64,000 nt of DNA from positions 30,370 to 94,369 of the IMG/VR virus record IMGVR_UViG_3300037808_002131. One strand, written 5' to 3'. Shown here piece by piece: positions 1-64,000 of the stretch (its first letter is position 1; each line of letters starts with the position of its first letter). The notes below the pieces were generated by a model, which was given only the letters and a program-made list of their open reading frames with translations, ran no database searches and was not told where the DNA came from. The stretch is from a virus. Both the position numbers and the translations under genes were made by a program.

Positions 1-549
1 CAAACCATGGCCGCCATAATTAGTAATTAAATGATATGGATAACCTCTTACAGTACGATAAATTGTCTGGCCTATTATTCCTAGCTGCTTACCAACTGCA
101 ATCGAATCAATTGCTTTATCTAAGGATTTTTTACATAATTCGAGCATATAAACATGATCTTTTTTTATAGGCTCACCGTAGATTGCAGTGATTGCTGCAT
201 CCGCTATTACGCCGTCATAAGTTGCCCCTAGATCTATCTTGACAACGTCGCCCTTTTGCAACACATAATCACGAGGAATGCCGTGAACCAGTTCATTATT
301 GACTGATGCGCATATAGAGCCTGGAAACCCTTTATAATCTTTAAAGGTGGCAGTGCAATCAAAAGACTCTATGCATTCAATTGCAAAATTTTCAATATCT
401 AATAAATTCAAATTTGGCGTTGCGCTCTCTATGAGATGCTTTGACTTGGCTAGAATATTGCCTACACATTTCCCAGCAATCCGCTGCTTTTGCAGCCAAT
501 CGTCATCTTTTAAAGAAATAAATTCATTATTAATAAATAAATCACTCAT
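1..549 (-). CDS. map: Methionine aminopeptidase type I, C-terminus cut by window edge
   Basis: Removes the initiator methionine from new proteins. The first 183 residues are present and the gene runs off the left edge. Visible family residues are the substrate-pocket His at about 89 (NNELVHGIP), metal ligands Asp106 (KIDLGATYDG) and Asp117 (ADAAIT), and metal ligand His181 (YGGHGL). The two remaining Glu ligands would lie beyond the window. The ATG at 549 has no in-frame competitor upstream and follows the 66-residue gene by about 11 bases. A phage-borne copy is uncommon. By inference it could mature phage proteins made in bulk or substitute for a host enzyme. The family call is firm; activity cannot be judged without the missing end. 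Confidence 0.9.
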   Translation of the reverse strand, partial: MSDLFINNEFISLKDDDWLQKQRIAGKCVGNILAKSKHLIESATPNLNLLDIENFAIECIESFDCTATFKDYKGFPGSICASVNNELVHGIPRDYVLQKGDVVKIDLGATYDGVIADAAITAIYGEPIKKDHVYMLELCKKSLDKAIDSIAVGKQLGIIGQTIYRTVRGYPYHLITNYGGHGL

Positions 550-560
550 AAAGTCTTTTT

Positions 561-761
561 CTATGAAGAATATTCTTCATCTAATATTTTTAATGACTTA
601 CTGATAAACTCCTGATCCAAGGCATTTATAAGCTGTGCCAATCGAGGTACATCATCTTTGAGAACAAGAGTTCTGGGGCCATTAATTAAAAAATTTAAAT
701 GATTTCTAACAGCAACGATAGATGCCAGCTCATCAAACTTACTTTTAGAGGTATTTGCCAC
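561..761 (-). CDS. Small protein of unknown function (66 aa)
   Basis: A 66-residue, probably helical soluble protein with alternating charged and hydrophobic residues and no recognised motif, signal peptide or membrane segment. It ends in TAG and sits in the same-direction run between the 130-residue gene at 766 and the methionine aminopeptidase, with 4 and 11 base gaps. That tight spacing is the main reason to accept it as a gene. No function is proposed. Confidence 0.6.
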   Translation of the reverse strand: MANTSKSKFDELASIVAVRNHLNFLINGPRTLVLKDDVPRLAQLINALDQEFISKSLKILDEEYSS

Positions 762-765
762 AGGA

Positions 766-1158
766 TTAATCCATCATTCGGCCTAGATTTACAAACGGCA
801 CCACCTTTGGCGGTGGAGGCTCAGATTTAGCTTTTGTCGGATTACTCTTGTTCTTAGCGGCATGACTATTGGAAGCATCATCTTGGCCGTATTTTATAAT
901 CGGCTCACCGCCACCATTCGACTCTTTTTCTTTTTTTATAATTTCCCCTGATGACTCATCTATTGTATCATCTAGAGAAAGGCCCTTCTTAATATAGAAT
1001 TTTAAGATCACATTATTAAATTCTAAATCTGCCTTTTGACTTTCTAATATATATTTTTCCGCTAATAGCGCTGAAAAAGACTTTTTAATCTTTGAGTCTT
1101 TTATTAATTGCAACTCTTTTTCAGATAGAAATTCTTTTTTTGATTCATCACTACTCAT
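766..1158 (-). CDS. Hypothetical protein (130 aa), helical with Lys/Pro-rich tail
   Basis: Not recognised. The first 70 residues are highly charged (SEKELQLIKDSKIKKS) and look helical, perhaps coiled coil. The second half is low complexity, rich in Gly, Ser, Asn and Lys, and ends in a proline run (KSEPPPPKVVP) followed by a short conserved-looking tail. Its ATG overlaps the end of the upstream 130-residue gene by 8 bases, which suggests coupled translation. The charged helix plus disordered tail would fit an adaptor or binding protein, but that is only a description of composition. Confidence 0.6.
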   Translation of the reverse strand: MSSDESKKEFLSEKELQLIKDSKIKKSFSALLAEKYILESQKADLEFNNVILKFYIKKGLSLDDTIDESSGEIIKKEKESNGGGEPIIKYGQDDASNSHAAKNKSNPTKAKSEPPPPKVVPFVNLGRMMD

Positions 1159-1543
1159 TATTTAAACTTTCTTGGATTTCACCATCAAATATAGTCCAAT
1201 AACTTAAGTCTATTTGTATATAAAGTTTTTTAGACTTATCGACTTCAGATTTATCTTCTTTCAAAATGAAAAATGGCTTTTTCCACTCTGCAATTATTTC
1301 TTTTTCAAAGTATATTTTTACTCCGCCATCTCCGTCGTCTTTTACATGAACGTCATATTTTCTTAGCGCTTTCCTAAGTTTAATTTTGTGGTCTGTGGTA
1401 AAATACTCCACGCCCTCTTCTTCTGGAAAGCATTCTTCCAGAGGAATTTCTAGAACTTCTAAGACGCCCCGAATAAAATTATATTTTTCGTCAGCTTCTA
1501 CCCGCCTTGCATCTTCTCTGTTTACATAAATTGAGAATTCCAC
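1151..1543 (-). CDS. Hypothetical protein (130 aa)
   Basis: Not recognised. It is a mixed alpha/beta, acidic protein beginning MEFSIYVNREDARRVEADEK with a later segment of alternating charged and hydrophobic residues (VKIYFEKEIIAEWKKP). No metal-binding or membrane motif is visible. It lies 15 bases downstream of the ribonucleotide reductase stop and overlaps the next gene by 8 bases, so it probably belongs to the same transcript. It could be an accessory factor to nucleotide metabolism, but only position supports that. Confidence 0.6.
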   Translation of the reverse strand: MEFSIYVNREDARRVEADEKYNFIRGVLEVLEIPLEECFPEEEGVEYFTTDHKIKLRKALRKYDVHVKDDGDGGVKIYFEKEIIAEWKKPFFILKEDKSEVDKSKKLYIQIDLSYWTIFDGEIQESLNNE

Positions 1544-1558
1544 TTTTATTTAAATCAA

Positions 1559-4500
1559 TCAACCGCATCCAGAAAAGCCACAATCTAAACATCGAAGGCA
1601 GCCATCTTCACGGGCCATCTGGTGCGAGCCACACGAGGGGCAGACATCCGCCTTCTTCTGGCTCTTTTTTCTTACATGCTTTTTTAACAGTCTAGCTAGG
1701 ACATTATTTATATCAACGATATTACCGTCTTTAGACAACTGCTCAATTAAATATTCAATAGGCACCCCATGACGTAACGATGTAGATATCATTCTCGTAG
1801 TCCATGAAAGCTCTTCATTGTCAGCTGACTCAATAATATTTTCTACAAGCACATTATTGGTAACATCTAATAGATCGTAATGGCCCCGCTTTGCTCTGAC
1901 CACTTTGCCCTCTGTATATTTTGAAGGTATTTTCCAATTATCATGAAGCCCCATAAAGATCTCATAAAGCTCATTGTAAAGCATTCCAACAAGAACAACC
2001 CACTTAACACCCTTCACCGTGGCGCGATGAATTGCGCACATTAACTCTTTCGGCCTTTTAGGTGATTCGGACGGGATAATTGCTGTAGGACGGCCATCCT
2101 TACTTTTATCTTTATTCTGACTCTTATAAGTCTCATCACTTACAAGAACACCCGTTCTACAGCCATCTCTGTATACTGTAACCCCCTTACAGCCAGACTC
2201 ATAACCAGTCATATACACATCGCTAACAACTTCTTTTGTTGTATTGTTAGGTAGGTTAGTTGTATTACTTATAGCGTGACTTACCCATCTTTGAGCGGCA
2301 GCCTGGCCTTTTACCTTGCTCACCCAATTAATATCATTTGAGGTCGCTTTAAAGTAAGGTGAATCTTCAATTTCGGTTTTTCCAGTAATTTCCATCCATT
2401 GTTTAAATCTATGATGATACACCGTGTATTCCTTCCATTTATCCCCCATAGAATCAACAAAATCAACTGAGGCGTCAATATCACTAGGATTAATTTTTTT
2501 ACGTCTTGTATATTTTACTAGGAATGCCGGCTCGATGCCTGATGTTGTTTGAGTCAAAATAGATACAGACCCACATGGCGCTGTTGTTGTTAATGCGATA
2601 TTTCTACGGCCATACTTTTTAGCTAAGCTTCTTATCTCTGGATCTGCATTCCAAATTCTTTTGAGGTAATTACAATCAGATTTATCTTCTAATTTGTAAT
2701 CAAATATTTCAAATGGGCCTCGCTCTTTGGCCAAAATACAGCTGGACTTGTGCGCAGCCAAAGCCATTGTTTTATATATTTTTTCAATAACTTTTATTGA
2801 TTTATCAGATCCATAAGTATGACCTAATGCTGCCACCGCATCTCCAATAGCGGTAACGCCTAAGCCGGTTCTTCGGCCAGCAGAGCAAACTCTTAGAAAT
2901 TCATTCCAAAGCTTTAATTCAATTTCTTTTACTTCATTCGGTTCAGGATCCAGGGTGATTTTTTCAATGATCTTTTCAATGATTTCTATCTCTAAATCAA
3001 CAAGATCATCCATCAATCGCTGAGCCTTCATTGCATGCTCATAAAACAGATCAAAATCAAATGATGATTTATTTTCGAATGGCTTTTTTACATATGATAA
3101 AACGTTTAATAATAACAAGCGACAACTATCTGTACCCATCGGGATCTCGCCGCATCTGCGAGTTGTAACTGTATTTACAATAATAGATCTGGTTCTAGAT
3201 TCTTTAATACAATAAACAGTATCTGGGGCAATGCTTTTTCTGGATACTAGTTTGAGAAAAGTTTTTTTTGTGTAATTCCTTTTAACATTAGAGAGAAGTT
3301 GTTTTAACTTTTGATCTTTTTGTGGGTGATTGAATTTAATTAGCTTTCCGAAAGCCTTCCACCCACCACAAGTAGTTATAAGTTCATATTGATCTTTTAC
3401 TTTATAATTAATATTTTTTATATTAGCAGTATGACTCTTTCGTCTTAAATAAATTGAAGATGAAATGCCATTAGCATGCAGTAGTAGCTGAACATCTCTC
3501 AAAAGCCCCCTGTTTGACTGAGCAAGCCTAATAGAGGCATTAGAACGAGATCCCGACTGCACACTGCCGTCAGCGTAATAAAGTCCAGAAAGATAAAACA
3601 ATCCCTCTTTTTTTCTAGCATTATTTAATACAAATTCTGGAACGGATAACTTTGTTTCTTTAGAAAAATTATACTTTTGCTCAAGAAGATGTTTCAAAAA
3701 AGTAGAGCTTATTCTTGTCTTATTACGCCTTTCATCTGTAGAGATATAACAAGAAGATAACTTGCGCTTATTCCATCCATTCGTCAATTGAACTGAGTTA
3801 TTTTTAAACAAATTATTGGCAATATCATTTATCAAATGAGTCATTTCATAGCGATGATCGCCCCATAAGTCTATATGAACTTTATTATCAGAAAATGTCC
3901 CATCACCAGCAATAAGGCCCATTAAAAATGAACACATTTCATCATTCGTCATATCTGAACTCAAGCCATCTAAAATATCATGCTTTGGAGGTGTGGGCAC
4001 AGATATTAGAATTTCATGACTTGGTGATAAATCTTTAGCTTCTACCATTCCATCAGTCGTTGCTATATGATGATCTGGAGTACACTTTAGATTTTGACCA
4101 TTACTAAGCTCTAATTCCAACAGCTCAGCAGATTTCTGAGTTATAAACGCACCACCCTCATACTCGCTACAAGTCGTTCCTTTTTGATTAAAATCCATCT
4201 TCCAATTTGTAGGATCTTCATTTTTAGGATCACCAACATACGAAATACGATTGTCTACAAGAGGAATGCCTTGACCTTTAATCTGAGAATCTTTAAATTT
4301 AACATAACCTGATTCGTCCAAAAATCTCTCATCTCCATGGAAGCAAGGATTAGTTGCACGCTCAGCAAATGCAGGATCTTTGTGACGATAAAGATGAGGT
4401 ATCGAGTTGTTTTTTATATTATCTTCAAATAGAAGGCCAGGCTCCGCCATACCATGCGCTGCATCTACGATCTTACTCCAAAGCTCTTTTGCACTCACCC

Positions 4501-5254
4501 AACGCTCGACTTGGGGAGATTTTTTATCATCTATAGGCCATCTTAACTGAACATCGTTTTCACTTTTAACGGCATTCATAAATTCATCAGATAAAAGAAT
4601 AGAGATGTTGGCTCCAGTTACTTTTTTCAAATCCTTCTTTATATCAATAAATTTTTCAATTTCAGGGTGATGACAGCTAATCACTAAAATTAGTGCCCCG
4701 CGTCTGCCTCCTTGAGCAACCTCTCGACAGGTATTGGAAAATCTTTCCATAAAAATTCCAATACCATCAGTTGTTCGAGCTGCATTGTTTGTAGGCACTC
4801 CCTTGGGTCGAATATTCGATATATTAACCCCCACGCCAGCACGACGCTTCATAAGTTGGGCTAACTCCTGATCTGTTTTCAGGATGCCGCCATAAGAATC
4901 ATAAGTAGACTCTATAACAAAACAATTTCCACTCGATTGCAGCTGAAAGGGATTGCCGACCGAACTCATCGGACTCCCTTGCGGCACAATATATCTAAAA
5001 TTTTCAAGTAAAGAAAATATCTCATCTTCACTCATAGGGTTTTCGTATTTACCCTCTACACGCGCAAACTCTTTAGCCAAACGTTTGTGCATATCAAAAG
5101 GAGTCAACTCATGATATGATCCTTGATTATCACGAAGAGCATATTTATCAACAAAAACTTTTGCAGCAAGCTCATCTCCTTTAAAATAATCTAAAGATGC
5201 CTCGTACACTTCATTATAAGAAAAACTTTTAACCATTTTTTTATTACTTTTCAA
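1559..5254 (-). CDS. nrdJ: Adenosylcobalamin-dependent (class II) ribonucleotide reductase with intein
   Basis: Reduces ribonucleotides to deoxyribonucleotides for phage DNA synthesis. The precursor is 1231 residues; removing the 397-residue insert (304-700) leaves an 834-residue enzyme, a normal NrdJ size. Visible signatures are SGNCFVI near 110, the GGRRGALI segment, the active-site CGEIPMGTDSCR directly after the insert, and SVSILTQTTSGIEP. The C-terminal domain typical of B12-dependent enzymes (VKWVVLVGMLYNELYEIF) is followed by a four-cysteine zinc-ribbon end (CPSCG...CLRCLDCG). The start overlaps the sigma factor gene by 11 bases. No separate small subunit gene lies nearby, as expected for class II. 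The enzyme needs the intein removed, and the intein's C-terminal splice residue is abnormal. Confidence 0.9.
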   Translation of the reverse strand: MKSNKKMVKSFSYNEVYEASLDYFKGDELAAKVFVDKYALRDNQGSYHELTPFDMHKRLAKEFARVEGKYENPMSEDEIFSLLENFRYIVPQGSPMSSVGNPFQLQSSGNCFVIESTYDSYGGILKTDQELAQLMKRRAGVGVNISNIRPKGVPTNNAARTTDGIGIFMERFSNTCREVAQGGRRGALILVISCHHPEIEKFIDIKKDLKKVTGANISILLSDEFMNAVKSENDVQLRWPIDDKKSPQVERWVSAKELWSKIVDAAHGMAEPGLLFEDNIKNNSIPHLYRHKDPAFAERATNPCFHGDERFLDESGYVKFKDSQIKGQGIPLVDNRISYVGDPKNEDPTNWKMDFNQKGTTCSEYEGGAFITQKSAELLELELSNGQNLKCTPDHHIATTDGMVEAKDLSPSHEILISVPTPPKHDILDGLSSDMTNDEMCSFLMGLIAGDGTFSDNKVHIDLWGDHRYEMTHLINDIANNLFKNNSVQLTNGWNKRKLSSCYISTDERRNKTRISSTFLKHLLEQKYNFSKETKLSVPEFVLNNARKKEGLFYLSGLYYADGSVQSGSRSNASIRLAQSNRGLLRDVQLLLHANGISSSIYLRRKSHTANIKNINYKVKDQYELITTCGGWKAFGKLIKFNHPQKDQKLKQLLSNVKRNYTKKTFLKLVSRKSIAPDTVYCIKESRTRSIIVNTVTTRRCGEIPMGTDSCRLLLLNVLSYVKKPFENKSSFDFDLFYEHAMKAQRLMDDLVDLEIEIIEKIIEKITLDPEPNEVKEIELKLWNEFLRVCSAGRRTGLGVTAIGDAVAALGHTYGSDKSIKVIEKIYKTMALAAHKSSCILAKERGPFEIFDYKLEDKSDCNYLKRIWNADPEIRSLAKKYGRRNIALTTTAPCGSVSILTQTTSGIEPAFLVKYTRRKKINPSDIDASVDFVDSMGDKWKEYTVYHHRFKQWMEITGKTEIEDSPYFKATSNDINWVSKVKGQAAAQRWVSHAISNTTNLPNNTTKEVVSDVYMTGYESGCKGVTVYRDGCRTGVLVSDETYKSQNKDKSKDGRPTAIIPSESPKRPKELMCAIHRATVKGVKWVVLVGMLYNELYEIFMGLHDNWKIPSKYTEGKVVRAKRGHYDLLDVTNNVLVENIIESADNEELSWTTRMISTSLRHGVPIEYLIEQLSKDGNIVDINNVLARLLKKHVRKKSQKKADVCPSCGSHQMAREDGCLRCLDCGFSGCG
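3155..4345 (-). other. Intein with LAGLIDADG homing endonuclease, inserted at the RNR active-site NP|CGEIP
   Basis: This in-frame insert covers precursor residues 304-700. It starts at a Cys (CFHGDERFLD) right after the extein residues ATNP and ends just before the catalytic CGEIP. Block B with its Thr and His is present (CTPDHHIATTDG). Two LAGLIDADG motifs flag the endonuclease: FLMGLIAGDGTFSD and LSGLYYADGS. Block F is recognisable (DTVYCIKES). The last residues are VNTVTTRR, where families almost always end in His-Asn (sometimes Gln or Asp). Asn cyclisation, the step that frees the C-extein, is therefore not available in the usual way. The region may splice unusually, only cleave, or be inactive. 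Confidence 0.88.
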
Positions 5255-5927
5255 AAGAACTATCCAAAGATAATATATACTCTTTTATTACTTCCTTAGA
5301 CTCTTGAATTAACTTTACATACTGAGATCTTGAAATACTCAAGGCCGTGAGAACAAAACTTATAGTATTTGGCTTATGCCCATTAAAGCCATACGTCATA
5401 TTTACTACTTTTTGATTTTTTTCAGGCAACGTATCAATTGCTTTTGATATTATTTCCGCCATTTGTTCTGACTCTACCCTTTCCAAAGCAGATAGAGAAG
5501 TTTCAATTATTGTCGGAATAACGTTTGTTTTGTAGGGCCTTACCTCTTTAGCCACTTTTAATGGGTAACGAATTGTTGAATGACAATTCGCAGATCTCGA
5601 CACCCTAGTACTTATATATTTATCAGCCCACCATCCAAAAATACCTTTTTCAGGATCGTAGGTTCTCAAAGCAAGAAGAAGGGCTTCCATACCATCCTGC
5701 TCTAAGTCTTCATGGTTCGAGAACTTTTTATATTTATTTGTCCTCACAGATACCAAATGCTTCAATTTTATAATACAATCATTTTGTATTGTCTTAATTT
5801 CTAGTATTTCATCAGGACACGTTGACTCTTTCAATCTTTCCGTAGCTTGAAGGTAGTCTGCGGCTATATCACTTACCTCTTGATTTCTCGCCTCACGGCT
5901 TTTTTTTGTAGATTTCTTGCCCATCAT
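5244..5927 (-). CDS. Phage RNA polymerase sigma factor (sigma-70 like, T4 gp55-like role)
   Basis: A 227-residue protein with a sigma region 2 core (HEDLEQDGMEALLLALRTYD, then GIFGWWADKYISTRV) and a C-terminal helix-turn-helix resembling region 4 (LPEKNQKVVNMTYGFNG). It lacks region 1.1, like group 4 and phage late sigma factors. Such proteins redirect the host polymerase to phage promoters, often late ones. The start reads ATG-ATG; an AAAGG ribosome site favours the second ATG at 5924. The 3' end overlaps the RNR start by 11 bases. The family call is good. Late-gene control is inferred from similarity in layout to T4-type phages. Confidence 0.8.
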   Translation of the reverse strand: MMGKKSTKKSREARNQEVSDIAADYLQATERLKESTCPDEILEIKTIQNDCIIKLKHLVSVRTNKYKKFSNHEDLEQDGMEALLLALRTYDPEKGIFGWWADKYISTRVSRSANCHSTIRYPLKVAKEVRPYKTNVIPTIIETSLSALERVESEQMAEIISKAIDTLPEKNQKVVNMTYGFNGHKPNTISFVLTALSISRSQYVKLIQESKEVIKEYILSLDSSFEK

Positions 5928-5941
5928 GGCCTTTGCACTTG

Positions 5942-6106
5942 TTAATCTATAATATCATTATCACCAAGATCTAATGAGTTGCCCTCTAATTCATCGATAA
6001 AAGACTCAATAGTAAATTTTATAATTTCAATATTATCGATCTCAAGTAATACCTTTAATATTTTTATAAATCTCTCTTTGGAGACTTTTTTATATTTTTT
6101 TCCCAT
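5942..6106 (-). CDS. Small acidic protein of unknown function (54 aa)
   Basis: An ATG at 6106 opens 54 codons ending in TAA at 5944-5942. The product begins MGKKYKKVSKERF and ends ELEGNSLDLGDNDIID, giving a basic start and an acidic tail. It fills the otherwise empty gap between the zinc-ribbon gene (7 bases upstream) and the sigma factor gene (14 bases downstream) in the same direction. Spacing and lack of stops support it, but it is short enough to be chance. No homology is recognised. Confidence 0.5.
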   Translation of the reverse strand: MGKKYKKVSKERFIKILKVLLEIDNIEIIKFTIESFIDELEGNSLDLGDNDIID

Positions 6107-6113
6107 AAATCAC

Positions 6114-6434
6114 TTAAATATTCTTTAAGTCATCCGCAAGCTTCTTCTGCTCTATTTTATTATTATGATACTTATCCTCACCAACAAAATTAGCCGCAAG
6201 ATTCTCATCCCTTGCAGCAGCGCGCTTAAACTTCTTAGCATCCGTTTTTGCCTTCGCTATTGTTTCATGATGACCTAACGTCACAATATGCCTGCCAGAA
6301 CCGCCAGATACGAGTCGCTTTACTGTTCCAGAGGCATTGCATTTTGGACAAACGGTAGGAGGACTCGCCTTTATACTATAAAAGGCGTCCCATTCATGAT
6401 CACAATTAGTACATATATGTTCGTAAGTAGGCAT
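6114..6434 (-). CDS. FmdB-like zinc-ribbon protein
   Basis: A 106-residue protein whose N-terminus has the FmdB-family zinc ribbon: MPTYEHICTNC with Cys8 and Cys11, then VCPKC with Cys29 and Cys32. This fold starts almost invariably with M-P-x-Y-x-x-x-C. The rest is Lys- and Ala-rich and helical (IAKAKTDAKKFKRAAARDE). FmdB proteins are small putative regulators whose molecular role is poorly known. Its place beside replication and transcription genes would fit a nucleic-acid or protein-binding accessory role, but this is inference. Confidence 0.7.
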   Translation of the reverse strand: MPTYEHICTNCDHEWDAFYSIKASPPTVCPKCNASGTVKRLVSGGSGRHIVTLGHHETIAKAKTDAKKFKRAAARDENLAANFVGEDKYHNNKIEQKKLADDLKNI

Positions 6435-6440
6435 AATTTA

Positions 6441-6626
6441 TCACTTTTTTAAAACTAAACGCTTTTCAATTATTCGCAGCTCAATATCTTCAGTCCAATC
6501 ATTTTTGATTCTTTTTTTAAATCTTTCATTTACAATTCTAAAAACTAAAAAAACATCATCCTGATCAAGAGAATGCTCGACGCGAACTGCTACAGCGACG
6601 GTATCATCTTGATAATTTTTACTCAT
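6441..6626 (-). CDS. Hypothetical protein (61 aa)
   Basis: Not recognised. A 61-residue beta-rich looking protein (TVAVAVRVEHSLDQDDVFLV) ending in a basic tail (IIEKRLVLKK). It stops with TGA followed directly by TAA. It lies 6 bases upstream of the FmdB-like gene and 19 bases downstream of the DnaB-type helicase gene, in one run of genes. Position is the main support. Confidence 0.55.
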   Translation of the reverse strand: MSKNYQDDTVAVAVRVEHSLDQDDVFLVFRIVNERFKKRIKNDWTEDIELRIIEKRLVLKK

Positions 6627-6645
6627 TTCAGCACTCTCGACTCAT

Positions 6646-8097
6646 TTAACTCTCATGCCAACCTATTTTTTTCAAATAATCAGAAATGTCTATTGCACCA
6701 TTGTCACCAGCCGGGCCATTTTCAAAGTTTTCAGGCCGGTACGGCTCTTCCATTTCTGATATGGAGGCATTTTTAAAATTCTTTTTTAATACATGCCGCC
6801 CCAATTCTCCGTCTCGATTTTTAATAATATGATAAGTCAAATCTGAATATCTATACTCGTTCTTTCGAGTTTCTATTTGAATGCCTATATTTGCATGGTG
6901 CATTATCAATGAGGAGCGGCCAATTCTGTGTAGGCCAATCAAATCCGATGAGTCTTTTTTGCCCTTGTTTTGAGGTCGATTCAATTGAACTGCTGTCAAT
7001 GTAGCTATGTTGTGAACCCTTCCAAACTCATGCACCTTGCCTGCGATATAACCTAACTTAAGCCAATCGTCTCCAGAGAACTCACGATCTTCTAAAAGGC
7101 CTAAATAATCAACAACTACAAAGTCAGGCTGAAAGCTATCACAAGCCTCCTGATACCTACGCTCAATCTCCTCTACAGAAGCGCCTCGGGGCACATCAAT
7201 AATCTGAAACTCATAGGGATATCTATCAATAAATCTTACAGCCTGAGAAAGAGAGTCTGCCTGAAGCTGATTCAACTTACAATCTCTTAGTCCGTAAATT
7301 GGAACATCCGCCAGTCTAGACATCGTTCTTCTTGCGCAGGCCTCATACGGCATTTCTAATGAAAAGTATAAACAATTATATCCCTTTCCAAAATTTTCCG
7401 AATCAGTATATATTGTGTTCTGCTGCATCCACATTTGAATTGCCATGTTATTGAGAAACATACTTTTACCGCCCCCGGTTTCAGCGGCTACTATAACCAT
7501 TTCTCCAGGGCAAATTCCATTTTTTATATAGTCTAAAAAAGAATAGCCGGTCAGGATTCCTCTGCCCTTTTCCTCCTCACTTGCTTTTTGAAAATATTCA
7601 AGTTTAAACCGAGGCATATAAGCCTTCAAGGTCTCTTGCTTGAATACCTTCTTCTTCCCTTTCCTAATCTCTTTTAAGTTGACAATTTCTGACTGTAAAC
7701 TTTTAATAATTTTATCGTGATTTAAAGAAGCATCACTAAGATTTGTATTAGATAAAGAATTTCTTAGATTGTTTATTACTCTATTGCTATATTTGTTCTT
7801 TAACTGATCTAAGTAAAATCCAAAATCAGAATCACTATAATCAACAGAATCTAAAACACTCCAGACATTCAAAAAGTTATCAACTATATCTTGTCGCTCT
7901 TTAAATCTTGATTCTAGAACCTTGCGAGAGGGAACTTCCTTATAAGCTTTTGCAAAGCTTAATATTGACTTTGCGAACAAATAATATTCTTTAGAGAACA
8001 AGTTCTCATTGTAAGCGTCTAAGAAGTCAAGCGCGCGACGTTTATTTGTGGTAAGCGCTTTTAAAACTTGTAACTCACATTGGTCTGACTCAAGCAA
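6646..8097 (-). CDS. dnaB: Replicative DNA helicase, DnaB family
   Basis: Ring helicase that unwinds DNA at the fork. The RecA-like core fills the C-terminal two thirds of 483 residues. Walker A is AAETGGGKSMFLNN at about 205-218, Walker B is FVVVDYLGLLED near 330, and a family motif reads FSLEMPYEACARRTMSRLAD. A helical N-terminal domain of about 150 residues precedes it. The start codon is TTG, with an AGGG ribosome site 8 bases upstream; the upstream loader gene stops at 8099, so the two are nearly contiguous. Helicase next to loader is a common phage and bacterial pairing. It might equally be labelled a T4 gp41-type helicase. Confidence 0.87.
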   Translation of the reverse strand: MLESDQCELQVLKALTTNKRRALDFLDAYNENLFSKEYYLFAKSILSFAKAYKEVPSRKVLESRFKERQDIVDNFLNVWSVLDSVDYSDSDFGFYLDQLKNKYSNRVINNLRNSLSNTNLSDASLNHDKIIKSLQSEIVNLKEIRKGKKKVFKQETLKAYMPRFKLEYFQKASEEEKGRGILTGYSFLDYIKNGICPGEMVIVAAETGGGKSMFLNNMAIQMWMQQNTIYTDSENFGKGYNCLYFSLEMPYEACARRTMSRLADVPIYGLRDCKLNQLQADSLSQAVRFIDRYPYEFQIIDVPRGASVEEIERRYQEACDSFQPDFVVVDYLGLLEDREFSGDDWLKLGYIAGKVHEFGRVHNIATLTAVQLNRPQNKGKKDSSDLIGLHRIGRSSLIMHHANIGIQIETRKNEYRYSDLTYHIIKNRDGELGRHVLKKNFKNASISEMEEPYRPENFENGPAGDNGAIDISDYLKKIGWHES

Positions 8098-8098
8098 C

Positions 8099-8854
8099 TT
8101 AACGACCCTCTTTTCTAAAGTCTTTTCCTAGCACTGGAATCATACTTACGTAATTCATCAAGCTAGATAAGCTTAGCCCTATAGAGCCCTCAAAAGAGCC
8201 GGCTATATTTGGAGAATTTGTACACATAAAGATCGGTAATTTATTTTGAGCCCTACACCTAAAAACGTCTTCCATGATTCTACCAAAAAGATCAGACGAC
8301 GAAGCTGTCGGCATAAAGCGCGGATCAAACTCATCTATTACTAGAAAATCAACCATTAATAACTCATTACGAGCAGACATTTTATTCGAAGAATCATTGT
8401 AAATAAGATGGTTAACAATATCATTTACAGTTACATAAAGTGAAGAGAAGCCCCTCTCAACAGCTCTCTTTAAAATATTCGTGCAGGCAAATGTCTTACC
8501 AACCCCATGCGGCCCAGCAAAGCAAACGCAAACGCCGTCAGAATAAGCTTTATCGAAATCACTAGTAACTTTATTATAATAATTTAATAAAGTTGGATCT
8601 CCTTTAAAATCACGGCTCATTTCTAGCTTCCAATATGACAATGGAATATTGCTTTGTGCATATCTGGACAAAGCAGTATTAATTATCATGCACTTTTCAC
8701 ATGCCGAATCTAAAGATGCTGAATTTGATTTGCAGCTGTCACATTCCTTTAAAGTCGCAGACAGCTCATGAATCACTTTTCTTTGCGGGATCGTTACGAG
8801 AACTCCACTTTGAAAAACTTGGGTAGCCATAATTTGCTTGATTTGGTGCGGCAT
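8099..8854 (-). CDS. DnaC-like AAA+ ATPase, helicase loader
   Basis: Loads the replicative helicase onto DNA. An N-terminal cysteine cluster (CDSCKSNSASLDSACEKC) resembles the zinc motif in DnaC/DnaI loaders. Walker A is AGPHGVGKT near residue 115 and Walker B is FLVIDEFDPRF near 173. The C-terminal half matches an AAA+ core (CTNSPN). It is immediately followed by the DnaB-type helicase. The start is uncertain: ATG at 8854 or 8830 would overlap the upstream gene by 89 or 65 bases, while GTG at 8776 would overlap by 11. None has a strong ribosome site. Confidence 0.82.
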   Translation of the reverse strand: MPHQIKQIMATQVFQSGVLVTIPQRKVIHELSATLKECDSCKSNSASLDSACEKCMIINTALSRYAQSNIPLSYWKLEMSRDFKGDPTLLNYYNKVTSDFDKAYSDGVCVCFAGPHGVGKTFACTNILKRAVERGFSSLYVTVNDIVNHLIYNDSSNKMSARNELLMVDFLVIDEFDPRFMPTASSSDLFGRIMEDVFRCRAQNKLPIFMCTNSPNIAGSFEGSIGLSLSSLMNYVSMIPVLGKDFRKEGR

Positions 8855-9200
8855 GCATATGCCGCTTTAGATCGTTTATAATATTTTGTTTTCTAGACAA
8901 TAAAAGATCTTCAAATTTATCTTTATTTTCACTCAATTCTTGAAAATCATTAATAGACTGCTTTTCTACATATTCTCTTTCCTGCACTCTATCTTCATCT
9001 ATAGGTTCAGAACAAACGCTAGCAATCGAAGAAAATACGTTTGTCATTATTATATTTTCATGACAATTATTTATAATAAGAACATTGTCGCTATTCAAAG
9101 ATTTTAATATTGATTTGCCATCAGACCATTCGACCACAATACCTTCAGCAGAAAGGCCGTTTTTCAAGAAAATTTTAACTTTTTTTCCAATCAATTTCAT
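8766..9200 (-). CDS. Hypothetical protein with Sm-like N-terminal domain (144 aa)
   Basis: Residues 3-55 read like a small SH3/Sm-type barrel: VKIFLKNGLSAEGIVVEWSD followed by SILKSLNSDNVLIIN, the strand pattern of Hfq/LSm proteins. The rest is a charged, probably helical region with an extended end (NYGYPSFSKWSSRND). The 3' end overlaps the helicase-loader reading frame. Proteins of this fold often bind RNA or act as adaptors, but fold and function are inferred from pattern only. It sits in the replication run and shares one base with the upstream zinc-finger gene. Confidence 0.6.
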   Translation of the reverse strand: MKLIGKKVKIFLKNGLSAEGIVVEWSDGKSILKSLNSDNVLIINNCHENIIMTNVFSSIASVCSEPIDEDRVQEREYVEKQSINDFQELSENKDKFEDLLLSRKQNIINDLKRHMHAAPNQANYGYPSFSKWSSRNDPAKKSDS

Positions 9201-9460
9201 TAGAATCCAGACCTACACTTGTAACACAAATAAGTTCCATCTTTTTGATTTGGCTTAGTTATGTAAGAGTTAAAAAAATTGCATTTCACGCAATGCATGC
9301 CACCATTATATTTTTTTTCAACAACCTCATCATCTACATAATCTGAAAAGTCATCTATAAAATGGTACTCTTCTCCAGACTCATCTACATACCCCGGATA
9401 AACACAGGGGTAACAAAAGCCAGGATCAGAGTCAGATGGAGGCGGGGCACTATCACTCAT
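9200..9460 (-). CDS. Small zinc-binding protein (86 aa)
   Basis: Acidic N-terminal half (DESGEEYHFIDDFSDYVDDE) and a C-terminal zinc ribbon with two CxxC knuckles: CVKCNFF and CYKCRSGF. A third pair, CYPC, lies near residue 16. The function is not recognised. The acidic region plus ribbon layout resembles small transcription or DNA-interacting factors, though that is inference. Start and stop are flush with both neighbours (1 base overlap downstream, 2 base gap upstream). Confidence 0.65.
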   Translation of the reverse strand: MSDSAPPPSDSDPGFCYPCVYPGYVDESGEEYHFIDDFSDYVDDEVVEKKYNGGMHCVKCNFFNSYITKPNQKDGTYLCYKCRSGF

Positions 9461-9462
9461 GA

Positions 9463-10047
9463 CTATACAATTGTCTTTAAAACATCGTCCTCAAAGCCTA
9501 TTGCATGCAATTGATCAAAGAGCTGCTTATACTGACCAAGAGCCGAAGGCCCAGAGTAACTCAATGCCTGCTTGGCAAACGCTAAGTCACCATAAGTTCT
9601 AACAGGCAATCCCAAATTAGATACAATTAGTTGATAGTCCGGCGGAAGCTCTGTCGCCTTTGATATTTTTTGCATCTCCGCTCGGTATGCAAAAAACTCA
9701 TTAGCCAAACCATTTTGTAAAAAGAAAGATAATTTCCTAATTTTTATATTTTTTGGAATAAGCTTAAAATCATACACCCAATCAATATATTCTTTAATTG
9801 TGCGTGGGTTTGAAGTATTTAACATCCAATAAATTCTTTTAACTAAAACAATTTCAGTACATTTAGATGGCGGCCCTTGAAAGGAATAACAAAAATTACG
9901 GTTATAGGCCTCTTCAAATCTTTTAACAATATAAGCCAACATATGAACCTCCTTCCATTGAGAGGTTCTTAAAACTTCAATATCTTTAAACTTTAAAAAG
10001 AATTTTTGCCAAGGTTTAGATAAAGTCGTTGCCGTCATGTCTGTCAC
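9463..10047 (-). CDS. Hypothetical protein (194 aa)
   Basis: Not recognised. An aromatic-rich, mainly helical protein (KPWQKFFLKFKDIEVL; EYIDWVYDFKLIPKN) with no signal or membrane segment. The long start is GTG at 10047; an ATG at 10038 with GGTGA six bases upstream is the likelier start, giving 191 residues. It lies between the UvsW-like helicase (5 bases upstream) and the zinc-ribbon protein, so it is probably co-expressed with replication or recombination genes. Confidence 0.62.
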   Translation of the reverse strand: MTDMTATTLSKPWQKFFLKFKDIEVLRTSQWKEVHMLAYIVKRFEEAYNRNFCYSFQGPPSKCTEIVLVKRIYWMLNTSNPRTIKEYIDWVYDFKLIPKNIKIRKLSFFLQNGLANEFFAYRAEMQKISKATELPPDYQLIVSNLGLPVRTYGDLAFAKQALSYSGPSALGQYKQLFDQLHAIGFEDDVLKTIV

Positions 10048-10052
10048 CGCAC

Positions 10053-11516
10053 TTAAATTACAGTAAAGCCTTTCTCGCTAGAATATATTTTCTTTCGCTC
10101 TTTTGAGTGCTTACTTAAGTAATGAACATCATCATAAAAATCTATTACAGCTGCTCGTTTTTTGCCTTTCCAAGGGCGGATTACTCGACCTATTCTTTGT
10201 AGCGCACGAACTGAACTCTTCCCCGCACCTGCTAAAATTAACCCGGATAAAGCAGGCATATCCACACCAATATCAAATATCGTTGAGGCAATTATACAAT
10301 TCACCTCACCACTTTCTAATCTTTCTTTTGCTTTATTTCTAGCATCAATGGAGTCTTTTCCGCTTAATAAGATACAAGGAAGCTCTTCAGATATTTTTTT
10401 ATACAATATTTTTCCATGTGCAATTTGTGTGTAAAGAACTAAAACTTTGTAATTTTTATCAACAAGAATTTTAGCCCACTGAGATACCAATGAATTTCTA
10501 ATATCATTTTCGACAACATATTTTTTATAAATATGAGGGTATTTTTTGGTAAGCTTTTCTTTGTACTTTGGAACTTTTACAAATTTAATCAGAGGGGGCA
10601 CCAAGTATCCTTGATCAATAAGTGGGCTGGCCGATATATCAACGATTTTCGAACCAAAAATTGACTCTATAAGCAAGTCACTTCCATCGTCGCGCCAAGG
10701 GCTTGCACTCATTCCATAAATATATTCTGGATTTATATTTTTATAAATCTCTTGAATAGTATTACAAGAGGACATGTGGCACTCATCAAAAATGTTCAAC
10801 TTAACAGTTTTCATGAGCTTTCTTATGTCATTATACTTGCTATCACCTAAAGATTTTTCTTTGCCAATCTTATCTGTTGTAATCTGAGACTTTAACCCTA
10901 TGGCCTGTCCAATAGTCCAAACACTTACAATATTAATTTTTTTAATCTCGCAAAGTCCGTCTCCAATTACCCCAACATCTTCATCAAAAACTTCATTAAA
11001 AAAATTGTGAAATTGATAAAGAAGATCTGTGCCAATGACATAAATAAAAGTCGGCTTCCCAAAGTAAGCCGTGATCATAGCGGCCATAAGTGATTTTCCG
11101 CTACCAGTGGCTGACCTTATAACTCCGCAATCCTTATCCTTCACAACGCTAAGCACATCGTTTTGATAAGGCCTTGGTTCTTTTTTAATTTTCAATAAAT
11201 TATCATGTATATCAATTGAATTAATTGGCGTCTTCGGCGTTCTTCTGTCTTCAATGATTAAACTCTTACCGGCGTCGCTGTAAAAGTCTCTAACTCTATC
11301 CAAAAGTCCATATGGAAAAGTCAACCGCTTGGTTAATATACGATGTATTCCATCCCACCTTACAAAAGAACCATTCTTATAATAACCTTTGTACGCTTTG
11401 GTGTATTTCGCCCCCTGTACGTGAAATGATAGCTCATCGTCCAAAGATCGAATAAAAGTTATATCAGGCTCTTCTTCTATAGCGCAGCCATCTTTATTTA
11501 TAATTATTTTAGACAT
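10053..11516 (-). CDS. SF2 DNA helicase, UvsW-like
   Basis: ATP-driven helicase of superfamily 2, probably for recombination, fork rescue and origin R-loop removal as T4 UvsW does. The 487 residues carry an N-terminal domain of about 110 residues, then motif I SATGSGKS near 135, motif II DECHMSS near 240, motif III MSASPWRDD near 272, and motif VI QRIGRVIRPW near 445. Size and order match UvsW (about 500 residues). The ATG at 11516 follows a strong hairpin by only 8 bases, and no clear ribosome site is visible, so translation or transcription may be controlled there. Confidence 0.84.
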   Translation of the reverse strand: MSKIIINKDGCAIEEEPDITFIRSLDDELSFHVQGAKYTKAYKGYYKNGSFVRWDGIHRILTKRLTFPYGLLDRVRDFYSDAGKSLIIEDRRTPKTPINSIDIHDNLLKIKKEPRPYQNDVLSVVKDKDCGVIRSATGSGKSLMAAMITAYFGKPTFIYVIGTDLLYQFHNFFNEVFDEDVGVIGDGLCEIKKINIVSVWTIGQAIGLKSQITTDKIGKEKSLGDSKYNDIRKLMKTVKLNIFDECHMSSCNTIQEIYKNINPEYIYGMSASPWRDDGSDLLIESIFGSKIVDISASPLIDQGYLVPPLIKFVKVPKYKEKLTKKYPHIYKKYVVENDIRNSLVSQWAKILVDKNYKVLVLYTQIAHGKILYKKISEELPCILLSGKDSIDARNKAKERLESGEVNCIIASTIFDIGVDMPALSGLILAGAGKSSVRALQRIGRVIRPWKGKKRAAVIDFYDDVHYLSKHSKERKKIYSSEKGFTVI

Positions 11517-11524
11517 AAAACTAC

Positions 11525-11562
11525 AAACTCACGGTTGCTGAATAACTAGCAACCGTGAGTTT
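11525..11562 (-). terminator. Strong 15-bp hairpin between the 66-aa gene and the UvsW-like helicase
   Basis: Perfect inverted repeat: the arm at 11525-11539 pairs with 11548-11562 around an 8-base loop. On the minus strand it is followed by a mixed T-run (TTTGTAGTTTT) and on the plus strand by TATTTTTG. It sits 8 bases before the helicase start, so it could end the tubulin/glycan transcript, or act as a leader structure for the helicase. Confidence 0.65.
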
Positions 11563-11584
11563 TATTTTTGAACAACTAATGCCT

Positions 11585-11785
11585 CTAGCTAGGCGCTTCA
11601 GGGTACATAAAAGATTGATCGTCATATATTACAACGCGATTCTTTTTTGCAACAAATCTATATAAGTTAGTATTTGTATTATTTTTCTTATCCTCTGATT
11701 TTTTATTCAGAGTTTTCTTATTATGAAGCTTATTCATGCACTTAAAAGCTGATAATTTATCAGCCTTTTCTTTTATCAATAACAT
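11585..11785 (-). CDS. Small basic protein of unknown function (66 aa)
   Basis: Not recognised. A Lys/Asn-rich 66-residue product (NKKSEDKKNNTNTNLYRF) ending in a more ordered-looking tail. Its ATG lies inside the tubulin-like gene, overlapping it by 26 bases in another frame, and a strong hairpin follows its stop. The low-complexity middle and the overlap leave doubt. It might be translated by coupling to the tubulin homologue, and could be a partner, but nothing in the sequence proves it. Confidence 0.45.
   Translation of the reverse strand: MLLIKEKADKLSAFKCMNKLHNKKTLNKKSEDKKNNTNTNLYRFVAKKNRVVIYDDQSFMYPEAPS
11744..11769 (-). terminator. Weak hairpin overlapping the tubulin-like stop codon
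   Basis: Minus-strand sequence AAAAGGCTGATAAATTATC then AGCTTTT forms a 6-bp GCTGAT/ATCAGC stem with an A-run before it and a short T-run after. The TGA of the tubulin-like gene lies in the left arm. The T-run is only four bases, so it could be a partial terminator or chance. Confidence 0.3.
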
Positions 11786-13163
11786 TTCTAGTCAATCGAC
11801 CAAACGCAGAGCTTTTCTTTGCAATTTTGTCTTTGACTTTTTGAGCCTGTGATACGGTCTTATCAGTTCCAGCATCAAGGTTTAATGCTAAATTACGAGT
11901 CAAATCTTTGTTTTTAATCGCCTCTAGATGGGTAGATACTTCTTTTTTAAGCTCAGTAACTCTTGAGTCCGGCAAGCTAAGCCCGCTAAAAAATGAATAG
12001 ACCTTAATTACATCTTCTTCAATTGTATCATCTACATATATGCCTCTGAAGACGCCAAGAGGAGTTTGAGCTACGTCTTGAACCATTGCCATAGCATAGT
12101 TTATCGATGAGCTTGGTATTTTATCCCAAACCTTTTTATTAGCCAAAAACATTGCTCCAATGTATTTTGTTTGCTTTAGGTCAAAGCCACTGGCCAATAA
12201 CCCTGACGTCATATTGCTAATGACTGCCTCAGCAATAGCTGTATCTTCTTCGTAATTATCAATTGTCATCCAACCATAGAGACTTAACCCTCCACCATCA
12301 GTGACAATCTTTGCCCACTCCATGGGATCCAAGGATTTGACATTTGAAGGCTCTGAGGAAAAGGTGTTAAATACATCTATAGGCTCAACAATGGCCTTAT
12401 TGCTAACCCGATAAAACTCCATGGGACTAACATCACTAAAGATGGTTTCGATCTTGGCGTTGTCCACAACAATTAAGTTGTTTATTCTCGACGTCTGAAC
12501 CTCTTTTGCCAGCTTAGAAAGCGCCTCTAAAGAGTTTTTCTTCGTCTGAGGATCCTCATTAGTCATTGGCAAAACCGTAACAACCAATACCGGCCTTCCT
12601 GTCGCTGACAGAATGTCAATCATAGTCTCTACAGACCCACTACCGCTGCCGCCACCTAGAGATGTACAAAGAATAAAGACCTGACAATCTCCAAGCTTAT
12701 CATTAACAAGCTCATTTATCTTGTCCTTGTGTGTTTCGGCAGCCTCAAAGCCAAGCTGAGGGTCCTTTGATGCCCCTCCAAGGCCATACTCAAGCAAACA
12801 TTTGTTTGACTCAGGTAGATTGATGTGAGTTAAATCTTGCTGCGCTGTATTAAATACAATTGCTTCATAGCCAAGATCATAAAAACACTCGGCTAGACGT
12901 GAGCCTGCCTGCCCAGAGCCAACAATTCCGAAATCAATACTTCTTGTGCGTCTTTCAACAATCCGAGGGGGCATATCTTCATCCTTTTGCACGGCCTCTT
13001 CGCCACTCTTTTGCTGCTTAGCTTCCATCTGCTTTTTTAAAGCTTGAAGCTTTGCCGCGTCTAATTCAAGCTCATCTTCAGAAACCATAACTACGGCCTC
13101 TTGTGAGATGTCATCGACAATATCATTTTGTGTGGCTTGCCCATTTTCAGTTTTAACAGTCAT
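11760..13163 (-). CDS. Tubulin/FtsZ-like GTPase
   Basis: A filament-forming GTPase of the tubulin superfamily. Residues 1-75 are an acidic, coiled-coil-like extension. The nucleotide fold starts at FGIVGSGQAGSRLAE (FtsZ G-box 1), continues with FNTAQQDL (FtsZ NTDAQAL), GLGGASKDPQLG, and the tubulin signature SLGGGSGSGSVE near residue 160 (FtsZ GGGTGTG). A long helix and a C-terminal activation-like domain follow. At 467 residues it is longer than FtsZ or PhuZ because of the extension. Its ATG overlaps the upstream epimerase stop as ATGA with a GAGG ribosome site, so the two are coupled. PhuZ in phiKZ-type phages positions DNA or the phage nucleus; a similar spatial role is inference here. Confidence 0.82.
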   Translation of the reverse strand: MTVKTENGQATQNDIVDDISQEAVVMVSEDELELDAAKLQALKKQMEAKQQKSGEEAVQKDEDMPPRIVERRTRSIDFGIVGSGQAGSRLAECFYDLGYEAIVFNTAQQDLTHINLPESNKCLLEYGLGGASKDPQLGFEAAETHKDKINELVNDKLGDCQVFILCTSLGGGSGSGSVETMIDILSATGRPVLVVTVLPMTNEDPQTKKNSLEALSKLAKEVQTSRINNLIVVDNAKIETIFSDVSPMEFYRVSNKAIVEPIDVFNTFSSEPSNVKSLDPMEWAKIVTDGGGLSLYGWMTIDNYEEDTAIAEAVISNMTSGLLASGFDLKQTKYIGAMFLANKKVWDKIPSSSINYAMAMVQDVAQTPLGVFRGIYVDDTIEEDVIKVYSFFSGLSLPDSRVTELKKEVSTHLEAIKNKDLTRNLALNLDAGTDKTVSQAQKVKDKIAKKSSAFGRLTRNVIDKRKG

Positions 13164-14113
13164 TCATTTCCTCTTATATACCATTTATTTTTAAGGTACC
13201 AATTAATAGAAAAAGCTATAGTTTCTTTATATTTCGCAGATGGTTTCCAGCCAATACTTTTAAGTTTATCACTATTAATTGCGTATCGAGATGCTAAATT
13301 ATTATCACCTATTATTTCCACCAAATCGTATCCCTGATCAACGCAGGTGCAGATTTCATGAAACATTTCAATATCAGAAAACTCATAACCAGCAGAAACA
13401 TTAAAGGTTTCATTTTGATTGGCATTCATCATAATTTGGGTTAGTGCGTTGCATAGATCTCCAACGTACAGCCACTCTCTTTGAGTCAAGCCATTATCAT
13501 ATATCTTGGTCTTTTTTTTCTCTAGAATATTCTTCAAAACTCCAGGGATAAAGCTATCGGGGAATTGCCTTGGCCCAAATAAATCACAAGATCTTAAAAT
13601 ATTGTAATTTAGACCAAATTCAGAACATGCAGCCCTAATAAGAACCTCTGCCGCCACCTTACTTGCAGCAAAAGAATTAATAGGACTTAATTCTGATGCT
13701 TCATCGTGACTTTCTCGACACTTATTTCCATAAACCTCATAGTTGCTTAAATAAAAAATACGCTTTACCTCTGCCTTCACGCAAGCATTAATAACATTCG
13801 ACGTGCCAATTATATTAGTGTCTTGAAATGAATTAAACTGACAATTTTTACCATACGCAGGACGCTCTTCAGCGGCATGAATTACATAATCAGGTTTTTC
13901 TAAAGAAAAAACAACATCCAAAAAATGATTATCTAATATATTTCCAATATAAAATGTATGCCCTTTGTTTGCATAAACATTATGCAGCCCGAAATGTTTT
14001 TTCACTTTATCTAAGCTTACAAATACATAATCTAATTTATTATGTAAAGATTTGCGAATAAAGTTACTCATAACAAAGCCGCATGAGCCAGTAATAAGCA
14101 CTTTTTTAGTCAT
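13160..14113 (-). CDS. Short-chain dehydrogenase-like NDP-sugar epimerase/dehydratase with altered active site
   Basis: An extended SDR protein of 317 residues, closest in pattern to dTDP-glucose 4,6-dehydratase and related epimerases (NCQFNSFQDTNIIGTSNVI; FGPRQFPDSFIPGVL; QREWLYVGD). Two key places are changed. The glycine-rich loop reads TGSCGFVMS, so the third Gly of GxxGxxG is Met. The catalytic YxxxK reads FAASK, with Phe in place of Tyr. Redox chemistry is therefore doubtful; it may be a binding or regulatory paralogue or use another residue. It sits at the end of the sugar cluster, coupled to the tubulin gene. No clear ribosome site precedes the ATG. Confidence 0.75.
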   Translation of the reverse strand: MTKKVLITGSCGFVMSNFIRKSLHNKLDYVFVSLDKVKKHFGLHNVYANKGHTFYIGNILDNHFLDVVFSLEKPDYVIHAAEERPAYGKNCQFNSFQDTNIIGTSNVINACVKAEVKRIFYLSNYEVYGNKCRESHDEASELSPINSFAASKVAAEVLIRAACSEFGLNYNILRSCDLFGPRQFPDSFIPGVLKNILEKKKTKIYDNGLTQREWLYVGDLCNALTQIMMNANQNETFNVSAGYEFSDIEMFHEICTCVDQGYDLVEIIGDNNLASRYAINSDKLKSIGWKPSAKYKETIAFSINWYLKNKWYIRGNE

Positions 14114-14128
14114 ATTAATTAAATTAAA

Positions 14129-15061
14129 TTATAAATTATCTTGATACCACGTAATTGTTTTTACCAAGCCAGTCAAAAGGTTTGTATCAGCTTCAAAATT
14201 TAACATTTCTTTTGCACGAGAAACATCAAGCCTTCGTTTAGGCTGACCGTCCGAAACTTCTCCTGTAAATAAAACCTCACCATCAAATCCGACTAATTTA
14301 GCTATTAAGTGCGCAAGCTCTTTAATTGATATTTCTTTTCCTGTACCTAAATTTATTGGTAATTCAGTATCTAGGCTTTGATATACAGCAGATACAATTG
14401 CCTTAGCCGCATCTTCCGCATAAAAGAACTCTCTCGTCGCAAGTCCGGTCCCCCAACACCTTACGGTGGACAATCCCTTATCGACAGCATTAACAAATTT
14501 ATTTATTAATGCAGGAATAACGTGACTATTAACAAGATCAAAATGATCATGCGGGCCAAATAAATTAACAGGAATTAAATGAGCGCCAGCAATGCCGTAT
14601 TGCTCTCTGTAAGTATTGCCAAGCATCATCAGCGTTCTTTTAGCCTGACCATATGGCGCATTTGTGCTCTCAGGGTACCCATTAAATATATCGTCTTCTT
14701 TAAATGGAGTAGGACAATTTAAAGGATAAGAACATACGCTACCAAGCGTGTACACTCTTTTTACGTTAAACCTTCGAGCAGATTCAAATATATTAATACC
14801 CATTAGGGTATTATCTCTTAAAAAGTCTACTGGGCGATTTTTATTTGCCAATATACCACCACATACCGCAGCCATATGAACGACTACGTCAGGGCATGTT
14901 ATGTTAAACAAATGATCGCATTCAACACCAGAAACTAAATCAAATTTCGAACCAACACAAGTAATCGTGTCATTTAATTCTTTATCTTGTATGTGCTTAT
15001 CAAAGGCAGCTTCAACGTGTTTTCCTAAAAACCCCGTACCTCCTGTAATTAAAATATTCAC
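14129..15061 (-). CDS. fcl: GDP-L-fucose synthase
   Basis: Turns the GDP-4-keto-6-deoxymannose made by GMD into GDP-L-fucose using NADPH. Evidence in 310 residues: TGGTGFLGKHV nucleotide loop, the family block CSYPLNCPTPFKEDD, the catalytic YGQAK (YxxxK), and NLFGPHDHFDLVNSHVIPAL, all characteristic of this enzyme rather than generic epimerases. The start is GTG at 15061 with an AAGGAAG ribosome site. It lies directly downstream of gmd, so the two complete the fucose branch. Length matches the bacterial enzyme (about 320). Confidence 0.9.
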   Translation of the reverse strand: MNILITGGTGFLGKHVEAAFDKHIQDKELNDTITCVGSKFDLVSGVECDHLFNITCPDVVVHMAAVCGGILANKNRPVDFLRDNTLMGINIFESARRFNVKRVYTLGSVCSYPLNCPTPFKEDDIFNGYPESTNAPYGQAKRTLMMLGNTYREQYGIAGAHLIPVNLFGPHDHFDLVNSHVIPALINKFVNAVDKGLSTVRCWGTGLATREFFYAEDAAKAIVSAVYQSLDTELPINLGTGKEISIKELAHLIAKLVGFDGEVLFTGEVSDGQPKRRLDVSRAKEMLNFEADTNLLTGLVKTITWYQDNL

Positions 15062-15080
15062 CGTTGCTTCCTTTAAATAA

Positions 15081-16067
15081 TTATAAGTTATCTGCTAGTA
15101 TTTTTTCTTTTTTAGCTAAATTCAAATCAGCTTCAATCATTTCGTCAACTAATTGAGCGAATGAGTACTCTGGACTCCACCCAAGTTCAGCTTTTATTTT
15201 AGTCGGATCTCCTTGCAAAGCATCAACCTCTGCTGGTCTTAAATACTTAGCATCAAATTTTACATAATCTTTCCAATCTAATTCTAACTTAGAAAAGACC
15301 AATTCAAGAAACTCTTTGACAGAGTGCATTCCTCCTGTCGCAACAACATAGTCCTTTGGCTCAGAGGCTGTTAAGATCATGTAGAGCGCCTTAGCAGTAT
15401 CCTTAGCGTGCCCCCAGTCGCGCTTAGCATCCAAATTGCCAAGCCTCAATTCATCCTGGAGCCCTAGCTTTATTCTGGTGGCTGCCCTTGTTATCTTTCT
15501 TGTTACAAAATTCTCAGCTCGGCGGGGGCTCTCGTGATTGAACGAAATTGCGTTAACCGCAAACATACCATATGACTCACGATAATTAATCGTAGACCAA
15601 TACGCCGCTAACTTGGCACACGCATAAGGGCTTCTTGGGTGGAAGGTTGTATCTTCATTTTGAGGAGGGGGCGTAGACCCATAAAGCTCGGAAGTGCTGC
15701 ATTGCAAGAACCTAGTCTCAGGGCTATACTTTCTAACAGCCTCTAGGCACCTGACCACACCCGTGCCAGTGACGTCCATTGCGTATTCTGGAACATCAAA
15801 GCTAACTCTTACATGAGATAAAGCGCCACAATTGAAAAACAAATCTGGCTTTGTATCAGATATAATATTAACCAAAGAAGAGTAATCTGTAAGATCGCCA
15901 TATACCAGATTAAGATTAGGGTGATTATAAATATGGTCAATTCTCTGTGTGTTAAAATTACTACTGCTTCTCTTTACACCATGAACCTCGTAGCCCTCCT
16001 TCAGCAGAAGCTCAGCCAAATAAGAACCCGTTTGACCTGTAATCCCTGTCAAGCATGCTTTTTTCAT
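15081..16067 (-). CDS. gmd: GDP-mannose 4,6-dehydratase
   Basis: Converts GDP-mannose to GDP-4-keto-6-deoxymannose, the first step to GDP-fucose. Diagnostic segments: LTGITGQTGSYLAE, HGVKRSSSNFNTQRIDH (NADP-specific Arg), SELYGSTPPPQNEDTTFHPR, catalytic SPYACAK (YxxxK), and the GMD block FNHESPRRAENFVTRKIT. At 328 residues it is somewhat shorter than E. coli GMD (about 370). An ATG with a GAGGG ribosome site begins it. The substrate GDP-mannose must come from the host or another region, since no mannose enzymes lie in the window. Confidence 0.93.
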   Translation of the reverse strand: MKKACLTGITGQTGSYLAELLLKEGYEVHGVKRSSSNFNTQRIDHIYNHPNLNLVYGDLTDYSSLVNIISDTKPDLFFNCGALSHVRVSFDVPEYAMDVTGTGVVRCLEAVRKYSPETRFLQCSTSELYGSTPPPQNEDTTFHPRSPYACAKLAAYWSTINYRESYGMFAVNAISFNHESPRRAENFVTRKITRAATRIKLGLQDELRLGNLDAKRDWGHAKDTAKALYMILTASEPKDYVVATGGMHSVKEFLELVFSKLELDWKDYVKFDAKYLRPAEVDALQGDPTKIKAELGWSPEYSFAQLVDEMIEADLNLAKKEKILADNL

Positions 16068-16079
16068 AAAACCCTCAAA

Positions 16080-17000
16080 TCAAAAATAATAACTAACTAC
16101 GCGCCTCAAGCCCTCTTCGAAATCAACCTTTTTCTTCCAGCCCAAAAGCTCAAGATTGCGGCTATACAATCTTGTTCTATTAAGCTCACGAGGCACTGCT
16201 GGCTTATAAATGATTGAACTTACAGAATCCGTAACTTTCAATAATGAATTCGCTATTTCATTAACACTTACTTCTTCATTTGAAGATACATTATACACCC
16301 CTCGACCTTTTTCTATTAACAATTCAAAAGCATCAATCACATCAGAAATATAAACAAAGTCTCGGGTCTGATTTCCGGTTCCAAAAATAAATAGATCTTT
16401 ATCATTAAGAATGTTATCTATAAATATAGAAATAACACCTGCCTCTCCTTTAGGAGACTGACGCTCCCCAAAAATATTAGCTGGCCTTAAAATACTATAA
16501 TCTAGATTATGCAATTCTGAATATAATTCAATGTACCTCTCCGAGGTCAGCTTTGACAATCCATAAGGGGAGCGCGGATTCGTCGCTGACTTTTCTATCC
16601 AAGGAAGCATCTCGTAAGGGCAATAAATCGCCCCACCGGTTGACGTGTAAATTAGCTTTTTTATGTCATATTTAACACAACATTTTAAAACATTTAAAGT
16701 GCCTATTATATTTTCATTTGCATCATTAATTGGATTTTTTATAGAGTCTCTAAGATTTATCTGCGCTGCCAAGTGAAATACATAATAAAATTTATTTTTT
16801 TTAAAGACTGAATCTAATTTATTTATTTTTTTAATGTCACAAAGCTCAAAAGATGCATCTGGATGAATGTTTTCCCTAAATCCTGTTGATAGGTTATCTA
16901 TGACAGTTACTCGATAACCAAGATCTATTAATCTATCAACAAGATGACTGCCGACAAAGCCCGCACCCCCTAAAACCGCAACTTCAAAACCCTTACCCAT
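16080..17000 (-). CDS. NAD-dependent NDP-sugar 4-epimerase (GalE-like SDR)
   Basis: A 306-residue extended SDR with an intact site: GGAGFVGSHLVD loop, VIDNLSTG after the second strand, FHLAAQINLRDSI, STGGAIYC, catalytic SPYGLSK and ILRPANIFGERQ. This pattern is typical of UDP-glucose/UDP-GlcNAc 4-epimerases that follow GalE. It could supply galactose- or GalNAc-type donors to the glycosyltransferases of the cluster. The exact sugar cannot be set from sequence. No good ribosome site precedes the ATG. Confidence 0.82.
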   Translation of the reverse strand: MGKGFEVAVLGGAGFVGSHLVDRLIDLGYRVTVIDNLSTGFRENIHPDASFELCDIKKINKLDSVFKKNKFYYVFHLAAQINLRDSIKNPINDANENIIGTLNVLKCCVKYDIKKLIYTSTGGAIYCPYEMLPWIEKSATNPRSPYGLSKLTSERYIELYSELHNLDYSILRPANIFGERQSPKGEAGVISIFIDNILNDKDLFIFGTGNQTRDFVYISDVIDAFELLIEKGRGVYNVSSNEEVSVNEIANSLLKVTDSVSSIIYKPAVPRELNRTRLYSRNLELLGWKKKVDFEEGLRRVVSYYF

Positions 17001-17025
17001 ATATAAAAATTAATTATTGAAATAA

Positions 17026-17721
17026 TTATCTAAAAAACATAGTCAAATCGCTGGATATTAACTCGTCATATATTTTTTTCGTATATTTATTTTTAAATTG
17101 CTGCCTTTTAATATTATAATCAGAATCTGTTAGTTTTTTACTAAAATATCTTTTATCAATTTCCATATTTATAACGTCATCTTTTTTCACCATACTTAAG
17201 CAATTATTTAATCGTGGCATGTCAAACGAATTATCATTTGAAAAATAATTTATTAACTTGCGGAACCCCATACTCGTGGCTCCCTTTTTAAGATCTTCAT
17301 ATTTTACACATAAAAATTGACTATCTTTAATTTTTAAATATTTTTCATAATGATTTTTTAATAAGTTTATTTGGGTATCAACTAAATTATCAGTTATTTC
17401 CTCAACTTCACAGCTTAATAGGGAATAAATAACATCATCAGGATTTCGATATAAATATACAATATCACTATGGCTAACAACAAGATCAGAGTGTATGTCA
17501 TGATCGTGAAACCACATAAACCCACTCTTTCTTTGACTGTCTTTTAAATAACTAACCGGGCCAACTCTTAATCTAGGCCTATTAAAGTAAAGCTCTAATA
17601 CACAATTTAACCAATTACTTCCGCTCCTCGGGTAACTTATAAGCAAAGGAACGCTTTCCATTCTTTCATCATAAGATCTTCCGTTTGTCTTAAACATTTC
17701 TTTATAATCCACTTTAGTCAT
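17026..17721 (-). CDS. Sulfotransferase-domain protein
   Basis: A 231-residue protein of the PAPS-dependent sulfotransferase fold. The 5'-phosphosulfate loop reads LISYPRSGSNWLN at about 28-40, and the 3'-phosphate block is VYLYRNPDDVIYSLL near residues 88-102, the standard RxPxDxxxS-type arrangement. In this cluster it would add sulfate to a glycan. No PAPS synthesis gene lies in the window, so donor would come from the host. No signal or membrane segment is visible, suggesting cytosolic action on a precursor. Confidence 0.78.
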   Translation of the reverse strand: MTKVDYKEMFKTNGRSYDERMESVPLLISYPRSGSNWLNCVLELYFNRPRLRVGPVSYLKDSQRKSGFMWFHDHDIHSDLVVSHSDIVYLYRNPDDVIYSLLSCEVEEITDNLVDTQINLLKNHYEKYLKIKDSQFLCVKYEDLKKGATSMGFRKLINYFSNDNSFDMPRLNNCLSMVKKDDVINMEIDKRYFSKKLTDSDYNIKRQQFKNKYTKKIYDELISSDLTMFFR

Positions 17722-17729
17722 TTTTATAT

Positions 17730-18659
17730 TTAAAAATCTATATCAAAAGGCCAAATCTCTAAACCATGAATACTCATACACAAATCATTTGATATGAAAA
17801 CATTTTTAATATTACTATTTGCCCGCTTCATATCATATAGCGATATCATGCCCGGAGTAGAGCCTCCAATAATCCAATCGCCTTTAAGTGCTAGCCCCCT
17901 ACCAAACGGCTGACGTGAAATATTTTGCGTTAAATGAGTGTTTGTCATATCTTTGGCAGGAATACGCTTAATACTATAACGCTTTTTAATACTGCCATTT
18001 TTTTTATCTGTAATTAAAATCTGATTATTCTTAGTATCATTCATAATAAGAGAATTCTCATTTAAAAATCTAGTATTATGTGTACCTTTCGGTATTTGCG
18101 AAAAACTAATAATCTTTTGTTTGTCTATTTTAAACAAACGCGGCTGATTTGTTCCCGAAAAGAATATACCAGAATCATTAACAAATACATTATTTATATG
18201 ATGGCGATCACCCGTCGGTATATCAACGCTTTGTAGAGGGTTAAACTCTTTAATTGACTTCAGCCCCCTTACGGAATAACCTTTTATAAATTTACGAGAC
18301 AATAAATCAAAACATAAAATTACATCTCTGCCTGTGGAAGATAAATACAATTTATCTTTATGAATATATGTTTCATGACAGCTTTCTAAATATTCATTAC
18401 TGTATGAGGCTCTTCTTTTGAAATCAAAGCTATAAAAAACAATACTACTTGAGGAGGCAACAATTACATTGTCTTTATAAATACATATGCCTCTTAGCCC
18501 TCTATCAGCCCCTCGGCCACTCCAATTTATTTTCTCATTCCAATCTATGACGCATTTATATTTATTAGAATTTAAATCAACTAAATATAACCCGCCATGG
18601 CTAACTCTTTTCGCGCTACGCACTATGTGGCTTGCTATAATATTTGGATATTTTTTCAT
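17730..18659 (-). CDS. Beta-propeller-like protein of unknown function (309 aa)
   Basis: A run of four-strand blade-like units (GICIYKDNVIVASSSSIVFY; KDKLYLSSTGRDVILCFDL; NENSLIMNDTKNNQILI) suggests a beta propeller. A conserved-looking HHINNVFVN and THNTRFLN may mark a site. No catalytic motif is recognised. Its ATG overlaps the stop of the upstream sulfotransferase-like gene (ATGA), so expression is coupled, and both could act on one glycan or target protein. Enzyme and scaffold roles are both possible. Confidence 0.6.
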   Translation of the reverse strand: MKKYPNIIASHIVRSAKRVSHGGLYLVDLNSNKYKCVIDWNEKINWSGRGADRGLRGICIYKDNVIVASSSSIVFYSFDFKRRASYSNEYLESCHETYIHKDKLYLSSTGRDVILCFDLLSRKFIKGYSVRGLKSIKEFNPLQSVDIPTGDRHHINNVFVNDSGIFFSGTNQPRLFKIDKQKIISFSQIPKGTHNTRFLNENSLIMNDTKNNQILITDKKNGSIKKRYSIKRIPAKDMTNTHLTQNISRQPFGRGLALKGDWIIGGSTPGMISLYDMKRANSNIKNVFISNDLCMSIHGLEIWPFDIDF

Positions 18660-19393
18660 TTATTTTTTATACTTAAGTATTTATCTTTCAGCTCCCGATC
18701 AATCACTTTTACCTCATCACTAGAAAGTAAAGAAAAGCTCTTATTCGAAGGCTTAAGTCTAGCGCTAGTATTTGCAGAAGCATTGCCATACCTATAATTA
18801 GTTTTATTAACTACATAATTACCCTCAGCCTTAAAGGCTTCCGATCTAGAATTTATATAACTTAATACCCCTGAACTGCCTGCATCACAAAACTGCTCTA
18901 AAGTTAATTTAACAACAGGTTTATTTAAAGATTTAATTTTATTAAAATAGTGATTGTAATCATATATCAACCTTTCAACAGGCATATAGCTATTTCTATT
19001 CATTGATTTTGCCAGCCTTATAAAGCTTTCAAATAAAGCCTTGGGCTCCCTGAATACAGCTACAATTATATCTGAATTGTCAATTACATGATTTAAATAT
19101 TTAAGCATTTTTGGGTCTTGAGGTCTATAAGTCTCCTTAACACCTCCAAATAAAAAACTATCGCTCTCTACCCTTCTTTTAACCCCACTCATCAAATCAT
19201 CAATTCCATTAAATTTGAAATGGATTAGCTTATCAAATGTTAATTGACCAGGGTTTGATAGCAAAATCCAATGAGGCTCTGACAAACAAAAGCCATTTTT
19301 CATTGAATTAAATGTATTACAAGCAATAGTTGTTCCTGAATGAGGCAAACCTAAAACAGATATAACTTTATTTGACTTTAAATTTAGTCTCAT
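18656..19393 (-). CDS. Sulfotransferase-like P-loop protein
   Basis: A 245-residue protein whose N-terminus carries a phosphosulfate-type loop, VLGLPHSGTTIACN at about 13-26, then a second block VAVFREPKALFESFIRLA near 110 that fits the 3'-phosphate region. Both points match the sulfotransferase fold, but they diverge from the 17026 gene. It is coupled by ATGA overlaps both to the methyltransferase upstream and to the beta-propeller gene downstream. A kinase of similar P-loop form is a less likely alternative. Confidence 0.65.
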   Translation of the reverse strand: MRLNLKSNKVISVLGLPHSGTTIACNTFNSMKNGFCLSEPHWILLSNPGQLTFDKLIHFKFNGIDDLMSGVKRRVESDSFLFGGVKETYRPQDPKMLKYLNHVIDNSDIIVAVFREPKALFESFIRLAKSMNRNSYMPVERLIYDYNHYFNKIKSLNKPVVKLTLEQFCDAGSSGVLSYINSRSEAFKAEGNYVVNKTNYRYGNASANTSARLKPSNKSFSLLSSDEVKVIDRELKDKYLSIKNK

Positions 19394-19938
19394 ATCGACG
19401 CCACTAAAATGTCATTCTTAAAAATAGTTTTCTTAAGCTTAGGATCTAGATACCCATGCTCATAATGAAACTGGTAATTTGGATTTATATCCAAGAGCAA
19501 CGTTTTGACTTTATCGAGAGAAATATCCCTCCACTCACCGCCCATAAGTCGAACATCATCAACCAAAATGGTATGATTTTTATTTGAATGATTTTTAATT
19601 AAATTAAGCTCTTGGTACAAGGGAACATCAACCGGACCTCTAGCCGTATCTCCCTCACTCCAATGGCCGTCTAGCCAAAAAACACAGGGCTCCGTCACCT
19701 TACTTAATATTTCTTTTAATTTAACAGCAGAATCGCCAAAGATAGGAAAAACTTTTCGATCATTAGCAAATCTATTGAGCGCTCTCTTATAAAAATGATC
19801 AGCTAACTCAATGGTATAAACCTCACGAAACCCAACAGCAGAGGCCATCGCTGCCGTATTACCAAGGTGAGTACCAGTCTCAACAAAAATATTCCCTTTA
19901 CTCTTGTACTTTCTCAATGTTTCCAAATCAATAGGCAT
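19390..19938 (-). CDS. SAM-dependent methyltransferase (182 aa)
   Basis: A class I methyltransferase fold: motif I NIFVETGTHLGNTAAM, an acidic end to strand 2 (VYTIELAD), and FWLDGHWSEGDTARG then ILVDDVRLMGGEW, a pattern seen in small sugar or macrolide O-methyltransferase relatives. It would plausibly methylate a sugar in the glycan built by this cluster. A good AGGAG ribosome site precedes the ATG. It overlaps the next gene by 4 bases. Confidence 0.72.
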   Translation of the reverse strand: MPIDLETLRKYKSKGNIFVETGTHLGNTAAMASAVGFREVYTIELADHFYKRALNRFANDRKVFPIFGDSAVKLKEILSKVTEPCVFWLDGHWSEGDTARGPVDVPLYQELNLIKNHSNKNHTILVDDVRLMGGEWRDISLDKVKTLLLDINPNYQFHYEHGYLDPKLKKTIFKNDILVASI

Positions 19939-19947
19939 AATAAGCTC

Positions 19948-20892
19948 CTAACGTAATCCAACTAATTTTAGCAATTCGTTTATACGACTTTGATATGTAT
20001 GCTCAGCGAGCACCTTGTCACTGCCCGACTTTCCAATGAAATTAGCCAAATCGGGGTTTTTAAGTAAAAACTTTAGCTTGGGTATTATGTCGTTTACAGA
20101 ATCCACAATACATAAATCACAATCGTTAGTGAAATATGACTCCCACTTTGGAAATGCAAGTGAGATAGTCGGCCTGCCCGATGCCATACACATCAGCAAC
20201 CTGTCAGAAAAGTAATGTGAAATTTCATTAAAATGACTTATACTTAACAAGCAAAAGCTCCTACGATATTCGTCTCCAACTTTACTCTGAGCAATCGACC
20301 CTTTAGATTTAAGTTGTCTAGGCCAATTAGAGCCATATAAAGCAAATCTATTACCAAAAGTAGATTTTAAAAGCCTGCAAGCTTCTTCTCGCTCTTTTCT
20401 ACCCGGATAATTTTCTTTTAAATCATTATTACCTACAAAAATTATATCATATTTAAACTGACTGGGAGTTTCGTTTTCGCTACAATAATATAAATTTGGA
20501 TCAAATCCAATTTGCCAATAATAAGCTTTCTTACCAATCGCATCCTGAAAAAATTTCAACTGACCAGTTGAAGATATTAAATTATAATCCGCAACCCTTG
20601 CAATTGATTTAAAGCTGGGCGGTACGTAAGATCTTACATCGCCAGTCCAGTTAGTAATTATAGTATTTGGCAGCTTTGACTTAATTTCACTAATTGTACC
20701 CGCATCAATGGTGTTCAAATGCTGAAGCTGTATGTGCATCAAATCGGGCTTAAATCTCAAAGCCTTATCAACAAGCATACGTCGTATTTTATGAACTGTA
20801 TGTCTTTTTTGATAAAGCTCATACAAGTAATCAAAAATTTCTAATTTTACTCCCGCGCCTCTAAACGCATCGTAAACGCCCCGTTGAATCAC
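19948..20892 (-). CDS. Glycosyltransferase (GT4/GT-B-like), N-terminus separated by an in-frame TGA
   Basis: A GT-B glycosyltransferase of 314 residues from GTG at 20892: a Rossmann-like first half (DLMHIQLQHLNTIDAG; NTIITNWTGDVRSYVPPSF) and a C-terminal donor-binding half (YDIIFVGNND; SDRLLMCMASGRPTISLA). The normal family start, MVKVLYLPLNYG then IGDVIQRGVYD, is in frame upstream from a well-placed GGAGG and ATG at 20940, but codon 13 is TGA. Unless the ribosome re-starts at GTG four codons later, or reads through, the product lacks its first strand. It could be a sequencing error, a nonsense mutation, or recoding. Confidence 0.75.
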   Translation of the reverse strand: MIQRGVYDAFRGAGVKLEIFDYLYELYQKRHTVHKIRRMLVDKALRFKPDLMHIQLQHLNTIDAGTISEIKSKLPNTIITNWTGDVRSYVPPSFKSIARVADYNLISSTGQLKFFQDAIGKKAYYWQIGFDPNLYYCSENETPSQFKYDIIFVGNNDLKENYPGRKEREEACRLLKSTFGNRFALYGSNWPRQLKSKGSIAQSKVGDEYRRSFCLLSISHFNEISHYFSDRLLMCMASGRPTISLAFPKWESYFTNDCDLCIVDSVNDIIPKLKFLLKNPDLANFIGKSGSDKVLAEHTYQSRINELLKLVGLR

Positions 20893-20940
20893 GTCACCAA
20901 TTCAACCATAGTTAAGGGGCAAATATAAAACCTTAACCAT
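20893..20940 (-). other. Severed N-terminal segment of the glycosyltransferase with in-frame TGA
   Basis: GGAGGTGCTGAAC leads into ATG at 20940; the codons MVKVLYLPLNYG are followed by TGA at 20904-20902, then IGD and the GTG at 20892. The residues match how this glycosyltransferase family usually begins, so the segment is a real part of the gene. TGA is used as a normal stop elsewhere in the window. Confidence 0.78.
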
Positions 20941-20985
20941 GTTCAGCACCTCCTTTCTCTTGCAATATTAATGAAATAATATTAA

Positions 20986-21717
20986 TTATACCTTTAACCA
21001 ATTTGGCGGTATCAAGTCTTTTGTATTATGAGTATAACGAAGCTTAGGACCAAACCAGCAAGAAGGAGCTACAACCTTCTTGCCCTTCGATTTAGACAAG
21101 AAGGCTCCCCACCATGAAAAAGATGAGTTCGCTATAATAAAATTTGAACAACTAATCATATTTGCTAGATCGATGACTGGGCGCCTTTCCTCAGAAAAAC
21201 TAAACTGATTGCCAATAAAATTCTTCTTACACCAAGATATATCATCGGAAAATATTAAATAATTTTTACTATCACAGACCTCCATTGCTTTTTCATAATA
21301 ATTATTTTTGCTTAAAATATTATAACACCCTTCATGAATTAAATAATCAGTGCGTCGCACGTGAAGTGCTGTATATTTATTAAAATTAGATTTTATCTTT
21401 GGACTTAAAAGTTTTTTTATTATATTAGAATGATCTTGCCAATATTTATAAGATTGAAAGTAGCCGCTTAAATTTAACAACTTGCCATTTGAATTGGGAA
21501 TTGCTCGATAATGAAAATGTGGCTCTAAGTAAATCTGAGAGCGTTGAATTTTTTCAGAAAATTTATCGCTAGGTATACTAAAGTGATCGGCATATTTCCA
21601 ACTAGGTAGAATCCAGTCATCACCATAATACAATGCCGCTCCTATAACGCCACTTATTTGAAATAACTGATTGCCAAGCTGACCCTTTTTGCCTAGCTCT
21701 TTAAATGTAAACGTCAT
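20986..21717 (-). CDS. Fucosyltransferase, GT11 family (alpha-1,2-like)
   Basis: Transfers fucose from GDP-fucose. The GT11 signatures are clear in 243 residues: GQLGNQLFQISG near the N-terminus, LHVRRTDYL (the donor-binding HxRR[TG]DY), and CSNFIIANSSFSWWGAFLS near the end. Length is slightly short for GT11 (about 280-300). It fits the GDP-fucose pathway encoded at 14129-16067. No membrane segment is seen, so it would act in the cytosol on a precursor. Confidence 0.86.
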   Translation of the reverse strand: MTFTFKELGKKGQLGNQLFQISGVIGAALYYGDDWILPSWKYADHFSIPSDKFSEKIQRSQIYLEPHFHYRAIPNSNGKLLNLSGYFQSYKYWQDHSNIIKKLLSPKIKSNFNKYTALHVRRTDYLIHEGCYNILSKNNYYEKAMEVCDSKNYLIFSDDISWCKKNFIGNQFSFSEERRPVIDLANMISCSNFIIANSSFSWWGAFLSKSKGKKVVAPSCWFGPKLRYTHNTKDLIPPNWLKV

Positions 21718-21723
21718 AATGCT

Positions 21724-22467
21724 CTATAAGGATTCTAATCTTTGGTAACGTGGTTTAGAGCGAATATAGCGATCCATCGCCCCTTGCCTTTGCAAAGCAA
21801 TGCGAAAGTCAGAAATCGGATTTTCATTATTATACATGTACAGTACATCATGTATATACCTACCATGATGACCGCCCATTTCTACAAATGGAATGTAGAA
21901 AGATAAATCCCATGCGACATCAAGAAACTTCCCGCTGGGATCATAAAAGTCTTCTTTCTTTATCTTCTTGAAAAGTTTTGCATAAAAAGTACGCAAATGA
22001 GACGTACACCAAGGGTGATGTCTATAGATATTCAAATCAATAACGTTACGAGGTATAGGCGCACTACAGCCTCTTTGATTGTTTGGATAATTTAAATAAG
22101 AACCCCATGTAAACCAAACATCTGGATTAGAATAGATGCTGTTTATCTTTTCACAGACATTCTCATGAGCAAACCAATCATCGCCATCAAGAGTAATTAT
22201 AACATCATCATCATTACAAGCATGAATCATATTATATAAATTACACATTGCACCAAGACGACGCTTATTTTTAATTAATTCAAAATCAACGTCGATATTA
22301 TTAGACTTTAAAAAGTTTTCAACTTTATCAGCGGTCCCATCAGAAGAGCAGTCATCAGTGTACACGACCTTTAAATTTTTATAATTTTGTGTAACAATTG
22401 AAGATACGTTTTTCTCACACCATTTAATGTTATTATAACTAGGAACAACCACAACAATATTTTTCAT
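21724..22467 (-). CDS. Glycosyltransferase family 2
   Basis: A GT-A enzyme of 247 residues: VVVVPSYNNIKWCEKNVSSI, DDCSSDGT and the metal-binding ITLDGDDWFA. The rest (MYNNENPISDF) agrees with GT2 members that pass a hexose to a growing chain. A ribosome site AAGGAA precedes the ATG. It is divergent from the GT10 gene across a 53-base gap. Confidence 0.85.
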   Translation of the reverse strand: MKNIVVVVPSYNNIKWCEKNVSSIVTQNYKNLKVVYTDDCSSDGTADKVENFLKSNNIDVDFELIKNKRRLGAMCNLYNMIHACNDDDVIITLDGDDWFAHENVCEKINSIYSNPDVWFTWGSYLNYPNNQRGCSAPIPRNVIDLNIYRHHPWCTSHLRTFYAKLFKKIKKEDFYDPSGKFLDVAWDLSFYIPFVEMGGHHGRYIHDVLYMYNNENPISDFRIALQRQGAMDRYIRSKPRYQRLESL

Positions 22468-22520
22468 AATTTCCTTAAACTTGTTATTTATAGGATATAT
22501 CAGAACTATTAAGAGGTATA
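22468..22520 (-). promoter_or_regulatory. Divergent intergenic region between GT2 and GT10 genes
   Basis: Only 53 bases separate two genes that read away from each other. On the minus strand TATAAATA occurs at 22492-22485, 18 bases before the GT2 start, matching the T4-type late consensus. On the plus strand the only clear element is an AGAGG ribosome site before the GT10 ATG. Promoter function is a guess from AT-rich DNA. Confidence 0.3.
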
Positions 22521-23477
22521 ATGTCCAGCCCTAAACTAAACATAAATATAATTTATTCGCCTCAAAAAAGAGGCCCCCACGTTATCTTTGAAAACAAGCT
22601 TGCAAAGGTATACAATAGTAAAACTTACGATCAAAAAAAAATAAACATTGGAATGGGTTGGTACTCAATTCGAAACCCTAAGGCTGGCGATAGCTTAATT
22701 GTAATAGAGCCTCGATGCGTTTTAGAAAGAGATTATAATCCAAAGTTTATATCGAAATATAAATATATATTTACATGGGCAACTAAGGCATTTAATAATA
22801 TCAAGCTCCCGAATACAAAAATTATTGAGGTAAATCACCCCTGCGCGCATAGCAAAATAAACATAAATAATCTTTCAAAGAAGTGGACTCCCTGGCAACA
22901 AAGGGAGAATGAAGTTGTTTTCATTGCAAATAACAAATCGTCCCCTCACATCTCACAACTTTACACATTAAGAGTGAAGCTGGCTGATATGTTTCACCAT
23001 CAATCTAAGATGAAGGTATCTTGGTACGGTCAAATACCGCTAAACAAGCCTTATTACAAAGGAACTGTAAAGTCTAAATTTGACGTCTTGTCTAAGGCAA
23101 AATTTACAGTATGCTCTGAAAACTCTTATCACAAAAAATACTCCCACAATTACTTTACAGAAAAGCTGCCCGACGCTTGGAAAGGCGGAGCGGTACCTTT
23201 ATACATGGGTTGTTATAATATAGACGATTTTAAATTCCACCCCGACTCTTATATAGATTTAAGAAAATACGTTAAAAAAGATTTTACACCACAAAGCAAA
23301 TATCATGAAATTGATAAGAAGCTAGTAAAGTTAGTAGATAACTTTACGGAAAATCATTATAAAAAATTAATAAGACAAGTTAAGCTTGAAGCCGAGAAGC
23401 CAAAAGGACTTAACCACATTGTTAGTTATGATAGATTTTACGAAAAAATAATAGAGACAATGTTAAAAGATAAATAA
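22521..23477 (+). CDS. Fucosyltransferase, GT10 family (alpha-1,3/4-like)
   Basis: The only clear gene on the plus strand. Its C-terminal half holds the GT10 donor motif: FTVCSENSYHKKYSHNYFTE then KLPDAWKGGAVPLYMG, equivalent to the FEN...YxTEK...VPxYxG block of bacterial and animal alpha-1,3-fucosyltransferases. The rest is an acceptor-type half with no transmembrane segment. It needs GDP-fucose, made by gmd and fcl nearby. Transcription against the surrounding operon, with a 13-base convergent gap at its end, suggests a separate insertion or inversion. Codon use looks like its neighbours. Confidence 0.82.
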   Translation: MSSPKLNINIIYSPQKRGPHVIFENKLAKVYNSKTYDQKKINIGMGWYSIRNPKAGDSLIVIEPRCVLERDYNPKFISKYKYIFTWATKAFNNIKLPNTKIIEVNHPCAHSKININNLSKKWTPWQQRENEVVFIANNKSSPHISQLYTLRVKLADMFHHQSKMKVSWYGQIPLNKPYYKGTVKSKFDVLSKAKFTVCSENSYHKKYSHNYFTEKLPDAWKGGAVPLYMGCYNIDDFKFHPDSYIDLRKYVKKDFTPQSKYHEIDKKLVKLVDNFTENHYKKLIRQVKLEAEKPKGLNHIVSYDRFYEKIIETMLKDK

Positions 23478-23490
23478 TATTATACCGCCG

Positions 23491-25674
23491 TTATAAGATA
23501 TTAAATTTATCCAAAACTTCATTGTTATATTTATTTATTTCATCCTTATTATGGAAGCAATTTTTGTTATTTTTTATTTTTGAAATATCATCTATCAAAG
23601 AATCAAGACCATTAAACTTATCTTTATTCAAATAAACTGTATTAGATTTTTGCTTTAAATACAAGTTAGACGTCAAAATAGGAATTTTAAAGAAATTAAT
23701 CATATTCATAAATGAAGATATATAGTTAACATTATTATCTATATCTAAGACAAATTCAGCCATTTGAATCACATAAAGCAATTTTTTATATGGCATATAT
23801 TCGTTTACTGACTGTATAAAGCTCGGATAAGCGCCCCTTCCTCCAACTAGGACAATTTTCGGATAGCTATCCTTCCAGTTACGAATCACAAAGTCCAAAG
23901 ATTTATCATCCCTGTAAAACATAAGTACATACTTATTGTTTTTAAAATATTTATCTTTCGTACAAGTCGTCGCGAACAAGGGCTTACATTTCAGATGCAC
24001 CCTTGCGTCTGGGCAAATTGTCTTCAATAACTCAAAATTTTCTAAACAAGGAGTGTATATGACTTTACTTTTTTTAAGCACCTCCAATTGATCTTTCGAC
24101 AATGATATTTTATCAAAAGAATCGACCCAAATATGAGAAGAGGGAACCAACATGCCGACTTCGCCAATCAATAAAGAGCCTTTACTTAGACCATTACTCG
24201 CATTTAATAACTTCAAGTTAGGGCAAAATGCTTTTAATTTATTATAATAAAGAAATCCAGATGGGGTGGTCACCGCAATATTATTATTAAATTTAGTGAA
24301 CTTTATATCTGAATCAGGAATGTAATATCTTGCAAAGAGTTTTGAAGTTGCATAAATTAAATCATCGTTATATTTTTTACTTACAAAGTTATCTATATTA
24401 GATTTTTCAAATATTTTTGAAGACAGAGGTGATATTATCGAGCTATCTAAAGAAGGAATGGCGTGTGCATACGTAACTTTTCCATCATTTGCAATAGTAA
24501 CCCTTGCGATGACGATATCCCCTGAACTCCTCTGCGCCTCTCTTTTTATAAATAATTTAAATGGCGGGACTGCATTGCCAGAAGAAAGCTCTGCATGCGC
24601 ATGAAGTTTACATTTAGCCTCTTTTAATTGAGGAGAAAGGCGGAATGACTCTGAAGTAATCACTCTATTAGAGCGATCCATAATACCTACTTCTATAAAA
24701 CCATTTCCCGTTATTTTCTTTGCAAGAAAATTTACTGTATAATACAAACCCGCCGATAAGGCAGGTATAGTTTGTCTTATCAAGGCTCCGCGAGACATGC
24801 AAAGGCTTGACTTATTGTTTACATCTAAAAGCCGAACAAGACTTGATGTGACCGCACTGGCATTTAAAGCTTTTAAGCCATTAGAGTCTACTGTGTCGAA
24901 GATAACGCCCACAGGCACCTCTGACATGGTTCCTAAGAGCAGGTCTCTGCCGTATCGCTGCACTTTCCCACCAGAGCCGCCTGAGCCCTCATTAGGCCGC
25001 CTAACGCTCGGGGTTGGCTTGTTTCTATGTTTAAATATGTTTTGATTATTCCTTCTGCGAGCCGGGGGAGCCTTAGCGCCAGAGCCAAGAGAATAAGATA
25101 ACACTTCACATGAGCCTAAAAAAACCAAGCGACTGCCGGATTTTTTATACATATTTGCAGGTCTCGTTTTCAAAACAATATCAGCATAACACCCATCCAA
25201 ATAAGCGCCATGGCTTGCAAATAACCGACCATTAGAGACTTTTAAATTTTTATAATGCTTACAATACGAAAGTAACTCCTTCCAATTACCCTCAGACTTA
25301 GCCTCATTCTTCACAAAATACAAATTCACTTCTATTAACTTAATATCACCAGAGCTGTGCGCTGTTCTTGATAATTCAAAAGATTTAAAATTAGAAAAAT
25401 CTGGCTCTATTATCTCCTGAGATTTCGATGATACAACATGATTTTTATTATGAATGCCGCTATTTTTAAATTCTGTAATTTTAAATAATCCATTTCCCGA
25501 TTTGCGAGAGAATACCAAATCACAGCGCTCAATCTCACCCACGCCGCTAAAGTTGAACTTTAACCTTGCTGCCTTTCCTTCCAGGAGGCAACCGTCATTA
25601 TCGAACCTACAAGATCTGTAAGAGGTAATAAAACTTTTAAGATGCAAGCCAGTGATTTGTTTTATACTAGTCAT
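23491..25674 (-). CDS. Large protein: beta-rich N-terminal domains joined to a glycosyltransferase-like C-terminus (727 aa)
   Basis: Residues 1-200 are beta-rich. A basic, low-complexity linker follows (PPARRRNNQN, then SGGSGG). A second beta-sandwich-like region runs about 245-410 (LSAGLYYTVNFLAKKITGNG). Residues about 430-727 look like a GT-B enzyme (NYISSFMNMINFFKIPILT). Possibly a glycosyltransferase with carbohydrate-binding modules, which would be large for the group. No family motif is strong enough to set substrate. Its start sits inside the end of the next GT2 gene by 8 bases. Confidence 0.6.
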   Translation of the reverse strand: MTSIKQITGLHLKSFITSYRSCRFDNDGCLLEGKAARLKFNFSGVGEIERCDLVFSRKSGNGLFKITEFKNSGIHNKNHVVSSKSQEIIEPDFSNFKSFELSRTAHSSGDIKLIEVNLYFVKNEAKSEGNWKELLSYCKHYKNLKVSNGRLFASHGAYLDGCYADIVLKTRPANMYKKSGSRLVFLGSCEVLSYSLGSGAKAPPARRRNNQNIFKHRNKPTPSVRRPNEGSGGSGGKVQRYGRDLLLGTMSEVPVGVIFDTVDSNGLKALNASAVTSSLVRLLDVNNKSSLCMSRGALIRQTIPALSAGLYYTVNFLAKKITGNGFIEVGIMDRSNRVITSESFRLSPQLKEAKCKLHAHAELSSGNAVPPFKLFIKREAQRSSGDIVIARVTIANDGKVTYAHAIPSLDSSIISPLSSKIFEKSNIDNFVSKKYNDDLIYATSKLFARYYIPDSDIKFTKFNNNIAVTTPSGFLYYNKLKAFCPNLKLLNASNGLSKGSLLIGEVGMLVPSSHIWVDSFDKISLSKDQLEVLKKSKVIYTPCLENFELLKTICPDARVHLKCKPLFATTCTKDKYFKNNKYVLMFYRDDKSLDFVIRNWKDSYPKIVLVGGRGAYPSFIQSVNEYMPYKKLLYVIQMAEFVLDIDNNVNYISSFMNMINFFKIPILTSNLYLKQKSNTVYLNKDKFNGLDSLIDDISKIKNNKNCFHNKDEINKYNNEVLDKFNIL

Positions 25675-26431
25675 CGCCTTTATTTATATATAGTGACTTT
25701 ACTCTATTAGCGTACAATCTGCAATTTTCATAAAATTTTGCCAAATTATCCTGATGAGCTTTTGTCTTAAACTCTCTATACTCACCGCGATCATTTTCAC
25801 CTTCGCCAAGATGCACGCCATTCTCTTTTAAATACCCAAGGCGGAAGCCTAAGACCCTCGTCCGCATTCCCCAATCACTATCCTCCATTCCATAATACTT
25901 ATAATCATGCTCATTAAAATATCCCAACATTTTATGTAAAGATTTATTAAAAACCATGCAAGCGGTCCCTAAATTACCCTGAGGTTTGTCCTGAAACTCA
26001 AACCCGTTTTTACTCACTAAGGTATAGTCAACATGCTCAAAATTAACCCCAATGGATCCATATTGAGGGTTATTTTTTACAATTTCAATGCAGTCAGTAA
26101 GCCAATTATTGGGAACAAGGACATCATTATCAATTGTAGCATACCAAGTTGTGTCTAAATCATTAGCCAAACTTAGCGCTTGGTTTCTAGCAATGGCAAT
26201 TCCTTTATTTTCATTATTAAAATGAACTACCAATTCATTCAGACTGTCACAGCCAGGCTTAGTTTCAATAAGTTCTTTTAAATATTTTATTGTATCATCT
26301 TTTTCAGAAAAATTATCAATTATAACAAGATTAAATGGGTGATTTGTTGTTTCAAACAAATTAGCCAACATTTTTTTTGTCAAATCTAGACGATTAAATG
26401 TTACCATCATTACAGTTGCAATGTCTTTCAT
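25667..26431 (-). CDS. Glycosyltransferase family 2
   Basis: GT-A enzyme: ATVMMVTFNRLDLTKKML, VIIDNFSEKDD, NKGIAIARNQAL and TIDNDVLVPNNW, the DxD metal site. The later GMEDSDWGMRTR matches the ED motif of GT2 rhamnosyl- and galactosyltransferase-like proteins. The start chosen is ATG at 26431, eight bases from an AAAGG ribosome site; the TTG at 26440 abuts the site and is less likely. One of four GT2 proteins in the cluster. Confidence 0.85.
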   Translation of the reverse strand: MKDIATVMMVTFNRLDLTKKMLANLFETTNHPFNLVIIDNFSEKDDTIKYLKELIETKPGCDSLNELVVHFNNENKGIAIARNQALSLANDLDTTWYATIDNDVLVPNNWLTDCIEIVKNNPQYGSIGVNFEHVDYTLVSKNGFEFQDKPQGNLGTACMVFNKSLHKMLGYFNEHDYKYYGMEDSDWGMRTRVLGFRLGYLKENGVHLGEGENDRGEYREFKTKAHQDNLAKFYENCRLYANRVKSLYINKGDD

Positions 26432-26444
26432 ATTTTTCAACCTT

Positions 26445-27422
26445 TTATTTTTTTAAAAAGAGATCTGCAATTTTATTAGGCGATAGATCTCTGCTAGTGT
26501 ATATAACATTTTTATTTCCTAAAAATGTATTGTTCTTATTTAAATTAAAAGAAGTTTTTTGCGGTAGAGATATTAATCTACCACTCGATACAGCATTTGA
26601 TACTAATAAATAATCTATTTCCTTCGAAAGGACCCCCGAAGCTTTTTTCAATAATATTAAAATAAAACTCCATTTAAAGGGACAAACGACCGCTGAACTG
26701 TACAAATATGCTGATTTTTTATTAGAAATAATGACAGCCTGCACCCCTCCTTGCTTTAGAAAGGCCACAAACGAACGCAATTGATTCAAGCTCCACCTCA
26801 AGCACTGCTTATTATGAATCGAATAGCCCGTAACATCTGGAAAAATCACTACGAACGGCTTTTGCGGGCTAAACTTATTTATCTTAGCCCAGCTGGCAAA
26901 GCCTTTACATGAATTGAAATTAAGATTCCTAAACTTTGGAATGAACTTATTGCTCCAATCAACAAGACCATTGCTAACTATTTGTTTAATCAAACAGATA
27001 GGGTTTTTAAAACTCCTAGTGCTTGCTATAGACTTTGCTTTTAGGTAATTATTTAAAGAATTAAAATAAACATTTCTTTTTTTATCTAGAAAAATAGGCG
27101 CAGGATATTTTTTCACCAAGTCTTTTAAAGAGCTGTCTGCCTGATCTGAAACAATACCTTGCAATTTGACTAGTTCAAAAAAGCAATTTTCGCCGGACCA
27201 ACGCAAGGATGAATTAGGAAAATTATAATTCAACATCTCTATTATAGCCAGTGAGTAAAAAGACTCTAAAGCGCCCCCATGAGCTATAATAGTTATCTTC
27301 TTTTTATCAATTATTTCACTCAATAGATCATAATCAATTTTTGGCGCTATAATCCCACCCTTAACTTCCCACGGAATCCCCGGAGAAAAGGGCAAATATT
27401 TAATTTTAGGACTTGACTTCAT
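26445..27422 (-). CDS. GT9/heptosyltransferase-like protein, divergent
   Basis: A 325-residue GT-B-like protein. Residues 40-90 resemble the GT9 N-terminal domain (ITIIAHGGALESFYSLAIIE) and a later stretch resembles its donor domain start (VVIFPDVTGYSIHNK, then LRWSLNQLRSFVAFL). The usual DSGxxH motif is not obvious; VSNAVSSGRL takes its place. Role could be chain extension, or a non-catalytic partner. It overlaps the next gene by 17 bases. Confidence 0.5.
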   Translation of the reverse strand: MKSSPKIKYLPFSPGIPWEVKGGIIAPKIDYDLLSEIIDKKKITIIAHGGALESFYSLAIIEMLNYNFPNSSLRWSGENCFFELVKLQGIVSDQADSSLKDLVKKYPAPIFLDKKRNVYFNSLNNYLKAKSIASTRSFKNPICLIKQIVSNGLVDWSNKFIPKFRNLNFNSCKGFASWAKINKFSPQKPFVVIFPDVTGYSIHNKQCLRWSLNQLRSFVAFLKQGGVQAVIISNKKSAYLYSSAVVCPFKWSFILILLKKASGVLSKEIDYLLVSNAVSSGRLISLPQKTSFNLNKNNTFLGNKNVIYTSRDLSPNKIADLFLKK

Positions 27423-28221
27423 TATAGCAGGGATTTTCTAAATACTTATGATAATCAATCACATACTTCCCTAGCCATTTTTCCTGAAAAAATCTAACAT
27501 TATGAGACAAAAACATCTTATTTACAGGGTTTTTGTTTAACGATGCAGATGTCTTGTGCTCAATGTTAGTCGAACCGCAGCACACAACTTTTTCCTTTTG
27601 ATTGATACTAATTTCTAAATTTAGATCTATATCCTCAAAGCTCCAATGTAAGTTTTTATTTAACTTCCCCGCCTTTTTATAACTGGAAGCCTTTACAAGA
27701 CAACACGCAGCTGTGACCGCTTGAAAATATCTATTTTTCCTATCAAAAGAGCCCGTGCTTTCATGTGACTTGATGTGCCAAGGCATATTTCCATGATTTC
27801 TGGAAAAAGCTACACCACAATGGCTTATTAAGTTTGTGTCAGGGAATAGAATTCTAGCACCACAGATTGCAGAATTTGTTTTAGACATTAAATCAATCAT
27901 ATTTGATATAGAAGCATCATCACAAAAACTGATATCATTATTTAATAATAAAACTAAATCATCGTCACTTACACCAGACTCATCAAATAAAGAATTTACA
28001 CCGACAGAAAAATTATCTCTATTGTGATCTTTTTTCAATAAATGAATTTTAGAAGAGCCTTTGCTCCATTTGCTTATTTCATCAGGAGAGCCGTCCTTGC
28101 TCCCGTTATCACGAATCCACCAATTCCAATCAAATTTACTTAAGTTCGCCTCAAGCCCAGGCTTAAGCTTTTTAAGCATATCAAGGCCATTCCAATTTAA
28201 TGTAAGTGCAAAAATCTTCAT
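27406..28221 (-). CDS. Glycosyltransferase family 2
   Basis: GT-A enzyme of 271 residues: IFALTLNWNGLDMLKKL, IRDNGSKDGSPDE, VLLLNNDISFCDD and a late FEDIDLNLEISINQ block that matches the ExD catalytic-base region of GT2 rhamnosyl-type proteins. A GGGG ribosome site leads to the ATG. It is likely to add one sugar in the shared glycan. Confidence 0.83.
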   Translation of the reverse strand: MKIFALTLNWNGLDMLKKLKPGLEANLSKFDWNWWIRDNGSKDGSPDEISKWSKGSSKIHLLKKDHNRDNFSVGVNSLFDESGVSDDDLVLLLNNDISFCDDASISNMIDLMSKTNSAICGARILFPDTNLISHCGVAFSRNHGNMPWHIKSHESTGSFDRKNRYFQAVTAACCLVKASSYKKAGKLNKNLHWSFEDIDLNLEISINQKEKVVCCGSTNIEHKTSASLNKNPVNKMFLSHNVRFFQEKWLGKYVIDYHKYLENPCYNEVKS

Positions 28222-28237
28222 CTTTCAAACCCCTCAA

Positions 28238-28933
28238 TTAAACTCTTCCAGACCACTTGTCTGTAAAAATTCTTTTCGCACCTTGATATAGCTCGCTAAC
28301 ACCCAGCTGATGGGCAGTTATGTGTCCAAAATGGATGACGGGAATCGGCACAAGTCTAAAGCCAATACCTATTTCAGATGCCCTAAAACTTAAATCTGTA
28401 TCCTCAAAAAAAGCAATACCAAACTCTTCACTAAATACCTGGCCATCCTTTGTCAAATCTAATTTATTCCAAGTATTTTTAGACGCACCAAGACACCAGC
28501 CACTCATATAATTAATAGGGCGACTTTCATCATTTGTTTCATATACAAAATCAAAAGTTTCAGAGACTAGCCCCCCTGTTGGACCAACCAATACATCATT
28601 CTCTTTATCTATAGCGTCAATCAGATCATCAACCCAAGAATCTCGACGTGACTTAACCCTTATGTCGTTGTTAAGAAATAAAACAGACTCTCCGCTGGAC
28701 TCACGATAACCTCTATTACAACCTTTGGCGAAACCCTCATTCTGATCATTGCGTAAATACAATATATTATTGTACCCCGAAAGCTCTCTGTGAGTTTGGT
28801 CTGTACTGCCGTTGTCCACAACTACAACCTCGCAATAATCAGGAAGCAACGCTAAATCCTTCAAACAAGCCTGCGTAAAATTAAACTTATTCCAAACAGG
28901 AATAACAATGCTTATCTTATATTTTTTATCCAT
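28238..28933 (-). CDS. Glycosyltransferase family 2
   Basis: GT-A enzyme of 231 residues from ATG at 28933: KISIVIPVWNKFNFTQACL, VVVDNGSTDQT, NEGFAKGCNRGY and VLFLNNDIRV (metal site), then FFEDTDLSFRASE (catalytic base region). An upstream ATG at 29002 is possible, but would overlap the next gene by 68 bases and has no ribosome site, whereas GAGG precedes 28933 and the neighbouring gene stops at 28935. Confidence 0.85.
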   Translation of the reverse strand: MDKKYKISIVIPVWNKFNFTQACLKDLALLPDYCEVVVVDNGSTDQTHRELSGYNNILYLRNDQNEGFAKGCNRGYRESSGESVLFLNNDIRVKSRRDSWVDDLIDAIDKENDVLVGPTGGLVSETFDFVYETNDESRPINYMSGWCLGASKNTWNKLDLTKDGQVFSEEFGIAFFEDTDLSFRASEIGIGFRLVPIPVIHFGHITAHQLGVSELYQGAKRIFTDKWSGRV

Positions 28934-28934
28934 A

Positions 28935-30056
28935 CTATACCTCGCATAAGGATAACATCTGACTCGCCACATTATCCCAAGTAAATTTATCAACCGTCTC
29001 ACTCATAGCCGAGCTAAATTTTTCTTTTAAAGCGTCAAGGTTATCAACAGCATATTTTAACTTAGAGGAAGCGTCTTCTAGATCTGGAACAAACATTTTT
29101 GCGTAAACACTAGGCGTCCAATATTGATAATTCTTTGGACACCTACCTTCTTTTCCAGATACTAGCAATGAATTGCGATCATTCATAAAATCTAAATTTC
29201 CACCATTATTTGAAGCTATGACAACATTACCAGCCGCCATACCCTGTAAGCTAGGTATGTGAAAGCACTCTATGTTAGAGAGCGAAAAATGAATATCACA
29301 AGTCAAAAAAAGAGACTCTATATTATCGATATAATCATAAATAACTTCAATATCTGCATGATTTGGATTTTTCCTTTTCCATCTTTTAAAAAGATCAGAA
29401 AAACTCAACTCAAAAGGTTGCATGGGTTTTTTATTCACAACCTTTAGGACCAAGCAAACATCATCTTTTTTTGTAAAAGCTCTATTATAAGCATTCAAAA
29501 TGCCTTCTAGATTCTTTCTTCTGTGAGCCTGACCGCATACATTTAAAATTTTTACTTTTTTATTTGTTTTTAATTTGTAAAACTGATCATCTGGCAACTC
29601 AAAGTCATCTTTATTGATGCCATGATGTATCACAGCCAACTTGCCTTTAGGGATATTGTTGTTTAAAAAAATATTTTTAGAATATTCTGATGATGGAAGT
29701 AATTTATCTATGAAATTATGATACTTCGCCCAACCCTTAGGTATTACAGAGCCATCGTAATTATAAATGCCAAATCTATTTTTGGCTCCGTGAGATAAAT
29801 AAGCAGGAAAATTATGCATCGCAGTATAACTAAACTGCATGTCGTATTCTTTGTATTTATTTAATAAATATTTATCAACACCTTTTGATCTAAAGCCAAG
29901 TAAATTTGGCTTTAGATCTTCAGGAAAATGCTGAATACCGTTGGTAGACATAAGATGAACATCATGACCCAACTTTATAAATGCCCTTGCAAGATTTCTC
30001 CCTACGACCGACCAGGAGTGGTTCTTACCAAGAAATTGTTGCGATATTATTCTCAA
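28935..30056 (-). CDS. Glycosyltransferase family 4
   Basis: GT-B retaining enzyme of 373 residues. It opens with SWSVVGRNLARAFIKLGHDV, has the linker IHHGINKDDFEL, the donor-domain strand KILNVCGQAHRRKNLEGI and the family's EC...P...GMAAGNVVIAS block (IECFHIPSLQGMAAG). It is the first gene of the glycan run after a terminator. The start is TTG at 30056, close to GAGG. Starting codon is a little uncertain. Confidence 0.84.
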   Translation of the reverse strand: MRIISQQFLGKNHSWSVVGRNLARAFIKLGHDVHLMSTNGIQHFPEDLKPNLLGFRSKGVDKYLLNKYKEYDMQFSYTAMHNFPAYLSHGAKNRFGIYNYDGSVIPKGWAKYHNFIDKLLPSSEYSKNIFLNNNIPKGKLAVIHHGINKDDFELPDDQFYKLKTNKKVKILNVCGQAHRRKNLEGILNAYNRAFTKKDDVCLVLKVVNKKPMQPFELSFSDLFKRWKRKNPNHADIEVIYDYIDNIESLFLTCDIHFSLSNIECFHIPSLQGMAAGNVVIASNNGGNLDFMNDRNSLLVSGKEGRCPKNYQYWTPSVYAKMFVPDLEDASSKLKYAVDNLDALKEKFSSAMSETVDKFTWDNVASQMLSLCEV

Positions 30057-30093
30057 ACCTCAGCCTAACAAAAAAGATCATATTAATAAAAAT

Positions 30094-30127
30094 AATAAGA
30101 GCGCATAGCAACAGCCGCGCTCTTATT
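30094..30127 (-). terminator. Rho-independent terminator at the end of the tail module
   Basis: Inverted arms AATAAGAGCGC and GCGCTCTTATT (11 bp) around a 12-base loop. On the minus strand the hairpin is followed by ATTTTTATT, a T-rich run. It lies between the last tail gene and the first glycosyltransferase in a 126-base gap that otherwise holds nothing recognisable. Confidence 0.78.
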
Positions 30128-30182
30128 TGACCCTTAATATTTTAAGGAAAGAAAAATATCTCGATAAATTTAATTTAAATTT

Positions 30183-33125
30183 CTAACCGCTAAACAGCCC
30201 TTGCACCTCTGACGGCTCAATGACTAGAATATTGTTATTCCAACCAGCTTTCTTTAAATAAACAATAATTTGTATCTTAGAAACTAGTGTCATATATATG
30301 GGGTCATTTTCAAGATCCTTGATACTTAGCCTAAGAATACCAGAGCCATAATCCATATACACGCCAATGATATCATCAATTATAATACCATAGCCATCAC
30401 CATAGCCATCTTCTACATATCCATCTAGGTTCGGAACAAATGCTTGTAGAGATGTATTAAATCTTATTCTATTTAAAGCTAAATCTTCAGCCTTAACAGT
30501 AGTACAGTCTGCGTATCTCATCGCAGGGTAACCTGCCTCTGTAAAGCCATCTCCTCGATCTAACACAAATTTTTGAAAAACATTAATTGATTTTTCTTCA
30601 AAAGGTATAGCCGGTAATTGCAAAACAACTGTGCCAACCTCAAAATCATGCTTAAAGAAACTTCCGTCAGGCCTGAGTATCTGACCCTTTCCTATAAGCA
30701 AATTGTCAGGAACAAAGAAGTCATTTCTACCTGGATCACAGCTTAAATCTAATTCATTGTAATCTCTACATATTGATGTTGTCTCTTCTTCACAACTTAA
30801 CTGATTTACAGACTCGTCCGTGGTAAATGTGCAAGGCACCAATTTAGCATCAGTATCGATTGCGACCAAATGACTCTGCCAATAAGGCTGCGGCAGTATT
30901 CTATAAAAAACACCAGGAAATGGAACTTGTTCAAAAACTGGATCCAAATCAATCTTTGGAGGGGCTAAATAGCCATCATAAAGTAATTCCCATGGATTTA
31001 ACGTAGAGGGATCGACAATGTTTTGGCCAGTATAACCATCCAACCTCACATAGCCATCACAATCAAAATAACCGTCATACCTTCCAACGCTTTGCTGGAC
31101 CTGCAAACAAAGATGGGTAAAAGAGCTGCCTACTGGAAATGCATTTATTTTTTTATTTACATAATTTGTAATTAACTCAACATCTGTAGCAGTTATATAG
31201 CCATCACCATCTACATCAGCACGAAGCAACTCAAAAGTAGTAAAGTATCCATCAACAATTTTCTGTTGAGTTGAGTTATAAAACAAACTCTCTCCAACTA
31301 GCGATGAAGCTAAAGCAATATCATCTTTAGTAATGTATCCATCGCCATTAACATCTCCATAACCATCGATACAAAGAGTGGTTCTGAATATTCTAAAATC
31401 TTCTAAGCAACAATCTACATTTGGAACTATCTTGCTGCCGAGTAAATTCAAAGACAATAAATCTGCATCTGGATTTATAATACAAAAAGTATCATCTTTA
31501 GCCAGTCCGGGATAACTTTGAAATTTATCCAATTGAGGGTTTTGCTTAGGATTCGTATCCTGGGCGCAACCTATTAGAAAAGGCTCAGTTGTCTTTTTTA
31601 AATCTTCTAGCTCCGACTCTTTAATAAAAGAAAACGATGGAACAAATTGCTTTCTAGAGAATACATCATTTCCAGTTCGTTCATTTTGAACGACAACGCT
31701 TTCTTTTTCTACAGCCTGAATTAATCCTACATTCAGGATATCCTCGCCAGTATCTACAAAAGATTTATTTTTTTCTTGATTATCAATTGTAGCGCCAGTA
31801 CTCGGATCTGTGATGGTTTTTGGGATAATTACACCGCGCCCAAGATCATAACCTTGTCCATCCGCAATTTTAGCTGCATCCGTCCAAACTTGAAACCACA
31901 AGTCATTTTCTGGAACATCAGTCCAAACACCGCTAAATACAGTGAGCCTTGATCTATCTAATCGATTGTTTCCAGTTCCAATAAATACAGTACCAGAATT
32001 TGCCGCACCTGCTCTTTGCAATGTAACTGCATAGTAGTTATCAACAGATATTGCAGATGAACTAGGACTTGCTAAATTTGTTGAATTAAAAACAAAATCA
32101 ATAGGCTGCAAGACATCTGTAAGAACATAACCAAGATCTTTCAAAGTACTTTGAGAAATACTTAATTGCTGTAATGGCCTTTGATTAGGATCAAAGTCAA
32201 TAGCTAACTCTGGAACAAGATCAGTGGGGCATTTTACATTTGTCTGAAGAGAATAAATACTGACTATTAAATCACCAGTCCAATCGAAAATATCCTCTAT
32301 TGGTGTGCTATAGCCATCATCTCTTCTAACGCCCAATAATAAAGTTATTTTTTGTAAATTATCGGTCGTGGCTTGGAACTTCTGACCGACCTGAGTTGTC
32401 ACGTCACCTGGCAAAAGCTCACGCGAAGGAAGTCCAGTAATATTAATATTTAAATCATCAGCATTGTAAGTGAGGCCTATCCCATCTTGAATAACTTGAA
32501 ATAATGATAAACTCGTACTTGGCAGCTTCCAATCTCGCCAAAAAATATCAGGCTCGAAATCTTGAGCAACCATCTTTGAATCTTTAGATAATTGAAAAGA
32601 TGACGCTTCCTTGACAACAATTTGTCCACCTAAATTTCTAGAACAATTATTGTTACCTTTAAAATCATTAAAAAATAAAGCCAGAATTTTTGCATAATGC
32701 TTGGACGTTACTTGTGATTCATTTTTATAAAAATAAAAACGATCCATTTGAAGCTGACCATCAAATGAAAGGCCTATTACAGCAACTTTTACACTATAAC
32801 GTCCAAATACGTCAGCACCTGTTAGCTTTATTTCTAACTGATTTCCCTGATTTACATCACTAGGCTGGCTTGTAGGCTGAATTCCATAGCCATCAAAATC
32901 ACCAGCAGCAAGAAGCGCTGCGGCAGTGGCGTCAGGTTTATCTGAGTCAAATAAAACCGGCTGCTCAGCAGTTGAAGGCAGTATTCCTGAGCCAAAATGA
33001 TTATTGACGATAGCTGCATCGAGCTGATTATTTGCATCTTGCTCAACTTCCATATCAGTTTGATCAACGCGCTGAGCGTCAAACCAACGATTCTGCAATG
33101 CACTTACATCAATTCTTTTAGTCAT
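30183..33125 (-). CDS. Tail fibre/baseplate protein with dockerin-like calcium module and DGY repeats (980 aa)
   Basis: A virion-type protein by place, directly after the giant baseplate-end gene. About residues 590-660 hold two EF-hand-type loops, DVNGDGYITKDDI and DVDGDGYITATDV, separated as in type I dockerins. Asp-Gly-Tyr occurs about 13 times, including LDGYVEDGYGDGYG near residue 900 and YDGYFDCDGYVRLDGY near 690. No enzyme motif is seen. Calcium binding is strongly suggested; attachment to a cohesin-like partner or surface glycan is inference. N-terminal 180 residues may anchor to the baseplate. Confidence 0.7.
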   Translation of the reverse strand: MTKRIDVSALQNRWFDAQRVDQTDMEVEQDANNQLDAAIVNNHFGSGILPSTAEQPVLFDSDKPDATAAALLAAGDFDGYGIQPTSQPSDVNQGNQLEIKLTGADVFGRYSVKVAVIGLSFDGQLQMDRFYFYKNESQVTSKHYAKILALFFNDFKGNNNCSRNLGGQIVVKEASSFQLSKDSKMVAQDFEPDIFWRDWKLPSTSLSLFQVIQDGIGLTYNADDLNINITGLPSRELLPGDVTTQVGQKFQATTDNLQKITLLLGVRRDDGYSTPIEDIFDWTGDLIVSIYSLQTNVKCPTDLVPELAIDFDPNQRPLQQLSISQSTLKDLGYVLTDVLQPIDFVFNSTNLASPSSSAISVDNYYAVTLQRAGAANSGTVFIGTGNNRLDRSRLTVFSGVWTDVPENDLWFQVWTDAAKIADGQGYDLGRGVIIPKTITDPSTGATIDNQEKNKSFVDTGEDILNVGLIQAVEKESVVVQNERTGNDVFSRKQFVPSFSFIKESELEDLKKTTEPFLIGCAQDTNPKQNPQLDKFQSYPGLAKDDTFCIINPDADLLSLNLLGSKIVPNVDCCLEDFRIFRTTLCIDGYGDVNGDGYITKDDIALASSLVGESLFYNSTQQKIVDGYFTTFELLRADVDGDGYITATDVELITNYVNKKINAFPVGSSFTHLCLQVQQSVGRYDGYFDCDGYVRLDGYTGQNIVDPSTLNPWELLYDGYLAPPKIDLDPVFEQVPFPGVFYRILPQPYWQSHLVAIDTDAKLVPCTFTTDESVNQLSCEEETTSICRDYNELDLSCDPGRNDFFVPDNLLIGKGQILRPDGSFFKHDFEVGTVVLQLPAIPFEEKSINVFQKFVLDRGDGFTEAGYPAMRYADCTTVKAEDLALNRIRFNTSLQAFVPNLDGYVEDGYGDGYGIIIDDIIGVYMDYGSGILRLSIKDLENDPIYMTLVSKIQIIVYLKKAGWNNNILVIEPSEVQGLFSG

Positions 33126-33130
33126 AAAAC

Positions 33131-36100
33131 TTATTCTATATAATCAAGCGTAGCCTTGGATTGAGCGGGCTTCAACGACTCAATAAGGGTTTCAAGTACT
33201 TGTTTTGTTTTATCATTACCCAAAACTATACCAAAAGAATCTAAGATTTTTATGGTAAAGTTAAATATACCGAAATTTTCATTTATCAATATAGCTATAT
33301 CATCAGTTTTAGATATTAAGGTATTAAAGTTTAATAAATATGTAGTAAACACATCCTCTATGACAGGATATACAATTGATCTGTTACTACTGAAGTTAAT
33401 ATCTTTAGGCTGACCAGCTACCGTAAAAGTGTTTCTTGATATATTGCTCAATCTTAAATTATCAAATCTCGCCTGAGCCAAATTTGCTGAAAAGATATCA
33501 GATCCAACGAAAAACTCATTTATAACATCTTTAAAATTTAAATCGGCAGTTAGAATAGAGTTATCTACACCCGCAAGACCTTGACCAAAAACGGCCCCTT
33601 GTCCAAATAAAAGACCACTCCCGAAGAGTACAGTTCCTTTTTCTTCTCCATCTACAAACAATCTAATTTCATCTAAGTTGTCTTTTCGATTAAACTTATA
33701 TGTAGCCATAATTCTGTGCCACGTATTACGCGACCAAAAAACTGGCTGCCTTACTTGATAATCAATATCATTAATGCGAACATTAAAGGTTATGAACCCA
33801 GCCTCATCTTTGTAGATAGAGATTCGGTCTCCAACCACACCGCTTGGTACATAATAAACTTTGACAGGTGTATTTTGAAAAGGTAACGCTTGCCCTAAAT
33901 TTATTGTTTGAAAATCACTCGCAAGCTCTCCGCCTACAAAGTAATTCACGCCAGTATTATCTGTATCTGTTTGTAATCTAACGCTTAATATTCTCGAAGC
34001 ACGGCCGGACAATTTCACAGAAGCTGATGTTAGACTAACTGACTCCTCTATCACTGAGCTGCTTGCATCAAAATAAAACCTTCTATTTGGATCATTTGCT
34101 GTATCAAACTTTGGACTTACCCAAAATTCTATACTTCCCTCTGAAGCTGTTGACAAAAACCCTTTATTATCAACAATTAAAGGATCTTTTCCAACAACCA
34201 AGCTTTTTTCAAATCTAGAGTTTACACTTGAGCTTGACTGTAAAAATGTTTTATCTGCTGTAATCCAAAAATCTGAATCATTTACAAGCGGCAATGAATC
34301 AAAATGAAGCAACATTAATGTATCACTATTTGGCTCAAAGGGCCTTAAGCTGGTAAAATCAGTTGTAATGTAATCTACATTATCTTCTACCGGCTCGCCT
34401 ACACGAATATCTGTCAGCGCCTTTGATAGTATTCTAAACTCATCAATAACAGCATTTGCCTGATTTCTCCCATAAAGGTCTGACCCAACAAAAGCTTTTT
34501 CATTTGAAAGCGGATTGAAGTCCACCTGTAAATAAGTTTGAAAATCAAACTCAAACAAACCTTGATTTAAAGTCCATGGCGTATTTACAGATCCAGCCTC
34601 TTCAAGCACAAAGAATCCGTTTTGAAAGCCGCTTCTCCCAATACTGATATTAAAAATATCATAAGAGCCACCTGAAAAAGCAACCGGAGGAGCCGGAGAA
34701 AGCCTTACGCTATTGGTATCTATCCGGCTAGAAATTGTATAAGTACCAGCTGCCGCTGGCGGTGAGTTAATAACGAGAGCATTTCCGACCATCGAATCTG
34801 TGAAATAGCCCTGATTGTCAGTTACAATATCCGTCAAACCATCGCCAAACAAATTACTGCCAGCCTGCACCTTATACGCAAACCTAATTATAGGAAATAA
34901 GGAATTGCCATTTGGCTCTGTTATTGAAAATGCCTCTCTTACCTCTACAGAGATTGTATCCCTAGATGGGACAATCGGAGTTGACTCGACATCAATCGAA
35001 GATATTGTTAAAAATTTATTTACAGTATCTAACGTGGTTGGCGATGTGAAAGTCAACGTTTCAAAAACAGGGCCACCGGCCGTTGTTCCGTTAATTGTGA
35101 CTGTAGGAGGATTCGTGAAGTCAACATTACTACCCGTTATTCTTACTGCTAAAATTCTGCCCTCAATACTGTTGGAAGGCTGACTTGCAGTGAGCCCAGT
35201 TGCAACATAACGACCCAAAACTAAAGTTGCATTTGAAGGGCCTATAGCTTCTAATGGAAATAATATTGATATTATTTTTGTTTCATTTAAATTTATAGGT
35301 GGAGGTAATTGTGTTTTAAAAATGCTTGTAGTGTTACCCCAAATGTATGACTTATCGCGGGCTCTCCTGAAATTAAGACCCAGCGTGCGTATTGCGATTT
35401 GATCTCCAGCACTAACATCACCAAGAATTGTTAAAACATTTTGCAACAAAGCGTTCTTGCTGATTTCATATGCCGGCAACACCGCATCAGGTCCAGGAAG
35501 CTCTGTCTCAATGCCACCGCTAATTTTTGTCACAATAATATTCTTATAAAGATCAATATCAGTTGAAACAACTGAGGAAAATTCATTTACTGAAAATCTA
35601 GCATCCTCTAGGCTAGAGGGCATAGGGCTGTCCAATGTAAGAACATTGTCACTAATAGCCAATATTGTATATGTAAAAAATCCTGGTTCTTTTATGCTTA
35701 TTGTATTTCCCGGAACTATACCCTGAGCGCCAAAATTAATTCCATCGGATATTACAATATCTGAACCAACAACAGTATTTAAATCAGCTCCAGTTATAGC
35801 ATTGGCGGGCACGGGGGTTAGAAGCAGTTCGGGCTTTACGGTTCTAAATCTATCACTAGAGGCACCTATAGGCCTACCGCCATATCTCATTATATTAGGA
35901 ACTTCTTGCCCATCTATAAATAAATGCATCTCATCCTGGCGCTCCAATGTATTAAGCTTCCAGGTAGTTGCAATATGATGTTTCTCTCCCGCCTTCCAGT
36001 CTTGAATGTCTGCGCTTATTTTATATACATTTTTTCTATTTTTAGTAGGACCGCCCTTATCATAAACTCTAAAGTTTAAATAACCACGCCCATCTTTATA

Positions 36101-39100
36101 CAATGAAAATCTATCAATATCTTTTTCCTTGCCAAAATCGAATATATAATGCTCATTGTCGGCCATAAAATCTATGCCGTCGAACGAAAAATAACCGTCA
36201 TAACCATCGTAACCATCAAGTTTAAAAGTAAACTCAATGCTATCCGTACCGCTTCTTAAAACATCCGTTATTTCACCAAGTCCGCTGATAAACTTAACAT
36301 CATAGACCTCTCCAGAGGATTTGACGGTTCCCTGATAGATGCTACCACCATAGCCATCAACTGAATCTTTTACGATGACTTTCCATTTGCTTTCATCATC
36401 GTTGTAAAAAATAAAACAACCAGTCTCAGTAAAAATTGCCGAAGGCAAGCCTATAGGACTTTCCTTATCTTTTCTATTTAAAATAAACTTATTGTCAGAA
36501 TCATAAGTAGGATTATGACTATCAGCGCCAATAAATATTCTAGAAGAATCTAAAACAAATCCATTTTTAAATATCTGAAATGTTAAAGAAGCATCGTTGT
36601 CTAATCCGTTCCAATCAGGTATTACCCAGGTCTCTAGAGCGCCTTCTTCAAGCCTTAGGTTGCTAGTGACAGGAAACGTTACCGTCTCACCTTCTTTTTC
36701 TAGTAAAACTCCAGTGTCGAATTTTCCAGATAATAACTGAAGATCTCCAGTGGTACTTATCTCGTCTGGATCTAGATAACTAACCCCTAGCGCCCAATGA
36801 ATAAATGCCGCCTCTTCTATTTCAGGATCTATATGCGTAATGCTAGAAACCAACGATTTAATAGCGGGTATTGTCGGGCCTTTTGTAAATGACTGAAGCG
36901 CGCCAGTCAAAGCATCACGATAACGCTCTCTTGGTAAAGTTGTATCAAAAGAATTTAAAACTGGAAGATTAACCAACGTTCCAAAGTTTTGCAACAATGA
37001 ATCACGAAGAGCACCTACTTTATACGAAACAAAATACGTATCACCTTCATTCAACGCAGTAGTTTGTGTGAAATCTAATTTATTATCTCCATACTCATAG
37101 CTAACTAAAATTTCATCTGCAAGATAATTGTAATCAATAAAGTAATCGCCACGGTTGTAATCAACCACAGGCGTTGCTGCGCCGTTTAGTCTTAAATTAT
37201 AAGTTATGGTAACTGAATCCCCAACAACGGCCCCTGAGCCGCCGCTAAGAGTTATGTCATAACCGGCAAATGTACTCCCAGCTACAAATAACTCTACATT
37301 GTCAGAGTCTCTTACAACACTTTCGACGTTTGAAATTTCGATTCCAGGCGATAAAAACGTAGCCTTTACCACAAGACCGGGCTCAACAACGCTTGATTCT
37401 GATTTTTTTACAGACAATGGATCAAGGGTAATAATATTATCAGACACACTGGCATTACCAGCAAAGTTAGTGGGTGTAATATTATTATTGAGATCAAAAA
37501 CATCTACAATGTTTCTTACATTTTTAACATCGTCTGTAACGGTAATCGTGTCCGATGACACCACATAAGGAGATGTAACATCTCCATTAAAAAATCTTTC
37601 TGCTGCGATATCAAAATCTATAGGAAATACTTCATTGTCTGTAAATGAATTATAATTTATATGAAAATTAGGCGGCGTTGCAAAATTAATATTATAATAA
37701 ATATCAGATACGCTTGTAATGTGAGCATTGGCTGTTTTTATCGCAGGCTTACGGTAGTTAACTGTGCCCAAATTTAAATCTTGAGCAGGGAGAACTGCAA
37801 GATAAACTACACCATTTTGATAATCAACTTGATACTGTCCAACTGTCAGGCGGTCAGTATTTTCGCTCTCAGTAAGGAAATCTGAGTCATAATAAAGCTC
37901 AGTTTCAAATAAATCACCCCTGCTAAACGTCACACTGCTATTAAAGCTAGCGCCTATTACGTCTTCTGACGCACCTATAATCCTATTGTTTTCTAATAGA
38001 ATTTTTAAAATTCTTATGCCCAGAATGTTAGAGAACTCATTATTAACCAAGACTAATTCGTTTAAGACCTCAGCGAATGAAGCTCTTTCTTGCACTACAG
38101 ACTCAATCCTGGGGGTATTTATTGAGGAGAAGTAAACACGATTGTCATTAAACCGTGTAACATTGTAAATCTCTCCACTCGTTTCATTATAAATTCTGAA
38201 GACATTTGTAATCGGCGTGTTTTTTACTGCTAAAGAGTTGGATGAAAGTATTCTATTTTCAATTCTTTCATCTAAAATTTCCTCATGAATCTGCGCTCTG
38301 TAGTCAATATCCGGGACTAAATTTGACTCATATTCAAATGATAATTTAGCATTTTGACCAATCAAGCTTCGCAAGGGATTTGCTACTAACTCAGAGGTTG
38401 ACGGATCATATGTATAGTCTAAACGATTGCTATAAATTCTTCTATATCTATAAGAAGCTAACGGCGGATAATTGCCCGTACCATCATTTGTAGTAGCCCC
38501 AAACACAAAAACCCTGCCTGTGTTATAGTCAATAGAATACTCACCTGTAAATGAAGGAAGTCCTTCCAGCCTAAAGGGAATTTCTTTTAAAAATGCAGGG
38601 TGAGTTGCGCTGAAAGGAGGGTTGGAATTGGGGTCTAAAAACGTAACTCCATTTAACTGATCTATTGGGATGATGTCACTACTATCTACAATTGGAGAAT
38701 TATCTAATGTGAATTCCGTAAGAACAGGAGGCACGGCCTCTCTGGTTACTTCGACAACTTCTGATACAGTTATAGTATCCTCTAAAACATATCTTCCACG
38801 AGACTTATACTCATAATCAATAACAACTTCATCAGCAGGACCCGGCACAACAAAACCATCATCCAGCACAGTAGAATTTAATTTAAATTGATTATTCTCT
38901 AGAGTTAATAGTGGTGATGCGAAGTTCTCATCATATCTAGAATCTTTTATTTGATAACCATAAACTGGGATAATATATTCATATGTACCGCCAGATGCAT
39001 ATTTAATTAATACTTTATTTAACTTGCTAACAAAATTATTTTTTGCCGTCAGGATAAAATTATTAAAAGTTCCAGAGCCCGCGCCGGCCTCTAAAGCTTC

Positions 39101-39769
39101 ATTAAAAACATCAGATCTTAATAATGTTATCGGGAGCCTTGGAAAGCTTGAATAGTCAAAGCTTATTGATGTCTTCTTGCCACTCAGTGACTTTCCAACT
39201 CGTATAATTTCATAAGCCCCTTCTTCATTTAACCGGTCGTAAGGGCCAACACCACGAACTTTTCCCTCATTGGCTACAATATAGCTTAAATAATTATCAT
39301 TCTTAAGCTGGCCTATGTCATGTAACGCTCTTGATAATGTGAATACCTGCGAGTTAACAATATCGTTAACAATTGTCCCTGGATCCAAATTATAAATATT
39401 ACCGCTAAGTAATTGCTTTAAATTTCTTCTAATTTCATCTTCTTCAATCTCTGGACCCAATAAAGAAACAACATTGGTGCGCCCATCTTCTAATAAAAGG
39501 CTTTGTCCATTTTTTGACTTAAATTGTATTGAATCAGACGATTTAAAGGTAATAAAATACACACCACCTGGCACCAATGGTTCGGTTAGTATTCTTAAAC
39601 CATTTCTTACTACTTCAACCTTTTTAACAGCAGGGCTTATTAGTCCTGGTGTATTTGCAACAATTTCAACATTAGATGTATTAATAAGCGGATCTAAAAA
39701 GTCCGTAAAAATAGCTTTAATTGTAATGCTATTTACTGCCGCTAAATCTTTAAGTCTTAAGTTGGCCAT
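33131..39769 (-). CDS. Giant baseplate/tail-fibre protein with two LamG-like lectin domains (2212 aa)
   Basis: Beta-rich structural protein. Two ConA/LamG-like jelly rolls are visible: near residues 1010-1300 (LRLEEGALETWVIPDW, then AGEKHHIATTWKLNTLERQD) and 1850-2060 (EGSIEFWVSPKFDT, then TWHRIMATYKFNRKDN with LFVDGEEKG). A DGYDGYDGY run lies near 1190. The N-terminal part (about 1-200) resembles proteins that follow baseplate J. Its ATG overlaps the baseplate J stop by one base (TAATG). Likely binds host surface glycans at the tail tip; exact role is inferred. Confidence 0.72.
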   Translation of the reverse strand: MANLRLKDLAAVNSITIKAIFTDFLDPLINTSNVEIVANTPGLISPAVKKVEVVRNGLRILTEPLVPGGVYFITFKSSDSIQFKSKNGQSLLLEDGRTNVVSLLGPEIEEDEIRRNLKQLLSGNIYNLDPGTIVNDIVNSQVFTLSRALHDIGQLKNDNYLSYIVANEGKVRGVGPYDRLNEEGAYEIIRVGKSLSGKKTSISFDYSSFPRLPITLLRSDVFNEALEAGAGSGTFNNFILTAKNNFVSKLNKVLIKYASGGTYEYIIPVYGYQIKDSRYDENFASPLLTLENNQFKLNSTVLDDGFVVPGPADEVVIDYEYKSRGRYVLEDTITVSEVVEVTREAVPPVLTEFTLDNSPIVDSSDIIPIDQLNGVTFLDPNSNPPFSATHPAFLKEIPFRLEGLPSFTGEYSIDYNTGRVFVFGATTNDGTGNYPPLASYRYRRIYSNRLDYTYDPSTSELVANPLRSLIGQNAKLSFEYESNLVPDIDYRAQIHEEILDERIENRILSSNSLAVKNTPITNVFRIYNETSGEIYNVTRFNDNRVYFSSINTPRIESVVQERASFAEVLNELVLVNNEFSNILGIRILKILLENNRIIGASEDVIGASFNSSVTFSRGDLFETELYYDSDFLTESENTDRLTVGQYQVDYQNGVVYLAVLPAQDLNLGTVNYRKPAIKTANAHITSVSDIYYNINFATPPNFHINYNSFTDNEVFPIDFDIAAERFFNGDVTSPYVVSSDTITVTDDVKNVRNIVDVFDLNNNITPTNFAGNASVSDNIITLDPLSVKKSESSVVEPGLVVKATFLSPGIEISNVESVVRDSDNVELFVAGSTFAGYDITLSGGSGAVVGDSVTITYNLRLNGAATPVVDYNRGDYFIDYNYLADEILVSYEYGDNKLDFTQTTALNEGDTYFVSYKVGALRDSLLQNFGTLVNLPVLNSFDTTLPRERYRDALTGALQSFTKGPTIPAIKSLVSSITHIDPEIEEAAFIHWALGVSYLDPDEISTTGDLQLLSGKFDTGVLLEKEGETVTFPVTSNLRLEEGALETWVIPDWNGLDNDASLTFQIFKNGFVLDSSRIFIGADSHNPTYDSDNKFILNRKDKESPIGLPSAIFTETGCFIFYNDDESKWKVIVKDSVDGYGGSIYQGTVKSSGEVYDVKFISGLGEITDVLRSGTDSIEFTFKLDGYDGYDGYFSFDGIDFMADNEHYIFDFGKEKDIDRFSLYKDGRGYLNFRVYDKGGPTKNRKNVYKISADIQDWKAGEKHHIATTWKLNTLERQDEMHLFIDGQEVPNIMRYGGRPIGASSDRFRTVKPELLLTPVPANAITGADLNTVVGSDIVISDGINFGAQGIVPGNTISIKEPGFFTYTILAISDNVLTLDSPMPSSLEDARFSVNEFSSVVSTDIDLYKNIIVTKISGGIETELPGPDAVLPAYEISKNALLQNVLTILGDVSAGDQIAIRTLGLNFRRARDKSYIWGNTTSIFKTQLPPPINLNETKIISILFPLEAIGPSNATLVLGRYVATGLTASQPSNSIEGRILAVRITGSNVDFTNPPTVTINGTTAGGPVFETLTFTSPTTLDTVNKFLTISSIDVESTPIVPSRDTISVEVREAFSITEPNGNSLFPIIRFAYKVQAGSNLFGDGLTDIVTDNQGYFTDSMVGNALVINSPPAAAGTYTISSRIDTNSVRLSPAPPVAFSGGSYDIFNISIGRSGFQNGFFVLEEAGSVNTPWTLNQGLFEFDFQTYLQVDFNPLSNEKAFVGSDLYGRNQANAVIDEFRILSKALTDIRVGEPVEDNVDYITTDFTSLRPFEPNSDTLMLLHFDSLPLVNDSDFWITADKTFLQSSSSVNSRFEKSLVVGKDPLIVDNKGFLSTASEGSIEFWVSPKFDTANDPNRRFYFDASSSVIEESVSLTSASVKLSGRASRILSVRLQTDTDNTGVNYFVGGELASDFQTINLGQALPFQNTPVKVYYVPSGVVGDRISIYKDEAGFITFNVRINDIDYQVRQPVFWSRNTWHRIMATYKFNRKDNLDEIRLFVDGEEKGTVLFGSGLLFGQGAVFGQGLAGVDNSILTADLNFKDVINEFFVGSDIFSANLAQARFDNLRLSNISRNTFTVAGQPKDINFSSNRSIVYPVIEDVFTTYLLNFNTLISKTDDIAILINENFGIFNFTIKILDSFGIVLGNDKTKQVLETLIESLKPAQSKATLDYIE

Positions 39770-42700
39770 TACCTTGTCTCAATATTAACTACAACATCAT
39801 TTGAAATTATATACTCATTTTCCTGAGCCTCTATGCTCAAGACAGATCCTTCTTGATTTGCTCTATTAAAATATATAACTCTAACTCTATCGACACCATT
39901 TACCGTGTATGCTGCATTAATAAGATCCGAGGAATCTATTATTGTGCCAAGCTCTTGTGCATTTAACGTTGATATAATAGCATCGCTTACATTCTGCTGA
40001 ACAATCGCAGTTGAGTTAACAAATGCCTCTGTAACAACAACATTCATAGTTACGTCAACCGGCAACGGTGTAGCCGCCTTGACGAGCACATCAGCAGTTA
40101 CCGGCCGTACACTTTCAACCGTCAATGTTGAGTCTGTTATCAGTCTATCACTATTATATCTAATTGATATTCTTTCATTTGCCTTTGGTGCAAGATAATC
40201 ATAAATAGCTGTATATCGCGATCTTGCATTAGGCTGATTGAAATTTCTAACAACTAAAGATGCTGAACTAGAAGAAGTACTAGTAAATCCGCTCGAAATA
40301 GCTATTGTATCAACAGTGACAAACTTTTTATTTGTTATTAAGGTGCCACCCTTGCTAAAATACACATTTTCACTATCAATTGATGTAGTGATATAAAATC
40401 TAGCCCTTAAGGCATTACCAGCCACAGGCGCATTTTCTAAATTATTGGGCGTAGAAGGCAGCTCAACCTCAGTGACACTTAATGATGTATCTGCAATAGA
40501 CTCATCTAAAACAAGACTATTATCATTCAAAGAATAATTCTTTATATCATATTCATTTAGAACTTCTAACACTTGCAAGTCAGAGCTTGCTTCTACCCGC
40601 TCCATCTTAACAAGTCTTGCAACTTTTACATTTGAAGGCACTTGCTCGACAGAGCTTAATCCCAAAAACGATTTAATCGCACTAGATAAATTCTGCTTTA
40701 GACCGGAAAATGCAGTAGTAAAAACAACGTCAAAAACAGCTTGTATTGTCGTACCACTTGCAGTTATCACGCCAGGCGAAATAGCTCCAGAAATTGTCAT
40801 GCTTAAATTTGTTGGACCTTGTCTTAGATTTTTATAAATCCCACCTCCTAACAAAAATAAATTTGTAGAGGGTTGAGTTCCAACGCCAACGGCAGTTTCA
40901 GTATCAAATTCATTTTGAGAACGGATTGCTGGCAAATCTGATAGGGCCGTACCAGGCAAAACTGTATTAACATCCGCAATATAAGTGCATTCAACCAAGC
41001 GCCCGGCAACCGCACTAGCAGATGGAGTGATGCTAATTAAATTGGCATCAAAGCTACCCTCTACATCGCCATTAAATACATCTATAGCATTATAGACAAC
41101 CGAAACCTGATCGCCTAAGCTAGCAATCGTATCACTTGGTAAAAATATTACAGAACCACTAAATGTCCCATCATTTGCAGTCGTATTCCACAGGTGACCG
41201 CCATTTTCACTTTTTGTGACACTAACAACATTAGAAACCGGCTCTGAAACAACCAAAGCCAACTCGCCATTTATCAAGGTTACATCTACAACTTCCTCTG
41301 TAAAAACGTTTACAGAAATAACTGAGCTAACATTATGAGTGACTGTAGCTGTTAAAAAAGAACCCGAAGAAATTAATGTAGCTACTTCACGCCTAACTAA
41401 GTTAGACATGTCCCAATCTACACTATCTTGCACTGCTCTTGCGTTATTGCTAAATACAATATTGTCAAAATCAAAATAAGGATCATAGCTATAGATCCAT
41501 GTATAATCAACCTGAAGAGTATCACTTACAGCTGGCAAAGTATTTCCTCTAATTTGAATTACTCCAGTGTTATTTACTGAACCTGAACCATCAGGATTTT
41601 GATTTGCTACTATGTATCTTTCACCTGTTGTTAAATTAAATACACGGGTTACGTTTTTAATTGGGAAATGTGATAATTGTATTCGGGATCGATCTGAAGC
41701 AATTACTCTACTATTTTCATTTGAAACTGAAATATTTTGTACTGCACTACTTACTTCTAAAACATCAGAAAAAGCCAAAGGATCTTGTCCATTAAAAATA
41801 CCTTTGGTCTTATCTTCAGTAAACCCAGAGATACGATCAGAAATCCAATGCAACTTATCAAAACCCCAAGGGCTTCCTGCATAAGCGCCTTGATCAAATA
41901 TAATTTCATAATTTCCGCTTACACGACCCAACTCATCAACGGATTTTTCTACAAAATTAGAGCCACTTATAGAGCCACTTACTTGAATAACATTATTCAC
42001 CGGCTGGCTAGGTAAAATTCCAGTAGAAAGATTATCAATACGCTTTCTGGTTACAGTTTTATCTTCATCACCAGGGACTTGACCTAATACAAAATCATTT
42101 TCGCTGTTTGTTGGATCGCCGGTATTACTTTGATCATTATAAATATAACTATCAGTCACTTCTTGCAAGCGTGTGCCGAAAACATAGATGTCAACTTTAC
42201 CGCCAGTGCCATCTGATATAATTGTTCGTTGACCATCTTCCGCTACAAAAACTTGAGTTCCATCCCTGGTCATTAAGGGATTACCAGGGCCAATTACAAG
42301 AGCATCAATGACAGAAGGATCTCCTAAGACAGCGTTTTGATAACCCAGAGAAGTGCCTGTATTGGCGCCGCTAAATATACCTAAAACTCTATTCCTAAAG
42401 GTTGCATCATCTTCTACATCAGCGCCGCCGCTAAAAGGAGATGAGTTTGTTACAAAGTTAATTCCAGATATATTTGTATTATTAAGTGAATAAGTTGAAA
42501 TATTACCCTGCTGACCCGCAGATACCGCCTGAACTACAACTTCAACAGCAAGCTCATCTGTTGATCCTATAAAATCTAAATCAGCTCTGTATTTAGAAGC
42601 TATCGCTCTGTATTGACTTTCAAAAGTAGGAGTAACAACAATTCCGTTTACAACTGAAAAACTTGAACCATTTTTCGCAGTTACAATGTCTCCCTGAGAT

Positions 42701-43008
42701 ACTGCTATAGAAGTACTCAAATTTGAGAATGTCATAATAGCAATGCCGCCAGCTTGATTTCCATTTTGCCTAGTAGCGCCAAAATTCTGAGCAAGTTTAT
42801 CTAAATCAGAGCCTACAGCCAATCGCAATGACTGCAAGGACGAAACATTAGCAATTTCGTCATACAAGCGGGACAATTGAGCAGATGGCCCATCAATTAC
42901 AACATCACGAACTACAGTACCAGGCTTTGTGTCTAATAAGGGCTGAGCTGTACGAATAAAATCAATCAAACTCAAAATAATATCATTTGTACTTCTCGTT
43001 CTGACCAT
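39769..43008 (-). CDS. Baseplate J family protein (T4 gp6-like wedge)
   Basis: Baseplate wedge component, 1079 residues. The start, PLLDTKPGTVVRDVVIDGPS followed by LRLAVGSDLDKLAQNFG and FSGGADVEDDATFRNRVLG, is the classical baseplate J signature, and the C-terminal 150 residues (VNSTAIVQQNVSDAIISTL) match its end. It is far longer than the P2/Mu-type J (about 300-400), with a large beta-rich middle insertion that may hold extra domains. Neighbour gp25-like gene upstream supports baseplate assembly. ATG has AGGTT nearby. Confidence 0.85.
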   Translation of the reverse strand: MVRTRSTNDIILSLIDFIRTAQPLLDTKPGTVVRDVVIDGPSAQLSRLYDEIANVSSLQSLRLAVGSDLDKLAQNFGATRQNGNQAGGIAIMTFSNLSTSIAVSQGDIVTAKNGSSFSVVNGIVVTPTFESQYRAIASKYRADLDFIGSTDELAVEVVVQAVSAGQQGNISTYSLNNTNISGINFVTNSSPFSGGADVEDDATFRNRVLGIFSGANTGTSLGYQNAVLGDPSVIDALVIGPGNPLMTRDGTQVFVAEDGQRTIISDGTGGKVDIYVFGTRLQEVTDSYIYNDQSNTGDPTNSENDFVLGQVPGDEDKTVTRKRIDNLSTGILPSQPVNNVIQVSGSISGSNFVEKSVDELGRVSGNYEIIFDQGAYAGSPWGFDKLHWISDRISGFTEDKTKGIFNGQDPLAFSDVLEVSSAVQNISVSNENSRVIASDRSRIQLSHFPIKNVTRVFNLTTGERYIVANQNPDGSGSVNNTGVIQIRGNTLPAVSDTLQVDYTWIYSYDPYFDFDNIVFSNNARAVQDSVDWDMSNLVRREVATLISSGSFLTATVTHNVSSVISVNVFTEEVVDVTLINGELALVVSEPVSNVVSVTKSENGGHLWNTTANDGTFSGSVIFLPSDTIASLGDQVSVVYNAIDVFNGDVEGSFDANLISITPSASAVAGRLVECTYIADVNTVLPGTALSDLPAIRSQNEFDTETAVGVGTQPSTNLFLLGGGIYKNLRQGPTNLSMTISGAISPGVITASGTTIQAVFDVVFTTAFSGLKQNLSSAIKSFLGLSSVEQVPSNVKVARLVKMERVEASSDLQVLEVLNEYDIKNYSLNDNSLVLDESIADTSLSVTEVELPSTPNNLENAPVAGNALRARFYITTSIDSENVYFSKGGTLITNKKFVTVDTIAISSGFTSTSSSSASLVVRNFNQPNARSRYTAIYDYLAPKANERISIRYNSDRLITDSTLTVESVRPVTADVLVKAATPLPVDVTMNVVVTEAFVNSTAIVQQNVSDAIISTLNAQELGTIIDSSDLINAAYTVNGVDRVRVIYFNRANQEGSVLSIEAQENEYIISNDVVVNIETR

Positions 43009-43097
43009 AATCTAACCTGCAATACCTTTATTAATAAAGTTTATACTTACCTGCCCGCCACCTATATAAATAAATATATATAGAACAGAATAACCAA

Positions 43098-43526
43098 TCA
43101 AATGTTCTTCATATTAAATCCCGTTGTCACAGGCGTGAAAGATCTGGTTAATACCTTTATTATCACTTGGAAAAAACGAGGGTCTGTTTGATTTCTAGTA
43201 ATGATAACGTCTTTAACAGCGGCTAAAAGCTCCTCTGCGGACGTCAATTGTGTCTGAGACTGAGCCTCCTGCAACTGCTTTAAGGTCTCTAGTGAGTTTC
43301 TTAATTGTGAAGAAGCTATTGTAGTCAAGAAATCTATATCAAGAGAACTTCCCACCAAAGATCTGGAAATTGGAGAGCCATACCAGGGATGAAATTGATT
43401 ACTGCCACTTGCCGTAGTAATCAGCTTCAAAATATCTTGAATCAACTTATCCTTATCTTCGGCTTTTTTTATATCTCCATTCTCAATTACAATATCACCT
43501 TGCTCCACTTTAAAATCAAATGACAT
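43098..43526 (-). CDS. Baseplate wedge protein, T4 gp25-like
   Basis: 142 residues with the GPW/gp25 family core: DKLIQDILKLITTASGSNQF followed by HPWYGSPISRSLVGS, and a C-terminal beta part. gp25 links wedge to sheath start in contractile tails. A ribosome site AAAAGG precedes ATG. It lies right upstream of the baseplate J gene, in the same order as in most myoviruses and type VI-like systems. Confidence 0.87.
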   Translation of the reverse strand: MSFDFKVEQGDIVIENGDIKKAEDKDKLIQDILKLITTASGSNQFHPWYGSPISRSLVGSSLDIDFLTTIASSQLRNSLETLKQLQEAQSQTQLTSAEELLAAVKDVIITRNQTDPRFFQVIIKVLTRSFTPVTTGFNMKNI

Positions 43527-43555
43527 TTTTACCTTTTAAGCTTAATTAGTTGTTT

Positions 43556-43563
43556 TATTTATA
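43556..43563 (-). promoter_or_regulatory. Candidate late promoter TATAAATA before the gp25-like gene
   Basis: The minus strand carries TATAAATA 30 bases upstream of the gp25-like ATG, in a 67-base gap. It equals the T4 late-promoter consensus, and the phage encodes its own sigma factor. AT-rich DNA makes chance matches likely, so support is weak. Confidence 0.27.
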
Positions 43564-43593
43564 CATAATTAAGCGTATAAAGATCGCTACTAA

Positions 43594-45282
43594 TTAAGAA
43601 TTGACGGTCGCAACAGGCTGATATTTAATGCCTTCCCGTTTATACAGTGTTTCCGTAAAGGACAGGGCAAGTGATAAGCTTTTTTCAATTTCAGACAAAC
43701 ACTCCCGCACAGAGGGTCGTGAGCCTTGCTTTTGCGCTTCAACTTCATTATTTACAAGAAGAGGATTGTTTGAAATTAATCTTTGTAAAGAAGAATCATC
43801 TAAAAGCCCAATTAGGAACCGTATATCCACTGACCATAATGCAAAATAAATACAAAAAATATCAACCAAACCCAGTCCCGAAGTCTCGCCAGTTATTAGC
43901 TCTATATTAGCCATGGCATTGTGACCACGTATGGCGAATTTTTGCTGATCCCTCTCTTCTTTTTTGAGATCTTTGGTTATTTTTTTAACTGACTCGCCAT
44001 TTGCAAAAGATGACTTCAACCCTGGTATGGCAAAATCACCTAAATCATTATAATCATTAACTGTTGCTTCTGCTAAATTTAAATTTAATTTTAAATTTAA
44101 AATTCTACGAGCAATCTCATTTGTTCTAGTTAAGTTCTGAGTCCATAACGTGCAACCCTGCCTTGACCCAAACTGCGGTCCATTTGCTGCCGGCTGAGGC
44201 ACCCAACTAATTTTGTCAATTGACTTTTCCACATCCTGTTGTGCTTCTACTAGTTTTTTTATCACTACCTTTAAAAGTTTTATTAAGCTCGCTAAGTATC
44301 TAAACTCAAGACTAGTAATATTTTCTAAAAAGAACTTATCTTGATTTTCTAAATCATTTCCTTCACTTAAAGCCCTTATTGTGTCTTTAAATAAATTTAT
44401 ATCTTCTGAGTTTACAGGCGCCTCCCTTGAGTCATTTTGTATGATAGCTATAGCGTTTCTATAAAAGAATGGATTTTCAGATACTGATTGCAAGCGTTCC
44501 CGCAATATAAATTCAATACCAGGACGTAAACAAAACTTATCAGGACTGTTTGAGATCTTTGTTAGCTGCTTTGTAGATAAAAATGGTATACATACACGCA
44601 GTTCGGCGGGCTCCACGTTATCTGCAATGAAAGGATCTACAACAAGAGGCCTTAAAAGATGGTTGCCGCTTACAACGTTTTGATTTAAGTTAGCAGCGAG
44701 TAAAGTTACTTGCTCTGGCTTATAATTACTTACTTTTGTTTGAGGGTTTATTTCAAAAAATTCTTCTAAATATTCTTTTCTTTTAACATCTTTAAAATCT
44801 TGCTTATCAAAATCAAGCGGGCCTAACGAAGTATCAAATGAAGCAAATTGAACAAACGGTGACTTGCAAAATAAATAAGTATAGATGGCTGCATTAAAAG
44901 ATCTACCGCGATAAAAAGTATCAATCTCACTAGCCCTTTGTTCTCGTAGAGATGATAAATTTCCAGCGGGAGAGCCCTTAAAGCTTTCATTAGTAGTTTT
45001 TATTTTGTCTTCAATAGGGAGCTTAAAGCCCGTGTTGTAAAAAGAACTGCCTTTTGCATCTACAACAGGAAAACCCAACATTCTATAGAACGCATGACAA
45101 CGACTTTCTGTAAAACTAGAAGTATTTACCTGACTTTCACCTTTTACCTCAGAATCACTCCGCCTCTTAAGGCTTCGTATATTATCAATAGGAGTAATAA
45201 ATCTTCTGGCTAAAGCGCTAATATCGCTCTCAATTTTTTGAAGATTTTCCTCTGAAAATATTCTTTTTGGTTTACGTGCCAA
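43594..45282 (-). CDS. Virion/baseplate protein of unknown function (562 aa)
   Basis: Not recognised by motif. A largely helical protein with charged segments (KRIFSEENLQKIESDISALA; LKKEERDQQKFAIRG) and a late hydrophobic stretch near residue 470-500 (GLVDIFCIYFALWSVDI). The start is TTG at 45282, with GGGAG six bases before, so the codon is well supported. It lies between the membrane-spanning baseplate protein and gp25, so a baseplate or tail-assembly role is likely by position. Confidence 0.65.
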   Translation of the reverse strand: MARKPKRIFSEENLQKIESDISALARRFITPIDNIRSLKRRSDSEVKGESQVNTSSFTESRCHAFYRMLGFPVVDAKGSSFYNTGFKLPIEDKIKTTNESFKGSPAGNLSSLREQRASEIDTFYRGRSFNAAIYTYLFCKSPFVQFASFDTSLGPLDFDKQDFKDVKRKEYLEEFFEINPQTKVSNYKPEQVTLLAANLNQNVVSGNHLLRPLVVDPFIADNVEPAELRVCIPFLSTKQLTKISNSPDKFCLRPGIEFILRERLQSVSENPFFYRNAIAIIQNDSREAPVNSEDINLFKDTIRALSEGNDLENQDKFFLENITSLEFRYLASLIKLLKVVIKKLVEAQQDVEKSIDKISWVPQPAANGPQFGSRQGCTLWTQNLTRTNEIARRILNLKLNLNLAEATVNDYNDLGDFAIPGLKSSFANGESVKKITKDLKKEERDQQKFAIRGHNAMANIELITGETSGLGLVDIFCIYFALWSVDIRFLIGLLDDSSLQRLISNNPLLVNNEVEAQKQGSRPSVRECLSEIEKSLSLALSFTETLYKREGIKYQPVATVNS

Positions 45283-45284
45283 AA

Positions 45285-47396
45285 TTAGCTCCCATCATTG
45301 GCTACATCAGTTGCATCGCGACGCGGCGCAGGTACGCCCAAATCATCAACAAAGTTATAAGCTAAAGAAAGCTCATTGATTACAGCGGGATTATCGTCAT
45401 CACCAATTATAACTTCACTCAAAACTTTGTTATCATAAAGCACGCTCAGAACACCGCTACCAGGGTTAACGCTCGATATAGACGCATTGTATGAGGTATA
45501 GCCATCATACTCAAAGTCTGATATATCGCCCAATGTGACTTCTCCCTTTAATTTTTTTGCGACCTCACTTGCGCAAGATTCAAGCACGTTCTCTGAGACT
45601 GAAGCTTCTGTAGGGCCATTTAATACAACTGTGACTTTTATTTCTCTAGTTGTAAATTGAACATCAGTGTCAAGTGCAACTGTGCTTTTAAACTGACTTA
45701 CGCCCTTTTGTACAGCCCCACAATAAGCAGCTTTAGTCTGATCTAAAAGATCCCCCGCACACAATTCGAATTTAGCTTGAAACTCAGCGGTACCTGTCTC
45801 AGATACATCTCCTTGAAATTTTTCTAAAGCATCTGTAATACATTCTAATGCACAATTTATATTTGGCAAAAATCCAGATGATGGGCAAAAGACACCATCA
45901 GGCGTTGGGTCTAATCTTTGATCTATAGGATCAATTCCTTCAGCTATTATCACAGCGTTAGTCACAGCCTTTTCCGCACTAACCTCAGGAATACAGCCAA
46001 CTGTAATTAAATTATACTCAACAAGAGCACCGTGATTTGGCTTTAACACATACTCAACGCTTGAGATTTGATAACCATCAGGATAAGGAGGTGGCGATGA
46101 AGTATTTATCGGGTTTTGATGAATAAAATCATTTAATGTTGCCTGGGAGCCATTTACAATGTAAGGAGTTGTATTATCGTCTTCAAACACAAGCCCACCT
46201 TCAATGTTCAAGGTGCCAGTATCAGGAACCGGATCTAAATTGTTATCTTTATCAAGAACTCCAATGTATGGCTTTCTAACAACAATACAATCGTTAACCC
46301 TCATAAACCTAGTACCACCAAAGTCCAGAGGGTTAAAAATAGCCGGATTTAACTGTAATCGAATATCAACTAGATAAGGCGCTTTATTGAGAGGCGTGTC
46401 AGCTTCAAATGATAGCTCTGGATAGAATATTTTACCGAAAATATTAGCCGGGGTGATAATGTCTCTAAACGGGTACGGCTGAACAACAGGATCAACAAGC
46501 TGCCACCTCTCGACTCTCAAAGGGGCAAGATTTAATCCAAGAGTATTAAGAGGCGGTGGAAAAGATGACTGATCAGCCGCAACTTCACTATAATAAATAA
46601 GTTCACCACTATCCGCACTAATTCCACTTGGATTGTCCTTGATGAAATCAGGACAATTCTCTGAATTACAGCAGGGACTATTTCCGTCACTATCATCACA
46701 AATCGCTGCGCCAGCAAAAGCAGCTAATGATTCAATCACCGCAAAAATCGCCTGAATTGCAATCAAAATTGCCAAAAAATTCTGAATCAAACAAAACAAA
46801 GATGCTAATTTATTTGCAACTGCTAAAGATGCATCAGCATTCTCATATTGCACCGCTTTAGCAAGATCTATAAGCTCTTTAAGCATATCCGCAAGCAGCT
46901 TTAAAATAACTTCAATAATGTAAGTAACTATAGCTATAATCAAAAGAAGCAAAGCTATTAGCATTTGTATTAATGCCAACCACGGGAAAATAGCTAAAAA
47001 CGGCGGCAGACACTCCATAAACAATCGCTTCAAAGCCGCAGCTATTGCAAAAGGATTCGGTATCGCACACAGCACCTCAATGATACAGCCAAATAAATTA
47101 AGCGCCGCCATTATAAAGTTATAAAACGACAAGAATGGCTGAATGGCTGAAAGAATGCTAGATATAATATCGTATTTACTTTTAAAGTTGGTATCAATTG
47201 TAGCTTTAAAAGTTCCACTAGGAAATACAGCCTGAACCTGCTCGATAAGTTCAAATAAATTTTCCAACAATTCAGTTGGCAGCTCTAAACCAGGTATTGG
47301 TATATTGAATGGAGCTGTAGCTATCCCTAAGCCAGGAATAGAAACGCCTGGAAAGTTAGGAGGGTTAAGAGTTAAATCTGAAGGCTGACAGGGCAT
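45285..47396 (-). CDS. Baseplate-operon protein with several membrane-spanning segments (703 aa)
   Basis: Residues about 85-235 hold four or five strongly hydrophobic helices (ALIQMLIALLLLIIAIVTYI; LIQNFLAILIAIQAIFAVIE), followed by a Cys-rich turn (CDDSDGNSPCCNSENC) and a beta-rich C-terminal half with two DGY sites (YPDGYQISS, YDGYTSYN). N-terminal 60 residues are Pro/Gly-rich (PPNFPGVSIPGLG). Such a protein in a tail module could insert in the host membrane or line a DNA channel at the tail tip. No known family was recognised. Confidence 0.66.
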   Translation of the reverse strand: MPCQPSDLTLNPPNFPGVSIPGLGIATAPFNIPIPGLELPTELLENLFELIEQVQAVFPSGTFKATIDTNFKSKYDIISSILSAIQPFLSFYNFIMAALNLFGCIIEVLCAIPNPFAIAAALKRLFMECLPPFLAIFPWLALIQMLIALLLLIIAIVTYIIEVILKLLADMLKELIDLAKAVQYENADASLAVANKLASLFCLIQNFLAILIAIQAIFAVIESLAAFAGAAICDDSDGNSPCCNSENCPDFIKDNPSGISADSGELIYYSEVAADQSSFPPPLNTLGLNLAPLRVERWQLVDPVVQPYPFRDIITPANIFGKIFYPELSFEADTPLNKAPYLVDIRLQLNPAIFNPLDFGGTRFMRVNDCIVVRKPYIGVLDKDNNLDPVPDTGTLNIEGGLVFEDDNTTPYIVNGSQATLNDFIHQNPINTSSPPPYPDGYQISSVEYVLKPNHGALVEYNLITVGCIPEVSAEKAVTNAVIIAEGIDPIDQRLDPTPDGVFCPSSGFLPNINCALECITDALEKFQGDVSETGTAEFQAKFELCAGDLLDQTKAAYCGAVQKGVSQFKSTVALDTDVQFTTREIKVTVVLNGPTEASVSENVLESCASEVAKKLKGEVTLGDISDFEYDGYTSYNASISSVNPGSGVLSVLYDNKVLSEVIIGDDDNPAVINELSLAYNFVDDLGVPAPRRDATDVANDGS

Positions 47397-47424
47397 GATC
47401 TTAATTTGCTAAAACAATTACTTA

Positions 47425-49635
47425 TTACGTAATTGGAGTTGTATTTCTTAATATCGGTCTAGTCGTAGAACTATCAGTCTCCTTGTAAACGCGAACGATA
47501 GGTGCATCTAATAATATATCAGACTCAGAGTGGAATACCATATTTCCACCACTAGAAAATCTCATTTGACCAGGCGTAACTATATCTATACCTCCTGAAT
47601 AAATTCTTAATATAGACATTACACCTGCATTGTTCAAAACTCTTATTTCAAATGCACCATTCCTAAAAGCAGAATTTTCTAATGAAAAACGACTATCGCT
47701 AGAAGAATCTAATCCAACGCCCCCAACCTGAAGCAAGACATCTCCATCAAAAGAAGCTGCGTAACTAACTCCCTGCTTATCTCTACCAACGTTTCCGACA
47801 ATCCCACCCGCATAATCAAACCAAACAGATTGACGATCTACAGTATTTGCTCCAACGTTAATATTAACCATACCATCCAAATTAATAGTGCCACTGCGAC
47901 CACCAGAATTGGCCTCCTCTCCAGATACAGTTAATTCTTTAGATACAATGAATTCAAATTCTTTTGCATCAAAGTTCAAAGCACTATCTTCATCATACGG
48001 AACTAATTTTTTGAAATCAATTCCTGGAGACTCTGGAGCAGTCTCTCGATATGATTTAGCGGGCTGATATTCAGATATTGTATTAGAAATGTCATGATAA
48101 ACAGTCCCTAGTTTTATTCGTTTTTCAGAAAATCGATCCAATGGACTAACAAAATCTTTAAGAGAACTGTCGCCAGACTTTAACTTGACTCCAGATTCAT
48201 TATCGTCAGCTTTGTAGTTCGCAAAATTTTCAATTAAAATGTCTTTAAAATCATCACTAATAACAAAAGAGTTTGGCTTAACGCTACCATCCGTCTCATT
48301 TGCAGCCTCTACATTTGAAAAATTCTCATACCGAGTGAGCAATCCAACATTTCCAACTTCACTCGATGCAGGAACATTTAATTTAAACTGCCCTTCTTTA
48401 TCAATATCTAGGAAAAATCTGCTTCTACTTCTGGCATAATTGTTTTTTAAATTTACATCTGGAGCATCAACGATTTTATATTTATCACCTTCAACTTCTG
48501 GGTAGCTGCTTGATTTAGACGGATCAAGCTCAAACCCTTTTCTAGAATTTATTTCAAAATGATAAGCTAACGATTTTCTTAGTTGAGAGCGTATCTTTGC
48601 AAATGAATTTGGTATATCTGAGCTTTCATTAAACCCAAATCCCTCAGCGGCTCCCACTGGTAATACATCTCGATTAAGATCTAGAACATTTCCCGCTGAA
48701 TCAGATACAGTGCCATATATTTTTTCTATTAAATTGTTTGGCCTCTCTAAACTTAGGCTTAACGTATCTGCTCGAATATTTTCTCTATTGTCTATAATTT
48801 TAGGAGTATTAGACCCCTTGTACGCCTCAAACTCTACTCTATCTGAACGTACATTGAATTCTTGACTACACTCATAAAAAACTTTTCTAGATTCTGTAAG
48901 CGGTGGATTTCTGACGCGATCAATTAATCCAATATTTTTTGTATTCTCGCTAGCACCGCCAAGCCACGAAACTCCAAATTTAGGATCAATACCAATAGAA
49001 TCCAATTGTCGCTCGTATGATTGAGTATCTAATAACGAGTAAAGAAGCTCTCTATCAATAACATCGTGCTTGTCTCTATGAATTTGGCCTTCCATAGATC
49101 GAGCAGCATCCGTAAATGATAAAGATGTAGAAAAATTATCACTAATTATACTGCCATTTGTTATTCCGAACTCTTTTGTATTAATGTGCAAAACATCTTT
49201 GGTTGGCCCTTTTCCAATTCGAATACCACCGTCGCCGGCCTCGCCGCTTGGAGCTAGCTGTATAGCATTTTCCTCATCGGCCTGAACTAAAGCAGTGCCT
49301 GGCTCCAGTCTAGACATCTTGGTTAGCCCAGTAGTGCCATCTACATCAGTAAATGCATCATCCGTAGGCAAGTAAGCTACAATATGCCATTCGCCTAAAC
49401 TTTGGCGACACAAAACATTACTACCTTCAGCCGGATACCCCCCTATAAACTGAGAAGACTCACCAGGCCCGGCCCAAGCTAACGGTATTTTGGCAGTGTA
49501 CGATTGTTCTTGATGATCCGTTGTAACATCTAATAGCCGTATCCTTACGTTACCATCATCAAAATATTCAGTTATTTGAGCCTTACGTAAAGCCGCTTCT
49601 GGCGCCCCAAATTGAGCTATATCATCATATGCCAT
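47425..49635 (-). CDS. Baseplate spike/hub protein with gp5-type OB fold (736 aa)
   Basis: Residues about 15-110 look like the OB-fold of tail-hub proteins such as gp5/VgrG/gpV (RKAQITEYFDDGNVRIRLLD; GGYPAEGSNVLCRQSLGEWH). The middle is long, acidic and low in motifs. The C-terminal 180 residues are repetitive beta-strands (SGGNMVFHSESDILLDAPIV) like beta-helix spike ends. No lysozyme domain seen. Likely part of the spike or hub that pierces the host. Confidence 0.68.
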   Translation of the reverse strand: MAYDDIAQFGAPEAALRKAQITEYFDDGNVRIRLLDVTTDHQEQSYTAKIPLAWAGPGESSQFIGGYPAEGSNVLCRQSLGEWHIVAYLPTDDAFTDVDGTTGLTKMSRLEPGTALVQADEENAIQLAPSGEAGDGGIRIGKGPTKDVLHINTKEFGITNGSIISDNFSTSLSFTDAARSMEGQIHRDKHDVIDRELLYSLLDTQSYERQLDSIGIDPKFGVSWLGGASENTKNIGLIDRVRNPPLTESRKVFYECSQEFNVRSDRVEFEAYKGSNTPKIIDNRENIRADTLSLSLERPNNLIEKIYGTVSDSAGNVLDLNRDVLPVGAAEGFGFNESSDIPNSFAKIRSQLRKSLAYHFEINSRKGFELDPSKSSSYPEVEGDKYKIVDAPDVNLKNNYARSRSRFFLDIDKEGQFKLNVPASSEVGNVGLLTRYENFSNVEAANETDGSVKPNSFVISDDFKDILIENFANYKADDNESGVKLKSGDSSLKDFVSPLDRFSEKRIKLGTVYHDISNTISEYQPAKSYRETAPESPGIDFKKLVPYDEDSALNFDAKEFEFIVSKELTVSGEEANSGGRSGTINLDGMVNINVGANTVDRQSVWFDYAGGIVGNVGRDKQGVSYAASFDGDVLLQVGGVGLDSSSDSRFSLENSAFRNGAFEIRVLNNAGVMSILRIYSGGIDIVTPGQMRFSSGGNMVFHSESDILLDAPIVRVYKETDSSTTRPILRNTTPIT

Positions 49636-49643
49636 AAATTACC

Positions 49644-52600
49644 CTAACTGATACTAGAACCAACGTCATCAATACTCTGGGGAAGCGAAGACTGAATATC
49701 TGAAATTTGTGATTTGACAAACTGCTTTTTCAATTTATCATATTTTTCATTAATCTTATTTTGATCTTCACTTATACTGCTAGAAGGCTGAATAATTCCC
49801 GGAGGCTGCTCTACAAATCTAATCCAAACATCAAGAACAACGTTGAAAAAAGCCTCTTTCCCAGGCTTACCAAGCGCCCCCGGCCCCTCTGAAGAATCAA
49901 CCGCACCACCTATGTAGTTTAAGTAATAATCTGTAAATAAATCCCAGGCCCTTTGAGATGGCGAAGGAGTGACGTCTCCATCTTTACCATCCTCATCCAA
50001 ATTAACAAGCCTTATAGTTGGACTATCTTTCGACACAACAAACTCCGGCTTATCGATTGCCGGCAAAAGAACATTACCATCATCAAGGGCCACTTGAGAT
50101 GGATTTGTAAGCCACCCTATAACTGCATTAGCTGCATTTAAAATAGAGACCCTTGGAGAGATATCATTAGTCTTGTAATGTCTTATTTCCAATATCATCC
50201 TTCTACCTGTAGTGCTTGAAGATGTGTATCCAGCAAGGGCAATCGCAATATTTTTTAACACATCTATATTCTGCTTTGCAAAAGTACCAGTTACTAGCGC
50301 CTTCAAGGCACTTGCGCCCGTTGGAAACCCAACACTATCAACAAGCAGCGCTCCAACTGAAAGCGAATCATCTGCCGGCTGAAATCTATCCTGCCTAACC
50401 AAATGAGCTTTATTTCGATTTGTATAAAGACCTTTGCCAATTATATCTAAAGTTGTAGGAATATACTCCCCTGGGTTATGTCCATAAGTTAAAGTCAAAG
50501 TGGTCCTAAATTCACTGCCATAAGTAAAACTGTGACTTATACTTTCTGTATAAAACAATAAGTCTCGATCTTCTATATAATAAACCTCACCCGGTTGAAT
50601 ATACTCATTCCCAACAACTGTTGCAGATGCCGTGAATATCTTTTCCCTTTCCATGTTTAATTGATAAACCGCATACGGAGCACATTGAGTATATGGATTT
50701 TCGAAATAAGGAGCATTAATAGAGCCAGCCTGTCTAAAACCATATAAGCGCCACATATCATAATCTACGGCAAATGCCGTAGAAAAACCATTGCCGCCTT
50801 GACCAATCTCTAAGCCCGAAGGCTCCCTAACTAAAGCCTTCCCGAGCTTTCCATTGACTTGCACAATCGTTCTATCAGGAGGACGCTCTCTTAACTCAAA
50901 TGATATTAACTTTTCACCAGAAATGATATATCGATTTCCAGAACCGGGACCATAATCATCATAACTCTCATCTTCAATCATACTTTCAAGCAACTCAGGA
51001 AATTCTTCTTTATTATTTCCCTTCAGCAGGTTAGTGTAAAGTACCATTTTTGGATTATTGTTCGCCGCATTCCCTTGCTTTAAATTACTTATAGCATTGG
51101 ACAAAGACTTTATTAAACTTTGCCTTTCACTTTCATATGTAGCTATGTCTGACGTAACTTTAATGACATCTGATTGATTTAATCTTTGCGTTGAATTTGT
51201 TGACAGAATATCAGTAAAGCTTAATAAGTTTGGAGAATTAGTTCTTCTTTTTAATCTTTGGGCTATTACACTTATTCTATCTGTTATATTTTTTTGTGAA
51301 GCGTTATTTCCAAATTTATTATCTAAACTAATTTGTAGCTGCTTGTTAATATTGAAATGTTTTCTTTTTTCTAAATTTGTATTTAAAGATTGGCTTATAG
51401 GCTCTAGCGCTCTATTGATTTCTCTTTCTTTTCTTTCAGGATCACTTTCATAAAATAACTTTCTAAAGTCAGAGCCGGCAATAGTACCATTGCTTATATT
51501 CGCAGAAAGTAAATCAATATCAAATTTGTTTTTTATATTATCATCCGTTATAAATCCAATAGCTGCTGCTCTTATTCTTATTTCATCTTCAACTATTTCT
51601 AACTGATCTGTTAAACCTTCAACCTGATTTACAAACAAACTGGTTAGAAACTCTGGGAATATCTTGATGCCCTTTGTCAGGCTATCATTAATCATTTTTT
51701 CAAAAACAGAGCTGGGCATCCTATTATACTTTGGCGCACGTGCTCGAATATGCCCCTGACTGTCTGCAAAAATTTCAAATTGAAGTAATCTAGCAATATC
51801 TCCCAGCGAATCAAATACGTTTCTATATGAGCTATTAAAGGTTTCCAAATTACCAAGAGCCTCCTCAAAAACCTGAAGGTCATAATTCTTGTCATAAGAA
51901 TCATCTACAATAAACAAATTTGGATCTTCATTTGCTTTTACCTTCCAGAGGCGACGTTTAGTTAAATAGTTCAATCTCTTTCTAAGTTGAGTTCTCGCTC
52001 TAGCAAGTTCACTTTGCCTTCTAACGTTACCCACATTCATAATAGAAGGATTAAATGAAATGTCGTCACCAGCGATTACTAAAGTTTTACTTTGCTCCAG
52101 AGCTTGATTTAGAGTTTCTGTAAAAGTAGTTCTCTCTAATTCAATCTGCCTATCTAATTCGATAATTTGCTCCGTTAAACTTTGTGTTGTAGGATCAACT
52201 GTAACTTTCGAAAGTAATGCTTCGTCCTGATAAAACTGAGGAACATTATTAAACTGAGAGACAGCCTCTGTCAGTAAGTCAAACTTTTTAGCTCTTTCTT
52301 TAATTAATACTGATAATTTCTGATTTGATTGCTCTATATCAAATTGACCCGAAGCTAAGAATTTATACGTCTTATCATTTATCTCTAACTCTTTGAATGG
52401 AGTAAAGTTACCCCACGTTGCATTGGTTGAAGAAATTTCACCCAATAAGGCTTTAAGAAAAGATGCTGAGTTGCGATTATTTGTGTAGGGGTCTCTAAAC
52501 GAAGAGTCAGATTTAATCGCAGAACGAATAAAGTTATTAAAATTATATGGCTCACCAGTTACCAACAATGAGATAACGTTCATCGCATCTTGGCCTGCAT

Positions 52601-54656
52601 ATGGACTTGTCGTAATTTTTTGAGACGATTCGCTTGGCAGCGAGCCTAATCCATAAGAGCCTCCTGGTCCAAATAATACTAAACTGCCTATCCCTTCTTT
52701 CCAACGATAGATAAGCCCATCAGGGTTATTAAACTTCTTTCTAAAAAAAGCTGAAGAAATTTTTTCAATTTCAGATGAATTATTATAATTTTCTTTCGTC
52801 GCCTTTTGGCCGACATTTTTTCCAGCTTTATACCTTAATAGACCTGAATCAAATCTATTTATATTTTCATTAAGCCACGGCGGTAAGCCATCTTTTGTCT
52901 CTGAAAAACCTGTCGCGAGGTCAAACTTAAGATCAAAGGGCGTTAGCGGGTCATACAACGCTCCATTATAAACAGAAGAAGATGGGTTTACATTTACCTG
53001 ACCAAGTTTAAAGTATTCTGAATTATCTGACAAAGTAACTGTCAGGCGATACCTGCCTCCATTGTAACTATGAACTGCATTCCCAACCAAGCCGGAAAAA
53101 ACGCAGGTGCCAGCGGCTTGCCTTGTAAAGTCATTTCTAAGAAGGTTATAAAGCCATAAAGGAAATTCAGGGCCAGCAATTGAATTTTTTTCAATTTCTA
53201 TCCAACTATCTTCAATTCCATCATTTTTGCCAAATAAAGCTTTTAGATCTGAAAAAGCTGAATTGACATCCCCTATAGTGCTGTTTAATTTACTAGTAAG
53301 AGACTGACCTTTGTATGTTGCATTCATCCCTTGAATGACTTTTCTATCAACGCCTGTTTTTGATGATACAAAAATAGAAACCACATCTAATGGCTGTATA
53401 ATTGACTTGTTGCCAAAATGAAGACGCATTTTACGTCGAACAAGATTCGTTCGTTCATTGAATTTAGTGATTTCTGACTTCGTAGTTTCTCTTAAGCCAA
53501 TAGATGTATACAAATTAGAAATTATTTGTTTGAATATATCAGCCTCACTGCTTGATATGTCTAATCCCAAAAAACTAACTTGAGCCGGTGGCTCTTGTGA
53601 TAGTCCGTTAGGGCCTTCAAACGCACTTGGATCTAATTTGACGGGGGATGTACTTGGATCTAGTAAATTTATTCCAAAATTACCACCTTCAAACGTAAAC
53701 TCTATTTCGCGCCCCTCCTCTTCAATAATAGCCCTTACTTTTTTAAATAGTAAAGACTGCTCGTTTACAAGGAATTCAATTCGAGACACACCACGCGACA
53801 TGCGAAGTTCATTTAACTTCAGACGAAGGTCTTGAGTAGCTTGCTCTAATTGCTTTTCACTAATTCTTAAAAAATTATTTTGGTCCGCTCTACTTGCAGC
53901 TTCAGAAATCGCTCTATCAATATCATCATTTGAAATGATCATCAATGAGTACGGATCTTCTATGCCAAGACTCGCACTACCGCCTCCTAATTTTGTAGAA
54001 TTAGTACAATTAAACGTATTTACTAGCGTCAGCTCAAAAGTACCATTGCCCTCTCCTGTATTTGACGCATATGAAATTTGCTTATCATTAATCCACGTTG
54101 TTATAAAATTTGGATATGATAAATATTTTACTTTTCTAATTGTTTCTAACTTTTGCCTTGTTTTTTCATCTATCAAATTAGGCTTAAAAGCATTTATACT
54201 ATCTATCGCAGAAAATACTAGAGGCAATGCAAAATCACCCACAGATCCGTTTTCTGCAACTATTCTTTCTATCTTAGACAATCGCTCATATGCAGCAATG
54301 ACTTCACATTTTTGCTCAAATAATTTTTTACTGGCACGAATAAATAACTTTTCATCAGCATCCATCAAATCCGTTCTATAATTTTCGGACAATGATGAAA
54401 ACATTCTTTTCTTTACAACAACCGTGACATCCGGCTCTTGAATTAATATTTGAGAAATACGAGGTTTGATTCCTTGTATTGTTCCAGATTCCGTGTAAGA
54501 ACGCTGCGCACTTCTATCAATGTTTTTGGCAAAGCCACCAAGAGCTGCATAAGGTATGTTAACTCCACCTATATTCGTATCTAAGCTTCTTGTTTTGTTT
54601 TCAGCAATTCCTATTTGATCTAAAAAAGAATTACTTAGGTCTTCTAAAAAGGGCAT
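49644..54656 (-). CDS. Large baseplate hub protein (1670 aa)
   Basis: One of the largest tail genes, in the position where hub proteins lie between tape measure and spike. Residues about 1230-1410 (ISGEKLISFELRERPPDR; YYIEDRDLLFYTESISHSFT then LTLTYGHNPGEYIPT) resemble gp27/gpD-type hub domains that hold the tube. The N-terminal half mixes coiled-coil-like stretches (RISEKQLEQATQDLRLKLNE) with beta segments. Function inferred from location and the partial match. A GGAAGA ribosome site precedes the ATG. Confidence 0.68.
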   Translation of the reverse strand: MPFLEDLSNSFLDQIGIAENKTRSLDTNIGGVNIPYAALGGFAKNIDRSAQRSYTESGTIQGIKPRISQILIQEPDVTVVVKKRMFSSLSENYRTDLMDADEKLFIRASKKLFEQKCEVIAAYERLSKIERIVAENGSVGDFALPLVFSAIDSINAFKPNLIDEKTRQKLETIRKVKYLSYPNFITTWINDKQISYASNTGEGNGTFELTLVNTFNCTNSTKLGGGSASLGIEDPYSLMIISNDDIDRAISEAASRADQNNFLRISEKQLEQATQDLRLKLNELRMSRGVSRIEFLVNEQSLLFKKVRAIIEEEGREIEFTFEGGNFGINLLDPSTSPVKLDPSAFEGPNGLSQEPPAQVSFLGLDISSSEADIFKQIISNLYTSIGLRETTKSEITKFNERTNLVRRKMRLHFGNKSIIQPLDVVSIFVSSKTGVDRKVIQGMNATYKGQSLTSKLNSTIGDVNSAFSDLKALFGKNDGIEDSWIEIEKNSIAGPEFPLWLYNLLRNDFTRQAAGTCVFSGLVGNAVHSYNGGRYRLTVTLSDNSEYFKLGQVNVNPSSSVYNGALYDPLTPFDLKFDLATGFSETKDGLPPWLNENINRFDSGLLRYKAGKNVGQKATKENYNNSSEIEKISSAFFRKKFNNPDGLIYRWKEGIGSLVLFGPGGSYGLGSLPSESSQKITTSPYAGQDAMNVISLLVTGEPYNFNNFIRSAIKSDSSFRDPYTNNRNSASFLKALLGEISSTNATWGNFTPFKELEINDKTYKFLASGQFDIEQSNQKLSVLIKERAKKFDLLTEAVSQFNNVPQFYQDEALLSKVTVDPTTQSLTEQIIELDRQIELERTTFTETLNQALEQSKTLVIAGDDISFNPSIMNVGNVRRQSELARARTQLRKRLNYLTKRRLWKVKANEDPNLFIVDDSYDKNYDLQVFEEALGNLETFNSSYRNVFDSLGDIARLLQFEIFADSQGHIRARAPKYNRMPSSVFEKMINDSLTKGIKIFPEFLTSLFVNQVEGLTDQLEIVEDEIRIRAAAIGFITDDNIKNKFDIDLLSANISNGTIAGSDFRKLFYESDPERKEREINRALEPISQSLNTNLEKRKHFNINKQLQISLDNKFGNNASQKNITDRISVIAQRLKRRTNSPNLLSFTDILSTNSTQRLNQSDVIKVTSDIATYESERQSLIKSLSNAISNLKQGNAANNNPKMVLYTNLLKGNNKEEFPELLESMIEDESYDDYGPGSGNRYIISGEKLISFELRERPPDRTIVQVNGKLGKALVREPSGLEIGQGGNGFSTAFAVDYDMWRLYGFRQAGSINAPYFENPYTQCAPYAVYQLNMEREKIFTASATVVGNEYIQPGEVYYIEDRDLLFYTESISHSFTYGSEFRTTLTLTYGHNPGEYIPTTLDIIGKGLYTNRNKAHLVRQDRFQPADDSLSVGALLVDSVGFPTGASALKALVTGTFAKQNIDVLKNIAIALAGYTSSSTTGRRMILEIRHYKTNDISPRVSILNAANAVIGWLTNPSQVALDDGNVLLPAIDKPEFVVSKDSPTIRLVNLDEDGKDGDVTPSPSQRAWDLFTDYYLNYIGGAVDSSEGPGALGKPGKEAFFNVVLDVWIRFVEQPPGIIQPSSSISEDQNKINEKYDKLKKQFVKSQISDIQSSLPQSIDDVGSSIS

Positions 54657-54691
54657 CGATATCTTCCTGCGCTCTGATAAAAATGTTAAAA

Positions 54692-55600
54692 TTAAAAGTC
54701 AAAGGGTGTACTGAATAACTGATCTGGATTTTGCAATGTTTCCACCAAGTTTGATCCAGATGACTGACGCTGCCCCGCAGCAGTCGCCTGTTCTCCAATT
54801 ACCAAACCTCCAAAGCTATAAGGGGTGCCTAATTCGGGATCTGAATTGCTAGGTCCAGAAACCGCACTACGATGCCATGGAAAAAAGTTCTGACGAAATC
54901 CGCGCTTTTGAGTTACTGTAAAATTAATACTATAATTAAATAAGCCAATTCTGCCCGCAGACTCTGTTACGGTAAAATCATTAAAGTATCCACGGTATAC
55001 CTCTCCACTCCAGTACATCTCTACTGTAAATGCCAATGCCGCTAATGAAGGTGCCTGAGATGCTCTGTGTGGGCCTGGAGTCTCAGCCCCAAGTAAAGTT
55101 GCAAGGAAAGGCTGCGACTCCTCAAGGGCGTCTCCAATCCCAAAAACACCATTACTAAACTGATTTCTTTCATTTTCCGCAGCTAAATAGAGGGCATAGG
55201 GATCAAACGCAGCTTGTTCGTTCCTGTAAACGTCGTACAATACATTTATACCCTCAATGCCGGATGAACCCGTAGTGCCTTCAATAGCTAATGTTGTTAA
55301 CTGCTCGCCCCAATATTGTAATATATAACCACCCTTCGTCTTTGTGGCTCCAGGTATATCTTTTCTATAATTATATCGTATCGATTGAGGGTTAATATAC
55401 ATCTCTACGATGGGTCCGTCGGGAATCAGCCAACGAACCATATTTCTTACGCTATAAGCTGGGCGATTATTTCTTATCCTTCCCTGTCTTGTTCCCAAAC
55501 CACTACTTGAAGGCACAGCTGGAGAGGCGAAGGAATTGCCTTCTAAAAATTGACCGGCTATATCAAAAAAGTCATTTGATTGTTTTGGTTGAATTGGCAT
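54692..55600 (-). CDS. Tail/baseplate protein (302 aa), hub-linking
   Basis: Residues about 60-130 read MYINPQSIRYNYRKDIPGAT and LQYWGEQLTTLAIEGTTGSS; later come FTVEMYWSGEVYRGYFNDFT and NYSINFTVTQKRGFRQNFFP. These beta-rich blocks are like proteins encoded next to tape measure and hub in contractile-tailed phages (gp53/LysM-type neighbours). The family could not be set exactly. AAGGAT ribosome site before ATG. Likely joins tube tip to hub. Confidence 0.62.
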   Translation of the reverse strand: MPIQPKQSNDFFDIAGQFLEGNSFASPAVPSSSGLGTRQGRIRNNRPAYSVRNMVRWLIPDGPIVEMYINPQSIRYNYRKDIPGATKTKGGYILQYWGEQLTTLAIEGTTGSSGIEGINVLYDVYRNEQAAFDPYALYLAAENERNQFSNGVFGIGDALEESQPFLATLLGAETPGPHRASQAPSLAALAFTVEMYWSGEVYRGYFNDFTVTESAGRIGLFNYSINFTVTQKRGFRQNFFPWHRSAVSGPSNSDPELGTPYSFGGLVIGEQATAAGQRQSSGSNLVETLQNPDQLFSTPFDF

Positions 55601-55612
55601 TTTTTATCCTTA

Positions 55613-57640
55613 TTATAACCCAGAATCTATCTTGCGTCTTCTATCTGCATAATTTTTAATTGCTTTTTGTGCTATGGCGTCACCGCAAGTTTCACATGTA
55701 ATATTTAATCGAAGCTCTCTTGTATCTTGTCTGGCCGCCGGAGGTGCCTGCGGCTCTGTTGTGGTTCTTCGCCCAGGAGTTATGGATGCTGCTTGTGGAA
55801 CTACTGCACCAAGTTTGGGTCTGCCGGTTGCAGCTGGAACTTCCTTTACTCTTCCTTCTTTTGCAGGCTCCTGTTTTTCGTCGGCGGGTTCAATTTTCTT
55901 TTTGAGCGCCATAATTGCCGTTCCCAAGCTTTTCGCAAACTCTTTCAACTTCTTTGTTGATGACACGGTTGCCACTGAATAACTTCTAAATACCTGTAGA
56001 GCAGATCTGCGCGGAGAGGTGCCTTCGACTTGTGCAAATGCATCTTCACGAGTTTCTTTCATCCTTTCCGCTCTGCCTGGAAGAACTTCTCTAGCCAACT
56101 CGGCGGCTGTTTTTGAAGTGGAAACTTTAATTAATTCCAGCTCATTTATCATTGAATTAAATTGACTGGAATGCCTTTCTTGTATCTTTGTTCCAAGATC
56201 AACTTTGTCTGCCAAATTTTTATCTTCTTGTTTTAAAATTTTAGCAAACTCCCCTGGATCCTGTTGCTGCAAAGCTCTAATGATTAATTGAGCTTGACGC
56301 TCATTTTGAGCAATTGCGTTTGGACCCTGAGTTAGGAGCTGTAGCTGTTTTGTATACTGCCTTGCACCTCCCTCTGTTGCAGCCGCTTCTTCCAGGCCAA
56401 CAATTCTTCGCCCAAATTGCCTTCTTAAAGATTTCTCTACATCCTGAAATACAGCGCCAAGGTCCCCCTTCTCCAGGGCTAAGCTCATTTTAAAAGCACC
56501 CCGCAGGCCTCCCACTCCACCGGCCATACCCGAAGTAAATGCCCTTTGCGCTATAGTCATTTGAGATATATTACGTGTAACACCCTGTACTAATTGTGAA
56601 ATTGCTCTGGGTCCAATATTAGAGCCTTTCAATGCATCGCTAAAACGACCAAGTATTCCTAAGACCCCTTTTGTATTGTCTCCAAAAAACTTAAAACTAT
56701 CAGCAGCTGAATTTGTATATTCTTGCACTGTCCTTAACGGAAGTCCTAATTTGTCAGCCGCGACGCTCATATTAGAAATAAACTTAAGAGCCCCTTCACC
56801 TTTTATACCAAGATTGTCAAAAGCTTGTGTTTGCAATTGTATAACTTTTGATAGACTTTGACCTGTGCCTGCGGCCAAACGGACTCTTGCGGCAAACATT
56901 GACATTTTTGCTCCGACACCACCCGGACCTGCAACTTTCGTGCTAAAAGTATCAAGCCTATCGGGAAGTTCTTTTAATGAATCTTCAAACTTTGCAACTT
57001 GACCTATAGTTAGACCGCTTTCATTTGCCAGCGCTTTAAGATTTCCAATATAACCTAATGTCGTATTTCCAAGATTGTCTATACTGCTACCCATGCCTTC
57101 AAGCATCATGGAAAATTGCCCTGCCGCAGCGGCTCTTTGCATGAAGCTAGCTTCCAAATTATTGAACTGATCAGCTGCCTTGGCAGTGTCTTCGCCAAGT
57201 TTTTTAATGCCTTCAAGTATCTTTCCGTCAAAGGTTTTTCTTAAGCTTTCAGGAAGTAACTTAAGTGCCTTATCAAATTGTTTAAAGCTTGTTTCCGCAG
57301 AGGCAAATTCGTTACCAACCGATGACCAGCCCCCTCCAAGATTTTTAAGCTCTTTACCTACCCCCAACAGGCCAAGCCTTTGAGCAGCCATGACTTCCCC
57401 AACTTTCTTGCCAAGGTTTTTTAGTGAATTCGAAAGCTCTGGAGAGATTTTGATGTCAGCTAGCTTTGCCAAGTGATCTTTTGCTATCCGAGCTTTACTT
57501 CCAGCCGCCACAAAAGACTTTCCAAGGTTAGAAAGTTGAGCCATAAGCTTATTAGCAAAATCATTATCGCCTAACTGGCCAAGCGACTTTTTTATCTCGT
57601 CAATTTGACGCTGTATTTCTTTTAAATTTAGATCTGCCAT
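55613..57640 (-). CDS. Tail tape measure protein (675 aa)
   Basis: Sets tail length and travels with DNA ejection. Mostly helical, with coiled-coil-like heptads at the start (LNLKEIQRQIDEIKKSLGQL) and many Ala/Gly/Phe-rich segments (AGTGQSLSKVIQLQTQAFDN; GGVGGLRGAFKMSLALEKG). It follows the frameshifted chaperone, the standard tape-measure position. A C-terminal CETCGD pair and an Ala/Pro-rich linker near 590-650 are visible. At about 0.15 nm per residue, it predicts a tail of about 100 nm, short for such a large baseplate. Confidence 0.8.
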   Translation of the reverse strand: MADLNLKEIQRQIDEIKKSLGQLGDNDFANKLMAQLSNLGKSFVAAGSKARIAKDHLAKLADIKISPELSNSLKNLGKKVGEVMAAQRLGLLGVGKELKNLGGGWSSVGNEFASAETSFKQFDKALKLLPESLRKTFDGKILEGIKKLGEDTAKAADQFNNLEASFMQRAAAAGQFSMMLEGMGSSIDNLGNTTLGYIGNLKALANESGLTIGQVAKFEDSLKELPDRLDTFSTKVAGPGGVGAKMSMFAARVRLAAGTGQSLSKVIQLQTQAFDNLGIKGEGALKFISNMSVAADKLGLPLRTVQEYTNSAADSFKFFGDNTKGVLGILGRFSDALKGSNIGPRAISQLVQGVTRNISQMTIAQRAFTSGMAGGVGGLRGAFKMSLALEKGDLGAVFQDVEKSLRRQFGRRIVGLEEAAATEGGARQYTKQLQLLTQGPNAIAQNERQAQLIIRALQQQDPGEFAKILKQEDKNLADKVDLGTKIQERHSSQFNSMINELELIKVSTSKTAAELAREVLPGRAERMKETREDAFAQVEGTSPRRSALQVFRSYSVATVSSTKKLKEFAKSLGTAIMALKKKIEPADEKQEPAKEGRVKEVPAATGRPKLGAVVPQAASITPGRRTTTEPQAPPAARQDTRELRLNITCETCGDAIAQKAIKNYADRRRKIDSGL

Positions 57641-57672
57641 AATATAGCTTTAATATTTTCTTTGTTAATATT

Positions 57673-58023
57673 TTACTTTTTTCGTCTTCTTCGTCTTCTG
57701 GGCTTCGATCTTTCTCTTTCTTTTTGTTTCTCGATATCATTCATCATCATTTGAGTTGAAGCTTCAAAATCTGTATCTGAAGATGAATAATCAGGATTTT
57801 CATCATCAATCATTTTCTGAGCCATTTCATGATTAGAAAAAGCTCCATTTAAAATGGCAAAATAACGCTCCGATTCATTCTTCTCCACATAATCTTGCTT
57901 CCAACTTTCATACATCCATAATTTCATTAAAGGATCTAGATCTTCTATCCATGGATCATTAGGAAGCTTTGAAAAGGTCTTACATAAGAACCACAGAAAT
58001 CTATGATCTGGATCCTTTATTAT
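57673..58023 (-). CDS. -1 frame extension of the tail assembly chaperone (gpGT-like)
   Basis: This frame is open from the A7 run at 58023-58029 down to 57673. Shifted product continues ...VDSVKK into IIKDPDHRFLWFLCKT, FSKLPNDPWIED, LMKLWMYESW and ends with an Arg/Lys tail (KPRRRRRRKK), giving a 319-residue fusion (203 + 116). Independent start at ATG 57927 would lose the well-formed first third and has no ribosome site, so fusion by frameshift is the preferred reading. Such products chaperone the tape measure in lambda-like and contractile phages. Confidence 0.82.
   Translation of the reverse strand: MIKDPDHRFLWFLCKTFSKLPNDPWIEDLDPLMKLWMYESWKQDYVEKNESERYFAILNGAFSNHEMAQKMIDDENPDYSSSDTDFEASTQMMMNDIEKQKERERSKPRRRRRRKK
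57932..58015 (-). promoter_or_regulatory. Candidate stimulatory stem downstream of the frameshift site
   Basis: Minus-strand GGATCCAGATC (58015-58005) can pair with GATCTAGATCC (57942-57932), 10 of 11 pairs with one C-A mismatch. It starts 7 bases after the A7 run, which is the typical distance for a frameshift stimulator. The loop is long (62 bases). Seen by eye only; no energy was computed. Confidence 0.45.
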
Positions 58024-58631
58024 TTTTTTACAGAATCTACCGCTTCTGCAACTTCCTCTTTGGAGGAATTATCTTTCAAACCATATTTTTCCTCAGTTTC
58101 CTCAACCAAAAGCAAGTATTGTTTATATAAAATATCAACAACATTCTCTTCTAACTCATGAATAAAATTAACCTTATCCTTCATTGATGAGCTTCCGATT
58201 ACATCATTAATATCATGCCCGTCGATAAGATAAAGAGAGCGCGCCAAAGTATTAGCCCTTAACTCAAAAGTAAGGGTGACATCTTGAAGATGAGACACAT
58301 CCAATAACACCTGCCTTAACTCCCGAGATTTGAGAGTTCTAAGGGAAAACTGGACATTCTCAAAGGAGAAATCTTTTGTATTTCTACCTATTCCAGTTAG
58401 AATTTCCACCCGTTGCTTCGAATTAAAAGAAATGTTTTGTGCCGCTCGTAATTCCTCAATCTTTCGCCTTCGCAATGCCTCATAATCAACCTGCTCACCG
58501 GGCGAAACTGATGCAGCTTGGGGGCCGGGACCTTGCGCCTGACCTGAGCTATCTTCTACTGTAAAAACCTTTTGATTCTGGGGGCCTGAAGAAAAAGTTG
58601 TCTTACCAATGGGACTTTCTATCTCTGCCAT
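58020..58631 (-). CDS. Tail assembly chaperone, unshifted form (gpG-like, 203 aa)
   Basis: The zero-frame product of 203 residues. N-terminal 50 residues are Ser/Gln/Pro-rich and probably flexible. Core runs DYEALRRRKIEELRAAQNI, VLLDVSHLQDVTLTFELRAN and ends with EEVAEAVDSVKK. It sits between tail tube and tape measure, the place of gpG/gpGT pairs. The last codons GTA AAA AAA then TAA form the slippery heptamer. A ribosome site AGAAGG precedes its ATG. Larger fusion needed for tail assembly is inferred from other phages. Confidence 0.8.
   Translation of the reverse strand: MAEIESPIGKTTFSSGPQNQKVFTVEDSSGQAQGPGPQAASVSPGEQVDYEALRRRKIEELRAAQNISFNSKQRVEILTGIGRNTKDFSFENVQFSLRTLKSRELRQVLLDVSHLQDVTLTFELRANTLARSLYLIDGHDINDVIGSSSMKDKVNFIHELEENVVDILYKQYLLLVEETEEKYGLKDNSSKEEVAEAVDSVKK
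58023..58029 (-). promoter_or_regulatory. Slippery heptamer A-AAA-AAA for -1 ribosomal frameshifting
   Basis: The run of seven A on the minus strand lies in frame as GTA AAA AAA, directly before the TAA of the 203-residue frame. Both tRNAs can re-pair after a one-base backward slip. The -1 frame is then open for 116 codons. Confidence 0.8.
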
Positions 58632-58706
58632 TTTTCACCTTCTTGTATTAAAAATATGAACAATAAAAATTATAAATTATAATCTTTATTGCTATAGTAT
58701 ATAACA

Positions 58707-58742
58707 AAATATCCGCACCAAGATAATTTGGTGCGGATATTT
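58707..58742 (-). terminator. Strong terminator after the tail tube gene
   Basis: Perfect 14-bp arms (58707-58720 and 58729-58742; core ATCCGCACCA) around an 8-base loop. On the minus strand ATTTTGTTAT follows. It lies 24 bases after the tube gene, within a 134-base gap. It may reduce readthrough from the abundant sheath and tube genes to the chaperone and tape measure genes. The rest of the gap is AT-rich leader. Confidence 0.75.
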
Positions 58743-58765
58743 AAAGTATCGAATTTTATAAAATA

Positions 58766-59398
58766 TTATCCGTCAATAAAGGCATTTAAGAGGCCAGCGG
58801 CATCAAGGGCGCCGCGATACTTACCTCGGTCAGCCTCTCTTTCAAAAGGATTAACAAAGACAGGACCGCCATTGCCATTTCCAGCCGCGCTTACTACGTT
58901 ACCATTTGTAGAAGCAATAATACTGTAGATGGACTCTGCCTGCCAACCCATCGTTTCAGCGATAATAAAACTTTCCGCGCTGTAGGTGTAACTTACACTA
59001 TTGACCCAAACATTTTTAATTGTTGTGATAATTGCGTTATTCTCATCAGAATCAGCAAAAATATCATGTATTTCAATGTCAAAAGGTATTCTTTGAGCGT
59101 GAACATGAACGTATCCACGATCAAATGCCTCCAAAATACGTTGCTTATCAAAGCGTGTTCTATTGCAACTTCCAGCTATTGTTGTACTTGACTGAGGGGC
59201 ACTGTCAATGAGGCCGTCTGTCCCTACCTCTGCGATAGGCGCAATCGTCCTAGTTTCATTGACCTGTAAACTTTGCACGGCACCAACAATATTACCACCG
59301 CCAACCTTAATTATGATGTTAGTTGATAAATGAGTCGCCGTTCTATTATTACCTTGCGCGTCATCGAAAGCGGTTTTTGTATTACGAGCTGATGCCAT
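58766..59398 (-). CDS. Tail tube protein
   Basis: 210 residues, beta-rich, directly after the sheath as in most contractile tails. Recognisable features are KVGGGNIVGAVQSLQVNETR, IAEVGTDGLIDSAPQS and later IYSIIASTNGNVVSAAGNGN, typical of gp19-like or T4-type tube proteins. A GAGGAA ribosome site precedes the ATG, and a strong terminator follows, both common for an abundant structural gene. Family level is fairly sure; no cleavage or signal segment is seen. Confidence 0.8.
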   Translation of the reverse strand: MASARNTKTAFDDAQGNNRTATHLSTNIIIKVGGGNIVGAVQSLQVNETRTIAPIAEVGTDGLIDSAPQSSTTIAGSCNRTRFDKQRILEAFDRGYVHVHAQRIPFDIEIHDIFADSDENNAIITTIKNVWVNSVSYTYSAESFIIAETMGWQAESIYSIIASTNGNVVSAAGNGNGGPVFVNPFEREADRGKYRGALDAAGLLNAFIDG

Positions 59399-59416
59399 AT
59401 ATTATTCCTCAATAAA

Positions 59417-61876
59417 TTAGAGCAAACCTATGCTTACCTTAATATAAATCCAGTTAACTGGGTAAACTGGCTGAATTGCTACAGTTATATTCCATTGACG
59501 AGGCTCAACCTCATCCCGAACAACCTTCAAATCTCTGAAGTCTGTAATTAGTTTCGCGGAGATAAAGCTCGTTACCACATTATTCGCACGAGCCATCAAG
59601 GAGCCCTGTGTTGTCTCATCTTCGGCAGTACCAATAAAGCCAGTAAAAGCAGCTCTCATGCTCTTAGAGACTCTATCTCTAATGAAGACAATGCTTATCT
59701 CCTCCTCCTCTGGGAATCCACTTTGGGTTGTGGTCTTTCCCCAAATAACTCGGCCGCCGCCTGCGACCGGCTGAAGTACCGTCGCACCTGCTACTGCCAA
59801 GTTTTCCAAAGTAATTGGTCTGTAAAGCTTGTCTCGTAAGATTGAGAAGCCTGTCAAGACCTTGTTGGTAAGAGGTACTGACACAAGCGGAATGCCTGAC
59901 AAGAAGCCTCCAGCCGCTGCGGCTTGGAAAAAACCGTCAACCTTCACTCTATCAGCTCCAATTTGAACAACAACTTCATCTGGGTAAAAATAAACCACTC
60001 TGAAGGTGTTGCCATAATTATCTGGAATGCCATAATCTGTTAAGTCTTCAATGTTACCAGCCAAAACCTCAGTAACATCATCGCCTTGAATGCCCTCTAG
60101 AACACCCAAGTCTTCAACGGCGGCGGGCTCCGCTCCAGTAACATTTTCAGGCGTGAGACCTGCAATTGCTCCAATAAACAAGACCCTTTCTTTGCGATTC
60201 TTGATATTACTCATGGTTTCGCAATGAATTCTTGCAGCTTGGAAAATAGCACTTATTGTCTGAGAAGGAAGTGGGACTACGATATCACAATCAATCTTCT
60301 CTAAGGCCTCTAAGCCTGCCTGCCAACCTGGGTCAAAGAAATCTGCATCCTTAGTGTCAACAACCGTAGCTCGAAGTGATTCCCCGGCGCTTAGCGCTAA
60401 GTCATCTGTAAACAAAATTACAGAGCTTTGATCTGAGCTATCAATAACTTCAAACTCAATGCCAGTCTCAGCGGTGAATGGCACAAGACCAACAATTGTA
60501 GCCTTCCCATCAGTCACTGCGGAAATAGAATATGTCCCAGCATTTGCAGCTGGTGACAGTATCTTTACACTTCTGGTTGGACTTAAGTCATCTAATGTAA
60601 ATAGAACTGTATCACTGCTCAGCTCAGCTGTAGTGGTTGGTACGCCCACTACTAACGCGCCATCATCTCCTTGTTTTTGAACAGAATCCTTTAAGATGAC
60701 TGTGTAAGAATAAGTGTAGGCTGGACCAAAGTGAAAGCTATTAGGATCTGCTGTAATCGCAGGATCATAAAATGCAACCTTATTAGGTACAATTTGTGTC
60801 TCTGTCTCTGTGATAGGATCCGTCACAAAGAAATTTATATTTGATCCTGTGTCAGGCGTTACATTCAAAGGTAAGGGGAACGAAAGATCATCCGCCGTAG
60901 CACCACCTGATGCCGATTCCTCTAATAAATATGAAACTCTTCTCGGCAAGCTAGGAGCACACTGAAGCGCCCAAACACCTGGCGGCCCATTTGCAAAAGC
61001 CAATTGCGCGCCAAGAGTTAGCCGATTTGCCAGACTAGCCTGACCGTGCTTTTGAGCTAATAAATCAATATCACTAAAGAATTGAGGGTCATTTAATTCT
61101 GCTTCAGAAATATAAGTAGCTACGAGAGAGTCACCTGCCTGCAATGCTCCGCTCTGAACCTCAATAGTAAATACATCACCCTCAATAAAGGCACTTGAAC
61201 CTTCTGTTATTGAAAATTGTAAAATCGTATTATCATTTACAACGCCATTCGACTCCCAAACTACCTGATTTCCATTGTCATCAAGAATATTGCCACTTAC
61301 AGAGCCAGTTGCTATAAACTTAGCATATCCATCAATTGGATTTCCATAACCATCTCTACGAACAGATGTGCAGCGAACAGTCCACGTTTCTGTAGGAGCG
61401 TTTAAATCAATTAACGTAAGGCCATTTATAGTGCCATTACCAACATTGATAGCATTTGGCTTATAAAAGGAGCCGCCCTGATCAACTAATGATGCTGTTT
61501 GGAGTTCAATACGACCATTACTAATATCAATTCTATAATCAAAAGAGGAGCTAAATCCAGGACTTGAAGGCGTAAATACCTGCTCTAAACCTACGAGAGG
61601 AATTCCATTCTTAAAAAGAGTTGTTCTATTCGAGACAACAGGCACAAAACTTAATAAAAAGTGCCTACCATCACTGTTGTTTGTGGATGAGTAAGCAGGA
61701 TTTAAACCATCATTGCCACCGCCAACAGCTGCGGATATTAATACTTCTTCACGAGCGCCTTCTCCAAGAATAGCCGTAAGTCTAACTCCGCCAGGTACAG
61801 CAACGCCCCGTGAATTAGTGACAACCTCGCTATAGACGCCTGGAAGTGCGTTAGTCGCTCCAGGAAAGTTTGGCAT
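59417..61876 (-). CDS. Tail sheath protein (819 aa)
   Basis: The contractile sheath. It starts PNFPGATNALPGVYSEVVTN and ends in a sheath-type C-terminal domain (FISAKLITDFRDLKVVRDEV then PRQWNITVAIQPVYPVNWIY), the part that forms the interlocking mesh. At 819 residues it exceeds T4 gp18 (659), with a beta-rich insertion in the outer domain, including RRDGYGNPIDGYAKF near 175. Strong GAGGG ribosome site. Followed 18 bases later by the tube gene. Confidence 0.87.
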   Translation of the reverse strand: MPNFPGATNALPGVYSEVVTNSRGVAVPGGVRLTAILGEGAREEVLISAAVGGGNDGLNPAYSSTNNSDGRHFLLSFVPVVSNRTTLFKNGIPLVGLEQVFTPSSPGFSSSFDYRIDISNGRIELQTASLVDQGGSFYKPNAINVGNGTINGLTLIDLNAPTETWTVRCTSVRRDGYGNPIDGYAKFIATGSVSGNILDDNGNQVVWESNGVVNDNTILQFSITEGSSAFIEGDVFTIEVQSGALQAGDSLVATYISEAELNDPQFFSDIDLLAQKHGQASLANRLTLGAQLAFANGPPGVWALQCAPSLPRRVSYLLEESASGGATADDLSFPLPLNVTPDTGSNINFFVTDPITETETQIVPNKVAFYDPAITADPNSFHFGPAYTYSYTVILKDSVQKQGDDGALVVGVPTTTAELSSDTVLFTLDDLSPTRSVKILSPAANAGTYSISAVTDGKATIVGLVPFTAETGIEFEVIDSSDQSSVILFTDDLALSAGESLRATVVDTKDADFFDPGWQAGLEALEKIDCDIVVPLPSQTISAIFQAARIHCETMSNIKNRKERVLFIGAIAGLTPENVTGAEPAAVEDLGVLEGIQGDDVTEVLAGNIEDLTDYGIPDNYGNTFRVVYFYPDEVVVQIGADRVKVDGFFQAAAAGGFLSGIPLVSVPLTNKVLTGFSILRDKLYRPITLENLAVAGATVLQPVAGGGRVIWGKTTTQSGFPEEEEISIVFIRDRVSKSMRAAFTGFIGTAEDETTQGSLMARANNVVTSFISAKLITDFRDLKVVRDEVEPRQWNITVAIQPVYPVNWIYIKVSIGLL

Positions 61877-61940
61877 TTATATCCCTCTTTTGCTCAATAA
61901 AATAAGTCATAGATTAACGATAATATATTGTATTATTACC

Positions 61941-61970
61941 TAACATTATTCCTAATTATTGCTAATTATT
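61941..61970. repeat. Three tandem 10-bp repeats upstream of the sheath gene
   Basis: Plus-strand units TAACATTATT, CCTAATTATT and GCTAATTATT follow each other with 10-base period, 65 bases before the sheath ATG, in a 120-base gap that otherwise holds only AT-rich DNA and the ribosome site. The helical-turn period would suit a protein-binding site, but function is unknown. Confidence 0.45.
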
Positions 61971-61996
61971 GCCAAATAGATTTAACATTGATTTTT

Positions 61997-62788
61997 TCAC
62001 AGATCAGATAGAGCGTCTAATAATTCGACGGTTGTATTTATTTGCATGTTTTCTGCATATCTTGGCGGCTCAGATTCAACATTACCAATATCAACACAAA
62101 TATTAATTATATTAATTACAGAATCAACTGGAATTTTTCTTCTCCATTCACTTCTAATATCAAACGTAATTGATTGTCTGAACAATTTATCATTTCGATC
62201 TTCTGACTCAGAGGGACCTCCAACAGAAACTTGCTTTATTACAACCCCAGAATCAATCATTTCTTGATGCCTTAAGTCAACGAATAACAAAGAAACAAGC
62301 TCAACTATCTCATCTCTTGATCTTAAAGAACGAGTTATAACATCTACAGTTACACTTCCCTCCCAAGCGCCACTTCTAACAAAAAAACTAGGCGTAGAAA
62401 CCAATTTTTCATTGCCATATCCATCTACATATCTAATGTTCTTCCATTCAACAACACCACGATTACGACTCATTGATATTGGAACATAATTAGCTCCATT
62501 ACTTTTTATATAAAGACCCGGATAATAAGCCACATCAAAGCGAAAATATTCACCAATAAATAATCTTGTTGTTTCATCATCATAAAGACCTGCATCACGA
62601 GGAAGCCCCGTATGATCAGGGGTATTTGGAAAGCCCCAGGCATCACGGCTATAATGATAATATGAGCCTTCGGAGAAAAAATTTCTTAATGTTTCAATAA
62701 ATAATTGCTTAGGATATGATACCTGTGTGTTTTGAACATAATCATACAAATGATATAAATCTGTTTTGAATGTATTCGAGGTACCCAT
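61997..62788 (-). CDS. Tail terminator/completion-like protein (263 aa)
   Basis: Located just before the sheath, where neck and tail-completion proteins lie. Not matched to a family with certainty. It is alpha/beta with aromatic-rich segments (SEGSYYHYSRDAWGFPNTPD) and one DGYG near 120. A T4 gp15/gp3-type terminator role is inferred from location and size. Confidence 0.55.
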   Translation of the reverse strand: MGTSNTFKTDLYHLYDYVQNTQVSYPKQLFIETLRNFFSEGSYYHYSRDAWGFPNTPDHTGLPRDAGLYDDETTRLFIGEYFRFDVAYYPGLYIKSNGANYVPISMSRNRGVVEWKNIRYVDGYGNEKLVSTPSFFVRSGAWEGSVTVDVITRSLRSRDEIVELVSLLFVDLRHQEMIDSGVVIKQVSVGGPSESEDRNDKLFRQSITFDIRSEWRRKIPVDSVINIINICVDIGNVESEPPRYAENMQINTTVELLDALSDL

Positions 62789-62873
62789 TTATCTCACAAC
62801 TAAAATAATATATCTATTTTTTATATCTTAATATGTATTCATTGCATTTACATTGAAATTAATAAATTAAGAA

Positions 62874-63077
62874 TTAGCCTTTGAAATCTGAGTATCGAAG
62901 CCACTCAAATTCATAACCCTCACTTTCAGGATCAAAGCCAAGCTCTCTTAAAATATCTTTAGCTTTTTTAATTCTGTCATCTCCGATCTTACAATCACAA
63001 TACACCCTCATGACTATCGTTCTATAAACTTGAATAAATCCATAACCCTTACAGATTTTGCACGCCAAGAAGGACAT
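62874..63077 (-). CDS. Small zinc-finger protein (67 aa)
   Basis: A short protein with a DnaJ-like cysteine pattern: ACKICKGYGFIQVYRT followed by VYCDCKIGDD, giving CxxC plus CxC. The C-terminal half is helical (RIKKAKDILRELGF). It is in line with tail genes, with 85 and 19 base gaps. Function unknown; it could be a folding helper or regulator. Confidence 0.55.
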   Translation of the reverse strand: MSFLACKICKGYGFIQVYRTIVMRVYCDCKIGDDRIKKAKDILRELGFDPESEGYEFEWLRYSDFKG

Positions 63078-63096
63078 TATATTACAGGATAATCAC

Positions 63097-64000
63097 TTAC
63101 CATCTATAAGTTATAATACACTCAGATACATTTATAAACAAACTATTAGGATTTGTTTCAATCAAGCATTGAAGCTTGAGAACCGGCTCGGTGCTAGGAA
63201 TATTTCTAATTAATTCCAAATTAGGACCTGATAATGTATGATTTGTAGTACCGCCTGAAACCAACGGCTGTACATCAGGAGCCTGATGTCCGGCTCCCCC
63301 GATATTGTCTTGCAATACAAACAACGCTTGCTCGATTCCCACGCCAGAAATATTACCCGAAACTGTCACTGTGACCTGTGCTGAAATAATTTCTACACCA
63401 TAGGGAAGCATTGACGATAGCGGTATGGTCCAATTCCAAGCAACTGCCTGATTTAAATCACCATAATAAAGTTGCACTGTATTTCCAGCCGCATCATTCC
63501 ATGAAGCATTTGAAAGAAGAACAAACCCGGTAGCAGGCGGCAGGTTAGCGGTATATCCAGCGCTATTAAAAGTGGCTGCGTTAGAATTAGCAGTACCAAG
63601 CTGACCATAAGCGCCATGAACAGGGACAACTTCTGTTTGGTTTTTATTAGCTGTAACAATAACATTTAAAGAATGATTGTCATTAACAACTTCTGTGTCG
63701 GTCCCTGCCTGATCAATTGTCGGAGAATCAAAGAAATTATCTCTTACTAGCCCAAATGCCTGTGTATTATCAGTGCTAATCTCAATATAACGGCTTATAT
63801 CAAGGCCTTGTCTGTCAATTTTATTTGATTGAACAATAAACTCTCTTTCGCCTGTATAAACAGTTGAAAGAAGAATGCCATAACCATTTACATCTATACC
63901 TCTTATGATGTTTTCAGTTATCGTGCCAGATACAGATGAAAAAATACCCGCAAGGTAACCATAAAAAACAATACCTGCGCCCTCATCGAAAGCCCCTCTA
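63097..64000 (-). CDS. Fibre/spike-like beta-helical protein, N-terminus beyond window (301 aa seen)
   Basis: The frame from the TAA at 63097 stays open through the right edge at 64000, so the gene is longer than the window. The visible N-terminal part (AGIVFYGYLAGIFSS; ENIIRGIDVNGYGILLSTV) has the repeated strand pattern of a right-handed beta helix, and the end (VSGNISGVGIEQALFVLQDN) is a compact beta domain. This fits a tail spike or fibre, or a decoration protein. A GTG at 63477 is not needed as start because codons upstream continue without a stop. Confidence 0.62.
   Translation of the reverse strand, partial: RGAFDEGAGIVFYGYLAGIFSSVSGTITENIIRGIDVNGYGILLSTVYTGEREFIVQSNKIDRQGLDISRYIEISTDNTQAFGLVRDNFFDSPTIDQAGTDTEVVNDNHSLNVIVTANKNQTEVVPVHGAYGQLGTANSNAATFNSAGYTANLPPATGFVLLSNASWNDAAGNTVQLYYGDLNQAVAWNWTIPLSSMLPYGVEIISAQVTVTVSGNISGVGIEQALFVLQDNIGGAGHQAPDVQPLVSGGTTNHTLSGPNLELIRNIPSTEPVLKLQCLIETNPNSLFINVSECIITYRW

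Follow-up and report, generated by a model that had tools for sequence, protein, structure and literature searches.

To our knowledge, phage tubulins have been studied almost only in jumbo phages that form a nucleus and carry their own polymerase. Two subgroups are recognised, PhuZ-like and TubZ-like (PMC7824862; PMC3678025), and earlier papers mention tubulins of huge phages other than phiKZ (PMC7162821; PMC8314001). The tubulin described here is encoded in a 64,000-nucleotide stretch of an uncultured virus record, referred to below as the window. Its best match over the whole core, in sequence as well as in fold, is TubZ (TubZ-Bt, 2xka; RepX/TubZ-Bc, 4ei7), with which it shares 18–25% identity, a D-x-x-E T7 loop, and a long C-terminal helix and tail. 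Unlike TubZ, it occurs without TubR or tubS, carries an N-terminal extension and a C-terminal peptide of its own, and is encoded in jumbo phages by a gene that closes a glycan island. With PhuZ of phiKZ, 201phi2-1 and the Chimalliviridae it has in common the jumbo-phage setting and, in broad terms, the notion of a viral filament inside the cell.

Among 50,697 isolate phage records, the only relative is gp138 of Bacillus phage G, annotated as 'putative FtsZ-like' (25%, E 1e-19). Phage G resembles the clade described here in that RNAP-beta and chimallin were not found in the tests and in that its tail sheath matches; gp138 differs in its length of 376 aa without the N-terminal extension, in its gene neighbourhood, and in occupying a separate branch of the tree. 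A closer entry, A0A6J5RW92 from an uncultured Caudovirales phage, belongs to the same family (54% identity) and is listed in UniProt as 'FtsZ Cell division GTPase'. This automatic annotation shows that the sequence family is already in the databases, not that it has been recognised as a lineage. No description of this jumbo-phage tubulin lineage, or of a glycosyltransferase–tubulin fusion in jumbo phages, was found in the open-access papers searched.

Fold, active site and terminal peptides of the window tubulin

The window ORF is a genuine tubulin/FtsZ-superfamily GTPase by homology, as the first-pass annotation had proposed from the sequence alone, and is the only tubulin in the whole 94,369-bp IMG/VR record. 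It matched the Pfam Tubulin family (PF00091) at 65.3 bits (E 1.1e-17; cut-off 33), and its residues 73–411 matched the RepX/TubZ structure 4ei7 at E 2e-18 (phmmer). The score against the FtsZ equivalog TIGR00065 is 67.7 bits for a cut-off of 295. In the window copy TubZ-like_C (PF22453) scored 25.1 bits, short of its cut-off of 26, which three relatives (L106, L139 and L142) exceed.

An AlphaFold2 model was calculated from an alignment with 32 phage relatives, giving an overall pLDDT of 79.8 with a core mostly above 90 and disordered ends. Foldseek ranked TubZ first (2xka, E 3e-25; also 4ei7), followed by CetZ and FtsZ, and the predicted core (pLDDT >85–90) shows the two-domain tubulin fold. 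The nucleotide-binding and catalytic elements are preserved throughout the family. N105/D110, the GGA loop, N235, the T1 loop, the G-box and D279/E282 are invariant or nearly so in the family alignment. GGG[ST]G is present in 87 of the 87 distinct clade tubulins, and the D-x-x-E/D of the T7 loop, which completes the active site of the neighbouring subunit, in 86. Between close pairs of clade tubulins dN/dS is 0.031–0.034, indicating strong purifying selection. Loss of GTP contacts or clustering with a metabolic Rossmann family had been named at the outset as grounds for giving up the assignment; the GTP-contact motifs are intact and the fold is that of TubZ, CetZ and FtsZ, and a metabolic Rossmann enzyme is therefore ruled out. 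The window tubulin very probably polymerises into filaments.

Table 1. Features of the tubulin locus in window coordinates.
Feature	Position	Strand	Remarks
Sigma-70-like factor	5244..5927	-	Sigma70_r2 21.7 bits, cut-off 24 (sub-threshold); orthologues in synteny
UvsW-like helicase	10053..11516	-	Conserved downstream anchor; Pfam ResIII, Helicase_C, weak UvsW_N; synteny
Perfect 15-bp hairpin, terminator-like	11525..11562		Between the tubulin and UvsW genes
Tubulin/FtsZ-superfamily gene	11760..13163	-	467 aa, ATG start; Pfam, AlphaFold2, Foldseek, 87 distinct relatives
Basic C-terminal peptide KxSxFGxL...(V/I)DKRK, residues 450–467	11763..11816	-	Conserved; family form K-x-S-x-F-G-(K/R)-L...DRRK
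T7 catalytic loop LDPMEW (D-x-x-E), residues 278–283	12315..12332	-	D279 invariant, E282 in at least 90%
Tubulin signature G-box GGGSGSG, residues 170–176	12636..12656	-	GGG[ST]G in all distinct clade tubulins
T1 nucleotide loop GSGQAG, residues 82–87	12903..12920	-	G82, G84, G87 invariant (family alignment)
N-terminal extension, residues 1–74	12942..13163	-	Acidic part, then predicted helix KLxALKxK
SDR-type epimerase/dehydratase epi1	13160..14113	-	Pfam Epimerase 149.6 bits; conserved neighbour upstream of tubulin
Glycan island	14129..30056	-	22521..23477 on +; ORFs; Pfam for 14129, 15081, 27406 and 28935, rest by eye

Two conserved peptides flank the core on flexible tethers. A 75-residue acidic extension had been noted at the N-terminus. 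About 74 residues do precede the core, but the acidity is limited to the first 35, which carry a net charge of -9 and a conserved E-x-x-x-DD-x-S; residues 36–74 form a mildly basic predicted helix and a linker. Conserved columns of the extension are E13, D17, D18, K38, L39, L42 and K43 in the family alignment, and pLDDT falls below 50 at residues 1–17, 20–34 and 54–70. At the other end, the last 27 residues carry a net charge of +8 and include the C-terminal peptide, KSSAFGRLTRNVIDKRKG, in which S452, F454, D463 and R465 are invariant in the family alignment. The strict C-terminal pattern is found in 80 of the 87 distinct clade tubulins, and the peptide is retained even where core identity has fallen to ~39%. 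Tethered C-terminal peptides of FtsZ recruit partners. The tail of TubZ likewise recruits a cofactor (PMC3678025). By analogy, the two peptides of the window tubulin are candidate docking sites for cargo or for an adaptor.

The tubulins of two relatives (L106 and L134) contain an intein directly after GSGQAG in the nucleotide loop, and the insert of L106 has Pfam intein-splicing and LAGLIDADG homing-endonuclease domains. Inteins favour conserved active-site positions, and a position in the T1 loop fits an active nucleotide site. Intein-sized inserts recur in other core genes of the lineage. By eye, the 1231-aa ribonucleotide reductase of the window (1559..5254) has an intein-like interruption at roughly residues 330–690. 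SDR proteins of 662–695 aa in L020, L029 and L033 contain intein-like sequence, and the UvsW proteins of 889 and 905 aa in L032 and L138 have intein-sized insertions.

A core gene of an uncultured jumbo-phage lineage

Nearly all members of a large, uncultured lineage of jumbo phages carry the tubulin, which is one of their core genes. A profile search of IMG/VR recovered 29 full-length relatives with 40–64% identity in contigs of up to 446 kb, together with more distant phage tubulins. Altogether, 87 distinct relatives occupy one syntenic place in contigs from uncultured phages, the largest of which measures 481 kb. Some of the loci represent one virus assembled twice, and the distinct-protein counts allow for this. 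A search for the UvsW neighbour, which does not presuppose the tubulin, yielded the best 80 of 185 loci; 79 of these include upstream sequence, and in 78 the tubulin is present at the syntenic place. The exception is an 88-kb fragment (L138) in which epi1 and UvsW adjoin directly (together 6367..10050) and no tubulin occurs there or elsewhere in the fragment. Since the gene is missing from this fragment, the tubulin is dispensable at least once. The natural absence makes L138 a useful comparison genome.

The syntenic order runs from glycan genes through epi1, tubulin, UvsW, a 194-aa gene, a 144-aa gene, and DnaC-like, DnaB and FmdB-like genes to sigma and RNR. The first-pass annotation had set the phage apart from phiKZ-type phages by a sigma factor and T4-like tail genes. 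The sigma factor is real and has syntenic orthologues, with Sigma70_r4 above cut-off in 7 of the 17 clade records searched, but the window copy itself falls below the Pfam cut-off. The tail part holds as far as a contractile-tail sheath (PHROG 2839, E 1e-13), whose closest isolate match comes from Bacillus phage G rather than T4.

The expected lack of a phiKZ-type polymerase was borne out: the C-terminal domain of RNAP-beta (PF00562) was not found in 21 clade contigs, the longest of 481 kb, whereas the phiKZ control was positive. Chimallin (PF25677) was not found in eight large clade contigs and the window record, using a Phikzvirus-specific model that may miss distant chimallins. A tyrosine integrase was likewise not found in eight large contigs. 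The pattern of absence of these three is firm by repetition, in contigs that are fragments without completeness estimates and whose lack of a gene does not prove its absence from the virus. The phages of the lineage encode sigma factors, with no phiKZ-type polymerase found, and are probably lytic and contractile-tailed. Searches with the single protein gave no match in viral contigs or genome contigs, and the family alignment gave none in genome contigs, so that no host could be assigned through binned contigs.

A core tubulin in phages without a detectable nuclear shell or polymerase of their own makes the question of the giant-phage cytoskeleton separable from that of the phage nucleus, and testable. 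The reading that we favour, and consider moderately probable from the combined analyses, is that the protein is a polymerising tubulin and core gene of lytic jumbo phages, whose cytomotive filament would position phage cargo during infection through the conserved C-terminal peptide. GTP-driven filaments would assemble head to tail during infection and move or position genomes, capsids, or a zone of replication and assembly. The basic C-terminal and acidic N-terminal peptides on their flexible tethers would dock this cargo or an adaptor, as the tails of TubZ and FtsZ do. The cargo role, borrowed from PhuZ and TubZ, is our best inference.

Metabolic genes accompany the phage genes at one locus (L002, record positions 1–15500). 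An isocitrate lyase (3..1235, cut by the contig end) and a malate synthase (2062..3657), together the glyoxylate shunt, lie amid phage genes, and malate synthase is also found in another clade contig (G003). Further along, at 6499..8961, genes for IMPDH/GMP reductase, thymidylate synthase and dihydrofolate reductase follow consecutively; comparable genes occur near the tubulin gene 138 of phage G.

The glycan island and a fused glycosyltransferase

By functions assigned mostly by eye, the island upstream of the tubulin gene encodes a GDP-mannose dehydratase, epimerases, sulfotransferase-like proteins, and fucosyl- and other glycosyltransferases. An SDR gene lies directly upstream of the tubulin in 51 of the 91 distinct loci and is at most three genes away in 20 more. 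In the window, the tubulin ATG overlaps the epi1 stop (ATGA), with AGAGGA just upstream inside the 3' end of epi1. From this overlap with the epimerase, the gene had been read as coupled to a sugar operon. The overlap is present, but the gap to the upstream gene ranges from -15 to 1583 nt across relatives, which rules out ATGA coupling as a conserved trait. The sugar link itself goes further than the first-pass annotation had it, through a glycosyltransferase–tubulin fusion elsewhere in the clade, and the glycan-island neighbourhood is conserved. The window epi1 itself departs from the usual SxDE and YxxxK residues (SNYEVYG for STDEVYG, SFAASK for PYSASK), and four others (L027, L032, L035 and L036) also deviate from YxxxK. 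Most orthologues retain the catalytic residues, which rules out a conserved inactive partner.

In one branch, which does not include the window's own phage, the tubulin carries a GT-B glycosyltransferase (PF00534) as an in-frame N-terminal fusion. This arrangement is found in seven distinct proteins, 800–831 aa long. The E-x7-E motif of the fused enzyme is intact, and its nearest solved relatives are group-1 glycosyltransferases. The fused forms make up one clade (support 100/99) in which identity of the glycosyltransferase domain is 41–76%, and the fusion is therefore old and kept. Its recurrence in separate assemblies (L145/L173, L146/L148 and L149/L150) and in seven divergent versions rules out an assembly artefact. 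Sister lineages encode the same glycosyltransferase as a separate gene, mostly overlapping the tubulin start. AlphaFold predicted two well-folded domains (residues 1–340 and 425–775) joined by a low-confidence linker, with a pTM of 0.47, and the best structural matches of the whole model are TubZ. At the junction, every fused gene has an in-frame ATG with a Shine-Dalgarno sequence (GAGGA or AAGGA) a few bases upstream of it, and free tubulin is therefore predicted to be made besides the fusion.

We know of no described filament-forming glycosyltransferase of tubulin type. If it is what the sequences suggest, the fusion would directly connect sugar transfer with a tubulin filament at the genetic level. 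The closest parallel is the control of FtsZ assembly by the glucosyltransferases OpgH and UgtP according to the level of UDP-glucose (PMC3723540). OpgH and UgtP are individual host proteins for which no relationship to the phage glycosyltransferase has been demonstrated, whereas the phage enzyme is covalently joined to the tubulin in a single polypeptide in one branch. Since the gene closes the glycan island across the clade and is fused to a glycosyltransferase in one branch, the filaments would operate beside the phage glycan machinery. These sequence features suggest a role in glycosylation as a real lead. As a tentative extension, the tubulin filament may be physically and functionally part of the glycosylation apparatus. 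In the branch with the fusion, enzyme-bearing subunits would mix with free tubulin from the internal start to give filaments decorated with the enzyme, by which sugar transfer would be placed or gated in virion assembly or host takeover.

An alternative to cargo positioning is a scaffold or sugar-sensing filament, the assembly of which positions the glycosylation machinery or is gated by it, as UgtP and OpgH gate FtsZ. The OpgH/UgtP precedent (PMC3723540), the glycan neighbourhood of nearly all loci, and a fusion of single origin that kept its E-x7-E across a large divergence all point this way. However, the fusion is limited to one branch and fusion of overlapping neighbour genes can be neutral, and adjacency to sugar genes could be positional, as the neighbouring enzyme varies (SDR, GT or others). 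We regard this alternative as doubtful.

Comparison with TubZ, PhuZ and FtsZ

A tree of 44 proteins (LG+C20+F+G4) resolved the family as one clade (support 100/99), PhuZ as another on a very long branch (100/100) and FtsZ as a third. The family groups with plasmid TubZ, phage G and other phage tubulins at 80/60 support. The first-pass suggestion of a separate branch is thus upheld, the family being distinct in the tree from PhuZ, FtsZ and plasmid TubZ, with a sister relationship to PhuZ not rejected when the two were held together in the AU test (p 0.188).

As no PDB entry is closer than TubZ in fold or sequence, the filament might serve DNA partition, segregating a plasmid-like phage genome in pseudolysogeny, in the manner of phage c-st and Bacillus plasmids. 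Such a role has been assigned to some jumbo-phage tubulins by Iyer et al. (PMC7824862), and the TubZ-like_C domain exceeds its cut-off in some relatives, such as L106. The neighbourhood argues otherwise. A small ORF or TubR lies directly upstream in 7 of the 7 plasmid TubZ loci examined, whereas no TubR-like gene holds that place in the 91 distinct loci of the family, where an SDR or a glycosyltransferase is found instead. No tubS iteron array was detected in the window or in L012, L037 and L039; the same search recovered arrays in two plasmid TubZ loci (L009 and L011) and none in a third (L005). Partition of the TubZ type is unlikely because TubR and tubS are absent, and with no tyrosine integrase found in eight large contigs, partition of a prophage or plasmid is not supported where these were searched. 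The family tubulin may work like TubZ, yet outside the TubZ partition system.

An ordinary PhuZ orthologue, forming a spindle that centres a phage nucleus or replication factory, would suit the jumbo-phage setting, a weak PHROG match to PhuZ and the outcome of the AU test. Given that outcome, it is by its features that the family is set apart from PhuZ. PF22334, the C-terminal domain that scores 128 bits in phiKZ PhuZ, is absent from the window tubulin, and the C-terminus is basic where PhuZ has an acidic C-terminal knuckle. PhuZ also forms a single distant clade, and the markers of the Chimalliviridae, chimallin and the multi-subunit polymerase (PF25677 and PF00562), were not found in the tested clade contigs with a positive phiKZ control. 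Orthology with PhuZ in this sense is quite improbable.

An anti-host factor that poisons or co-opts host FtsZ, blocking division and enlarging the cell for a big phage, would draw on the FtsZ-like fold and on a conserved C-terminal peptide that, as in FtsZ, is borne on a linker. This too is quite improbable, as the protein's own catalytic loop is intact and strongly constrained, more than a decoy needs, and the clade peptide, which by eye we take to be unlike that of FtsZ, counts against it.

Cargo positioning by a cytomotive filament thus remains the reading that we prefer for the clade. Some of the more distant phage tubulins are found in other settings. One of them (L041, in contig G017; 30%) lies in a 190-kb contig where, in contrast to the window clade, an open frame of 2203 aa strongly matches RNAP-beta (E 3e-41). 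Others (L048/L049 at 8187, and L043/L046 at 7905) have an ORF of 100–107 aa directly upstream, in a TubR-like placement, and by this arrangement may be true TubZ-type partition modules.
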